From a virus: DNA of 38,082 nucleotides. The notes under the pieces were generated by a model. The model had not been told where the DNA came from. It searched no databases and saw nothing but the letters and a program-made list of their open reading frames with translations. The DNA lies in IMG/VR virus record IMGVR_UViG_3300032020_000028, positions 1 through 38,082 of that record; one strand, written 5' to 3'. The translations under genes were made by a program, and so were the position numbers. Position 1 is the stretch's first letter; each line of letters starts with the position of its first letter. This document shows, one piece after another, positions 1-38,082 of this stretch.

Positions 1-477
1 ATCAACATTTGCTTGAGATCCTCCTGCCAACGCTCTTATAGGAGCTGTGGTTTCCCATTGTCCTCTATCTGGCATAAAACTTCCTGGATCAGATATTACA
101 ACAGTTTGTAATGTAACAAATTGCTGCGCTCCAACTTCAGCTCCAGGTTTACTACTTACAATAGTTCCTGCAGGAATAGTTGCAGTTGCTCCAGAACGAT
201 TATAAAAAGTAACGGTACTAGTTGCTCTTACTGCGGGCTTTCTTTCAAGTTGTAAATTTTCTGCAAGTTTCACTAAGTCATCTGCAGACGCCAAATCAGG
301 AGATTGCCCTTTTGAAATAACATCTAATTCAGCATAAAAATTATCAAGGGTATCTGCAACCGGATCAATTACTACATCTCTTGTAAATGTTCCTTCTTTT
401 GTATCGACGCTTGGATGCAAACGTTTTAAAAAATTAATCATGCTTTGAACTATATTCGAAAAACTTTTACGAGCCAT
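1..477 (-). CDS. Baseplate J-like protein (gpJ/gp6 family), N-terminal part, cut by window edge
   Basis: Reading the minus strand from the ATG at 477 gives 159 open codons running off the left edge. The start reads MARKSFSNIVQSMINFLKRL. It is followed by a GT-x-RD-x-x-ID-P-x-A segment, a helical stretch, then a beta segment with an AGTIV motif and a region ending GGSQANV. This order is typical of the N-terminus of baseplate J-like wedge proteins, which sit at the periphery of contractile-tail baseplates. An AAGGAG ribosome binding site lies just upstream of the ATG. The gene follows a gp25-like wedge gene by 12 nt, matching the W-then-J order of P2-like phages. The family call is by sequence pattern only; the C-terminal part is not visible. 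Confidence 0.8.
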   Translation of the reverse strand, partial: MARKSFSNIVQSMINFLKRLHPSVDTKEGTFTRDVVIDPVADTLDNFYAELDVISKGQSPDLASADDLVKLAENLQLERKPAVRATSTVTFYNRSGATATIPAGTIVSSKPGAEVGAQQFVTLQTVVISDPGSFMPDRGQWETTAPIRALAGGSQANVD

Positions 478-489
478 ATAAATTCTCCT

Positions 490-2148
490 TTATAAAGCAA
501 CACTTCCTTGTAATATTGCCATTTCTCCTTCAACAGTTGATACCTGTACCTTAAAACCTAACCATGTTGGGTTATTTTCAATTTCATATATTTCTATTTT
601 TTGTATTTTATCAATCAATTCTTTCAAAGAAAACTTGTAGCCCATGGTAATGCGTTCCCTTTGTAAATATTTCAAACGTAAAACAGCCTCAATAATAGAT
701 TGTTTTAATTTAGCCTCTCGAAATCCCTCTTCTTGCAACATCCCAATACTATCAGAAACAACAGAACCAAATTCTTTATGATATGGATTATTTCCTTTTG
801 ATGTTAATATAACTTTTACTAATTCTTGCAAAAGTTTTTCTTCTTCATTTATTGTAATAATATCTCCACCTGGACTAAATTTTATATCAAAATAAAATCC
901 TTTCCCTAAACATCTTGGGCAAGTATTTAGAGTATATTTTGTTCCAGATAAATTATGATTACAATCATGTTTTAATTTTGCATCAAGTAAAACTGTTTTG
1001 GACTCATCTTTTGTTTTTAAACTAAACGAAGAAACGGGAATTGATACTTCTCTAAATCTAAAAGGATCAGGAGAAGTTGGAGGTGTTACTTTTGCATTTG
1101 ATAAAATAGTTTGCTGGTTTGTTGCATAAATATTAGCATCAGATGTTAACGTTTGAGACTTTAGTCCAGATATATTAGCATCTGAAACAATCGAACCACT
1201 TGAGGTAATATTAAACTGGTCACACCCAATATCAAGATGAGTAGACGGACGCGAATCCAAATCAATATCATAATAAATGTTTAAATCAATACCACTACCA
1301 TCACACAAAGTATTTCCGTCAACAAGATGATAATAATCTGTTCCAGTAGGATCAGATCCCTCAAAAGAATTTAAATCTTTACTTCCACTACTTTGCCATT
1401 CAGCAAGAGTATTGCATATACTATCTCCGACAATAAAAGATCCGCTAGTATATGTATAATAATTATAATCAAAATCCCATAAACTATAATCGCCAGCAGT
1501 ATTTGTATCTAAATACAAAAGGTAATAATCCCTATGAGAAATAACAATATTATTTTTAAACCTTATATTAGCTGTGGCGCTTGTTTGTCTTAAATCAATT
1601 GCATACCCATCTGCACTACTAATTTGGTGAATTGTACAAAAATATATATTTAAATCATTATTAACCCCGATACAATATAAAGAAAGCTCATGACTTAAAG
1701 CAATTCCAATTGCAGAATTTTTTATTGTAAAAGGATAACAGTTTGATAAAACGCGTGCTCTTCCTTTTATTCTACAAGAATCTATAACACAATTTGCAGC
1801 AGCAACATATACTCCATAAGTAGTACCGGTATAATCTCCTTCACAACACACACATTTAACAGTAGTATAAGTTTTTCCAGCAGTAATTCCTACTCCACGT
1901 ATAAGAATAAGGCCAGCATCTCCAGTATATGTTCCTTCAATATCTCCAATAAATGTGACTCCATCATCACTTGGAGTAATATCTTCTCCAGTATAAGAAC
2001 CAGATCCTATATAAACAGTATCACCATTAACACAAGTGGTATTAGCTTTATCAATAGTTAACCAAGGACCAACTCCATAACTACTACTAATTGGAGAAAG
2101 GCCATCGTTTCCATCCCAACCAGATTTTCTTATGTAATAAATAGTCAT
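490..2148 (-). CDS. Beta-helix domain fused to gp25-like baseplate wedge protein (second copy)
   Basis: The 552-residue protein has three parts. Residues 1 to about 310 begin YYIRKSGWDGNDGLSP and contain GDTVYIGSGSYTG, the opening of right-handed beta-helix (DUF1565/pectate-lyase-like) proteins. Residues about 315-350 carry three SDANI-type 14-residue units also found in the giant repeat protein at 19948-22404. Residues about 395-552 hold a C-x-H and CPRC zinc-knuckle-like segment followed by a gp25-like wedge domain (NPYHKEFGS and LQEEGFREAKLKQSI). gp25-type proteins are conserved inner wedge subunits; beta-helix domains usually bind or cleave glycans in tail spikes. No catalytic residues can be assigned. 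The ATG overlaps the stop of the preceding endonuclease gene by one base (TAATG). It is a paralogue of the gene at 3154-5784. Confidence 0.75.
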   Translation of the reverse strand: MTIYYIRKSGWDGNDGLSPISSSYGVGPWLTIDKANTTCVNGDTVYIGSGSYTGEDITPSDDGVTFIGDIEGTYTGDAGLILIRGVGITAGKTYTTVKCVCCEGDYTGTTYGVYVAAANCVIDSCRIKGRARVLSNCYPFTIKNSAIGIALSHELSLYCIGVNNDLNIYFCTIHQISSADGYAIDLRQTSATANIRFKNNIVISHRDYYLLYLDTNTAGDYSLWDFDYNYYTYTSGSFIVGDSICNTLAEWQSSGSKDLNSFEGSDPTGTDYYHLVDGNTLCDGSGIDLNIYYDIDLDSRPSTHLDIGCDQFNITSSGSIVSDANISGLKSQTLTSDANIYATNQQTILSNAKVTPPTSPDPFRFREVSIPVSSFSLKTKDESKTVLLDAKLKHDCNHNLSGTKYTLNTCPRCLGKGFYFDIKFSPGGDIITINEEEKLLQELVKVILTSKGNNPYHKEFGSVVSDSIGMLQEEGFREAKLKQSIIEAVLRLKYLQRERITMGYKFSLKELIDKIQKIEIYEIENNPTWLGFKVQVSTVEGEMAILQGSVAL

Positions 2149-3134
2149 TAATTAATCCAATTTAATAATTCTATTTTTACTTCTTCTGTATTAGTTAAAA
2201 TATCACTTTGCCAAAATCTTAATAAAACAAATCCATTATCTTTTGCTGTTATAGAATGTTTAATATCCCGTTGTTTATTTTCTTTTTGTTTCTTACTTAA
2301 TTTAGAATACTTTTTCGGATTACCGTGCCAATAGTCTCCGTCAACTTCGATGAGGGTGTTGGTATTTAAAATGTGAAAGTCAAATAAGTGATTTTCTAAT
2401 CTAAATTGATGTTCAAAAGGAATATTCAAACTATTAAGAATTTCTTTCATTTTAAGTTCTGGTTTGGTGTCTTTAAATGGTCCAGGGTGAGTTTGAATTC
2501 GGAGTAAAGCACTTTTACTCATTTTTTCTTTTGATTCTTTAGAACAAGGTATATTTTTATGAGATTCGCTTGATTTTTTTAAACTTTCATTAGTCTCTTT
2601 TGTTAATCCCTTACTCCAACTTTTATGTCCTAATAATTTTTTAATTCTTTTTCTTACTGTTTCTTCAGATTGTTTTGTGCCTAATTTTTTATCTCTCATT
2701 TTTTGTTTAGATTCTTCAGAACAAGGAATATTTTTATTCCATGCGGCATGTCCTTTGTTTGCTTCACTAATAGTTCTTAATTTATATCCATTTCTTATAA
2801 TAATAGCTCTAATAGCTACATCACTACAATTCCATTTTTTAGATAAAACTATAGTACTCGGTTTTTCTTTAGAAAAATATTCATTACAAACTTGCAATTC
2901 TTCTTCTTTTGTAAATATTTTACGGGCTTCTTCCTTAGTTCTTGGTTTATGTCCATTTCGTTTAAGAATACTTGTAATTGTGGGATTAGTGCATCCCCAT
3001 CTTTTAGCTAAAAGTACTCCAGTAGTAGTGGTTTTACTAAAATATTCTTTACAAATTTCTTTTTCTTGATCGTCTGTAAATTTCTTATGTATTTTTTTAT
3101 GTTCTTCTGTTTGTTTATATCCTTTTTTTGGCAT
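2148..3134 (-). CDS. Free-standing homing endonuclease, HTH + NUMOD3 + Vsr-like nuclease
   Basis: The 328-residue protein has two tandem helix-turn-helix-like repeats (residues about 20-66 and 73-120, each ending in a RNG-x-K-x-RT segment). Next comes a run of NUMOD3-like elements with repeated SEE-x-K/R segments (about 128-210). A C-terminal PD-(D/E)XK/Vsr-like nuclease domain follows, with [10 protein letters not shown] and [12 protein letters not shown] (E263, D265, D267, H270). That layout matches the I-Bth0305I-type endonucleases, which cut intronless or intein-less alleles and spread their own gene. It sits between the two beta-helix/gp25 genes as a selfish insertion, and its N- and C-termini are nearly identical to those of the gene at 6353-6979. 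The start has AAGGAT upstream. A role in virion building is not expected. Confidence 0.85.
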   Translation of the reverse strand: MPKKGYKQTEEHKKIHKKFTDDQEKEICKEYFSKTTTTGVLLAKRWGCTNPTITSILKRNGHKPRTKEEARKIFTKEEELQVCNEYFSKEKPSTIVLSKKWNCSDVAIRAIIIRNGYKLRTISEANKGHAAWNKNIPCSEESKQKMRDKKLGTKQSEETVRKRIKKLLGHKSWSKGLTKETNESLKKSSESHKNIPCSKESKEKMSKSALLRIQTHPGPFKDTKPELKMKEILNSLNIPFEHQFRLENHLFDFHILNTNTLIEVDGDYWHGNPKKYSKLSKKQKENKQRDIKHSITAKDNGFVLLRFWQSDILTNTEEVKIELLNWIN

Positions 3135-3153
3135 TTATTATCCTTATAAACTA

Positions 3154-5784
3154 TTACACCAATATTTTTCCTGTTAATTCAACTTTTTTACCATGAATAG
3201 TGACAACATAGATAGCGAAACTTAGTTCAGTCGCAGAAAGTTCTGCAATTTCAACTTTATCAATTCTATCAATAAGTTCATGAGATGAAAAATACCCATT
3301 TTGAGTACTTTTAGCTGCTTCAGCTTTCTGATATTTAATTAAATTAAAAATAGATCTCAAAATATCTGATTTTACAACTGTTTTTAATTCTTCTTGACTT
3401 ACTTGACCTATCCTTCTTTGAAGTTTCGCTCCATAATCTGGATGAAAAGGATTAAAATCTGTTAATGTAATTTTTTCTAATTCTTGAGCTAATTTAACTT
3501 CATCCCACACTTGAGGAATTAATCCTCCAGCATCAAATCTTACATCATAAAAATATTCTTTTCCTAAACATCTTGGACAAGTTCCTAAAGTATATTGAAC
3601 ACCTGATAAATAATGTGTACAAGGCCATTTAAATTGAGGTTCTCTATAAGGAGTTTTTCGTATTCTAATTGGACCTGGACCAATCCTAGGAGAAACGTCA
3701 AATCTAAATATATCTGGAGAAGTAAGCGGAGGAACCTCATCAGCTCCTATATCATAACCAAATCTTAAAGGACGTTTTTGTAAATCAATATCACAAAAAA
3801 CATTTATAATAAAATCTTTCCATGTAGCAGTTGCGGTATCAATACAAGGAGAAGTTCTTTCAAGAGTTCCAGAAAGATGATATCCATCATCCAAAAATAA
3901 AGGATCTCCTTCAAAAGAACCACTATCTTGAGAAGTAGCATTTCTCCATTCTTCAAAAGATTGATAACTCACAATATTATCGTGGTAAAAATTACCAATA
4001 TCTGTAGAGGAACTATAATAAAAATTATAAGCATACTCATCATAAGGTAAATTACTATGATCAATTTCCTTATAAAGTATCCATTCATTCGGACCATTAG
4101 TTTTTTGAAAAATGTTATTTACAATAAAATTATAAGGACCTGTTATATTAGCGCAAGCTCCTACCATTAAAGCAGAACCACTATTATGAATAAAAGTATT
4201 ATGAAAAATCCAATTACTTCTACATCCAGTAATAGCATTTATAGTATATCTTGCATAACTTGGATCGGCCATATAAGAGTTGGAATGGGCAACACAATTA
4301 ACAATTCGCATACAATAAGCACCATACATCCAAAGAGCTTTGTCTATTATTAATTGACGAAACTCACATCCGTGGGAATTGTAAATAACAACTCCGCCCC
4401 TAATTGTCGGAGCATAAACATACTCATCGTAAAAATGAATATTTTCGAGCCATAAATGATGTTTTCCACTATTATAAAAAGATTCTACTTTAATTTCCCC
4501 TTTATCTCCAGTATGTATTCCTTGCCGATCTCCATACCATTTAGTATAAGAACCACTTTCTGGCACTACTAAATCTTCAGCATAAGAACCAGACCCAATA
4601 TAAACAGTATCATAATTTTTTATAACACTTGTTGCTTTTCCTAAAGTTAAGAAAGCGGTTGAAGGAGATAGTCCGTCGTTACTATCATTACCTGTTTTTC
4701 TTACATAATAAATACAAGAATAACTTGAAGATGCTCCTTGCCACTCAAAACACCCTTTATCAGAAGAGCTTCCATATGGTCTTATATTTCCTTCAATATC
4801 TTCATCGCATACATTTGGAGAGCCAGTATCAACACAAGGAGAAGAAGCATTTAACCTATATCCTACAGGTTCTTTCATATACCCTAATACATTTGCCCAA
4901 CCTTTAGAACTATGACTATCCATACTAGATGAAATTAACTGCCATTGTTCTAAATTTTTTACAATTGACCCATTGTTGTATATAAAATTTCCTTCATAAT
5001 ATTCATAGTGATTATAATTAGAATAAAAGAAAGAAGCAGTTCCTAATAACTTATAAATTCCGTGAGCAGAACTAACATAATAAGGGTTAAAATTTATAAA
5101 AATATTATTTCTTGAGCGAACAATAACCCCATCAGTGGCTTGTATATTTATGTCAAAATTCGAACTTGTTGCATTAAAAATAGTGCAATGATACAAATTT
5201 AGGTATACAACTTGATTTTGAGTATTATTATTAATAACAAGAACAGTATCTATAACCTCTTCTTTATAACCAAGAAAACAATTTTCAAAATATATATTTG
5301 TATTATTTATATAAGATCTTTCAGCTACCTTACATTTAATTACATATGTATATGTAGCGTCAGGATCAAGAACTGAGGACCAAGCATAAATACTTCCATA
5401 ATAATCTATTATTGGTGGAGGAGTTTGATATGACCCAAACAAATCTATATTTTCAATATATGCATAAGCATCTTTTAAATAAGCAAAGTCAACTCGAACA
5501 GGACCAACTTCTGGAAAAATAATGCCGCTTGGATCCCCAATATAAGATATTGGATAAGCAACAGAACCAGACATTGTTATCCATATATGATCCCCTGATT
5601 TAGTAAAAGGACTTTCTGCAGAAGTATAAGTTCCCGCTTCAATATAAACAGTATCACCAAAATCTATTGCATTATTAGCCTTACCAAGAGTTCCCCAAGG
5701 ACCATGTCCTCCTCCTTCATCAGTTGGAGCTAATCCATCCCAACTATTATCCCCGTGTAATTTGCTTATGTAATAAAAAGGCAT
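3154..5784 (-). CDS. Double beta-helix domain fused to gp25-like baseplate wedge protein (first copy)
   Basis: The 876-residue protein contains two tandem beta-helix modules. The first (residues 1 to about 350) opens YYISKLHGDNSWDGLAP and the second (about 357-695) opens YYVRKTGNDSNDGLSP. Each has the GDTVYI/YDTVYI-x-x-G-x-Y signature and many NN/N-x-I turns typical of right-handed parallel beta-helices. Residues about 735-876 carry C-x-H and CPRCLGK, then a gp25-like domain (NPFHPDYGAKLQRRIG). gp25-family proteins are normally about 100-150 residues, so this is a wedge subunit with large N-terminal decorations. By inference the wedge domain anchors the beta-helices at the baseplate rim, where they could act as receptor-binding or glycan-degrading modules. 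It starts 4 nt after the previous stop with no clear Shine-Dalgarno, suggesting translational coupling. Confidence 0.78.
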   Translation of the reverse strand: MPFYYISKLHGDNSWDGLAPTDEGGGHGPWGTLGKANNAIDFGDTVYIEAGTYTSAESPFTKSGDHIWITMSGSVAYPISYIGDPSGIIFPEVGPVRVDFAYLKDAYAYIENIDLFGSYQTPPPIIDYYGSIYAWSSVLDPDATYTYVIKCKVAERSYINNTNIYFENCFLGYKEEVIDTVLVINNNTQNQVVYLNLYHCTIFNATSSNFDINIQATDGVIVRSRNNIFINFNPYYVSSAHGIYKLLGTASFFYSNYNHYEYYEGNFIYNNGSIVKNLEQWQLISSSMDSHSSKGWANVLGYMKEPVGYRLNASSPCVDTGSPNVCDEDIEGNIRPYGSSSDKGCFEWQGASSSYSCIYYVRKTGNDSNDGLSPSTAFLTLGKATSVIKNYDTVYIGSGSYAEDLVVPESGSYTKWYGDRQGIHTGDKGEIKVESFYNSGKHHLWLENIHFYDEYVYAPTIRGGVVIYNSHGCEFRQLIIDKALWMYGAYCMRIVNCVAHSNSYMADPSYARYTINAITGCRSNWIFHNTFIHNSGSALMVGACANITGPYNFIVNNIFQKTNGPNEWILYKEIDHSNLPYDEYAYNFYYSSSTDIGNFYHDNIVSYQSFEEWRNATSQDSGSFEGDPLFLDDGYHLSGTLERTSPCIDTATATWKDFIINVFCDIDLQKRPLRFGYDIGADEVPPLTSPDIFRFDVSPRIGPGPIRIRKTPYREPQFKWPCTHYLSGVQYTLGTCPRCLGKEYFYDVRFDAGGLIPQVWDEVKLAQELEKITLTDFNPFHPDYGAKLQRRIGQVSQEELKTVVKSDILRSIFNLIKYQKAEAAKSTQNGYFSSHELIDRIDKVEIAELSATELSFAIYVVTIHGKKVELTGKILV

Positions 5785-5788
5785 ATGT

Positions 5789-6307
5789 TTACATTAAGTT
5801 TAAAAGTTCGATCCATCTATCGATTTGTAATAATTCTGCATTCAATTGGTCTCGAGCCCTAGTAGTTAAATCCAGTGCAGCGTTTGCACTTTGAAGGCGA
5901 TAATTTATTTCACTCAATATATTTTCTACATCACTAAAACCTTCAATTTTTAATTCAGGCACTCCAGCTCCTTTAATCATGCTTTGCATCAATCGTTGAA
6001 TCTCCGGACAGTTGGCAGCAACGGCCCCAAAATGAGTTACATTTAATATATTTTTTACTGAATTTAGTTTTTGACTTACAATAGTAAACAAATCATTAAA
6101 TTTTTGAGAAAGCATGTTGTTACGCAGTATTTGGAAACATAATTTATTTACCTTTAATTCCAGCAAACTTCTTTGTTGCTGTAAAAATAGTTTTAAAGCA
6201 CTTCGAGCCGGATATGAAAGAGCCAGAAGGGTAGTTATAAAACAATTAGAAAATCCCGTCTTTTCATGTAATTCATCAATCAAATTCTGAGTTAATAAAT
6301 CAATCAT
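5789..6307 (-). CDS. Unknown helical protein in baseplate cluster
   Basis: I do not recognise this 172-residue protein. It looks almost entirely alpha-helical. Long amphipathic stretches include LQQQRSLLELKVNKL near residues 42-56 and a C-terminal helix rich in leucine, alanine and glutamine (about 130-172). There is no signal peptide or clear membrane span. An AAGGA ribosome binding site precedes the ATG at 6307. It lies between spike and wedge genes, with a homing endonuclease inserted just upstream. The location suggests a baseplate or tail-associated structural or assembly role, but this is inference from position only. Confidence 0.6.
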   Translation of the reverse strand: MIDLLTQNLIDELHEKTGFSNCFITTLLALSYPARSALKLFLQQQRSLLELKVNKLCFQILRNNMLSQKFNDLFTIVSQKLNSVKNILNVTHFGAVAANCPEIQRLMQSMIKGAGVPELKIEGFSDVENILSEINYRLQSANAALDLTTRARDQLNAELLQIDRWIELLNLM

Positions 6308-6352
6308 TTTTTTTCCTTAAAATTCTTTAATATTTTTTACCTTTGTCTACTT

Positions 6353-6979
6353 TTATATTATAATTTTTAATTTATTTTTAATCTCTTTTTTATTATTTAA
6401 AATAGCATCTTCCCAAAATCTTAATAAAATAAAACCATTATTTATAGCTACTTCATTATGTTTTTTATCTCTTTCTCTTTGTTTCAGTTGTGTTTTATTT
6501 AATTTACTAAACTTTTCAGGATTACCATGCCAGTAGTCGCCGTCAACTTCAATGAGAGTATTAGAATTGAGAATATGAAAATCAAATAAATGATTTCCTA
6601 ATCTAAATTGATGTTCAAAAGGGATGTTTAATTCATTAAGAATCTCTTTCATTTTAAGTTCGGGCATAGTGTTTTTGTAAGGACCGTGTTGAGTTTGAAG
6701 TTGCAATATAGTATTTTCCCGCATTTTTTGTTTTGTTTCTTCAGAAAAAGGAAGTCTCTTTTTACCTTTATGTGATTCACTCATATTTCTTTTTGTCTCT
6801 TCAGAAACAATCTTACCTTTTTCTGATTTGCTTATTTTTCTTTTTGTTTCATCAGAACAAGGATTATGTTTACCAAACATAGGGTGCTTTTCACCACAAT
6901 AATCCCCCCTAACAACAGGATTATTTTCTCTTATTTTCTGTTTGTGTTCTTCAGTTTGTTTATATCCTTTTTTAGGCAT
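6353..6979 (-). CDS. Free-standing homing endonuclease, NUMOD3 + Vsr-like nuclease
   Basis: The 208-residue protein starts [13 protein letters not shown], as does its paralogue at 2148-3134. It lacks that paralogue's two helix-turn-helix repeats. Residues about 28-90 contain NUMOD3-type elements (GEKHPMFGK and several SEETK-x-K/R-x segments) that are expected to contact DNA. Residues about 100-208 form a Vsr/PD-(D/E)XK-like nuclease with [19 protein letters not shown] and [12 protein letters not shown] (E144, D146, D148, H151). This resembles the I-Bth0305I homing endonuclease family. A GGAG site lies about 8 nt before the ATG. The gene separates the spike gene from the 172-residue gene and does not interrupt a reading frame that I can see. 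Confidence 0.85.
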
Positions 6980-6996
6980 TATTTTAACTCCAATTA

Positions 6997-8091
6997 TTAT
7001 TCTGCCTTTACCTTTGTAGATATTTCCCCAGTAGACTGCGGAAGAGGAGTATTAGTTGTTCCCCCTGTTTCTAGATGCGTGTGTGTATTATAAGTAGTTA
7101 TAAAATCAGAAAGTACCACATTTTTTTCTCCACCGCCACCGCCAAGTTCTATATCATCGCATTTTACTTTTAATTTTTGTCCATCAGCGATTGTCATAGT
7201 AACATTTCCTGTCTTATCAACTGTAAATTCAAATCCAACAGAACTTTTTGTTCTTATTTGAATACATATTTCTTCGTCCGATTCAGCATGTTGACTTGTA
7301 GTAGTCTCTGGCGAATATACAGTATCTAGCCCCGAACCTACTTTTTTAATTTTTGTTCCTAAAATAACTTCAACAAATGGATCATTAGTTTCTGGAGGGG
7401 TAAGAGGATTTACATCAGCTGTTTCTAAAACTCTTAATCTAAATTCTGTAAAAGCTTTTCCACTATTTAAAATAGAAATATTGTTTTTAGTAACAAGAAC
7501 CATTTCAGAATTCTGTGCAGGATCTGGATATGTAGGCATTTCCCTTTTTACTAACCCGAAATCAAGTACTCCCGCTTCAGTAGTACATTGATAAGTCATA
7601 CTATTCTGATGAATCAAATTATCATTTGGATCAAGTTCCCACCAATCACCAGTTCCATCTCTAAAAATAATTTTGCCAGTTTTTGACATATATATTTCTG
7701 AACCAGTTGGAATTGGAATAGGATATTGACTTCCTTTAACAACATCTGAACCAGAATAACTCCTCCAAAGTTTTTCTCCAGGATATATTTGTTTTGATTT
7801 CCCCGCTTCCACCTGCCGAATATATCCAACAGGCATATATCTATCAATTTCTGGAAGATCTCCATATCTCATTGCAATAAGAGCAACAGCTCCTGGAACA
7901 GGAAAATCATAAGAACCAAAAGCAGCTTGACTTATAACAACATTTTCTCTTCCTCCGGGATGATCTAACCATTTTAACTTAACTGTTCCTCTTTGTTCAT
8001 CTACCTCTGTTATAACAGCAAGGCGATGAAATGGCGTAGATGATAATATATGTCCTCCAAATGCTCTTTCATCTTTGAAATAATATCTCAC
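6997..8091 (-). CDS. Baseplate central spike protein (gpV/gp5-type OB-fold)
   Basis: The 364-residue protein has an N-terminal OB-fold-like domain (residues about 22-92) with [19 protein letters not shown], a glycine/proline-rich turn and the typical [15 protein letters not shown] segment. A long beta-rich region follows. Near the C-terminus, [11 protein letters not shown] carries an HTH motif like the metal-binding apex of P2-type spikes. It is therefore the likely membrane-piercing tip below the hub. The start codon is GTG at 8091-8089 and it overlaps the hub stop codon (GTGA), so translation is probably coupled. A homing endonuclease gene follows 17 nt later. No lysozyme domain, as in T4 gp5, is present. 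Confidence 0.85.
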
Positions 8092-10502
8092 GAAACACCA
8101 CCTTTAACTTTCAACGCATCTTTAGTATATTTTTCAGGATTCACAAAACCTTCTGTTTTACGTTTCATACAATAGCGTAAAGTACTACCAGTAATATAAC
8201 CAATTGGAGTATCAACACGAACATCTCCTTTAACATTTATATTTATAGTTGACGACATTCCATAATAATGTGTCTCATAATTACCTCCCTTAACCTTTAT
8301 AATTGCATAATCCATTCCACACTCTTCTACTGTACCATCATGAGTTGCATATACAGTAGCTGTTTTCATTGCAACAGGTTTCAAATCAATACCTCTTGGC
8401 ATAAGTTCTTCTTTAGATGTTTTTTCTCCAACTACCGTTCTAGTCCGTGTTTTTACCCCGTACCCAGCTTCAATTACATATGGTTGTGCTCTAAGAGGCC
8501 AATAAAGTGGATCATCTTTACTTCCTTTTGAATCAACTGTTTCGTGAGTTTCTATAGTTTCCATTGATACATTTCCTTCTCCAACTTCTCCATCAACAGC
8601 TGGGTGTGCAACATAAGATAAAAGTTCTGGTAAAGATTCCCAAGGTTTTCTTCCATAAGTTAAACCTAAAGTAGTATTAAAACTTTCACCAAAAGTAAAA
8701 CTATGAGCAATTGAATTAACATAATATATCATATTTCGGGATGGAATATACACAGGCATTGCCATTTTTATTTCAGGTCTACCAACAATAATGACTGTTC
8801 CTGTATTTCTTTCAGCAAGTACTCTAAAAAGTAATGATTGGGCATAATAATAACAATCAGCTGAAGTTCTTACAAACGGATGACTTACGGTAATCATTCT
8901 CCTACCATATTTCAAAATAAGACCTTTATCTTCATAATAATTCACAAGATTTAGTGGATACTGTTCTCCCTCAACATAATCTTGCTGACCAACAACTAAA
9001 ATTGAAGTAATTATTGGCTCATCAGTTTCAGTAAAATTCCAACTAATAATATCATCATCCTTTAAAACATAAATTTCTGGTATATCAGAAGTCAAAATAT
9101 GACGATTATCAAAACGTGGTTGATGATACCAAATATCCCCGTTTTGATCAGCATAAAATTCAAAAAGGGTTGTTTTTGCTAATTCATAGCAAATATCCAA
9201 ATGAGTTACATATTCATTTTCATAATTTACAGTAGCTAAATTCCCTACAAACATTTTGTATGGGGTTGTAACCAATTCTTCGTGTTCATTATATTGCTTT
9301 TTTTCAGTAGGAATTTGAATATGTACTCTTGATGTTGAAAATAACTTATCTAATTCAGATACATCTTCCCTTTCAATAATCCCAGAACGCATTGCTTTTG
9401 CGGCCTGTAATACCCCTAAAGCACCATCTTTTAAATATTTTTGGCCATAATCAAAAGTAACTGGAACAAGTGTATCTGGAGTACCTTCTGTAACATCAAG
9501 TAAAGCAGTTTCTGGACCTATTGTCGGATCATACTCAAATTCACCAACTCCTCTTACAAGAACATGTTCACTATCTAATCCCCCAAAAATTAAAAGGCGT
9601 ATTATTTCCCAAGGTTCCAGAAGAACAAACCTTTTTGACCAAACTCTCACAGTATCAGGTCCGGAATCTGGTAATTTTTCAGTCAAAATTGATGGATTTA
9701 CATTAGCTAAAGTCATTTTCAACCATTTAGTAACATCTTCTCCTGAAATTATTAATTTTGAAAAATTTTCAGTATAATCATCAGACACAGAATTCACAAT
9801 TCCAGTAAAAGCAGTAATAAAATCATATGGATGTTTTTCAGTTTCAAATCTTTTAGAAAATAAAATTACAACTCTATCCATTGGATGAAAAACACATCTT
9901 CCCTGTTCAACCATTCCTCCATGTTTTTCATACAAATCTAAATTTGGAAGAGAGCCACTTACAACATTCTCAAGGTCTTTTCCAGACAATACCACAAACT
10001 CATCTACAACATCTAAATTTTCTTTTCCGTGAGCTTTTAACCAGTTTTTATCATTAGCCCTTTTCCAGTAACCAATAGCCCCATCTTTTTTATTTTGATA
10101 TCTTTCTAACGTACAAATAGAACCATCGGGAAGTATCCAAAAACGTTTAAATTCTTCGTGATTTAACCATTCTAAAGCATTTTTATAAGGATATACAGAT
10201 TTCTGTCGAGCAGCCGTTTCCGGCTGTAGATTAAAAGGAGATTCGTTTAAATTTTTGATTTCAAAAGCAGGATCATCTTTTATAAAATAACGTTCATTTT
10301 TGTTACTTAAAGTAATAGAAAAAGTTCCGGGTTGCTTAGTAATATTTAATTCTACTTTAATACTAATAACATCTCTTATTTCAGGAGCAATAATTTGTTT
10401 ACTATCTCTCAATTTTCCAGATCCTGTCCATTTTGGATCTAAAAAATAAACACGTGCTTCCGGCCAATAATGTTTAATTCTATGTTTTGTTAAATCAGTC
10501 AC
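8088..10502 (-). CDS. Baseplate hub protein with C-terminal degenerate M23 (LytM-like) domain
   Basis: This is the gp27/gpD-type hub that joins tube and spike. The beta-rich N-terminal half includes ISIKVELNITKQPGTFSITL and later SKLIISGEDVTKWLKMTL, a segment common in hub proteins. Residues about 700-804 resemble an M23/LytM fold (RGIDLKPV, VYATHDGTVEE, THYYGMSS, DTPIGYITGST). The first zinc histidine and the HxH pair are not present at the expected places, so it is probably not an active peptidase. I chose the GTG at 10502, giving 804 residues, because GGGGAG lies about 8 nt upstream and the start overlaps the preceding stop by a few bases. An upstream in-frame TTG at 10523 would add seven residues and lacks such a site. 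The 3' end overlaps the spike gene. Confidence 0.82.
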   Translation of the reverse strand: MTDLTKHRIKHYWPEARVYFLDPKWTGSGKLRDSKQIIAPEIRDVISIKVELNITKQPGTFSITLSNKNERYFIKDDPAFEIKNLNESPFNLQPETAARQKSVYPYKNALEWLNHEEFKRFWILPDGSICTLERYQNKKDGAIGYWKRANDKNWLKAHGKENLDVVDEFVVLSGKDLENVVSGSLPNLDLYEKHGGMVEQGRCVFHPMDRVVILFSKRFETEKHPYDFITAFTGIVNSVSDDYTENFSKLIISGEDVTKWLKMTLANVNPSILTEKLPDSGPDTVRVWSKRFVLLEPWEIIRLLIFGGLDSEHVLVRGVGEFEYDPTIGPETALLDVTEGTPDTLVPVTFDYGQKYLKDGALGVLQAAKAMRSGIIEREDVSELDKLFSTSRVHIQIPTEKKQYNEHEELVTTPYKMFVGNLATVNYENEYVTHLDICYELAKTTLFEFYADQNGDIWYHQPRFDNRHILTSDIPEIYVLKDDDIISWNFTETDEPIITSILVVGQQDYVEGEQYPLNLVNYYEDKGLILKYGRRMITVSHPFVRTSADCYYYAQSLLFRVLAERNTGTVIIVGRPEIKMAMPVYIPSRNMIYYVNSIAHSFTFGESFNTTLGLTYGRKPWESLPELLSYVAHPAVDGEVGEGNVSMETIETHETVDSKGSKDDPLYWPLRAQPYVIEAGYGVKTRTRTVVGEKTSKEELMPRGIDLKPVAMKTATVYATHDGTVEECGMDYAIIKVKGGNYETHYYGMSSTININVKGDVRVDTPIGYITGSTLRYCMKRKTEGFVNPEKYTKDALKVKGGVS

Positions 10503-11313
10503 TCTTTCTCTCCCCCTCTGCAAGTTGTTTTAAATATTCTATGGTAGCAGTATTGCGTATAATATCTTGCTGGATCTCTTGTTGTGCACTACTAACGCTT
10601 GTTGCTTCATACTCAACAGCAAATTCTACTTTATATTCAAGCTGAAAAGGTTTTTCTCCAACTTCATCAAAACCAAAATTCCTCAAATGTCCTACATAAA
10701 TATTTTCTCTATATTCTAATCCTAACATTGTTACATTCCCAATAGATTGCTGTTCTTGGTCTTCATTATATAATTGTTCAAATTCTCTAAAAGCTTTATA
10801 AGCTTCAGAATTATCAACTGTAGGATTTTCATTTTTAATACGTGCTGTAAAAGACGTTGGTGTTATATTACCAGTAGTACCTCCAAATGAAATAAGTGTA
10901 ATATCTGGACCCCAATGTTGAAATTCAAATCCTCCCCTCGTTCTTATTCGAGTAATTAATTTACTCTTTACAATACTAATATTGCGAGGATTTACATGAA
11001 ATTTAAATGCAGCAGCAATATCAGAAGATTCTTCTTTTCCAGCCACAATAAATTTTTCATCATTTCTCATAATATAAGGAGTATTTGTTTTTGTCTCCCT
11101 ATAAACTCTGTAAACCATTCCTTCGTCTATTTTTTTAGTTAATATAGAATCATTAGTGCATTTATCCGTTTTACCTTCAATAATATATTCTGCTCCACGA
11201 GGAAATAAATTGTTATTACTTGTGGATACATTAATGTAACCTCTAACTGTTGCTTCTTTTTCCGGTGAAGGTGGACGTAATTTCCATATTCTTATTATTT
11301 CACGTTTTCCCAT
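10495..11313 (-). CDS. Baseplate inner protein / tail tube initiator-like
   Basis: The 272-residue protein contains FKFHVNPRNISIVKSK (residues about 104-119), followed by GGFEFQHWGPDITLISFGG and TG. This pattern is typical of baseplate proteins placed between tape measure and hub in contractile phages (gp53/LysM-like or tube-initiator class), where they nucleate tube assembly. A C-terminal helix with glutamates ends the protein. The ATG at 11313 has an AGAGGT site upstream. The 3' end overlaps the hub gene by 8 nt, indicating coupling. I infer the exact structural slot from gene order; the motif shows only that it is a baseplate protein. Confidence 0.7.
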   Translation of the reverse strand: MGKREIIRIWKLRPPSPEKEATVRGYINVSTSNNNLFPRGAEYIIEGKTDKCTNDSILTKKIDEGMVYRVYRETKTNTPYIMRNDEKFIVAGKEESSDIAAAFKFHVNPRNISIVKSKLITRIRTRGGFEFQHWGPDITLISFGGTTGNITPTSFTARIKNENPTVDNSEAYKAFREFEQLYNEDQEQQSIGNVTMLGLEYRENIYVGHLRNFGFDEVGEKPFQLEYKVEFAVEYEATSVSSAQQEIQQDIIRNTATIEYLKQLAEGERKSD

Positions 11314-11345
11314 AATTTTACCTCTTATTTTTACTTATATCAAAT

Positions 11346-13349
11346 TTATAGTCCAGGTTTAGGACCAGTAATTATTTGAATTCCAGTTGGTGATCGTAAC
11401 TTACCTAAAGCATTCTCCACTTCCTCAACAATAACACCCTTATCTACTTTCAAAATTAAAACAGGAGCACCAGCACCTAATCCAGCTAAAGCACCAAATC
11501 TAAAAGCTTCAAGAGGAGCAGCTTTTTGCTTTCTCTTTTCCATTTCACTTTTATATGCTGCATATTCAGTACCAATCATTGCTTCTAAAGCAGTTGGAAG
11601 TGGTAATTCTTTCCAACCTTTATATTTCTGCGCTTCTCCTAAAGCTTCTTTTGCAATACCTTTTTGACCTGTTCTATATGCTTCTTCAGCAAGAGTCAAC
11701 AGTGATATTACATGTCCTCTACTTCCTGGAGACTCTGCAATTTCTAATAACATTTGTTTTTGTTTTTGTTTTTCATTAAAATAATCAAAAGCTTTGTTAG
11801 TAGCTGTAAAAACTAATCCAGCTGTAATTAAACAAGCAGTGAATGCTGCCATTGGTCCTAACATCCCAGCAAATCCTGCAGCAACAGATCCAGCTGCCCC
11901 ACCCGCAGCACCAGCCCCTACAGCTCCACCAATTCCAATACCTCTCATAGCTAAAGCAGTCATTATTGCTCCAGGAGCAGCTCCAGCAGCAGCTCCAGCA
12001 ACACCACCTAATTCTCCCAATCCCTTAGATCTTAACCAATCCATAAACTGTGATAAAGGATAATACCATTCTCTCATATCCTTTGTATTTTGTTCCATTT
12101 GTTTACGTAAATCATTTATTGCTTTAGTAACTTCTCTTGCAACTGGTTTAGTTCCTTCCATAGCTTCTTTAACGGAAGAAACAAAAATTTTACTTCCTCC
12201 TTCTAATGCCCCACTAAGTCTTTTTTCAAAAAACTGATATTCCATACCTCCCCAAAATTGAGGAAATATTTCAGGTTTCACTTCTTTTGGAATATTCTTC
12301 ATTAATTCTTCTGCGCCAACTTTAAAAGCTCTCATAAACATACTGGGATCAAGACGATGTACCACATGCTGCATTTGCAGAGCACTTAATTCCATAAAAT
12401 GTGCTTCAGGTCCATATTGAGCTCTTGTAACCCCTTCTAATGCCCCCCGCATTCCTTCAGGCATTTCCCCAGCTGCCATTGCCCTACGCAACCCCATTGC
12501 CATCCTTACCCTTTCACCAAACCCTCCAGCAGTAAATTGCATTTGAGTGAGTGTTCGCATAGCTGATTGAGCTTCATTTATGGTTAAAGTACCTCGTTTT
12601 AAATCATCTACAAATAAATTTGTAACTCCCATAGCTCCACGAGTTGAAAGACCATACTGATGTAATTCAGAAGTTAATGAAAAAATGGCATTTTTATAAA
12701 GTTCAAATGGAATACGATTAGCAGCAGCGTTTACTGCCATTGTTTCATAAGAATCTCCAATTTCGTCAATATTCATTCCAAGTTGTTCATGCATGTAAAC
12801 AAAATCTCGCGGAAAAGATGCATTTATACCTAAAGAATATTTAATAAAAAGAGGAAGTATTTGATTTATTTCTTTTTCAGTTCCTTCTCTTTGTTCACGC
12901 ATTGTTAATATAAGTTCTTCAGCAGATTTTCTTGCGGCTTTACCACCCATTCCCGTCGCTTCAACTAATTGCTTGTAATAATTATTAATCGATATTGCAC
13001 CAATACCATATGCTCTATTTAATTCACTTTGTTTTCTTTCTATTTTATCTACTTCATCTAAGAAAGCTGACATACCCCCAACAGCATAACCCAAACCCCG
13101 AGTGAAATTTTGTAACTGTTGAGTACTTTCAAAAACAAGAGGACCTAATTGTTTAAGATTTTTACCAGCAAAACCTAATTGATTTAAAAATTGGGCTAAA
13201 TGTCCCCCAACAACTCCAAAGCTAACAGTTTTAAATAGCCCTCTTAAAGATGTTGAAAAAAGGTCAGCTCCAGCAGCAGCTGTTTTTCCAGCTGCTCCGG
13301 TTTTCCCAAATTCTTCTGCAAGTCCAGCTAATTCTTTTTCTCCAACCAT
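11346..13349 (-). CDS. Tape measure protein
   Basis: At 667 residues this is the longest helical protein of the tail cluster and sits between tail chaperones and baseplate genes, the usual place for a tape measure. It is alanine-, glycine- and leucine-rich. Amphipathic helices (about 50-110) are followed by predicted helical segments rich in QM/EE. A strongly hydrophobic Gly/Ala tract (about 450-520, including AGAAAGAAPGAIMTALAMRG) could insert in the host membrane during DNA delivery. No lysozyme or peptidase domain is evident. Tape measures span the tail lumen at roughly 1.5 angstrom per residue, so about 100 nm would be expected. AGGAG precedes the ATG. A rho-independent terminator lies only about 20 nt upstream of this gene. 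Confidence 0.85.
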   Translation of the reverse strand: MVGEKELAGLAEEFGKTGAAGKTAAAGADLFSTSLRGLFKTVSFGVVGGHLAQFLNQLGFAGKNLKQLGPLVFESTQQLQNFTRGLGYAVGGMSAFLDEVDKIERKQSELNRAYGIGAISINNYYKQLVEATGMGGKAARKSAEELILTMREQREGTEKEINQILPLFIKYSLGINASFPRDFVYMHEQLGMNIDEIGDSYETMAVNAAANRIPFELYKNAIFSLTSELHQYGLSTRGAMGVTNLFVDDLKRGTLTINEAQSAMRTLTQMQFTAGGFGERVRMAMGLRRAMAAGEMPEGMRGALEGVTRAQYGPEAHFMELSALQMQHVVHRLDPSMFMRAFKVGAEELMKNIPKEVKPEIFPQFWGGMEYQFFEKRLSGALEGGSKIFVSSVKEAMEGTKPVAREVTKAINDLRKQMEQNTKDMREWYYPLSQFMDWLRSKGLGELGGVAGAAAGAAPGAIMTALAMRGIGIGGAVGAGAAGGAAGSVAAGFAGMLGPMAAFTACLITAGLVFTATNKAFDYFNEKQKQKQMLLEIAESPGSRGHVISLLTLAEEAYRTGQKGIAKEALGEAQKYKGWKELPLPTALEAMIGTEYAAYKSEMEKRKQKAAPLEAFRFGALAGLGAGAPVLILKVDKGVIVEEVENALGKLRSPTGIQIITGPKPGL

Positions 13350-13367
13350 AAAACTCCTAATAATAAA

Positions 13368-13404
13368 TAAAAAAAGCAGGCAACTATAAAGTCACCTGCT
13401 TTTA
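13368..13404 (-). terminator. Rho-independent terminator just before tape measure gene
   Basis: On the minus strand AGCAGGTGACT and AGTTGCCTGCT form an 11-bp stem (two G-U pairs) around a TTAT loop. It is extended by three A-T pairs and followed by seven T residues. It closes the small-gene cassette at 13469-13881. The + strand reading also has a weak T run (TTTTA), so some bidirectional action is possible. Confidence 0.85.
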
Positions 13405-13468
13405 AAATTCTGTTTAAAGCTTGGGTATTACATAATAAAACTTTTTTTACCTAAAACATTTTAAACAC

Positions 13469-13678
13469 TTATTTAAGAAGTTCCAACATTTGAGGTTTAA
13501 ACAAGAGACGCCATGCTGATACTTCAGGTGTCGGATCTAATCTAACTTCAATAACACAAGGAGAAACAGTTCTTACTGTCCCTGTTTTTCCTACAGGCTC
13601 AACAATACCATAATCTTCATTATGAGCTTTTTCATTAATCCTAACTTTCATTCCTTTCTTTACTTCACCTTGTTTCAT
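13469..13678 (-). CDS. Small SH3/KOW-like protein of unknown function
   Basis: I do not recognise this 69-residue protein. It reads as a compact beta-barrel: an EVKKGMKVRIN strand, then GKTGTVRTVSP, then IEVRLD, a pattern like KOW or SH3-type small barrels. I place the start at the ATG at 13678 because GGAGGTAGTT precedes it directly. A longer in-frame ATG at 13690 would place the Shine-Dalgarno inside the coding region. A TATAAT-containing motif lies upstream and a terminator follows. It probably belongs to a separately transcribed cassette and is not a tail component, though this is inference. Confidence 0.7.
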   Translation of the reverse strand: MKQGEVKKGMKVRINEKAHNEDYGIVEPVGKTGTVRTVSPCVIEVRLDPTPEVSAWRLLFKPQMLELLK

Positions 13679-13704
13679 AACTACCTCCATATTTTATTGT
13701 TCAA

Positions 13705-13720
13705 TATATTATACACAAAA
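13705..13720 (-). promoter_or_regulatory. Candidate promoter -10 motif, copy 1
   Basis: The minus strand reads TTTTGTGTATAATATA, with TATAAT at 13713-13708 about 30 nt upstream of the ATG of the 69-residue gene. The same 16 bases recur at 13894-13909. No good -35 box is visible (TGATAC lies 18 nt upstream). The spacing leaves room for a short leader that includes the GGAGG site. Confidence 0.5.
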
Positions 13721-13734
13721 GGAAAGAAAAAGTA

Positions 13735-13881
13735 TCATTTATTAATATTTATCTTAAACTTATGCCCTTGAGCATTATACATTGTATAAGTTTTACGCGC
13801 GTTATTCTCAACATTAGGGTTTTCACAACGATTTCCTAATAAGTCAAGAATTATTATACAAATTATTAAAATTAACCACAT
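13735..13881 (-). CDS. Tiny membrane-anchored protein (48 residues)
   Basis: A short reading frame from ATG 13881 to TGA 13735 encodes MWLILIICIIILDLLGNRCE at its start, then a polar tail ending in asparagine- and lysine-rich sequence. Residues 2-15 form a hydrophobic helix of marginal length, so it may be a small inner-membrane peptide. The cysteine at 19 is not in a proper lipobox, so a lipoprotein is unlikely. A perfect AGGAGG lies 5 nt before the ATG. It occupies the gap between the second chaperone ORF and the 69-residue gene. Its function is unknown. Confidence 0.6.
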   Translation of the reverse strand: MWLILIICIIILDLLGNRCENPNVENNARKTYTMYNAQGHKFKININK

Positions 13882-13893
13882 ATATCCTCCTAT

Positions 13894-13909
13894 TATATTA
13901 TACACAAAA
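13894..13909 (-). promoter_or_regulatory. Candidate promoter -10 motif, copy 2
   Basis: An identical 16-base copy of TTTTGTGTATAATATA lies about 13 nt before the ATG of the 48-residue gene. A start site 7 nt after TATAAT would fall at the edge of the AGGAGG sequence. As a promoter for this gene it would give an unusually short leader. It could be a promoter or another kind of shared control site. Confidence 0.35.
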
Positions 13910-13921
13910 AAGGAGGGTTGG

Positions 13922-14551
13922 TTACGAATATTCTACTTCAACTTTATCTCCAGTATCTTCAAGATAATTTTGAGTTTGCTCATCAAACAAAACGTTCTCA
14001 CGTTTACTCTCTTCTGCTTCTTTCATATGAGCATATAAATCTTTATCCAACCAAGGTTTCAACATTTCAAATACATCCTTAATCAATTCATTTACATACT
14101 CATTTTTATCTCTTTTTTCTTCCATTAAATTAAAAAAAATCCACAATAATTGAGAATCATTATATTCTGACAAACGTAACACTTTATCAACCCCAACATG
14201 TTTTGAAATTTCCCAAACAAATTTAGATCGATTATCATTTTTTACAATATCTTTAATTAATTTATTTGAACTTTCAACCCACTCATCATAAAATTCTTTA
14301 TATTTTTTAAACAGAATATTAATTACAAACAAGCTCATAGATTTCAAAAACATTTCTTTTTCTTTTTGTGATTTATTTGGAAAAACAAGAGCCGTCGCCA
14401 AGAGTTTTATACTCTCCTCCAAAGTGTTCGGAAAGGGAGATATAACAATACGTAAAGAAATATCCCATTCTATTTTTTTAAAGGGTTTAATTGTTTTTGT
14501 AGGTAATCTATTTTCGAAAATTGCAGCTTTAATCTGTTCTTTACTCAACAT
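13922..14551 (-). CDS. Tail assembly chaperone, second ORF (possible frameshift extension)
   Basis: The 209-residue, mostly helical, charged protein lies between the first chaperone ORF and the tape measure. In many phages this position holds the longer, frameshift-made chaperone (lambda G-T, P2 E-E'). It has no obvious catalytic motif. Its frame is open upstream of the ATG all the way back to a slippery sequence inside the preceding gene, allowing a fusion of about 419 residues. A GGGAG site 5 nt before the ATG at 14551 also allows independent initiation. The assignment rests on order, size and the frameshift signal; sequence similarity was not tested. Confidence 0.65.
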   Translation of the reverse strand: MLSKEQIKAAIFENRLPTKTIKPFKKIEWDISLRIVISPFPNTLEESIKLLATALVFPNKSQKEKEMFLKSMSLFVINILFKKYKEFYDEWVESSNKLIKDIVKNDNRSKFVWEISKHVGVDKVLRLSEYNDSQLLWIFFNLMEEKRDKNEYVNELIKDVFEMLKPWLDKDLYAHMKEAEESKRENVLFDEQTQNYLEDTGDKVEVEYS

Positions 14552-14572
14552 TATATTCTCCCTAGTAGAAGG

Positions 14573-14608
14573 CGAGCAGCTTATTACTGCTCGTCTTCTT
14601 TCTTTTTC
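14573..14608 (-). promoter_or_regulatory. Predicted programmed -1 ribosomal frameshift signal
   Basis: In the 0 frame the heptamer G AAA AAG (14608-14602) is followed by an 8-nt spacer. A perfect 7-bp stem CGAGCAG/CTGCTCG (14593-14573) then encloses the stop codon in its 7-nt loop. The -1 frame has no stop between the heptamer and the ATG of the downstream ORF (17 codons) and is in phase with it. G AAA AAG is a weaker slippery heptamer than A AAA AAG. Confidence 0.6.
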
Positions 14609-15180
14609 ATAAAAGCAATAGCTTCTAACGAAGTAACTGCAGGATCAGGATTAGAGGCCAAATTTAAATCCTCTACCTTCTTTATTTCTTTTGCAACTTT
14701 TTCAACAACCTTCTCAGCTTCCTGTTTCTCTTTTTCCTGTAAATTTTCCGGAGGAATATTGCCTCCTAATAACCTCGTTTGGTGCTCGACATCCAACCTA
14801 TTGTATTCATCCTCAAGTTTATTTACAACAACCTGATCCCACTTTCTTATAAGAATTTTTTTGTATTCCAATAATGAAACAACATTTTCACCATCAAGAT
14901 TATGTTCCTTATTATAAGCATCAAGCTGTTCTTGAGTTACAAATGGTTCATTATTAATTTTAATAATACATCGTGCAAGCAACTCAGCTTTAATTATCCA
15001 TGGTATAGTCCCTAATGGAAAATTTACAACAGCATTTGAAATTTCAATATTCTGCCCAACATCTAATAATTCAATTTCAAATTCCCAATCTTTTATTTGC
15101 GATCCATTCCAAGCTTTGAAGGGTTTAACTTTTGTTTTACCCATCCGTGTAATATAAGACAACACCTCACCGTAATTCAT
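14584..15180 (-). CDS. Tail assembly chaperone, first ORF
   Basis: The 198-residue protein follows the tube gene directly. It has a beta-rich start (KPFKAWNGSQIKDWEFEIEL), a helical middle with LLARCIIKINNEPF and LEYKKILIRKWDQVVVNKLEDEY, and an acidic/lysine-rich C-terminal tail. This matches tail chaperones that bind the tape measure and help tube polymerisation. AGGAGG precedes the ATG at 15180. The last codons contain a likely -1 frameshift site that would add the downstream ORF's residues. The short form would dominate, as in lambda gpG. The family call is from pattern and position. Confidence 0.72.
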   Translation of the reverse strand: MNYGEVLSYITRMGKTKVKPFKAWNGSQIKDWEFEIELLDVGQNIEISNAVVNFPLGTIPWIIKAELLARCIIKINNEPFVTQEQLDAYNKEHNLDGENVVSLLEYKKILIRKWDQVVVNKLEDEYNRLDVEHQTRLLGGNIPPENLQEKEKQEAEKVVEKVAKEIKKVEDLNLASNPDPAVTSLEAIAFMKKKEDEQ

Positions 15181-15213
15181 CTTTACCTCCTTTTACTTTT
15201 ATAAATCTATAAA

Positions 15214-15693
15214 TTATGAAACTCTTGTTGGTCTCACAGTCATAGTCTCAACATTTGTAATAGCACCAGTTGCTATTGTTTTCCCCCAATCAGTAATCCA
15301 ACAATCCTCATAATTTAAATAAGCAACTCCAGCATTTCCATCTGCGGATCCTGGAGGACCTGTTATTGAATCATTAGGTACATCTAATGGAAAATGTATG
15401 GCTTCTTTAATATCCAAAGCTCTAACCTGATTTTGAATATCCTTGGTGACTATTCCAAAATGGTCAAACAAAGCTTTATTATATAATCTAACTTTCTCTA
15501 ACCGAATCGTATAATCTGTTACTCCAGGAACAATTTCTTTTATTTGACCACCGTTAGTAGCTATTTCACGAATAATATCAACAGTTCTTGTTTGAGTTGG
15601 ATTAAAACTACGAAGAGTGCCTACCTGAACTCCATCTATGGTAATCTCGTAAGAATACCAAACCTCGCTGTCTGTTTTAGGTAATCTCGCCAT
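15214..15693 (-). CDS. Tail tube protein
   Basis: The 159-residue protein comes right after the sheath and before the chaperones, the canonical tube slot. It is beta-rich: YEITIDGVQVGTLRSFNPTQ, then a VTDYTIRLEKVRLYNKALFD segment seen in myovirus tube proteins, and a final TNVETMTVRPTRV strand. Tube proteins stack as hexameric rings inside the sheath and carry DNA. GGAGGTGAACA precedes the ATG, which suggests high expression. The length is normal for the family. Confidence 0.85.
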   Translation of the reverse strand: MARLPKTDSEVWYSYEITIDGVQVGTLRSFNPTQTRTVDIIREIATNGGQIKEIVPGVTDYTIRLEKVRLYNKALFDHFGIVTKDIQNQVRALDIKEAIHFPLDVPNDSITGPPGSADGNAGVAYLNYEDCWITDWGKTIATGAITNVETMTVRPTRVS

Positions 15694-15735
15694 TGTTCAC
15701 CTCCGATAATTTTTTAATTTTCATTTACTAACCAA

Positions 15736-17106
15736 TTAAATATAGACGAAAAAAGTAACGCGAATGTAGTTAAGTGGATACAAATATCGAATACTTCCAG
15801 TAACGTTTATTTGTCTCGGCTCATCTGGATCTGTTACCGCCTTAATAGGAACTTCTCCAGTCAAAGGATCTGTTTTCGTCCCATATACATAAATAAATCC
15901 ATTCCTAACCATTGCATTCCAAATTGCTTTTACAGATTCCTCAACTGCTCCAGGAGTTGTAGGACCTATCACAATTCCCTTGTTAAGAAACATTTCATCC
16001 AATCTCGTTCTTGTAATTCTTCTTACATAATCATCACTTGCAACAACAGACACTTCAGCAGTAGTCGCAGAAGTCGGATCTGTAGTAAGTGAATGTCTAA
16101 CTTTTATAACTCCAGATTCACTATAACATACAAGAACTCCATTAGCTCCTAATCTGTTCATATCATATGGTTCATATGCCTCATCTGGAATTGCAAATCC
16201 TACAAGAACCTTTCCAGTTATTGGAGATACAACTTTTTCCTGAGCACAAATAGAACCTGCCACTGCAGCAGCAACATAAGTACCATCAAGAATTAAATCT
16301 CCTCTTGATACATTTTCACTTGGAAATACTAAAATAACTCGAATACTTTCTAAAGCCTGAGCTCTTGCCACATGATCATCAACATCTGACCCTGAAGACA
16401 TTCCTAAAATACATTCTCTTTCATGTCCTATTAAAGGTTGAGACTCAATTAAACAATGGTTGGAAGCGTATCCCTGTATAGTTTCATCATTACTAATAGG
16501 AATAACATATGCAATGTTCTTTTTCTTTTTCAACTTATTAAAAGCAGTTTGCCAATCAGAATCATTAGATCCGCTTACCTGAACACACATAACAGCTGGA
16601 GCACCATTTTCTAGAGCAAGATTTGCTGCAATAGTCATTTGTCCAGTTATTAAATCTTCATCTCCATAAAATGCTCTAACATCATCTGAGTCAACAAACA
16701 AAGTAGGATCAAATTGTGTTGCTGGAACAGGATAAGTATAAGAAACATAATAAATTTCTCCTTCACGTGGCTGACCATCACCAGGAGTTCCACTATCCCA
16801 TTGAATATATCCGAGATTATTAACATCTGTTCCCGCCCCATAAGACCAATGTCCACTCCAGTTAGAATAACTCCCAGAAACATTTGGAATAGCAGCAACT
16901 TGTGTAACGGTTACTCCATAATGCAATAAATAATCTACATTTGAAGAACCTGAACTAGCAGCACGTTCAACTGGTTCATCTATTACTGTTCTTATACTAG
17001 GACCTGTAGAAATAATAGCTGGTATTCTTGCCTCCTCAGAAATACTAATTACTCGTTGACTTATAATACTTTCAACGGTCACCCCGGGTGCCTGATATGT
17101 CATCAT
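15736..17106 (-). CDS. Contractile tail sheath protein
   Basis: The 456-residue protein opens MMTYQAPGVTVESI, the classic APGVYVEE-like sheath start, and has RIPAIISTGPS soon after. The C-terminal part has DDYVRRITRTRLDEMF, GIVIGPTTPGAVEESVKAIW and a final beta strand region (INVTGSIRYLYPLNYIRVTF) matching the conserved sheath domain that forms the intersubunit mesh. The presence of this gene makes the phage a contractile-tailed one. AGGAGG lies 6 nt before the first of two adjacent ATG codons. The tube gene follows 42 nt downstream. Confidence 0.92.
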   Translation of the reverse strand: MMTYQAPGVTVESIISQRVISISEEARIPAIISTGPSIRTVIDEPVERAASSGSSNVDYLLHYGVTVTQVAAIPNVSGSYSNWSGHWSYGAGTDVNNLGYIQWDSGTPGDGQPREGEIYYVSYTYPVPATQFDPTLFVDSDDVRAFYGDEDLITGQMTIAANLALENGAPAVMCVQVSGSNDSDWQTAFNKLKKKKNIAYVIPISNDETIQGYASNHCLIESQPLIGHERECILGMSSGSDVDDHVARAQALESIRVILVFPSENVSRGDLILDGTYVAAAVAGSICAQEKVVSPITGKVLVGFAIPDEAYEPYDMNRLGANGVLVCYSESGVIKVRHSLTTDPTSATTAEVSVVASDDYVRRITRTRLDEMFLNKGIVIGPTTPGAVEESVKAIWNAMVRNGFIYVYGTKTDPLTGEVPIKAVTDPDEPRQINVTGSIRYLYPLNYIRVTFFVYI

Positions 17107-17147
17107 ATTAAACCTCCTTCACTAATTTATTTTCTAAATTATTTTTT

Positions 17148-18221
17148 TTATTCAAAATTTGTTGTACTTGGAACTATCTTTTTCAAAGTATCAACTTCAA
17201 AATCCTCTGCCCAGTATGAGTAAGTTTCAACAGAGAACATAATTGAAAATATTCTATCATTTCCTCTCTCTCTCACATTTTCGTCTCCTTTTGAAATATT
17301 TATAATACGAATCCCAACATCAGTCATATCACTCGCTCCCGCTAATTCCATATTTAAAGTAGGCGGATATGTTATTGCTTCTTTTCGTTTCAAATTAGAA
17401 TGTCGAAGAGCATTTAAATACATAAAAACAATATCCTCAATTGAATGCATAACGTGTATATCTTTTGCCTCAATTCTCAAAGATAAATTAGCCTGAATTC
17501 CTCCTCCTAAACGTTTATACACAGGCCCTTGAATAACTGCTAACAAAGTGGAACTTGAAGATACATTCCAACCACCACCTCCATATTTATTCGCGCAATA
17601 AGGATATGGTGTTAAACTTAAATCAGGATTTGTATCTTTTGCAATATAATAGATACAATCATTCGATGTTTCATATACAACATAATATAATTGATTTGGA
17701 GCTAAAACTATTGGTGGATTTAATTCCACCCATTTCCATTTAAAATCTGTATCATCAAATGCTTCAATCGTTCCCGAGGCAAGTGCTGTTCCCGGTATTC
17801 CACTACTTGCCGATGAAAAAGTAACAGTAATATCATTATTTAATCTACTACCATATCTTATAGCAATACCAATATCTCTTAATTTTAAAAATTCAGAAAC
17901 TTTTACTCCAAAAGCCTGACTATAATCATCTCCCAAAACTACATAACTCCTTGGAACTGTTCCCATCCTTTCGGATATCCATAAGTTATCAACAAAATCA
18001 TCAATCCCCCAAAAATCAAGAGGACCTCCTCTTCCTTCAATAACAATTAACGGATAATCTTCTGGTTCTCTAGGTTGATGATCATATACTTTTGGAACAT
18101 CCCCTTCTTTAATTTCTACAACTTCTCTCTCCTCATTTAACCAAACATTAGAACTACTAAATACTTTTCGGAAAGAATCGACAAAGTAATGTATAATATC
18201 TTTTGTTTGAGAATATCTCAC
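17148..18221 (-). CDS. Tail terminator/completion-like protein with inserted beta-sandwich
   Basis: The 357-residue protein has a helical/beta N-terminus (residues 1-90) and a C-terminal segment (about 240-357) in the pattern of tail terminator or completion proteins. The C-terminal part contains LSLRIEAKDIHVMHSIEDIVFMYLNALRH. Between them, residues about 95-235 form an independent beta-sandwich-like module with QAFGVKVSEFLKLRDIGIAI, SGIPGTALASGTIE and LAPNQLYYVVYE. That module resembles choice-of-anchor or carbohydrate-binding type domains. The GTG start at 18221 is preceded by GGAAG. It directly precedes the sheath gene. The terminator role is inferred from order and the fold pattern; the insertion is read directly from the sequence. 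Confidence 0.65.
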   Translation of the reverse strand: MRYSQTKDIIHYFVDSFRKVFSSSNVWLNEEREVVEIKEGDVPKVYDHQPREPEDYPLIVIEGRGGPLDFWGIDDFVDNLWISERMGTVPRSYVVLGDDYSQAFGVKVSEFLKLRDIGIAIRYGSRLNNDITVTFSSASSGIPGTALASGTIEAFDDTDFKWKWVELNPPIVLAPNQLYYVVYETSNDCIYYIAKDTNPDLSLTPYPYCANKYGGGGWNVSSSSTLLAVIQGPVYKRLGGGIQANLSLRIEAKDIHVMHSIEDIVFMYLNALRHSNLKRKEAITYPPTLNMELAGASDMTDVGIRIINISKGDENVRERGNDRIFSIMFSVETYSYWAEDFEVDTLKKIVPSTTNFE

Positions 18222-18237
18222 TTATTCTTCCTTATAT

Positions 18238-19113
18238 TTAAAGCGTTGCTACCCTTCTATACCTAACATCAGTTTCTTCCAATAAAATTGTTTCAAATTC
18301 CTGATGTAAAAAAATTCCTCTAAAATAACTATCAGTCTTATTCACAACCTCGTAAACCATTTCTTTATTTTTGCCAATGGTTCCCACTATTAAATCATAG
18401 TTGTAAACATAAGGAGATGATAAAGTCCAATGTTTATTAACCTCTCTCTTAACAAGTCCTTCACTATCAAATGTAATTCGAAATGAAGTTTTTGGAACTC
18501 TCACTATTATTGTATTCTGTGGTTTGTATTCATCAGCATCACAAGTATATTTAATCCATCCAACTGGAAATCCAGTCCCATAACATATAACACAATTCAT
18601 ATCCGGTTGATTCGTATCTGGACTTACACATTCACATCGTACATTATATGAATAAGTAATAGTTCCAGGAGTATATCCTGAATTCAGCCATAATCGGACT
18701 TGTCTCTTTGTAGAAACTCCAGTGCCAACTATTCTTTCAAGGGTAAATTCATTATTATACAATATATCACTCTGACTTAAAACCCTTGTTAAAAGAACAC
18801 CATTTTCATATGCCTGAAAAGTTCCACTACCACTTCCAGTATAACTTCTCAAATCAGGATGATTTGAATTTCCTGGGCTCCACATAATTTTCATATATTG
18901 TGGAGAAGTTTGATCCCAAGACAAAATAGTTCCAGTCACTATACTACCAGATGTCATTCGTTGATATAAATGAAACGGTTCACCACCTATACGAATTTGT
19001 AGGGCGTGCGATTCCAAAATATAAGCAACTATTTCTCGATCTAGACCAAGATTACATTCCCTATATAATTCCTCATCTAATTGTAAAGGATCAGATGACT
19101 CTGTTATTGGCAT
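18238..19113 (-). CDS. Neck/virion structural protein with Cys4 zinc-like motif
   Basis: The 291-residue beta-rich protein contains C160, C162, C174 and C177 in a C-x-C...C-x-x-C-Y-G-T-G-F arrangement. This is a DnaJ-like or zinc-ribbon motif of a type found in head-tail joining and neck proteins of large phages. An N-terminal acidic segment precedes strands around residues 33-45 and 95-150. Its place between a connector-like protein and the tail terminator suggests neck or head completion. A GGAG site lies before the ATG. No catalytic function is evident. Confidence 0.6.
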   Translation of the reverse strand: MPITESSDPLQLDEELYRECNLGLDREIVAYILESHALQIRIGGEPFHLYQRMTSGSIVTGTILSWDQTSPQYMKIMWSPGNSNHPDLRSYTGSGSGTFQAYENGVLLTRVLSQSDILYNNEFTLERIVGTGVSTKRQVRLWLNSGYTPGTITYSYNVRCECVSPDTNQPDMNCVICYGTGFPVGWIKYTCDADEYKPQNTIIVRVPKTSFRITFDSEGLVKREVNKHWTLSSPYVYNYDLIVGTIGKNKEMVYEVVNKTDSYFRGIFLHQEFETILLEETDVRYRRVATL

Positions 19114-19131
19114 TTAGTATAACTCCATATA

Positions 19132-19929
19132 TTAAATTCCTCCTGAGAACTTCGAGGCGCCTCTGAGGGCACGACTGAGCGATCTAGGAAAACCAACAGT
19201 TGAACTAAATAATCCTCTCATTCCAAAATTATTAAAGGCATACATTTGTTTTATTTTTCTTAACTCTTCTGAATATGCTTGTATTAATGATTGATAAATA
19301 GATAAGTATTTACCAGATCTATCTCTTGTAATACTTATACCATTATCATTATATGAAAAATGCTTACCCGCCTCTAAAATTTCGAGACCGATTAAAGCAT
19401 GAATAATCGCACCTAATTCTACAACTCTATAATACTGCTGTGGTAAACTCACAAAACTAAAAGCAGTCACTAATGGAGGCTCAGCATTAAACCAATCTAA
19501 TCCATTTTGTAGAAAATCTAACATTTCCCTATTGCTTAAGTATTTATTTCTATATCCACCAGCATCTAAATGCATATATAATTTTGATCGCATAGCATCT
19601 AATAAAACACCTTCAACAATTGCCTCAGCTGGATCTTTTAATTTAAAAATATTTGGTACATCCTGAGTTGTATAAACTCCATTTATCCACCCCGACCACC
19701 AAGCACCATAATATCCAAATTTCCAACTTGCATTTGGAGTAATTGTGAGATAGTAAAGACCAATAGAATCTCTTACTCCTGTCCCTCCAACAATTTGATA
19801 CGTTCCATCTTGATACATAATATTTACATTTACAGATCCTGAAGGGTCAATTAAATGAAACGTGGCATCTTTAAATTCTGCCCAAATTCTTTCTGTTTGG
19901 CCTTTAAATATAAATTGGATAAAAATCAC
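19132..19929 (-). CDS. Connector/neck-type virion protein, beta domain + helical domain
   Basis: The 265-residue protein has an N-terminal beta domain (residues about 5-95, with ATFHLIDPSGSVNVNI and GLYYLTITPNASWKFG). It resembles the small Ig-like or BppU-like domains of phage structural proteins. A helical domain (about 100-250) follows, with VVELGAIIHALIGLEILEAG and repeated aromatic and lysine helices. The order is consistent with a head-tail connector or neck adaptor. The start is uncertain. The only canonical in-frame choice is the GTG at 19929, but GGAGG abuts it with no spacing. A non-standard ATC a few codons later is better placed for that Shine-Dalgarno. Confidence 0.6.
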   Translation of the reverse strand: MIFIQFIFKGQTERIWAEFKDATFHLIDPSGSVNVNIMYQDGTYQIVGGTGVRDSIGLYYLTITPNASWKFGYYGAWWSGWINGVYTTQDVPNIFKLKDPAEAIVEGVLLDAMRSKLYMHLDAGGYRNKYLSNREMLDFLQNGLDWFNAEPPLVTAFSFVSLPQQYYRVVELGAIIHALIGLEILEAGKHFSYNDNGISITRDRSGKYLSIYQSLIQAYSEELRKIKQMYAFNNFGMRGLFSSTVGFPRSLSRALRGASKFSGGI

Positions 19930-19947
19930 CTCCTAATTTTAATAATT

Positions 19948-22404
19948 TTAATCATCATAAGGATCAATATGTTTTTCTTTGTTTGTTGAATCAATATAAC
20001 TTCGAACGCTTTTTGTTTCAACGTAAGAATTAGGATATCCAGGTTGAATATAAGATTTTTGATCAGTACTAATAATTTCTCCTTGTCCTTTTCCTAAAAT
20101 GCAAGCGTTCGATATAATAGTCCGTTGTTTTACTCCTATAACATGAGCATCTGAAACAATAAACTGTTGAACTATAACAGAAACATAAGTATCAGATACA
20201 ATTGTCTTTTGAACATTTACAATTTCTACATTAGTATTAGATGCAATTGATTTTTGAACCTTTCCTTTTACATTTGCATCAGATACAATTAACTTTTGAA
20301 TATCAACTTTTTCTATATTAGCATCAGAAGTAATTATCTTCTGAATATCAACAATTTCAACATTAACATCTGAAACAATTACTTGTTGAACATTTTCTTT
20401 TCTAATATCAGAATCTGATACAATTACTTGTTGTTGTGTTTTTGCAACATTAACATCAGATATAATTGTTTTCTGTATATCGACAGTTTCAATATTAGTA
20501 TTAGAAGCAATTGTCTTTTGAACATTTACAATTTCTACATTAGTATTAGATACAATTGGGTGCTGTTTAACTGCCTCAATATTAACATTTGCCTGAATAG
20601 TTTGTTGTTTTACAATTTCAACATTAGCATCTGAAACAATTACTTTCTGAATATTAACTTTTTCTACATTAGCATCTGAAACAATTACTTTCTGAATATT
20701 AACTTTTTTTACATTAGCATTTGCTATAACTAATTGTTGAATGTTGCCAGTTTCAATATTAACATCAGATATAATTGTTTTCTGTATATCTACAGTTTCA
20801 ATATTAGTATTAGAAGCAATTGTCTTTTGAATATCAACTATTTCAATATTAGTATCTGAAACAATAAACCGTTGACCAGCTACAAAAACATAAGCATCAG
20901 ACGCAATTAACTTTTGAATACCAACTTTTTCAATATTAACATCAGATACAATTAACTGTGGAACATTTATAATCTCTACATTAACATTTGAAGTAATAAA
21001 TTGTTGTTCTACTACAGAAACATTAGCGATAGATACAATTGTCTTTTGAATACTTACAGTTTCAACATCTGCATTAGATACAAGCAATTGTTGAACATTT
21101 ACAGTCTCTACATTAGCATTTGAAACAATAAACTGTTGTATATTTACTTTTTCAATATTAGCATCTGAAACAAGTATCTCTTGTATACCTACAATTTCAA
21201 TACTAGCATTAGATTGAAATGTTTTCTGTATATCAACTTTTTCTACATTAGCATCTGAAACAATTATCTGCTGAACATCAACAATTTCAATATTTGCATC
21301 TGAAACAATTACTTGCTGAATATCAACTTTTTCAATATTACCATCAGATACAATTGTCTTTTGAACATTGACAGTTTCAATATTAGCATTAGATTGAATT
21401 GCCTGTTGTTTAGTAACTCCTATATTAGCATCTGAAACAATAGTCTTTTGAATGTTAACAGTTTCAACATTAGCATTAGATAAAACTGTTTGTTGTATGT
21501 TAACAGTTTCTACATTAGTATCTGAAACAATAAACTGTTGACCTACAACAAAAATATAAGCATCAGATACAATTACCTTTTGAATATCAACTTTTTCAAC
21601 ATTAGCATCTGAAGTAACTATTCTCTGTTTTACAATCTCTACATTAGTATCAGATACAATTGTTTTCTGTATATCTACAGTTTCAACATTAGCATTTGAA
21701 GTAATAAATTGCTGTTCTATCGCAGAAACGCAAGCATTAGATAAAATTGTTTTCTGTATATCTACAATCTCTACATTAGTATCAGATACAATTGTTTTTT
21801 GTATATCTACAGTTTCTATATTTGCACCAGATACAATAGTCTTTTGAATGTTTACAGTTTCAATATTAGTATCAGATACAATAAACTGTTGAATATCAAC
21901 TTTTTCAATATTCGCATTTGATAGAACTAATTGTTGAACAGCCTTTTCAATATTAGTATCTGAAACAATAAACTGTTGTCCCACAATAGAAACATAAGCA
22001 TCAGATAAAACTGTCTTTTGAATGTTAACAGTCTCAATATTAGCATCTGAAACAATAGTCTTTTGAACAACAGTTTCAACATTAGCATTAGATACAATTG
22101 TCTTTTGAATGTTTACAATCTCAATATTAGCATTGGATACAATAGTTTTTTGTATATCTACAACTTCAATATTAGCGTCAGATTGAACCGTTTGCTGTTT
22201 AGTAACTTCAATATTAGCATTTGAAACAATTGTTTTTTGTATATCTACAACTTCAATATTAGCGTCAGATTGAACCGTTTGCTGTTTAGTAACTTCAATA
22301 TTAGCATTTGAAACAATTGTTTGTTGTTTTGCTTCAACAGTTCCATCCCAAATTCTAATGGTGTCGTCCCAGTAACCATAATCCCATATGTAAATACTAG
22401 TCAT
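19948..22404 (-). CDS. Giant tandem-repeat protein (about 51 SDANIE-type units)
   Basis: The 818-residue protein starts MTSIYIWDYGYWDDTIRIWD, then consists almost wholly of 14-15-residue units with the pattern S-D/N-x-N-I/V-E-x-V-x-I-Q-x-x-I-V (residues about 30-770). It ends with a non-repetitive tail rich in Tyr, Ser and Lys. The alternating hydrophobic pattern suggests short beta strands stacking as a fibre or solenoid. No known domain is recognised. Three units of the same kind occur in the wedge fusion protein at 490-2148. A virion fibre or adhesin is a reasonable inference from that link and from its place in the structural operon. AAAGG lies before the ATG. Confidence 0.75.
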   Translation of the reverse strand: MTSIYIWDYGYWDDTIRIWDGTVEAKQQTIVSNANIEVTKQQTVQSDANIEVVDIQKTIVSNANIEVTKQQTVQSDANIEVVDIQKTIVSNANIEIVNIQKTIVSNANVETVVQKTIVSDANIETVNIQKTVLSDAYVSIVGQQFIVSDTNIEKAVQQLVLSNANIEKVDIQQFIVSDTNIETVNIQKTIVSGANIETVDIQKTIVSDTNVEIVDIQKTILSNACVSAIEQQFITSNANVETVDIQKTIVSDTNVEIVKQRIVTSDANVEKVDIQKVIVSDAYIFVVGQQFIVSDTNVETVNIQQTVLSNANVETVNIQKTIVSDANIGVTKQQAIQSNANIETVNVQKTIVSDGNIEKVDIQQVIVSDANIEIVDVQQIIVSDANVEKVDIQKTFQSNASIEIVGIQEILVSDANIEKVNIQQFIVSNANVETVNVQQLLVSNADVETVSIQKTIVSIANVSVVEQQFITSNVNVEIINVPQLIVSDVNIEKVGIQKLIASDAYVFVAGQRFIVSDTNIEIVDIQKTIASNTNIETVDIQKTIISDVNIETGNIQQLVIANANVKKVNIQKVIVSDANVEKVNIQKVIVSDANVEIVKQQTIQANVNIEAVKQHPIVSNTNVEIVNVQKTIASNTNIETVDIQKTIISDVNVAKTQQQVIVSDSDIRKENVQQVIVSDVNVEIVDIQKIITSDANIEKVDIQKLIVSDANVKGKVQKSIASNTNVEIVNVQKTIVSDTYVSVIVQQFIVSDAHVIGVKQRTIISNACILGKGQGEIISTDQKSYIQPGYPNSYVETKSVRSYIDSTNKEKHIDPYDD
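20090..22320 (-). repeat. Tandem repeats encoding 14-15-residue units
   Basis: DNA repeats of 42-45 nt (or doublets near 87-93 nt) cover most of the gene. They are diverged at most positions. At the 5' end (about 22150-22320) a 93-nt doublet is nearly identical in two consecutive copies, pointing to recent slippage or unequal recombination. All unit lengths are multiples of three, so the frame is kept. Confidence 0.9.
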
Positions 22405-22463
22405 TGTATTAACCTTTTAAACCCATTAAATTGGGTTATTTGTTTAACTACTTAATTAATTAA

Positions 22464-22874
22464 CTATTTTGTTTGTAAAAATATTTCACCTGTTGGGTAA
22501 ATTTGTAAAATTCTCTGTATATTTTTTCCATTCGCAGTCGACTGCCAGCCCAACAAGTAACATATAATTTTAGGAGAGCCAACATTAACTCCAGAAACTT
22601 CCCGTTGGACTCTTTTATAGTAAATGATTCTATATTTTGCATTTCGAAGAGGTATTCCTAATTCAGCCTCCGTAATTAAATTTAACCTTACCCCAGTAAT
22701 ATAAAAACTCCCATCTAGCAAATTGATTGAATAAATCTTACCATCTTCTACTAACTCAAGTCGTTCTAACTCATTTTGTCTATCCAAAACTTCCCTGAAT
22801 AGACGCTCTTTTCCGCTATCACTATATTGTTCCAAAACATGTTGATTTCTAAAATATGCTCTCCACTTTAACAT
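22464..22874 (-). CDS. Unknown small virion-region protein
   Basis: I do not recognise this 136-residue protein. A helical, charged N-terminus (residues 1-45, with LFREVLDRQNELERLEL) is followed by a beta-rich body containing KIYSINLLDGSFYITGVRLNLITE and KYRIIYYKRVQREV. There is no signal peptide or membrane segment. A strong AAAGGAGG precedes the ATG at 22874. It lies just before the giant repeat gene in transcription order and may be a structural partner, but no specific role can be given. Confidence 0.6.
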   Translation of the reverse strand: MLKWRAYFRNQHVLEQYSDSGKERLFREVLDRQNELERLELVEDGKIYSINLLDGSFYITGVRLNLITEAELGIPLRNAKYRIIYYKRVQREVSGVNVGSPKIICYLLGWQSTANGKNIQRILQIYPTGEIFLQTK

Positions 22875-22893
22875 AACTTTCCTCCTTTAAAAT

Positions 22894-23085
22894 TCACTTT
22901 ACTTGTTGGGGTTTTATATAAATAACTTCTTGGGTTTCTCCTGTTTTAAAATCACAAAGAATATCATTCATTTTAAAACATCCAGGAAGAGGAAGGCCAC
23001 CCGTTACATCCAATACCCTTGAATTTTTCTTTTTTGCTAAATTTATTGCTTTTTCTAATTGTTTCTTTCTATTAAGTTTCTTCAT
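22894..23085 (-). CDS. Small basic protein of unknown function
   Basis: The protein has 63 residues and a lysine-rich N-terminal helix (MKKLNRKKQLEKAINLAKKK). A short segment follows with GGLPLPGCFKMNDILCDFKTGE, including two cysteines. GAGG lies 11 nt before the ATG, an acceptable if slightly long spacing. The gene is co-directional and closely packed with its neighbours. I cannot assign a family. Confidence 0.5.
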   Translation of the reverse strand: MKKLNRKKQLEKAINLAKKKNSRVLDVTGGLPLPGCFKMNDILCDFKTGETQEVIYIKPQQVK

Positions 23086-23152
23086 TACTTTTATTTCCTC
23101 TTTTAAATTAGATTTTAAAAAATTAACTTTGTCTTATAACTGTTTGATATTC

Positions 23153-23647
23153 TTACTGTTCGTCATATTGGAGTGTGAAAGTTTTTTGGTTGACCGGGCC
23201 GCCTGGCGTTGCTCCAGTAGTCAACAATTGAAAGCGCATGTAGTCTGTCTTTCCACTATACCCTGAATCCAAAGGACCATCAATATAACCATTAATATCT
23301 CCACCAATTCCTACATTATAAACTCCTGGTTCAGAAGTTGGAATAGCGGGATCTCCAGCATCTACTTCTGTAGGTTGCACATAAGTAACAGAGCCAGAAA
23401 ATTGACAAGTTTCACCAGTCACATAAGTTCCTAAAGATTTCCACAACTTTATATGTTCCACCCTCGTAAAGGAACCACTAAATGCACCTTTAATGTATTT
23501 CTCAAAAGAATTCTCACTGGCTTTAATTGGATAAGTAACTGGCACAAGATTTGGAGAATCAACAGAACCAAAATTCAAGTTAGAAATATTAACAGTTTCT
23601 GTTGCCCCTGCGTCGGAGTACTCGTTAAAAGTAAAATTTGCTGTCAC
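23153..23647 (-). CDS. Beta-rich phage structural protein
   Basis: The 164-residue protein is dominated by beta-strand segments and Gly/Ser/Thr. Features include an AFSGSFTRVEHIKLWKSLG segment that I associate with small virion proteins of large phages, and a C-terminal QLLTTG...QKTFTLQYDEQ strand. The GTG start at 23647 has GAGGAGG upstream at good spacing. It lies next to a LamG-like adhesin gene. A minor virion or appendage component is likely from context; no enzymatic motif is present. Confidence 0.6.
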   Translation of the reverse strand: MTANFTFNEYSDAGATETVNISNLNFGSVDSPNLVPVTYPIKASENSFEKYIKGAFSGSFTRVEHIKLWKSLGTYVTGETCQFSGSVTYVQPTEVDAGDPAIPTSEPGVYNVGIGGDINGYIDGPLDSGYSGKTDYMRFQLLTTGATPGGPVNQKTFTLQYDEQ

Positions 23648-23689
23648 GATTTTATACCTCCTCTATCTTTTAATTATTTTATTTCTATT

Positions 23690-24391
23690 TTAAACAATTA
23701 TCACTCTTCCTGGGTAACTTAAACAACCGCCTATTCCCTTTGGAGAACCAACTACATCTATATGATTGCCGTTCGGTCCTCTATCTTTGATAGATCCTGT
23801 AGCTACCACTCCACCAGACCAGTCATCCCCTGGATAGTAAGCTACTAACTTAGTTGATTGAATCATCAAAGGTAAACCCTTTCTAAAAGCTACATATAAC
23901 TGGTTAATCTCAGCAGTAGTCAATTGAGCATTCCAAAGAGCAACCTCAGATATCTTTCCATCAATTTGACTGCCCTCAATACCTCCAAGCATGCAAGTAT
24001 AATCTGGACCAGATTTAGGAGTTAAAGCTGTTTTTGCAACACTATAAAGAGTTTGATTTACCGTCAAATAAAGATAAGTTGAAGTGATTACTCCACAAAG
24101 AAAATACCACATATTTAACGCAAGGTTTACATCGAAAAGATTATACTTATAACTTGTTCCATCTCCATAACCCACATTTACATCTGTTGGAGTACCCAAA
24201 CTAAACCCCAAACCATAATTCCAATTCTTTACTAAAGAGCCGCCTCCCGCTAAAAATCTTTTAAGCAAACCACTATTTCCATCTAATGGACCGGTATCAA
24301 TTTTTATCCACCCGGACATAGTTATAGGAAGAGCTGCAATTGCATTAACATCTTTTGCAAAATAATTATTTGCACTAATATCTACTGCCAC
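23690..24391 (-). CDS. LamG/concanavalin A-like lectin-fold protein
   Basis: The 233-residue protein has the layout of a LamG-type jelly roll. An ITMSGWIKID strand opens the core, with YGLGFSLGTPTDV and WYFLCGVITSTYLYLTVNQ in the middle. The typical ISEVALWNAQLTTAEINQLY and LVAYYPGDDWSGG...DRGPNGNHIDVVG segments follow. These features are common in domains that bind surface glycans, so it is a candidate host-binding virion protein. The start is GTG at 24391 with GGAGG upstream. It follows the fibre-like gene with a 9-nt gap and precedes another beta-rich gene. Confidence 0.82.
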   Translation of the reverse strand: MAVDISANNYFAKDVNAIAALPITMSGWIKIDTGPLDGNSGLLKRFLAGGGSLVKNWNYGLGFSLGTPTDVNVGYGDGTSYKYNLFDVNLALNMWYFLCGVITSTYLYLTVNQTLYSVAKTALTPKSGPDYTCMLGGIEGSQIDGKISEVALWNAQLTTAEINQLYVAFRKGLPLMIQSTKLVAYYPGDDWSGGVVATGSIKDRGPNGNHIDVVGSPKGIGGCLSYPGRVIIV

Positions 24392-24400
24392 TTATCCTCC

Positions 24401-26275
24401 TTATGCTGGAGTATATTCTAAACTAAATGCAACTACATCTAAATCATTTTTTGCAGTGTCAGATGCATTATTAGCATCTCTACTTAAATATAAAACCACA
24501 AAGTCTCCAGCTACTAAACTATCTGTATTTGTAAGAGAAATTGATATTTCTTTCATATACCCAACAGTTCCTGGAACAGTATCCGTCGCACTGTTTATTG
24601 TTCCCATAGCATCTGCATATATATCTTGAGCATCTCCAGGAGTTACAGCCATCAAAGCAACTCCAACAACAACTGAACCACTCGTTGCTACTGGCATTGT
24701 ATATTGAATTTTAGCTGTTAGGCCACTTCCATAATCTGCGGGCATTCTAAACGACCAATATAAGAAACTATCAGTAGTAGAATTGAACCATGCTCTCATA
24801 AAATGAGGGCTCGGGGCACCTGCTGAAGATTTTACTCTTTCTATTGTTGCTGCTAAATTACCAGCGGTGCCATCAGGAAGAGTAGCAGCTTCTATTGGAA
24901 GAATTATAGTTTTAGTAAATACATCACCAATTAAACTTCCCTTTACTTCTAAATTACCACCAATCAACGCATTATTTTGGACTCTCAGAGATTTTACAAC
25001 TGAACCTGAACTTGCAGATAAAATAGTTCCATTTATATATAAATTATTACTAAATTCAAACCTCAACGTATCTTTATTCCATTTCAATTCCTCATGTCCA
25101 GAAGTTTTATAAAATTCAATCTTAGGATCCACAGCCGCAGCAGCTGTATTTAATCCCAAAACATCCCCAGTCGCATAAAGAACTCCAGTAACCTTCAAAT
25201 CATGGCTAAGTTCAAATATACTATAGGTTTTATTCCATCTAAAAGTTTGTGTACCAGGATCAGGATTGCCAAAATATAAAATAGCATCCGCGTTAGAATA
25301 ATCATAATTTACATAAATATCCCCATCAAATCGTCCTTCACCTTCTACTTCTAAACTCCCTCCTATCTGTTCATTGTTTTGAACCCTTAAAGATTTAACA
25401 ACAGATCCAGAACTTGTAACTGTTATTGGTTGATCTGTTTCTGCTCCTCTTTCACATACATCATCTAAAGTATCTGTAGTAACAACATTACCAATTATAT
25501 TACCACCTACCTGTAAATCATTTACAACATTCAAAGATTTTAATACTGAACCTGAAACAGAAACTTCAATAGTTCCATTTATATACAAATTGTTACTAAA
25601 ATCAAACCTTAAATCTGTTTTATCCCATATCAGGGTTTCATACCCAGAAGTAGGTTTACAGAAAGTTATTACAGCATCAACATTAGAATAATCTACATTC
25701 AGATTTACATTACCGTCTGCACTTAAATCTCCATCAACCCACAAATTTCCATTAGCTGAATCAAGGGACATTCTATTTGCATTACCTGCATCCTTATCTC
25801 TCCACCAAAAAATGTTGCCACAGTCAAAATACATAGAGCTACCAGCACTTGAATAAAAATGGATATATCCATTATTACAACCAAATGACAACCCCCCCAA
25901 TGACTGAATTGTTGTTTGACCTGTATTAGTAGTAAATAATTCTCCACCAATATTTAAATTATTCTGCACTCTTAATGATTTTAAAACTGATCCTGAACTA
26001 TCAGCTAAAATATTGCCTTTTACTTCTAAATTTCCACCTACTAATTCATTATTTTGTACTCTTAAAGATTTTACAACTGAGCCAGATGCAGTTACAGTAA
26101 TTGTAACATCTGTTTCTGCACCAACTTCGCACACTTGATCCAATGTAGTAGAATGTGGATTAGCAGAACTAGAAGCGTGAACATCCAGTCCTACTTTCAG
26201 AAAATCAAAGTTTTCTCTTATAGGCAAACTTGATAAACTACCAGATTCTTCTGGAAAATTATTATACCAAATCAA
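24401..26275 (-). CDS. Fibre-like appendage protein with VQNN repeats (long paralogue)
   Basis: The 624-residue protein opens with NNFPEESGSLSSLPIRENFD and a VHASSSANPHSTTLDQV segment typical of phage appendages. Five SGSVVKSLRVQNN-x-x-x-GG-type units and several LKWNK-x-x-LRFEFSNNLYINGT-type units alternate through residues about 60-480. A beta-rich C-terminal domain (about 480-624) follows. It probably forms an elongated trimeric fibre, by analogy with repeat-built tail fibres, but no catalytic or chaperone domain is visible. TTG at 26275 is the start, supported by AAGGAG at good spacing. The protein at 36649-37758 shares both unit types. Confidence 0.72.
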   Translation of the reverse strand: MIWYNNFPEESGSLSSLPIRENFDFLKVGLDVHASSSANPHSTTLDQVCEVGAETDVTITVTASGSVVKSLRVQNNELVGGNLEVKGNILADSSGSVLKSLRVQNNLNIGGELFTTNTGQTTIQSLGGLSFGCNNGYIHFYSSAGSSMYFDCGNIFWWRDKDAGNANRMSLDSANGNLWVDGDLSADGNVNLNVDYSNVDAVITFCKPTSGYETLIWDKTDLRFDFSNNLYINGTIEVSVSGSVLKSLNVVNDLQVGGNIIGNVVTTDTLDDVCERGAETDQPITVTSSGSVVKSLRVQNNEQIGGSLEVEGEGRFDGDIYVNYDYSNADAILYFGNPDPGTQTFRWNKTYSIFELSHDLKVTGVLYATGDVLGLNTAAAAVDPKIEFYKTSGHEELKWNKDTLRFEFSNNLYINGTILSASSGSVVKSLRVQNNALIGGNLEVKGSLIGDVFTKTIILPIEAATLPDGTAGNLAATIERVKSSAGAPSPHFMRAWFNSTTDSFLYWSFRMPADYGSGLTAKIQYTMPVATSGSVVVGVALMAVTPGDAQDIYADAMGTINSATDTVPGTVGYMKEISISLTNTDSLVAGDFVVLYLSRDANNASDTAKNDLDVVAFSLEYTPA

Positions 26276-26285
26276 CTAAATCTCC

Positions 26286-26603
26286 TTAAAACATTCCAAT
26301 AAATCTTACTAACAAAGTCCATACAAATTTTAAACTTTCAGGATTAGATAAACAACTACCCACTGCTAAAGCTCCTATCATAAGAAACCACTTATTATAT
26401 TTTTTTTCTACATTTACATGGTGTGTATTGTGTTTTTCAAACTTTTCATCAACACAACCTTTTAATTCTTCAAATTTCTTATCAACATTTTCATGAAGTT
26501 TTTCGGTAACTTCTTTGATTTCTTTTATAGTTCTCACCAAATATCCCGTGCGCTCTTCAATCATCCCTTGCCACCGATCATTTTTAGCAGCTTTTTTCTT
26601 CAT
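26286..26603 (-). CDS. Coiled-coil protein with C-terminal membrane segment
   Basis: The 105-residue protein has a charged coiled-coil (residues about 15-68, with TEKLHENVDKKFEELKG) and then a hydrophobic C-terminal stretch (about 71-105, WFLMIGALAVGSCL and FVWTLLVRFIGMF). This XhlA- or small-holin-like layout is also found in phage membrane-associated helpers. No proof of holin function exists; other small coiled-coil membrane proteins look the same. AAAGGAG precedes the ATG, and the next gene begins 11 nt after its stop. Confidence 0.6.
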   Translation of the reverse strand: MKKKAAKNDRWQGMIEERTGYLVRTIKEIKEVTEKLHENVDKKFEELKGCVDEKFEKHNTHHVNVEKKYNKWFLMIGALAVGSCLSNPESLKFVWTLLVRFIGMF

Positions 26604-26617
26604 TTAAGCTCCTTTTA

Positions 26618-26944
26618 TCACACATATTCCCCAAAAATTCTGATAGATGAGCTCAATTCATTTGTTAAATAATAAATAGGTAATCTCACAGTTATAAACG
26701 AGGATAACACATCCGGTTTTAACATTGGAGATGCATTAGTTGTATAGTAGATCACATTTCCATATTTATCTCTTAAAGTTAAAAAATCTCCACCTGTTCC
26801 GTCCCATAGAATTCCTTGAAAACGAATCACATGATCTGTATCTTCCGCAAGTCCAAATAGTGTCCATGATCCAGATACTGTAGCATCAACTTTGTTTTCG
26901 TCATCCCCAAAATTTTCAAATCTTCTACGAGCATAATATACCAT
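26618..26944 (-). CDS. Small beta-rich unknown protein
   Basis: I do not recognise this 108-residue protein. It has a basic start (MVYYARRRFENFGDDENKV) followed by strands such as SGSWTLFGLAED, FLTLRDKYGNVIYYTTN and SSSIRIFGEYV. There are no transmembrane helices. GGAG sits close to the ATG. The run of small unknowns between capsid and appendage genes suggests a minor head, neck or appendage component, but nothing in the sequence decides this. Confidence 0.55.
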   Translation of the reverse strand: MVYYARRRFENFGDDENKVDATVSGSWTLFGLAEDTDHVIRFQGILWDGTGGDFLTLRDKYGNVIYYTTNASPMLKPDVLSSFITVRLPIYYLTNELSSSIRIFGEYV

Positions 26945-26969
26945 TTAAACTCCTATATTTTTAATTAAA

Positions 26970-27614
26970 TTATTCTCCTGTTTTAATTACAGATTTTCTC
27001 TTTCCATTCTTTTTAATTTTCTTTTGGTGTATATTAACCTTAGGTGCTGTTTCTTTTACTGACCTCTTCCCACTTTTAGGCGCTTTAAAATCTTCAAGTG
27101 GCATTTCTTGCCCATCTACTCGAACGAGCGTTATTTCAGGAATGTCTACTTTACCTGCCTTTATAACAGCGTCAGTTTCTAATTCTTTCTTTCGGAGCTT
27201 TTCTAATTCTTCTTTTTCTTTTGCAATATTTTGTTTACGTGTATCTTGGGCGGTTTTAATCATTTCTTTCGTTTTATCAGTTACACCAATTTCAAAATCA
27301 ATATCAGATTTTCTACCTTCGTGTTTCTTTTCAACAACCTTATAATTTACAGAAGAAGGACCTTTTCCAACTTTCATATTCGGAATATTAATTTTTGACT
27401 CTGGCTTTTTTGGTAATTTTTGTCCTTTATAAAAAACAAGCCATCCGTTCTGGAAGCTTGTTTTTACACTTGCAGATTTCTCAATTTCCTCTGGAGTAAA
27501 AAATTCTGCTAAATCTACTGATTCAAATTGTGTTACTTGTAGACTCCTATTTCCAACCTCAATCAAAACTGTATAACCCTCAGCAGCAACTACTTTACTT
27601 AAATTTTTCTTCAT
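26970..27614 (-). CDS. Lysine-rich protein, likely head-associated
   Basis: The 214-residue protein has a short beta domain at the N-terminus (residues 1-65, with EGYTVLIEVGNRSLQVTQFESVDL cut by FFTPEEIEKSASVKTSFQNG). The rest is helical and very rich in lysine and glutamate (NIAKEKEELEKLRKKELE near residues 129-146). It ends in a strongly basic tail. A similar N-terminal layout, with an x-FFTPEEIE-x-S segment, is found in small proteins next to capsid genes in large phages. The basic tail could contact DNA or RNA, which is inference. GGAGG precedes the ATG. Confidence 0.6.
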   Translation of the reverse strand: MKKNLSKVVAAEGYTVLIEVGNRSLQVTQFESVDLAEFFTPEEIEKSASVKTSFQNGWLVFYKGQKLPKKPESKINIPNMKVGKGPSSVNYKVVEKKHEGRKSDIDFEIGVTDKTKEMIKTAQDTRKQNIAKEKEELEKLRKKELETDAVIKAGKVDIPEITLVRVDGQEMPLEDFKAPKSGKRSVKETAPKVNIHQKKIKKNGKRKSVIKTGE

Positions 27615-27625
27615 TTTTCTCCTCC

Positions 27626-27871
27626 TTACTCTTTAATATTATCTTCTAATATACAAATAAGCTTAGTTAACTCATTCCAAGACTCTGATGTATAATCTTT
27701 TATTGCTTTTTTAAATGAACTTGCTTGCACATCTGGTAATGATGCTTCTGCAAGCGTAAATAATCGAGCTCGTAATTTTTCCATTACTTTGTTTAATTGG
27801 TTTAAATTTTCAGTTGTTTCTCTTATTAAAAATTCACCCGATTTTTCCTCCTCTTTATTTTTTCTAATCAT
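27626..27871 (-). CDS. Small helical protein of unknown function
   Basis: I do not recognise this 81-residue protein. It is predicted to be two or three helices (ETTENLNQLNKVMEKLRARL and SWNELTKLICILEDNI). I chose the ATG at 27871, with AAGGAG 7 nt away, over a GTG one codon earlier that would be too close. It lies directly downstream of the major capsid gene and a strong stem-loop. It precedes the lysine-rich gene by 11 nt. Confidence 0.6.
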   Translation of the reverse strand: MIRKNKEEEKSGEFLIRETTENLNQLNKVMEKLRARLFTLAEASLPDVQASSFKKAIKDYTSESWNELTKLICILEDNIKE

Positions 27872-27890
27872 CACACCACTCCTTATTTAT

Positions 27891-27927
27891 AAAGGAAGGT
27901 GGAGGATTGCTCCTCACACCTACCTTT
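27891..27927 (-). terminator. Stem-loop after capsid gene (terminator-like or mRNA stabiliser)
   Basis: About 16 pairs, with one mismatch and one bulge, close on a GCAA tetraloop on the minus strand, 19 nt after the capsid stop. No T-run follows on the minus strand, so intrinsic termination is doubtful; mRNA processing or stability is equally possible. Confidence 0.45.
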
Positions 27928-27945
27928 ATTTTTAATCTACTTCAA

Positions 27946-28741
27946 TTAAGAAGCACATGGACAAGGAATTCTACCAGTGAAGGTACCCTTAGCAACTGAA
28001 TTTGCATTAACTATAAGCATTCCAATTTCCTCATAACCAACATATGCGATGAGTGCTCTTTTTGGCTCATCGTCCGGCATTAAAATCAAATCAGTACGAA
28101 TAGGTAATACTCCAGTAAATCTCGGTTCAGAGAAACAATATACTGTACTTGCAGGAACTAATCGAGAAACGATAATATCAATTCCCCAAATAGAACCCAT
28201 CAAGCCAGTTTGCATAATTTCTCTTTGAGTTACTGGATCCACGTCATCCCTTTGCCACGATCTAATATGAGAATAAGACTTCATGTTCATTAAAAATGCA
28301 TACGCAGGTAAATCGTGATCCTGAACAGTAGCCGCCAATTCATTTAGAAAATCTTTGTTAAGACCAGTCGTACTGGTAACAATTGGATTGTTAGCAGTAT
28401 TTGCTAAAACAGTAGCTAACGCTAAAGCCAAAAACTGAGTATCTTCCTCTAACTGAACATGAATCCTAATCTTCTCTTGCATACGATCTAAAACATTGAA
28501 CCTACGCTGTTGGATTTCAGATAACCTAATTCCCTCAGGAGCGAAAATCTCCCAAGTCTTAGGCTCAACATAATCTCCCTCAACGATAAAATCAATAATT
28601 TCACCACGCTTTGCAACAGTAGTTGCAAAACCTGCGATGTCACGATCGTAACGCGCAATTTGTCCTTGTGCTAATACATCGATCTCAAAAAACCTTCTGG
28701 CCATGCCTTGGTAATCTAAAGTTTCCCTGATTGGTATCGCC
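27946..28741 (-). CDS. Major capsid protein, exon 2 (C-terminal part)
   Basis: After splicing this exon encodes residues 65 (last base) to 329 of the capsid protein. It continues AIPIRETLDYQGMARRFFEI, a segment typical of HK97-fold capsid proteins. It then has the long helix and beta hinge regions, and a C-terminal IVSRLVPASTVYCFSEP... part that ends CPCAS. The segment upstream of the first in-frame ATG (28704) continues the same open frame only to the intron boundary, so the ATG is internal. With exon 1 the protein is 329 residues, a normal capsid length. This is inferred from sequence pattern and gene order after protease and decoration genes. The stop is followed by a strong stem-loop. Confidence 0.88.
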
Positions 28742-29592
28742 CTAACTTGTTACTACGTAATAGATTACGTAGGGCTGATCATTTCTGTCAACCTCTATAT
28801 GTTTCCATATAGCTCGGACTATATCTTCAATCTTTCGATTGTTCCACGTATAGTCTCTGAGGATTCCTAATCTTATATTGCATACAAGGAGGTGTATAGG
28901 TTAATAAATAATCTTCTAACCTTTCTCGAGTTCTTCTCGCAAAATAAAGTTTCCACCATTTCTGATTTTTAATTATTGATGTATAAAGACCTAATTTTTT
29001 AAACAAATGCTCTCTTATTAGTTTTTGTTCCTCAAGAGTAAAAGCACAGGTAGACAAAAAATATTGCTCAGATTTTTTATTAAAATATCCATCATCACAA
29101 AACCATAATACAAACCCAGCAATCGTAAGCATATCTAATATTTCTTTAGTCACAATTTTTTGTCCATTTTTATACATCAATTCCCATAAATAAAATAAAT
29201 CCGAATGAGATACAGAATTAAGGTGGAAATATTCATTCCCTGTTGCACGATCTCTCCAAACCATTATTTCTTTATCCAAAAAAATCGAATGTAATATTTG
29301 AACTTTATGTTGTAAATACTGTCTTGATTTCTGCCCCAATTTCAAATAACAATAATTACCAGAACGAATTTTTTGCAAACACCCATCTCCTAAAGCAGTA
29401 CCTACAACCGCCCCCATAATATCTGGAGATAATCGTTGTTGTCTTATTTCTAAAATTCTTTTTCGTTGTTCTTTAATAAACATTTTAGGTTTCCTGCTGA
29501 TTGCCCCTATCTTACAAATTATTACTCTTTGGTATTGTAAGCTTAACAGGGTGTTCCAGCATATAGTAGAATTACCAGACAGCGATTATACT
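28742..29592 (-). ncRNA. Group I self-splicing intron in the capsid gene
   Basis: The 851-nt intron has all key group I elements on the minus strand. P1: exon end CCAGAU pairs with intron GUCUGG, with a U-G pair at the splice site. P10: exon 2 start GGCGAU pairs with intron AUCGCU. P4: UGCUG pairs with CAGCA. The R element (CAGAGACUAUACGUGG at 28859-28844) and S element (AAGAUAUAGUCC, 28827-28816) form P7. The last intron base is G (28742). Splicing joins AT and G as a Met codon and restores a 329-residue frame. The loop between Q and R elements holds an endonuclease gene. Confidence 0.93.
28827..29483 (-). CDS. LAGLIDADG homing endonuclease inside the capsid intron
   Basis: The 218-residue protein has two LAGLIDADG-type motifs, VVGTALGDG (residues 26-34) and GFVLWFCDDG (123-132). 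Each has the acidic residue that helps bind catalytic metal, so it is a single-chain enzyme. Such proteins cut intronless capsid alleles near the insertion site and promote intron spread. Some also act as maturases. The gene starts at ATG 29483 inside the intron, 8 nt after an AGGA that is part of the Q element. It runs into the R element, and its stop overlaps the S element. The open frame is intact, so the endonuclease is probably functional. Confidence 0.93.
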   Translation of the reverse strand: MFIKEQRKRILEIRQQRLSPDIMGAVVGTALGDGCLQKIRSGNYCYLKLGQKSRQYLQHKVQILHSIFLDKEIMVWRDRATGNEYFHLNSVSHSDLFYLWELMYKNGQKIVTKEILDMLTIAGFVLWFCDDGYFNKKSEQYFLSTCAFTLEEQKLIREHLFKKLGLYTSIIKNQKWWKLYFARRTRERLEDYLLTYTPPCMQYKIRNPQRLYVEQSKD

Positions 29593-29786
29593 ATCTGGGC
29601 ACCAAGGGCAGACCTTCCAGCCTCTGTCTGTAGCAAAGTCCAAATTTGTTCACTCTCATCAGCAGTATTGTGAATATTATAGGGATCTAATTCCGTAAAA
29701 TCCCCTTTCTTTACTGCAAAACCGCTTTTGGGAGCTTCTTTTCTAAATCCAGGTGGATACGAACTTGCTTTTGCTTTGAAGGCCAT
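29593..29786 (-). CDS. Major capsid protein, exon 1 (N-terminal part)
   Basis: The exon runs from the ATG at 29786 and ends two bases into codon 65. It encodes MAFKAKASSYPPGFRKEAPK, a region with ELDPYNIHNT, and helical IWTLLQTEAGRSALGAQ. Without splicing the frame would stop after two more codons (TAA at 29588-29586), so the intact capsid protein depends on intron removal. AGGAGGTG lies at good spacing in a leader identical to that of the preceding decoration gene. Together with exon 2 (27946-28741) it makes a 329-residue protein. I expect this to be one of the most strongly made proteins of the phage. Confidence 0.88.
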
Positions 29787-29827
29787 TAAAATTTCACCTC
29801 CTAATAAGGTTTAAACGATTAACGAAT
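29782..29827 (-). repeat. 46-nt leader repeat, copy before capsid gene
   Basis: The minus strand reads ATTCGTTAATCGTTTAAACC followed by TTATTAGGAGGTGAAATTTT and AATGGC. It includes a GTTTAAAC palindrome, a strong ribosome binding site and the start codon. It is identical over 46 bases to 30331-30376. Confidence 0.95.
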
Positions 29828-29828
29828 A

Positions 29829-30335
29829 TTATCCAAACAAGATAAATCTCAAGGTGTAGCTATTAACTGCTGCTGGAACCTGAACTATAAATCCAGCAGG
29901 TCTGTTTGCACTACCCGACGCTGTAGTAGACAATTTACCAACCGAATTGGTATAAAGTAAATTCATAGGACTTCCTGCCTCAACCGAAGCTTTCTCATAA
30001 GCAAGATATGCAGCAGTAACAGTTCCAGCTGCAGTCTCCGCAGTATGATCAATAGTTACTAAACTATGTCCATGTAAAATAGTAACCTTTTCAGCCGCAG
30101 GCGGTTGAGCCAATTCAGTATCATCATCTATGACAATACCATAAATCTGTTCGCCCATAGTATCGCATAAAATAGCATATGTAGAATCAACAGCATCTAA
30201 CTTAAAACATTGTCCCGGAATCCAGTTAATTCCTGGAGTCCATCCCATAGTGTGATTAGCTGCTAACCCAAACGAACCAGAAATTTTTAGGGATTCCTCC
30301 CAACCAAAATATCCCGATCTAGTACACTTTGCCAT
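29829..30335 (-). CDS. Decoration/head-stabilisation-like protein
   Basis: The 168-residue protein is beta-rich and glycine-, alanine- and threonine-rich. A strand pattern of KCTRSGYFGWEES, EQIYGIVIDDDTE, VTILHGHSLVTID and TSYTL-like C-terminal strands matches small outer capsid proteins. It sits between protease and capsid genes, the usual slot of decoration proteins such as lambda D in many phages. AGGAGGTG precedes the ATG in a leader shared with the capsid gene, suggesting matched translation. The fold call is inference by pattern and order; an outer cap or HNH function is not supported. Confidence 0.65.
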   Translation of the reverse strand: MAKCTRSGYFGWEESLKISGSFGLAANHTMGWTPGINWIPGQCFKLDAVDSTYAILCDTMGEQIYGIVIDDDTELAQPPAAEKVTILHGHSLVTIDHTAETAAGTVTAAYLAYEKASVEAGSPMNLLYTNSVGKLSTTASGSANRPAGFIVQVPAAVNSYTLRFILFG

Positions 30336-30376
30336 TAAAATTTCACCTCCTAATAAGGTTTAAACGATTAACGAAT
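30331..30376 (-). repeat. 46-nt leader repeat, copy before decoration gene
   Basis: It is identical to 29782-29827, begins 3 nt after the protease/scaffold stop codon, and contains the AGGAGG site and start codon of the decoration gene. A weak hairpin (ATTACC/GGTAAT) spans the end of the preceding gene. Confidence 0.95.
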
Positions 30377-30378
30377 TA

Positions 30379-33300
30379 TTACCTATTATGGTAATGCACT
30401 GGGGGTGGATAGTTAAGCCCCTTTCTCCTAAGAACATTTCCTGGAGTTGTAAATCTACTTGTAAAGTCTGGAACTTTTGTTCCTTCTAAATCAGTAGTAT
30501 GTCGATTTAACTGAGGCACAACATTTGCTTGTTTTCTAATTCTCGCTTTCATATCAGCGTTAACCTCAGGTCCAAATTCCTCTAATTCTTCAAGCTCTGG
30601 TTCTATCTCAAGCTCATCAACATGAACTTCATCAAACCTAGATCTGTCTTTTACCGGAGGTATAGTTGGATCAAAATCGGCTTTCTTTTTTGATAATTTT
30701 GCATTATCTACAACATCCTTGTTCATATTATCAACCTTTAACAAATCTGGATGTTTTCCCTCAATCCTCTCTTTTCTAACAGAATCTGTTGCATCATATA
30801 CAACCCCACTATTGACATTTTCTGCTTCAGGAATTTGATATGCATGTAAAGCTTTAGAGTTTACAACTGGAAGAGAATCTAAAGTTTTTTCAACAGCTTC
30901 AAAAGCATTTTCATCAAGTAATGCATAATCCTTTGCTTGCTCCGTAATAGCATCTGCTTCAAATGGAATTGCACCAACTGCAGCTGCTTTTCGAGCTAAA
31001 TCAACCGCCCTCTTCGCAAGAGCATCAGCAACCTTCTCAGTTTCCAATGCTTGCACTTTTCTCTTTAAATCTTTATTCTGCTTAACAAGTTGTGCAGCAT
31101 ATCCAGGATCACCAAAAGCCTCAGAATAATAAGATTTTTCATTGACACCTGCTTTTACATCAGTAGGTTCTACTCCTTTCCGAGGATCTCCCGACTTTTT
31201 ATCTTTCTCGTGAGTATCATATTCACCTTTCGGAACCTCCTTAATTGGCTTGCCTACAAATTCAGCTGCTTTCTTTGTCATAACTTTCACCCAACTACCA
31301 TACATCTCTCTTCGAGTATTATCAAGCCCGATTGTAGATACCGCTTTAAGAATTTGCAACTTGTAGGAATTGGAACAGAATTTCTTAAAGTTTTCATCAG
31401 TTTGATTATCTTTTCCTGCAACGTCCACAAAAGCCGATTTAACTGCAAAATCATTACCTGTTCTTGTAATTAACCAATAAGAACTTCCTCTTTTCTCTTG
31501 ACTAACAAACAACTTTGCAACAATTCCAGTCAACAAATCTACTCTTCCCTCAGGAGTATCAAATTCAGTTCTTTCCTCTTTACCTTTCATTTTTTCATAT
31601 TCCTGATTAAATCCCTTCCAAGTAGATAATTCTTTTTCAACTGGAGGCTCTCCATAATCTCCTGGATCTTTAGCTCCAGTCGGTGGATAGGAAGTAGCTT
31701 CCTTCTTTTCTCCAAAAATTGTAACCAACTGATCATGAGCTCTTTTAATACTCTCAACATTGGAAACAACTTCTTCTAATTTTTTAGTCACATTTTCACC
31801 TCCTTCTGTAGGTGTTTCTTTAGGTTTTTCTTCGAATTTTTCTTTAGGTTTCTCAGGACCTCCTTTTAAATCCATGATGGTATCTTTAATAATTTCCTGA
31901 GCATCTCCAATAGCTTCTTGAGCATCTTCAATAATAGGCTTTACTTCTTTTAAGGTCTCTTCAACAGCAATTTTTAAATTCCTGCTATATCTACGAGCAC
32001 CTTTAAGAACCTCATTAAGAGGTTTTCCAATTTTTTCCTCAAGTTTTTCTTCAGCCACTTCAAGGTCTTTATTAACCACTTTTAAATCCTCAATAGTATT
32101 TTTTAAGACCTCTTGCACTTTCTCTGGAGCTTTTGGTTTTTCCTCAAGTTTCTTCTCCACCCTTTCCTCAGGCTTTAGCTCGGGTCTTTCCTCAGGTTTC
32201 TTTTCCACCTTTTCCCCAGGTTTTTCCTCTTCTTCTTTCTTCTCTCCAGGCTTTACTTCAGGCTTTATCCCAGGCTCTCCTTTTTCCTCCTTTTTCTTTT
32301 CCATATATTCTTTCAAACCAGGAGGAAGTTCACCAGCTAATACTTCAATAGTAGCTTTTACTTGTTTTCGTAACTCCCTTACCGCCTGTAAAGTATCTCT
32401 CACAACTTTAGATGCGGATACTGAATCTTCAAGAAAGATAACTCCATGCGGTTGAGATTTTTTCTCTTTATCAATCATATCCTCTCCTTTTTCTGACATT
32501 TCTTCCCAAGCTTTAAGCTCGGTTTTTTCTATTTTAATTCCTTCATCTTTTATATCTTCAGCCGTAGATGGAAGACCGTCATATACTGCTTTTTTCGAAG
32601 ATTCTTTAGTTTCCATATTTCTTTTTATAACTTCAACAATACTTTCTTCATCATAACCTGTCATATCTTCACCAAAAACTTCAATTTCTCCTTCAGCTTC
32701 AACTCTTATTTCTCCACCTTGGTGTGTTAAATCCAATATTACAGTTTGAGGAGCTTTTCCTATTGTAGTTCCGCCAACAATTGAATGTCCTGCCGTATCT
32801 GCAGCTTTTCCAACTATTGTAACAGATTCCTCTTGTTCGTCTGTAGAAGTTAATCGAGTCCAACGAGAAGCTTTTTTCACAAACAATCCAACTAATACAG
32901 ATTCTTTTTGACCCCCCGGAACTTTACTCCATGCAGTTCTAGCGGCATATTCCTTTGCTTCATCAGCAGATGCTCCTTCCCCGACTTTATAATTGTAAGC
33001 TCCTGCATAAGCACCTATAAACTTCTCTTGAGCATCATTCGAAAGTTGATCAATCTTTTTCATAAAATCGGAATCTTGCCGCACATCTGTTTCAGTAATT
33101 GCAGCAAATTTTTGAATCATCTCTTTACCTCCTCTATCTTTTATTATTTTTTGTTCAAATTCATCATATTTTCGTGGAACAACTTTATATTTAATTTGTA
33201 ACATTTTTATATAATCACTAATGTCACGTAATTTTTTTTCATCTCTCCCTGCCATTTCATACATGGCATCAACTAATTCTTGAGGTTGTTTTCCTTGCTG

Positions 33301-34635
33301 AGATATAAGAATATTAAAATCGTGAACATCCGTTAAATCTAATCCAGTATTTTTATATTCCATAGCGCCAAATTTCACAAAGTCTTCTTTTTCAGCAAAA
33401 GTCAAATTTAATAAAACCTCCGGATTCTCCATTTGAACAAAAGAAGGATTACTCATAGATATAAATTTAGCACCAATTTTTTCAAATTTTGATCTATTTT
33501 CAGTTTCCACATATACTTTTTTTATTTGATTAGTTCTTAAAGCTTCTTTAGCAATATCTCCATTCCTTAAATAAGCAACCTTTTCTAAATCTGCCCATTT
33601 ATCAAAATCCTTATTAATTTCTTTTGCCATTTTTGTAGTAGAAGAACTAAAATATTCATTAGTTACATCTACATGAACTTCAACTTCCTCATCTCCAACT
33701 TTTACAAGAGGTAATAATTCTTGAAATCCTTTTTTAAGTAATGATGCAATTTTTTCTAACTTATAACCTCTGATATAAGCTGGATTTGCAACAACGCTTA
33801 ATTCAAAAAACGAAAGTCCATAATTAATTTCAAATACTGAAGCAGTTATCATCCTACTTGTTTTTCCTTCTAAAACTTCTCTTTGATCTGCCTCTCGCTT
33901 AAGAACCCATTTTAACCACTCTGGGTGAAGCTTTCCTTCTTTTAATAAATTTCGAATTTGGTTCGCAGGAACTAAAACTGTAGATCCTTTTGAGAATGCA
34001 ACATGGTTGCAGTACTCGTGCTCGAACCTCGCCCTATTACCACACACGCTGCAGTCGGAGTACTCGATATTGGTTCCCATACTACAACCCACTTCAGTGT
34101 CGGTGTCCACCATGCGCGCGATAGAAGGAGATAATTTAGCGTCAACAGCCATCAGCACTTCGATACTACCATCTTCTTCTGGTTTTCTGTTGTTAAGAAT
34201 ATCTATTCTTTCTTCCGAGGTCAATTCGCTCCATTCTCGTCCATATTTGCTAGTATCAAATCTATTTAAATAAGCTCCAAGCAAAGTTCCAATACTTTTT
34301 TCAATATTGTCGCTTTGATGTTCTACAAAAGCATGTTTGTTTATAAAGGAAGTATAACCATATCCTGAGCGAGTATCAGTAAATTCAGAATAAGGAAATC
34401 CATCAAAATTACAATTTGGGCCGTCCACACACAAATTACCTATGGCACGGAAGCGGCAATAACGAAAGTCTGAATTGTAAGGAGAAATCTTTTGCATATC
34501 CGAAGCATATTTATGAATAACTTCAGGAAAAACTGAACCCATACTACAATTCTGGCAGTTTTTGTGATTGCAGTTAACACACATTCCAAGCTTTCCAGGA
34601 GAAGAAAAATATTTTGTTAAGATAACTTTTTTCAT
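30379..34635 (-). CDS. Prohead protease fused to ChaB-like and scaffold regions
   Basis: The 1418-residue protein begins with a Cys4 cluster (C19, C22, C27, C30). A prohead protease-like domain (about 85-300) follows, with HAFVEHQSDN (H101/H106), VDAKLSPSIARMV and GCSMG (Ser185). It also has a second zinc-like site (C195, C198, C209, H211). This layout resembles capsid maturation proteases of large phages, which cut scaffold and capsid before packaging. Residues about 531-575 contain a ChaB-like segment (AYNYKVGEGASADEA...AARTAW). The region about 775-945 is Glu/Lys/Pro-rich and highly charged. The C-terminal region has coiled-coil character, like a scaffold. Two in-frame ribosome binding sites at residues 506 and 949 suggest shorter products. 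Catalytic residues are assigned by pattern only. Confidence 0.75.
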   Translation of the reverse strand: MKKVILTKYFSSPGKLGMCVNCNHKNCQNCSMGSVFPEVIHKYASDMQKISPYNSDFRYCRFRAIGNLCVDGPNCNFDGFPYSEFTDTRSGYGYTSFINKHAFVEHQSDNIEKSIGTLLGAYLNRFDTSKYGREWSELTSEERIDILNNRKPEEDGSIEVLMAVDAKLSPSIARMVDTDTEVGCSMGTNIEYSDCSVCGNRARFEHEYCNHVAFSKGSTVLVPANQIRNLLKEGKLHPEWLKWVLKREADQREVLEGKTSRMITASVFEINYGLSFFELSVVANPAYIRGYKLEKIASLLKKGFQELLPLVKVGDEEVEVHVDVTNEYFSSSTTKMAKEINKDFDKWADLEKVAYLRNGDIAKEALRTNQIKKVYVETENRSKFEKIGAKFISMSNPSFVQMENPEVLLNLTFAEKEDFVKFGAMEYKNTGLDLTDVHDFNILISQQGKQPQELVDAMYEMAGRDEKKLRDISDYIKMLQIKYKVVPRKYDEFEQKIIKDRGGKEMIQKFAAITETDVRQDSDFMKKIDQLSNDAQEKFIGAYAGAYNYKVGEGASADEAKEYAARTAWSKVPGGQKESVLVGLFVKKASRWTRLTSTDEQEESVTIVGKAADTAGHSIVGGTTIGKAPQTVILDLTHQGGEIRVEAEGEIEVFGEDMTGYDEESIVEVIKRNMETKESSKKAVYDGLPSTAEDIKDEGIKIEKTELKAWEEMSEKGEDMIDKEKKSQPHGVIFLEDSVSASKVVRDTLQAVRELRKQVKATIEVLAGELPPGLKEYMEKKKEEKGEPGIKPEVKPGEKKEEEEKPGEKVEKKPEERPELKPEERVEKKLEEKPKAPEKVQEVLKNTIEDLKVVNKDLEVAEEKLEEKIGKPLNEVLKGARRYSRNLKIAVEETLKEVKPIIEDAQEAIGDAQEIIKDTIMDLKGGPEKPKEKFEEKPKETPTEGGENVTKKLEEVVSNVESIKRAHDQLVTIFGEKKEATSYPPTGAKDPGDYGEPPVEKELSTWKGFNQEYEKMKGKEERTEFDTPEGRVDLLTGIVAKLFVSQEKRGSSYWLITRTGNDFAVKSAFVDVAGKDNQTDENFKKFCSNSYKLQILKAVSTIGLDNTRREMYGSWVKVMTKKAAEFVGKPIKEVPKGEYDTHEKDKKSGDPRKGVEPTDVKAGVNEKSYYSEAFGDPGYAAQLVKQNKDLKRKVQALETEKVADALAKRAVDLARKAAAVGAIPFEADAITEQAKDYALLDENAFEAVEKTLDSLPVVNSKALHAYQIPEAENVNSGVVYDATDSVRKERIEGKHPDLLKVDNMNKDVVDNAKLSKKKADFDPTIPPVKDRSRFDEVHVDELEIEPELEELEEFGPEVNADMKARIRKQANVVPQLNRHTTDLEGTKVPDFTSRFTTPGNVLRRKGLNYPPPVHYHNR
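31789..31803 (-). promoter_or_regulatory. Internal ribosome binding site 2 (GTG, residue 949)
   Basis: GGAGG (31803-31799) lies 7 nt before an in-frame GTG (31791) within the protease/scaffold gene. A product of 470 residues would start MTKKLEEVVSNVESIKRAHD. GG and GE codons produce part of this motif, so chance is possible. Confidence 0.5.
33118..33132 (-). promoter_or_regulatory. Internal ribosome binding site 1 (ATG, residue 506)
   Basis: GGAGG (33132-33128) lies 7 nt before an in-frame ATG (33120), the spacing used by other genes in this window. A product of 913 residues, starting MIQKFAAITETDV, would contain the ChaB-like and scaffold regions without the protease. Confidence 0.6.
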
Positions 34636-34658
34636 ATTAGATTTCCTAAGTTTATATT

Positions 34659-35207
34659 TTATTCCTTTAATCTAACACTTTCTACAAAATCAGAACCGAA
34701 ATCCTTTCTATCTTCAGAAACCCAAAATACAAGATTGCCTGAAACTTTTACAATTTTTGCAGGAATATTTGTCAAAGTTATAATTTTATCATTAATAGCA
34801 AATTTTTTAGTATTTTTAGTAGAGGATTCTTTTTCCGGTTTTATTTCTTTCAATATTTTAAAACGAGCATCCTCTCCAGGTATTAGTATCTTTATGCATC
34901 TTGCAATATAATCTGGACTATCCCCAGTGATATGCATTAAAGTTACTTCACCACCAACTTTTTCCTCTTCTATAAAATCATAACCCTCATCGGAAAGGTC
35001 CTCATAAGAATAAACTTCACCTATATTTAGTGCCTTCTTCCTCATACTCAATTTCAAAGCTGCTGGTAGGACAGAGGATTCCTGATCTTCAGATTTCTTT
35101 ATATCTGATTTTGGAGGAAAAATATTAAACTCTTTGTTCTTTGGAACAAGAGGCTTTTTTTGAAAATCTTTTAAAGCTCTTTCATATTCAGTAAAATCTT
35201 TTCCCAT
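34659..35207 (-). CDS. Unknown acidic-basic head-region protein
   Basis: I do not recognise this 182-residue protein. Residues 1-60 are charged and probably disordered (ALKDFQKKPLVPKNKEFNIF). The C-terminal half has strands such as VTLMHITGDSPDYIARCIKI and NLVFWVSEDRKDFGSDFV, possibly a small SH3-like fold. AGGAGG precedes the ATG at 35207. It lies immediately upstream of the protease/scaffold gene, so it might assist capsid assembly, but this is position-based. Confidence 0.55.
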   Translation of the reverse strand: MGKDFTEYERALKDFQKKPLVPKNKEFNIFPPKSDIKKSEDQESSVLPAALKLSMRKKALNIGEVYSYEDLSDEGYDFIEEEKVGGEVTLMHITGDSPDYIARCIKILIPGEDARFKILKEIKPEKESSTKNTKKFAINDKIITLTNIPAKIVKVSGNLVFWVSEDRKDFGSDFVESVRLKE

Positions 35208-35219
35208 TACTTTCCTCCT

Positions 35220-35414
35220 TTAATTTATTTTTCCATTAGTTGGGCCAATACTAAATTGTCTATCTGTAGGAATAATATAAACTTTTTCCCTTCTTATTGA
35301 GGGAATTTTTATAAAAGTATTTGATATTAATGTTTTGAGCCAATGTAATATTCCTCCAAATCCTCTCGTTATAATTAATGAGTCAAACCCAAATCCTCTT
35401 GTAATAATTTTCAT
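35220..35414 (-). CDS. Small ITRGFG-motif phage protein
   Basis: The 64-residue protein starts at the ATG at 35414, which overlaps the previous stop (TGATG). A TTG one codon earlier is a less likely start. It contains two ITRGFG segments (residues about 4-9 and 15-20), then LKTLISNTFIKIPSIRREKV. The duplicated ITRGFG motif is one I associate with short proteins near phage head genes; its function is not known. Translational coupling with the upstream 175-residue gene is likely. Confidence 0.55.
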   Translation of the reverse strand: MKIITRGFGFDSLIITRGFGGILHWLKTLISNTFIKIPSIRREKVYIIPTDRQFSIGPTNGKIN

Positions 35415-35941
35415 CAAATAGATCCTGAAACAAAAACTCTTTCAAACACGTTCGTCATCGAGGGATTTCCAATGCTATCTTTCAAATCAAATACTAACAA
35501 AGGAGTTGTTCCATCTTCTTCATAAAAAAGCATTTGATTGTTTATTATCTTCCACCTTCCACATTCAACTTGCTTTATAATTGATATTTTTGCTTCAAAA
35601 TCAGAAAAGAATAAATAATCTGTATCTTTTCCCTTATACGATCCAGATGCAATTTCGTAAATAGCAGCAAGTTTCATCGAACCTGAAACTACTTGGGATG
35701 AATCCCAAATCTTTTGATAAAAACCACTTCCAATATCTGTTAAATAAGGCTTTTTACCACTTCCTATCGATCCAGAACCAAAACTAAAAACATTTATATT
35801 AAAATCTAAGTAAAAATTATTTTCTAAATTTCTTATTGATACTGTTGGTTGTTCTCCTTCTTTACCTTCTCCTAAACTACTTTGCACATATAATTCTAAA
35901 ACAACGATATCTCCTATACTATACTGAAATGTATTTGACAT
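35414..35941 (-). CDS. Beta-rich virion protein with GRWKI-NNQM motif
   Basis: The 175-residue protein starts with an IVVLELYVQSS strand. Several SGS-containing beta segments follow, then GRWKIINNQMLFYEEDGTTP and LLVFDLKD (residues about 130-160). That pattern is common in small structural or appendage proteins of tailed phages. There is no signal peptide. AGGAGA lies about 12 nt upstream of the ATG, a somewhat long spacing. Its overlap with the ITRGFG gene suggests the pair is made together. Confidence 0.6.
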   Translation of the reverse strand: MSNTFQYSIGDIVVLELYVQSSLGEGKEGEQPTVSIRNLENNFYLDFNINVFSFGSGSIGSGKKPYLTDIGSGFYQKIWDSSQVVSGSMKLAAIYEIASGSYKGKDTDYLFFSDFEAKISIIKQVECGRWKIINNQMLFYEEDGTTPLLVFDLKDSIGNPSMTNVFERVFVSGSI

Positions 35942-35978
35942 AACTTATCTATTTCTCCTAATCTTAGCATAAATTTAC

Positions 35979-36638
35979 TTAATGTGGTAAATCTTCACCA
36001 ATCCAAGGAATAAAGGTGGTAACAGCTGTAATGGTCTCCTTAAATGCGGCAACAATATGTCCCCAATTTGCAGCGGCAATTGTGTGAGTAAAAGTTATTG
36101 CTCCTAACGTAGCTTGCAAAGCATATTGAGAGGCACTATTCCAATTCCCTTCATCATTTGAATATAAAAGAGTTCGATTATTACCAGTTTCCGCGGTATC
36201 CAATGAACTGGCCATAATATCAACTATCGCGTCTCCATCTACAGTTGTAGTTACAGAACGTGAAGGATTAGCAGTAGTACCTTTCTCTGCACTTGAAACA
36301 TCCAAACTAACATCACCACTTGAAATATATGACGATGCAATAACGCGAATATTTGAACTATTATCATTAGGAATGCTAATATTATAAGCAGCCCCAGTAA
36401 GCGGGTTAATCAAATACCATAATTCAGCAGTAACTTCAGTAGCAGCTGCTTGTCTACTAACAGCAGTCATTGCAACTCCATTATAAGTTACAGTTGGGTC
36501 ATCTTCTGATCTTATAAATAAGCTATTAACAACTAATCCAACAACTAAAACCTTAGCATTTGCTCCACAAGTGTAGGATAAAACTACTGGATTTGTAGCA
36601 GCAACTTTTTGAGCTTTAGTATCGTATGTAAGTGCCAT
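35979..36638 (-). CDS. Beta-sandwich virion-type protein
   Basis: The 219-residue protein has the pattern of a jelly-roll/beta-sandwich module found in phage and bacterial surface proteins. It starts MALTYDTKAQKVAATNPVVL, then has YTCGANAKVLVVGLVVN, VTYNGVAMTAVSRQ, AELWYLINPLTGAAYNISIP, and a late AANWGHIVAAFKE strand. The order of strands is typical; no catalytic residues are evident. GGAG precedes the ATG. It lies between the short VQNN fibre gene and the small beta-rich gene and is a candidate appendage or decoration protein. Confidence 0.6.
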   Translation of the reverse strand: MALTYDTKAQKVAATNPVVLSYTCGANAKVLVVGLVVNSLFIRSEDDPTVTYNGVAMTAVSRQAAATEVTAELWYLINPLTGAAYNISIPNDNSSNIRVIASSYISSGDVSLDVSSAEKGTTANPSRSVTTTVDGDAIVDIMASSLDTAETGNNRTLLYSNDEGNWNSASQYALQATLGAITFTHTIAAANWGHIVAAFKETITAVTTFIPWIGEDLPH

Positions 36639-36648
36639 AGTTTACTCC

Positions 36649-37758
36649 TCAAGGTTTTGTAAAATCAATCTGGATAGCAAGTTGAGTTACAGTTCCCGCA
36701 GTTGAAGCAACCATTATTTCTAGTTTTTCTCCAACCGCATAAGCAGTGTTTTGGACTGCTCCTCCATCTAACCAAATATCAGCTAAAGTTAAAGACAAAG
36801 CTGAGGCTAAATGATTAAGAGAACCGCTACATCGAGCGTTTATAGTTGCTCCAGTTCCTCCAACTCTATATCCTCTAACATTTGTAACTGTGCAAGCAAA
36901 TGGAGCATACCAAACTATAATATTTAAAGCAGCGTTTGCTATTCCTGCAGAATTATAAAGGGTTCCTCCTCTAGAAAGAATATTCTGCCCTATTATTGTT
37001 CCACCAACTTGTAAGTTATTTACAACGTTTAAAGATTTAAATACTGACCCTGAAGTTAATACTTGAATAGTTCCATCGACTTTAGCATTTCCATCAACTT
37101 CTAAACTTCCTCCTATCTGTTCATTATTTTGAACTCTTAAAGATTTAAGAACAGAACCAGAGCTTGCAGTTATAAAATAATTATCAGTAAATACAGGATC
37201 ACTAAATTCAAATCTAAGATTTGTCTTATTCCATTTTAAAGTCTCTTCCGAACCACCAGACTTGCCAAAATGGATAACTACATCTTGATTAGCAAATTGA
37301 TAATTCAAATAAAGGTCATTTCGAGCCAACAGTGAATACCAAGTTTCTATATTTCCTTTAATTTCGATATCACTATTTACATATAAATAATCGCTAAATT
37401 CAAATCTCTGATTAGTATTATTCCACTTTAGAGTTTCAGTTCCAGTAGTTGGTTTATTAAATGTAATGATTGCATCATTATTACTCGCATTTTGATTTAA
37501 AGTTAAATCTTCTCCAAATATATTACCTTCAACTTCTAAACTTCCACCTATCTGTTCATTATTCTGTACTCTTAAAGATTTTACAACTGATCCTGAAGTA
37601 GAAACTGTAATTGGATGACTTGTAGAAGCTCCCTGAGTACAAACAATATCTAATGTAGGGTAAGAACCTGAAATCATTTGAGCAACTTCCTCATCAGTTG
37701 CTATATTTCCAGTACCGGCAGTATCAATTTGTTCTTTTTTTAATTTACCTTGGACCAT
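36649..37758 (-). CDS. Fibre-like appendage protein with VQNN repeats (short paralogue)
   Basis: The 369-residue protein has an N-terminal segment ending in a STSHPITV strand, then three SGSV-x-KSL-x-V-x-NN-type units. It also has two TLKWN-x-TN-x-RFEFSD-type units, and a beta-rich C-terminal domain (about 270-369). It shares these units with the 624-residue protein at 24401-26275, with high identity at the DNA level in the VQNN units. It is probably an elongated virion appendage, but which one is unknown. The ATG overlaps the previous gene by 14 nt, with AAAGGGG just upstream. Confidence 0.7.
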   Translation of the reverse strand: MVQGKLKKEQIDTAGTGNIATDEEVAQMISGSYPTLDIVCTQGASTSHPITVSTSGSVVKSLRVQNNEQIGGSLEVEGNIFGEDLTLNQNASNNDAIITFNKPTTGTETLKWNNTNQRFEFSDYLYVNSDIEIKGNIETWYSLLARNDLYLNYQFANQDVVIHFGKSGGSEETLKWNKTNLRFEFSDPVFTDNYFITASSGSVLKSLRVQNNEQIGGSLEVDGNAKVDGTIQVLTSGSVFKSLNVVNNLQVGGTIIGQNILSRGGTLYNSAGIANAALNIIVWYAPFACTVTNVRGYRVGGTGATINARCSGSLNHLASALSLTLADIWLDGGAVQNTAYAVGEKLEIMVASTAGTVTQLAIQIDFTKP

Positions 37759-38080
37759 TTATCCCCTTTGAATGTTTAACGCAATATTCTGAACCTTTTT
37801 TTGTTTTCTGTTCACAAAAATTAGGATCTCCTCTTTTTTTAAAAATGCATTTCCCTTGCATCTTTTTTAAAAACTCTTGTTCCTTTTTCTTTATCTCTTC
37901 TTGTTGAAGAGAAGCAAGTTCTTCCTGTTCTTGCTTCTCCTTTAATTTTTCTTCTTCTTGTTCTATTCCTTTAACAATTTCCAACAACAAAGTTTGTATA
38001 TTTCTATTATGAACTAACTGCGCTTGTAATAAAGGTATTTTATTTTGAAGAGATATTTCTTCATCTTTTAAACATTGCAT
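37745..38080 (-). CDS. Coiled-coil protein with C-terminal Cys/His motif, possibly cut by window edge
   Basis: At least 111 residues are visible. The first ATG lies at the extreme edge (38080), so the true start may be outside. Residues about 1-75 form a coiled-coil rich in Glu, Lys, Gln and Leu. The C-terminus has C-x10-C and YCVKH, a short zinc-knuckle-like motif seen in other phage proteins. No known function can be assigned. Its stop overlaps the start of the fibre-like gene. Confidence 0.55.
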   Translation of the reverse strand: MQCLKDEEISLQNKIPLLQAQLVHNRNIQTLLLEIVKGIEQEEEKLKEKQEQEELASLQQEEIKKKEQEFLKKMQGKCIFKKRGDPNFCEQKTKKGSEYCVKHSKGINGPR

Positions 38081-38082
38081 TA

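Follow-up and report, generated by a model that had tools for sequence, protein, structure and literature searches.

Beta-helix modules fused to a gp25-type sheath-initiator domain in two paralogous baseplate proteins of an uncultured tailed virus

The sequence analysed, referred to here as the window, is the 38,082-nucleotide stretch at positions 1-38,082 of IMG/VR record IMGVR_UViG_3300032020_000028, from an uncultured tailed virus of bacteria. Near one end lie two genes, A and B, each a single continuous open frame, whose products are paralogues by sequence comparison (E=8e-53), with 41% identity across the last ~200 amino acids and ~40% between their cores. The features considered are as follows, with the minus strand given as (-).

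1..477 (-), start of a Baseplate_J gene (gp6/gpJ type), cut by the record end; it fixes the gp25 slot
490..2148 (-), paralogue B, 552 aa: beta-helix, repeat linker, knuckle and gp25/sheath-initiator domain
493..963 (-), B knuckle and gp25/sheath-initiator domain, residues 396-552 (profile matches, predicted fold)
910..963 (-), B knuckle C-x-H/C-P-R-C, residues 396-413, a probable zinc site
1084..1203 (-), B linker, residues 316-355, three 14-residue 'xSDANI' repeats
1216..2148 (-), B right-handed beta-helix module, residues 1-311 (AlphaFold2 model, structural matches)
3154..5784 (-), paralogue A, 876 aa: two beta-helix modules, knuckle and gp25/sheath-initiator domain
3157..3621 (-), A knuckle and gp25/sheath-initiator domain, residues 722-876 (paralogy with B, family profile)
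3568..3621 (-), A knuckle C-x-H/C-P-R-C, residues 722-739 (motif)
3733..4716 (-), A second beta-helix module, residues 357-684, homologous to the module of B
4738..5784 (-), A first beta-helix module, residues 1-349 (choice_anch_Q at 310-349; structural matches)
5789..6307 (-), 172-aa baseplate-cluster protein, adjoining gp25 in every close relative and in several distant ones
6997..8091 (-), probable tail spike (follows the M23-bearing hub gene; C-terminus THTH...; profiles gave no match)
23690-24391, LamG lectin gene (Pfam E=2e-11)

The first-pass annotation had treated 490-5784 as the gp25 pair, and both genes do lie inside this span, but so does a homing-endonuclease gene (2148-3134) that sits between A and B and is unrelated to either.

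By profile, fold and gene order, A and B belong to the gp25/Sheath_initiator superfamily. The profile match to gp25 that the earlier reading called for was found for B, which hits Pfam Sheath_initiator (PF10934) with E=2.2e-6 at 28.1 bits, slightly below the gathering score of 32.9, and phrog_43 'baseplate wedge subunit' with E=8e-4. The same searches gave A no Pfam match of its own and a single PHROG match (phrog_2669 'baseplate protein', E=0.0034), and A is assigned to gp25 through its paralogy with B and the family profile. Compared with the PDB, the profile of the gp25-core family matched the phi812 ORF61 baseplate wedge (E=3.4e-5) and a dozen gp25 entries, with T4 gp25 at E=0.014. A search of the BFVD set of viral structures with the B model gave phage G gp187 as best match (E=1.9e-9). 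Baseplate wedge, DUF2634 and IraD/Gp25-like proteins occupy the upper ranks, among them a baseplate wedge protein of Mycobacterium phage Tonenili (2.8 Å, TM 0.79 on target). A Foldseek search of the whole B model against the PDB gave no match at E<=0.001, and the VIA structural list for B, being filled by helix matches, has no bearing on the gp25 part. The EPR motif is a mark of the T4 gp25/TssE subgroup and does not define PF10934; inspection found it absent from the gp25 domains of both proteins, which are therefore not placed in that subgroup. The order of gp25 just before Baseplate_J is kept in the window, in phage G and in all close relatives, and the homologue of the Baseplate_J gene in one of these, L010, matches PF04865 with E=1.7e-20.

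In front of this domain B carries one beta-helix module and A carries two, as had been proposed, and the number is supported by a choice-of-anchor Q match, structural matches and the homology between A and B. The NCBIfam profile NF041518 (choice-of-anchor Q) matches two stretches of A above its cut-off (E=7.3e-10) and has no match in B. The AlphaFold2 model of B, with pLDDT mostly 65-87 at residues 31-210 and lower beyond, aligns with beta-helix structures at Z 15-19 over ~220 residues, and its best neighbours include depolymerase tailspikes, alginate and pectate lyases and Pel9A, with the Fri1 gp49 tailspike at Z 19.2 over 219 residues and 3.2 Å. Helix strands are modelled to about residue 245, with a C-cap motif RP...DIGCDQF up to 311. 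The A model, with a mean pLDDT of 40.7, is poor and was used only weakly; the first module of A, in this low-confidence model, gives Z 12-14 to beta-helix proteins. Choice-of-anchor Q proteins and beta-helix tailspikes have the same module fold and C-cap motif, but the former are secreted bacterial proteins and the latter stand-alone trimers, and neither is joined to gp25.

The knuckle common to both paralogues, noted in the first-pass annotation, proved to extend across the gp25-core family, with CxH and CPxC, and so four conserved Cys/His ligands, in nearly all members (L028 has CxxxxxH in place of CxH), suggesting that it is probably a zinc site. The spacing between CxH and CPxC is 14-16 residues, or 100-212 where a domain is inserted. 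Foreign modules are taken at two sites in the gp25 domain, before the knuckle or within its loop. Those before the knuckle are beta-helices or a probable F5/8C domain: in L063 the N-terminal module of B is probably an F5/8C galactose-binding domain (E=0.0057), and the repeats seen in the B linker of the window come after it. The number of 'xSDANI' repeats in that linker varies among relatives, and A lacks a repeat linker. Within the loop, L035 has a LamG lectin domain (E=5.9e-9) between CxH and CPxC, and phage G, L032 and L040 have inserts of ~85-140 amino acids. Finally, L028 has a gp25 fusion with a diverged beta-helix of its own.

Bacillus phage G gp187, which has a relative in L032, is the best match by both sequence and fold, sharing the gp25 core, a CPKC knuckle and the slot before a Baseplate_J-type gene, but it is present in single copy, has no beta-helix and has a ~135-aa insert in the knuckle loop between CDH and CPKC. 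By profile the C-terminal domain is also the same as in phi812 ORF61, T4 gp25, XM1 gp15 and XkdS-like proteins, whereas the solved gp25/sheath initiators have no beta-helix and are mostly 110-150 amino acids long; phi812 ORF61 (234 aa) does have an extension at its N-terminus, though one of another kind than the modules of A and B.

The wider baseplate region does not bear out the earlier proposal that there is no separate spike or fibre. A probable spike lies at 6997-8091, although, with no profile match for the protein and no match of its family profile in the PDB, that label rests on position and C-terminus; the window also has the LamG lectin gene, and relatives have three candidate fibre genes downstream of gpI. 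Since the record ends inside Baseplate_J, where fibre genes would follow, the window does not support an absence of fibres.

Related fusions occur in other phages, namely L010-L013, L063 and L028. A search of IMG/VR with full-length B as query found no close relative, but a query with the core alignment did find relatives, and the same gene pair is present in five contigs (L010-L013 and L063) from three data sets, three of the five (L010-L012) coming from one metagenome. The only cultured phage with a relative of the core is phage G. An unannotated 'uncultured phage' record, LR745208, also carries one, and one of the relatives sits in a Ca. Cloacimonadota MAG contig, the sole clue to a host. 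L060 was rejected as a false match after translation revealed a zinc-finger-like CxxCxGxG repeat.

The modules are fast-evolving, swapped and optional, as host-recognition parts are. Between distant members the helices are 30-42% identical, compared with 63-69% for gp25, 72-76% for the spike and 73-88% for Baseplate_J. Between L011 and L012 the gp25 domain is 91% identical in A and 95% in B, and the helices 32% and 35%; between L012 and L013 the middle of the B helix drops to 60% DNA identity with downstream sequence 100% identical. The A protein has no module in L010, where it is a plain 195-aa gp25 and the module is on B; it has one in L011, L013 and L063, and two in L012 and the window. In L012 and L013 the B gene is split by a common 35-nt segment beside differing helix sequence, a break that the window lacks; a search for the segment elsewhere, in case it were a mobile or bypass element, found it only in these two contigs. 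Some of the module divergence could come from low structural constraint and not from selection by the host.

The closest precedents for A and B are the evolved Dit proteins and Vp4 Gp119. In skunaviruses, CBM inserts in evolved Dit promote adsorption (PMC10688798), and these proteins resemble A and B in having a conserved tail-tip core with optional, exchangeable glycan-binding inserts, but they are siphophage distal tail proteins in which core, inserts and tail type are all different from the gp25-based A and B. Vp4 Gp119, the baseplate wedge 3 protein of a Herelleviridae phage, is enlarged by CBMs and reported to bind the host surface, and its near relative Deep-Blue Gp177 is much shorter (PMC11406892); unlike A and B, it is a wedge protein of the A511 gp105 type, and its modules are CBM folds and not beta-helices.

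The observations made here are the fusion, family membership, fold, divergence and exchange, with other modules recurring at the same or a neighbouring site. We consider it probable that A and B are gp25-type sheath-initiator/wedge proteins carrying host-recognition modules, most likely for surface-glycan binding. The C-terminal gp25 domain would seat both proteins where the wedge meets the first sheath ring, with the edge of the core marked by the knuckle and a conserved 'SPDxFxF' segment, and one or two right-handed beta-helices would be displayed in front of it, that of B held off by the repeat linker of variable length. We infer that the ligands are glycans of capsule, exopolysaccharide, O-antigen or similar, and that many extra contacts around the tail tip may help the phage to land or stay on the cell, with module exchange following the host. 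In phage XM1 the gp25 homologue rests on top of the wedge, next to the sheath and away from the side that faces the host (PMC10457771), so the modules would need reach to touch the cell; against this reading, A has no repeat linker, and we know of no characterised counterpart for two different gp25 paralogues in one ring.

A variant, which we regard as possible but hold with some doubt, is that only B is a true sheath initiator and that A has turned into another kind of adaptor, attaching modules to the wedge. Indeed B, next to Baseplate_J, occupies the slot of phage G gp187, and the two cores, ~40% identical, separate in the tree, where L026, which has a single copy, groups at modest support with the A side; but the two cores are conserved at similar rates, and the plain A of L010, where B bears the module, indicates that A is not a dedicated carrier. 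That the sequences are an assembly artefact or a chimeric gene could be suspected of a metagenomic contig, the more so with B split in L012 and L013, but we give this next to no credence: both frames in the window are open, so a frameshift between separate genes was rejected, five other contigs, drawn from three data sets, hold the same pair in open frames at 30-42% helix identity, and the cause of the split is no read error but a common segment next to helix sequence that differs.

As to what the modules do, many phage beta-helices are depolymerases, and the structural neighbours of B include several such enzymes, so that glycan lyases or hydrolases on the baseplate might cut capsule or exopolysaccharide during landing. 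We think this rather unlikely, since the residues conserved in at least 9 of the 11 modules belong to the N-cap, the Asn/Thr ladder and the C-cap, the central rungs retain no acidic pair, and no catalytic residues common to all were found, although active sites may differ from module to module; moreover, phage depolymerase helices known so far are mostly trimeric, whereas the XM1 gp25 homologue is a monomer in each wedge (PMC10457771). The position of gp25 near the sheath would suit modules that are structural, acting as spacers or clamps of a large baseplate without host contact, and beta-helices are common rigid spacers in tails. A clamp, however, should be conserved along with its neighbours, and these modules are absent from the A protein of L010 and swapped between related phages, and unrelated lectin-like folds take their place at the same site or one next to it, making a structural role improbable. 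Of the earlier proposal that glycan-binding or -cleaving modules are placed on the wedge, the host-recognition character stands and cleavage gains no support from conserved catalytic residues; glycan binding is the best reading, and cleavage is possible.

A more speculative extension of the module-carrier reading, to which we give little weight, is that the sheath initiator is itself a host sensor, module binding pulling on gp25 and the first sheath ring so that surface glycans would set off or gate contraction while bypassing the usual route from fibre to wedge. The ring would then be a mixture of two gp25 paralogues with up to three beta-helices per wedge.

Our search of the open-access literature found no description of gp25 fused to a beta-helix, which is weak evidence of absence. 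Glycan-binding modules are already known to decorate Dit, the tail tube, the neck and one wedge protein, and what is new here is the sheath initiator as module carrier. The sheath initiator is among the most conserved and usually smallest parts of the contractile tail, yet here it is a carrier, and in the phage G-like family as a whole unrelated folds have made repeated use of its two attachment sites, suggesting that a normally plain protein has become another place for gripping the host. These sequences also warn that gp25 homologues can hide in proteins annotated just as beta-helix, lectin or unknown. If confirmed, the arrangement would give contractile-tail phages another route to change host recognition, and it would identify a short conserved core that naturally tolerates foreign domains in front of it.

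The window, an IMG/VR virus contig of 38,082 bases, carries a contractile-tail gene module on the minus strand, in which the two genes of interest, A and B, lie among baseplate genes.

Tail and baseplate genes of the window
15736-17106 (-): sheath (phrog_2839, E=2.8e-40)
between sheath and hub (-): tube-like protein, tape-measure-like protein, tube initiator
8088-10523 (-): M23-bearing hub
6997-8091 (-): probable spike, called from position and C-terminus only
between probable spike and A (-): 172-aa protein
3154-5784 (-): A
490-2148 (-): B
after B (-): Baseplate_J, start only, the gene being cut by the contig end
2148-3134 and 6353-6979 (-): two NUMOD3 + DUF559/Vsr endonuclease genes, homing-endonuclease-like, inserted among the baseplate genes

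The two endonuclease genes are outside the gp25/beta-helix finding; similar genes occur in the baseplate cluster of the related loci L011, L012, L018, and L063, in the same or adjoining gaps.

The proposal that A and B end in gp25 domains was upheld by profile search, in which B hits Pfam Sheath_initiator (E=2.2e-6, just short of the gathering score) and also phrog_43, and by the 41% identity that A, which has no match reaching Pfam, shares with B across the last 200 residues. The best match of a family profile built from 15 members is the "baseplate wedge subunit" ORF61 of phi812 (3.4e-5), and a dozen gp25/sheath-initiator structures come next. For the C-terminal domain of B, the predicted fold agrees with those of phage G gp187 and numerous gp25/DUF2634 models, and the gp25-Baseplate_J gene order is that of gp187-gp188 in phage G. 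The beta-helix assignment is likewise supported, as A contains two matches to the choice-of-anchor Q C-cap (E=7.3e-10) and the AlphaFold2 model of B is a right-handed beta-helix from residue 1 to ~245 (pLDDT mostly 65-87 over 31-210), with DALI-like Z scores of 15-19 against tailspikes and polysaccharide lyases. The first module of A scores 12-14 against the same class, from a poor model. Eleven modules from five phages can be aligned, and their conserved positions are the N-cap, an Asn/Thr ladder, and the C-cap.

Searching IMG/VR with the core alignment gave 12, then 19 loci, and bacterial genomes yielded one relative, L063 (JAGMCF010000218.1), a phage-like contig from a Ca. Cloacimonadota bin; the binning, which may be erroneous, is a hint that the host belongs to this phylum. 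The analysis covered five close relatives (L010, L011, L012, L013, and L063, with L010-L012 from one metagenome), in each of which the genes run 172-aa protein, A, B, Baseplate_J. The N-terminal modules of A number none in L010, one helix in L011, L013, and L063, and two in L012 and the window, while B has one helix in L010-L013 and the window; its L063 counterpart instead starts with what is probably an F5/8C galactose-binding domain (Pfam E=0.0057, sub-threshold). The B module is joined through a 14-15 residue "xSDANI" repeat, present in one to ~six copies. More distant relatives have a single gp25 each, which is plain and 157-198 aa long in L015, L018, L020, L021, L026, L033, and L034, and bears a diverged N-terminal beta-helix in L028. 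In others a domain sits inside the loop of the CxH/CPxC knuckle, widening the CxH-CPxC spacing to 100-212 residues from the 14-16 seen when the loop is uninterrupted.

gp25 proteins with a domain inside the knuckle loop
L035:5341-6420 (LamG domain, Pfam E=5.9e-9)
L014:7521-8426
L032:5515-6423
L040:5689-6435 (weak DUF4815 match)

Phage G gp187 is among the proteins with such an insert. With N-terminal modules in some relatives and knuckle-loop inserts in others, the gp25 core offers two points of attachment, which unrelated folds occupy.

Several further observations were made. In the sister phages L012 and L013, an identical 35-nt segment (7590-7625 in both), found in no other viral contigs, splits B at the end of the beta-helix. 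The segment includes a stop, an AGAGG resembling a Shine-Dalgarno site, and an ATG. Since the gp25 half retains the final helix strand, strand docking might bring the two halves back together; alternatively, translational bypass could take place. The B linker repeat recurs in an 818-aa protein of the window (19948-22404, -), almost all of which is ~51 copies of the 14-15 residue repeat (QKTIVSDANIETVNI), with only a weak pentapeptide-repeat signal in Pfam. Contigs sampled from the L063 bin have similar G+C (30-37%), and choice-of-anchor-Q-like C-caps occur on other contigs of the bin. The major capsid gene of the window (27946-29786, -) seems split, its first 66 aa (29586-29786) and remaining 252 aa (27946-28704) lying on either side of a LAGLIDADG-like endonuclease ORF (28827-29483); the capsid and LAGLIDADG calls were made by eye. 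That strand also carries sub-threshold Rfam group I intron matches (28795-28952, E=5e-8; 29452-29561, E=0.06), and the gene probably contains such an intron.

The first-pass annotation had also held that there is no separate spike or fibre, which does not stand given the probable spike, a LamG lectin gene in the window (23690-24391, E=2.3e-11), and, in relatives, three candidate fibre genes after gpI without a family match. In L011, A and B are separated by a further gene of 643 aa (2861-4792), whose product begins like a tail fibre and has a beta-helix of the pectate-lyase type (PF12708, E=2e-4); the gene fills the gap where the window has an endonuclease gene. Fibre genes would be expected beyond the point at which the window stops.

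The modules diverge faster than their surroundings. Between the window and its relatives the gp25 cores are 66-69% (A) and 67-69% (B) identical, the spike 75-76%, and Baseplate_J 83-88%, compared with 31-42% for the helices; in the pair L011/L012, core identity is 91% for A and 95% for B, against 32% and 35% for the corresponding helices. Much of B and Baseplate_J is the same in L012 and L013, with DNA identity falling to 60% in the middle of the B helix. A structural clamp should not show exchange and fast divergence next to conserved neighbours, whereas this is the pattern expected of host-recognition modules.

Tail-tip proteins enlarged by modules are known already, including evolved Dit, with its glycan-binding modules (PMC10688798), and the phage Vp4 wedge protein Gp119, whose glycan-binding modules accompany reported binding to the host surface (PMC11406892). 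In A and B the carrier is instead gp25, a role for which we found no description in open-access papers. In phage XM1, the gp25 homologue is a monomer that sits atop each wedge core and touches the first sheath ring (PMC10457771). The modules of A and B are established as fused, beta-helical, optional, and exchanged, and we infer that these proteins would set beta-helices around the baseplate-sheath junction. Glycan cleavage by some modules is possible, though nothing here shows it. Because the junction is not on the host-facing side, reach matters for the modules, and the variable length of the B repeat linker would fit this need. The beta-helices placed there would probably bind surface glycans, adding contacts during landing.

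Follow-up and report, generated by a model that had tools for sequence, protein, structure and literature searches.

Gene content of the window

The window, i.e. the whole stretch of DNA analysed here, is a 38-kb virus record (38,082 nt) that contains late genes of a phage with a contractile tail, almost all of them on the minus strand. Judging by the gene content, these are genes for the head, neck and tail of a myovirus that is distant kin of Bacillus phage G. The major capsid protein is 37% identical to its counterpart in Bacillus phage G, the tail sheath matches phrog_2839 (E=3e-40) and its gene is followed by a putative tube protein gene, and the baseplate hub protein carries an M23 peptidase domain. 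A gene encoding a long repeat protein, built of units that we call SDANI units, lies in the one-strand run between the capsid genes and the neck, sheath and baseplate genes, flanked by two conserved genes of the head-neck segment. The features considered below are as follows.

19948-22404, minus strand: gene of the SDANI-repeat protein (818 aa, ATG start), a candidate accessory virion stalk or fibre
22312-22404, minus strand: N-terminal cap (residues 1-31) with the motif YxWDxxxWDDx(x)RIWDG, which is present in each of the family's five complete N-termini
20071-22311, minus strand: repeat array covering residues 32-778, divided by segmentation into 51 units of 14 or 15 residues
22121-22327, minus strand: most recent duplication in the array, with a period of 87 nt (29 aa, two units) and 91 nt exact
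19951-20070, minus strand: C-terminal tail (residues 779-818), assigned by alignment to the tails of relatives
22464-22874, minus strand: upstream neighbour, directly adjoining the downstream neighbour in distant relatives without the array gene
19132-19929, minus strand: conserved gene on the downstream side; relatives have it at about 80% identity, and it weakly matches head-tail connector phrog_17327
490-2148, minus strand: gp25-like (sheath initiator) baseplate protein with an N-terminal beta-helix-like domain (PF10934, E=2e-6, below the cut-off; phrog_43, baseplate wedge)
1087-1194, minus strand: spacer of three SDANI units within this gp25-like protein, matching the 818-aa protein with E=2.9e-5

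Several other features of the window deserve mention. The major capsid gene (region 27946-29786) is split into an ORF for the 66 N-terminal amino acids (29586-29786) and the remainder (27946-28704), and an ORF for a LAGLIDADG_2 endonuclease (28827-29483, E=1e-25) sits between the two parts; no Rfam intron matched at the split gene at the gathering threshold. In L005, L006 and L007 the capsid gene is a single uninterrupted ORF. Free-standing genes resembling NUMOD3/DUF559 homing endonucleases are found between virion genes at 2148-3134 and 6353-6979, and the relatives contain many genes of this type at different places. A second type of repeat, SGSVxKSLRVQNNxxIGGxLEV, is common to the proteins encoded at 24401-26275 and 36649-37758, which are likely fibre proteins. 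The former gene adjoins a Laminin_G_3 lectin-like gene (23690-24391), and neither of these two was found in the corresponding segment of several distant relatives.

Repeat pattern and predicted structure

Segmentation of the 818-aa protein yielded 51 units, the first anchored at residue 32 and the last at residue 765, with 33 intervals of 15 residues, 17 of 14 and no other spacing. The autocorrelation of the sequence was 0.36 at lag 15, compared with a maximum of 0.14 in 200 shuffles (lags 5-60), and 0.12 at lag 5. Segmentation (residues 32-778) and autocorrelation together confirm the claim of an earlier note on this DNA that about 51 units of 14-15 residues fill most of the protein. Six proteins with 139 15-mers in total gave the family consensus S-[DN]-[AT]-N-[VI]-x-x-x-[ND]-x-Q-[QK]-x-[IL]-x, with S1 conserved in 98% and Q11 in 96% of the 15-mers. 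In the same set, only positions 5 and 14 are always occupied by large hydrophobic residues, position 3 being a small A or T; the alternation of hydrophobic residues proposed earlier is thus not strict. Nor does the description of the units as near-uniform hold at the DNA level, as same-length units of the gene are on average 71% identical. The 14-residue units have one residue fewer within the variable positions 6-10, ahead of the Q pair. The units contain many I, V and T residues, and their content of beta-branched residues is very high, while Gly makes up about 2% (2.1%) and Pro 0.6% of the window protein, and the unit has no conserved Gly column. When the final residues of the last unit (GKGQGEI) are included, the tail can be aligned with the GGKGQGxIxS...I.. 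tails of L026, L003, L004 and L038, and the C-terminal GxGQGxI is common to four family members.

Two known repeat families were compared with this pattern. First, the protein could be a pentapeptide-repeat protein (right-handed quadrilateral beta-helix, Rfr fold), possibly a DNA mimic. It is similar to this family in composition and in the A-N-I / V-D-I triplets, it matches Pfam Pentapeptide_4 with E=6e-9, and its best PDB match is NP275-NP276 (E=6e-9). However, the Pfam scores fall below the gathering cut-off (36.2 vs 38 and 15 vs 20.2), the homologues from L026, L003 and L036 have no profile match, and all database matches are about 17-31% identical. Moreover, the hydrophobic positions 5 and 14 do not follow a 5-residue period, and because of the 14-residue units such a register would be lost at 17 of the 50 steps. 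Given the sub-threshold score, the unmatched homologues and the lack of 5-residue periodicity, membership in this family was dropped as very improbable. Second, the left-handed parallel beta-roll of YadA and BpaC also consists of 14-15-residue layers with two strands each and grows by layer duplication. The SDANI units do not show the canonical YadA/BpaC layer, GxNSVAIGAxSxAx, in which Gly is invariant at position 8 (PMC9543794); hence, although the layer length fits, membership was rejected, and the array resembles such a roll at most.

AF2 modelling of the full 818-aa protein gave a pLDDT of 68 and a pTM of 0.38. For residues 309-471, modelled as a monomer from an alignment of 16 in-register rows of non-overlapping repeat fragments, the values were 69.5 and 0.58, respectively. 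In both runs each unit was predicted to form one strand at positions 5-10 and another at positions 13-1, with D-A-N and Q-Q forming the turns; helix was absent. Foldseek searches found no match to either model in the PDB at E<1, and no match to the second one among viral models at E<=0.001. As AF2 over-predicts beta-solenoids from repeat sequences (PMC11795689), the models back beta structure but do not prove a solenoid. The earlier suggestion of a beta-solenoid or fibre is therefore supported as far as an elongated, beta-rich repeat protein is concerned, while the solenoid fold itself is not established, at a pLDDT of 68-70 and with no PDB match.

Alternatively, three intertwined chains could form a trimeric fibre shaft of the kind found in adenovirus. 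The adenovirus-type triple beta-spiral has a roughly 15-residue repeat with a loop of variable length, and Gly or Pro is conserved at the beta turn of such shafts. The period of 15, the restriction of the 14/15 difference to positions 6-10, as in a variable loop, and the tight S-[DN]-[AT]-N turn are all consistent with this fold; the small number of core hydrophobics per chain would be expected if three chains shared a core, and the monomer AF2 run was only moderately confident. On the other hand, the turn has no conserved Gly or Pro (2% and 0.6%), the usual core positions are occupied by invariant Gln, and units of the same kind are part of a gp25-like protein, the counterpart of which in T4, gp25, is present in a single copy per wedge. 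Overall, we consider a trimeric shaft unlikely.

Duplications and distribution of the array gene

Exact internal repeats of 35-344 nt, several per gene, were found in all four long array genes. The shifts between the copies are always multiples of 3 nt and nearly always correspond to whole units; the 344-nt repeat, found in L003, is shifted by 7 units. The doublet noticed earlier at the 5' end of the window gene (22121-22327) does exist, with 116 of 120 positions matching and 91 nt exactly repeated, but its period is 87 nt, i.e. one 14-aa and one 15-aa unit, instead of 93 nt. The pN/pS ratio among units is 0.41-0.60, and therefore the unit is under constraint (purifying selection). This ratio is one of the observations at odds with a flexible, largely disordered low-complexity spacer, in which regularity would arise from duplication alone. 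The others are the strong conservation of S1, A3, V/I5, Q11, Q12 and I14 across divergent units and phages, and the abundance of beta-branched residues, with Gly and Pro nearly absent. The low confidence of AF2, the small number of core residues and the tolerance of gp25-like proteins to a linker of 1-6 units would agree with disorder, which we nevertheless regard as quite improbable.

The array gene is present at the same place in the close relatives L003 (477 aa), L026 (956 aa, on a 168-kb contig) and L038 (618 aa), as well as in L004 and L005, where it is cut by the contig ends; a more distant phage, L036, has a 279-aa form that adjoins a different gene. In the complete genes, 51, 58, 36, about 26 and about 14 units were recognised. 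All of these genes have the same N-terminal motif (five complete N-termini), and a scan of viral contigs with it matched this family only. Full-protein scans of viral and genome contigs returned no matches because peptide patterns drawn from variable units fail; the relatives were found with profiles built from units. A literature search for this repeat retrieved nothing relevant. The array gene is absent from the locus in seven more distant relatives and is therefore dispensable in the lineage; in L009, L043 and L046 the two flanking genes adjoin each other directly. The SDANI-repeat protein is real and restricted to this lineage. The host is hinted at by L038, which belongs to a bin labelled Candidatus Cloacimonadota, but the label could also be a binning artefact. 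When 99 genomes related to that bin were searched with a profile, the repeat was found only in the bin itself. L005 also encodes, at 343-981, another SDANI-repeat protein of 212 aa with about 11 units, next to a homologue of the window gene 35414-35941; therefore, one phage can carry two array genes.

The arrays of G002 and G004 are identical over 574 codons, while the next gene differs by about 5-17%. The array DNA of L004 (1-2538) and L026, which come from different samples, is 100% identical, and the directly following genes are 83-95% identical. No copy-number change within a population was seen in G002/G004, the single near-identical pair of arrays available, which argues against hypervariable length on that time scale. 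As far as can be judged from these sequences, the pattern suggests block exchange between phages (or a shared assembly) rather than rapid length change. The earlier suggestion of ongoing length change is supported insofar as unit number differs widely among relatives and the internal duplications are exact, whereas current change is not established, the only near-identical pair being unchanged.

SDANI units in gp25-like proteins and the likely role of the array

In gp25-like proteins, 1-6 SDANI units sit between the gp25 domain and an N-terminal domain that varies. Three units follow the beta-helix-like domain in the window protein, and five follow an F5/8 type C (discoidin-like) domain in L039; in L027 and L029 six units follow a 20-residue leader, the beta-helix being encoded by a separate ORF; and L028 retains one relic unit and a beta-helix N-terminal domain. 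Thus, the N-terminal domain is swapped while the spacer and the gp25 domain stay. Such reuse is the strongest evidence that the unit serves as a structural spacer.

On balance, we lean towards the view that the 818-aa protein serves the virion as an accessory stalk or fibre, in which 51 two-strand units stack into one rod with its length set by unit number. The virion location, the single-chain solenoid stacking and the role in adhesion or spacing are what we infer from the evidence taken together. A short N-terminal cap (WD...WDD.RIWDG) would start the rod; each unit of 14-15 residues would provide two short beta strands joined by the S-D/N-A-N and Q-Q turns; and the stack of 51 units would form one long rod ended by the short C-terminal tail. 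Rod length would depend on unit number and would shift over evolution through whole-codon recombination between units. The likely job of the rod would be to hold something off the head, neck or baseplate surface, or to touch host surface polymers, in the manner of other head fibres and decoration proteins of phages.

We favour this stalk or fibre because the array gene sits in the virion-gene cluster, between the capsid and the neck, sheath and baseplate genes, because syntenic relatives of 477, 618 and 956 aa keep the same terminal motifs, and because unit number varies and the units are reused as a gp25 linker. The exact whole-codon duplications, the pN/pS of 0.41-0.60 and the two strands per unit predicted by AF2 point in the same direction. 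Against it stand the modest quality of the models (pLDDT only 68-70, pTM 0.38-0.58, no PDB fold match) and the lack of the array gene in seven relatives that are more distant. A solenoid core with just two fully hydrophobic positions per unit would also be thin, and the single relic unit of L028 could not form a solenoid on its own. In BpaC, however, the core is hydrophilic, with a rise of 4.8 A per 14-residue layer (PMC9543794); therefore, thin hydrophobic cores do occur in such rods.

Among phage appendages, the head fibres and decoration proteins (phi29 gp8.5, T4 Hoc, SPP1 gp12) are similar in being accessory, elongated, encoded in the head cluster and dispensable in relatives, but they have a different repeat and no common base domain, and the SDANI protein is a putative virion component, placed there by gene order. 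A direct relationship to phi29 gp8.5, the stem of which is a trimeric helix-turn-helix supercoil, could be proposed, as this protein was listed in the PDB profile search at E=0.0027 and 0.006, the ten residues QQLLVSNADV are identical in both proteins, and both genes lie downstream of the capsid gene. The single-unit score is, however, 23.6 bits, for which the estimated chance expectation is a few per PDB-sized search; gp8.5 is alpha-helical at the matched stretch, while the I/V/T-rich SDANI units are predicted to form strands; and only 31 aa precede the array, compared with the gp8.5 base of about 110 residues, composed of two small beta-barrels at the N-terminus (PMC6542822). Because the base and the secondary structure differ, this homology was set aside as weak despite E=0.0027, and we find it highly improbable. 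The tandem arrays of BACON domains in tail proteins of crAss-like phages (PMC6949934) are likewise tail-associated repeats that expand by duplication and transfer, but BACON units are whole domains, whereas SDANI units have 14-15 residues.

More tentatively, the SDANI unit could be a new minimal beta-stacking module, used both as a particle rod of about 14-58 layers and as a gp25 spacer of 1-6 layers that mounts different adhesion domains, with length changing via recombination; we see this as possible but somewhat doubtful. One genome shares the short module between a free-standing rod and a baseplate protein. If the rod is indeed a single chain, few repeat modules known from phage appendages would be shorter than this unit, and copy number would code for length; the system would also offer a natural experiment on the tuning of phage reach, and the unit could be considered as a building block in the design of beta rods.

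Finally, the window contains two gp25-like domains (490-2148 and 3154-5784), both with a CxHxLSGxxYTLxxCPRCLGK motif, which is zinc-ribbon-like and atypical of gp25.

Follow-up and report, generated by a model that had tools for sequence, protein, structure and literature searches.

The window analysed here is an IMG/VR virus record of 38,082 bases, in which a tail sheath gene, baseplate-like genes and head genes surround a capsid locus. This locus contains three open reading frames (ORFs) arranged in series on the minus strand, which encode 66 (29786-29586), 218 (29483-28827) and 252 (28704-27946) amino acids. The first and the third belong to the two predicted exons of a major capsid gene, and the second is a LAGLIDADG homing endonuclease gene lying within a predicted group I intron of 851 nt (28742-29592, minus strand). 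Exon 1 (29786-29593, minus strand, 194 nt) comprises codons 1-64 and the AT of codon 65, and exon 2 (28741-27946, minus strand, 796 nt) extends from the G of codon 65 to the stop codon. A 1418-aa ORF (30379-34635) is located upstream of the capsid gene, and its match to a head maturation protease (phrog_18299) is confined to the N-terminal residues 71-218. Elsewhere in the window, the region 13362-13449 resembled the L20 leader of Rfam at a score below the threshold (29 bits against 58.7, E 0.07), probably by chance.

The 252 aa encoded by the ORF within exon 2 were assigned to the major head protein family phrog_2522 (3.9e-42). The spliced protein matched phrog_2522 better and further to the left than exon 2 alone (1.1e-52), its residues 48-317 being aligned to positions 47-315 of 318, that is, over nearly the full length. 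In a separate capsid profile built for this analysis, exon 2 covers the positions 30-286, and exon 1 showed a weak match to positions 2-29. The best named relative of the spliced protein was the major head protein gp27 of Bacillus phage G, with 39.6% identity over 81% of the query. The gene of this head protein sits in phage G behind a gene noted as "capsid decoration". Judged by these similarities, the host gene is the major capsid gene of a large phage distantly related to Bacillus phage G.

The original prediction had fixed the splice sites to the base, and the join that it proposed was confirmed. The removal of 29592-28742 brings 194 and 796 nt together into a 990-nt frame encoding 329 amino acids, with an ATG (codon 65) arising across the capsid junction. 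Without splicing, the capsid frame ends after 66 amino acids, at a stop codon located two codons into the insert. The predicted spliced junction reads ...GCCCAGAT joined to GGCGATACC. Exon 1 is in frame with exon 2, and the tblastn comparison with the intronless IMG/VR relatives L001 and L002 (86%), L003 (87%) and L004 (67%) was continuous across the join. This comparison with intronless homologues was able to refute the join, and all four relatives matched it base-exactly, each of them reading GAQ-M-AIPIR unbroken. Since exon 1 ends with T and the intron with G, while the intron starts with A and exon 2 with G, sliding the junction by one base either way loses the sequence of the homologues. 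The join is therefore fixed by the comparison alone and is independent of the helices P1 and P10, which agree with it.

Both of these helices were found as proposed. For P1, the exon sequence CCAGAU (29598-29593) pairs with the internal guide sequence GUCUGG (29575-29580, minus strand) at all six positions, with U.G at the cut, and for P10, the sequence GGCGAU of exon 2 (28741-28736) pairs with the intron strand AUCGCU (29581-29586, minus strand), also at six of the six positions. U precedes the 5' cut and G is the last base of the intron. When 200,000 junctions were drawn at random on the minus strand of the window, with the first 40 nt of the intron kept fixed, a complete P1 was obtained in 1.9% of the draws, and a complete P1 together with a complete P10 in 0.057%.

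The sequences flanking the site were also compared. Over 10 codons on each side of it, L001 and L003 share 90-97% DNA identity and the window shares 67-73% with each of them, while overall every pair of these three sequences is near 78-79%. This pattern, seen in three sequences and over 60 nt, would fit either homing-linked co-conversion or gene conversion among empty alleles.

A covariance-model search of the whole window supported the assignment of the insert to group I, giving an Rfam Intron_gpI match of 38.3 bits (E 1.9e-6), which lies below the gathering score of 50. At the gathering threshold Rfam gave no match in the whole window; the group I match came from the more permissive search, in which group I was the only intron class found. 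In a coarser first look, the search of the record itself with RF00028 yielded nothing at E <= 10. The match covers the 3' half of the core (28952-28795), and the 5' half was matched weakly (29561-29452, 18 bits, E 0.07 in a search of 1.15 kb). A score under the gathering cut-off would be expected here, since approximately 650 nt of ORF splits the core and, with it, the model.

The core parts, all on the minus strand, follow one another in the order P3-P4-P5-P6-P7-P8-P9, with P6a read by eye and the pairing of P7 being uninformative. The strand UUCUAC (29566-29571) pairs with GUGGAA (28842-28847) as P3, UGCUGG (29556-29561) with UCAGCA (29500-29495) as P4, which is nearly invariant across introns, and CCC (29549-29551) with GGG (29506-29504) as P5. 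The 5' side of P6/P6a, GGA and CCUAA (29485-29494), faces UUAGG (28870-28866) and UCC (28863-28861), as read from the sequence; the closing bases GG and CC are present in 17 of the 17 introns listed. The R and S elements pair as P7, as had been predicted, with GACUAU (28855-28850) opposite AUAGUC (28822-28817), and this guanosine-binding helix is placed by the Rfam alignment. P8 (CAAUC-GAAA-GAUUG, 28828-28841) and P9 (CUAUAUG-GAAA-CAUAUAG, 28795-28812) are based on the pairing in the intron set described below. Two further 3' hairpins, GGUUGA/UCAGCC and UACGUAA/UUACGUA (28754-28793), were read from the sequence and resemble P9.1 and P9.2.

The two halves of the core are 631 nt apart in the window. 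As the whole endonuclease gene lies between the strands of P3, this helix ties both halves into one ribozyme. We examined it in introns of the same core type. For this, the six bases before UAUAUGC were compared with the six bases after the R element, P3 being excluded from the motifs used to find the two halves. Thirty-one introns were tried, and 12, some of which run off the contig, were dropped where the P4' motif and the R/S motif could not both be located; two of the 19 introns kept were exact duplicates in the part compared, leaving 17 distinct ones. P3 was fully paired in all 19 introns, in many different sequences, and shuffled partners gave a mean of 3.96 pairs of 6 and a maximum of 4.79. 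Expressed as paired cells, P3 (shuffled mean 0.68) and P4 each reached 102/102 in the 17 distinct introns. The values were 49/51 for P5 (shuffle mean 42.4, maximum 47), 64/84 for P8 (shuffled mean 0.52) and 108/119 for P9 (shuffled mean 0.57), as well as 92/102 for P7 (shuffle mean 0.89), which is too conserved to covary. It should be noted that the register of P5, with GGG directly before CAAUC, was picked after the alignment was seen; the other register, with 42/64 cells paired, was wrong and was replaced by it. In these alignments P3, P5, P8 and P9 covary.

The same core was then sought in viral contigs. The pattern scan found GAAGATATAGTCCGA in at least 120 stretches and CTATATGCTGGAACANCC in 29, and AGAGACTA was present within 80 nt upstream at 97 of the 124 GAAGATATAGTCCGA sites examined. 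Counted by these motifs, the core type is common in phages. Stretches of 43-71 nt with 78-93% identity to the 3' part of the intron occur in Staphylococcus, Yersinia, Roseobacter and Prevotella (Lak) phages, and in one Staphylococcus phage the core match falls between the pieces of a gene annotated as a recombinase. The window intron shares with the phage group I introns of this type, including those of Staphylococcus phages and of IMG/VR loci, the 5' core CUAUAUGCUGGAACA, the 3' core GAAGAUAUAGUCCGA and the order P3-P4-P5-P7-P8-P9. Unlike it, these introns are sometimes without an ORF.

The original prediction did not include the endonuclease gene (29483-28827, minus strand). Its 218-aa product was recognised by Pfam PF03161 (LAGLIDADG_2; 1.2e-25, 90.8 bits against a cut-off of 25) and by phrog_11023 (1.7e-15). 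The predicted structure of the enzyme had a pLDDT of 88.9 and a pTM of 0.86, and the solved folds closest to it were those of I-WcaI (TM 0.79) and of the yeast mitochondrial enzyme I-SceI (TM 0.78), both of which were also matched by sequence. The model thus assigns the product an I-SceI-like, double-motif LAGLIDADG pseudo-dimer fold. The double-motif fold is shared with I-SceI and I-WcaI (PDB 1r7m and 6x1j) over 206-209 alignment columns at TM 0.78-0.79, but the identity is 22%, and the two solved enzymes, also intron-encoded, differ in origin and in DNA target. The acidic motif residues D33 and D130, D131 align with those of I-WcaI and are invariant in all five aligned sequences, the window's included.

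The 5' strand of P6a is followed immediately by the start codon of the endonuclease gene, which therefore takes up the P6 loop, and AGGA located 8 nt before the AUG is a possible ribosome site. At its other end, the frame crosses P6, P7 and P3 and enters P8 (28870-28827), and its stop is the UGA of GAUUGAAGAUAUAGUC, a conserved stretch in the P8 3' strand/J8-7. The last ten residues, which are encoded in this overlap with the core, are the sole part of the model below pLDDT 50, as would be expected if the RNA dictates the sequence there. The enzymes of the capsid introns L171, L173 and L226, presented below, likewise read into the ribozyme core.

In single-sequence searches for close relatives of the endonuclease, 8 stretches of viral contigs and 17 stretches of genome contigs were obtained, none of which was confirmed; seven distant phage records were matched. 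The search with an endonuclease alignment gave nine loci, two of which, L241 and L242, are on the contigs of L173 and L171, respectively, and the scan of the other seven for core motifs and capsid similarity gave no clear result. In the Bacteroides phage PhiCrAssBcn18 (L011, 932-3165), a LAGLIDADG-like ORF with distant similarity to the window enzyme (27%) separates the two annotated pieces of the replicative helicase.

To the capsid-alignment scan, at least 590 relatives responded, of which the best 80 were kept. Six loci were examined closely. Split capsid genes were present in four of the best 80 of at least 590 relatives, namely L170, L171, L173 and L226, and the others of the 80 were open over the profile region tested; L172 is cut by the contig end. 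Seventeen loci, namely the window, L001-L004 and L162-L173 (L161 is the contig of L004), form the clade that shares 57% identity or more with the window. In four of the 17 (the window, L170, L171 and L173), an intron interrupts the gene at codons 63-65. That of the window is inserted after the AT of codon 65, and those of the other three lie exactly 5 nt upstream of it, between codons 63 and 64.

The introns at codons 63/64 of L170 (2669-2926; 62.9 bits) and L173 (first intron, 1101-1371; 77.8 bits) have no endonuclease ORF and score above the Rfam gathering score. The intron of L171 at the same codons (1477-2500; 44.2 bits), the second intron of L173 at about codon 96 (1468-2536; 24.5 bits) and the intron of L226 at about codon 88 (1455-2500; 32.8 bits) each encode a PF03161 enzyme and score below it. 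L226 is nearer to phage G. In each of these five cases, U is the last base of the exon and G the last base of the intron, the frame is restored, and P1 has 5-6 of 6 pairs and P10 4-6 of 6. The ribozyme of the window is 68-70% identical to those of the three neighbouring-site introns, 71% to that of one other phage intron and 61-64% to those of the other two capsid introns. Given these identities at the neighbouring site and elsewhere, a common origin of the window intron and its three neighbours at this place is possible.

A distant type of capsid gene was reached via the intron scans and not via the capsid scan. In L152 (2441-6707), a major capsid gene lies in five exons separated by four insertions; the exons are matched piecewise by the capsid of L051 with 79-89% identity, and their limits follow from this similarity and are not base-exact. 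Endonuclease ORFs are present in three of the four insertions, two of the LAGLIDADG type (phrog_11023) and one of phrog_5046. L150 and L156 represent the same phage as L152 (99.8-99.9%). The related capsid gene of L051 (6197-8428) has one intron with an endonuclease ORF of 309 aa, and its splice site is seemingly a few codons away from the first one of L152.

The comparison of the enzymes bears on the question of whether the window intron is still mobile. The window enzyme is 37-38% identical to that of L171, 40% to that of the second L173 intron and 26-27% to that of L226. These three enzymes carry 44-57 N-terminal residues before the LAGLIDADG domain, which the window enzyme does not have. 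This shortening, along with an insertion point 5 nt away from that of the three nearest capsid introns on other contigs, would be consistent with a degenerating, non-homing element, that is, an intron that splices while its endonuclease is inactive or blind to this site. Against such a decay, the double-motif LAGLIDADG domain is full, its acidic residues are kept, the fold is predicted with confidence and the ORF has neither a stop nor a frameshift. I-SceI, a solved relative, is also similar in size, with 235 residues in the chain 1r7m. We regard a degenerating element as unlikely.

It is far less probable that the capsid gene is broken, in which case an endonuclease gene would have been inserted, the ribozyme would be dead, and the phage would be defective or the pieces would act as separate proteins. 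In favour of this explanation, the sequence comes from a metagenomic contig, and an in-frame ATG is present within exon 2 at 28704. However, both exons are open and conserved, the join is exact, and the core pairs are intact at every tested helix. Moreover, the search of the 38-kb window with the capsid profile built here revealed neither a second capsid locus nor a further capsid piece, and an insertion without splicing would not bring along P1 and P10 fitted to both exons. LAGLIDADG enzymes occur in inteins too, but an intein or a group II intron in place of group I has a negligible chance, both being ruled out by the early stop in the insert, the absence of an intein domain in the Pfam scan and the Rfam search, which found only group I.

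Very probably, a mobile self-splicing group I intron with a homing endonuclease interrupts the major capsid gene of this phage. This reading builds on the boundaries, the frame restoration, the empty sites in relatives, the covarying core and the family and predicted fold of the endonuclease obtained here; splicing in the cell, the cleavage specificity and homing we infer from the established biology of group I introns and homing. The ribozyme would fold in the transcript (P3-P9), and the guide sequence would form P1 with the 5' splice site, placing U.G at the cut. This site would be attacked by a guanosine held in P7, and the freed exon, aligned by P10, would attack after the last G of the intron, giving an uninterrupted capsid mRNA. 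Unspliced RNA would be the source of the LAGLIDADG endonuclease. The enzyme, in turn, would cut the empty site in the intronless capsid genes of co-infecting relatives, and repair would copy the intron in.

The intron endonuclease of the jumbo phage PhiPA3 reportedly differs from the window's in enzyme family and in host gene. Its action in competition between co-infecting phages is reported from experiments (PMC11620839), whereas for the window enzyme we infer such a role. The closest parallel in kind is the mycobacteriophage LittleE, in which an 819-bp probable group I intron with a LAGLIDADG-type (I-CreI-related) endonuclease lies in the major capsid gene, and splicing was demonstrated by RT-PCR and N-terminal sequencing (PMC3706429). 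LittleE and the window have in common the capsid host gene, the LAGLIDADG gene, the U before the intron and the G at its end. In LittleE, the endonuclease gene reads against its host gene and the enzyme is compared to I-CreI, whereas the gene in the window has the orientation of the capsid gene, lies in the P6 loop and encodes an enzyme with an I-SceI-like predicted fold; the phage types are unrelated. The same source cites a capsid intron in the lactococcal phage Tuc2009.

A LAGLIDADG enzyme of phrog_11023, the PHROG of the window enzyme, is described in a phage DNA polymerase intron (PMC11878797), and the terL, nrdD and polymerase genes of huge gut phages are described as repeatedly split by group I introns (PMC12363816). 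In mirusviruses, HK97-type capsid and other morphogenesis genes have been repeatedly invaded by introns with endonucleases; these capsid introns are spliceosomal and belong to viruses of eukaryotes, whereas the window's is a group I intron of a phage (PMC12768974). Among literature titles and abstract openings, a scope with subscription journals mostly outside it, we found none on capsid introns of phage-G-like phages and none on multiple group I introns within one phage capsid gene. The kind of element, a group I capsid intron with a LAGLIDADG gene, is already known; what merits further attention is the surrounding cluster of capsid introns.

We tentatively suggest, as an idea with a modest chance of being right, that mobile group I introns favour the capsid gene of phage-G-like large phages and settle in it repeatedly. 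Introns of one ribozyme type occupy two sites at codons 63-65, separated by 5 nt, and two of these introns carry related LAGLIDADG enzymes. Introns are also inserted elsewhere in the capsid gene, and a distant one has four. Since one enzyme target of about 20 bp would span the two neighbouring sites, it is conceivable that the intron acquired a new guide and splice site with the target of its enzyme unchanged. If true, this would be a testable route by which homing introns reach new sites.

At the level of annotation, a gene caller would give a truncated capsid protein and a nuclease here, and the actual sequence of the capsid protein is obtained once the intron is recognised. Within this clade, the capsid genes provide natural pairs of occupied and empty sites, as well as two sites 5 nt apart, for testing LAGLIDADG specificity and how group I introns are retargeted. 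The efficiency of splicing in phages could, moreover, be measured well in a gene such as this one, which is essential and highly expressed and would rely on ribozyme splicing.
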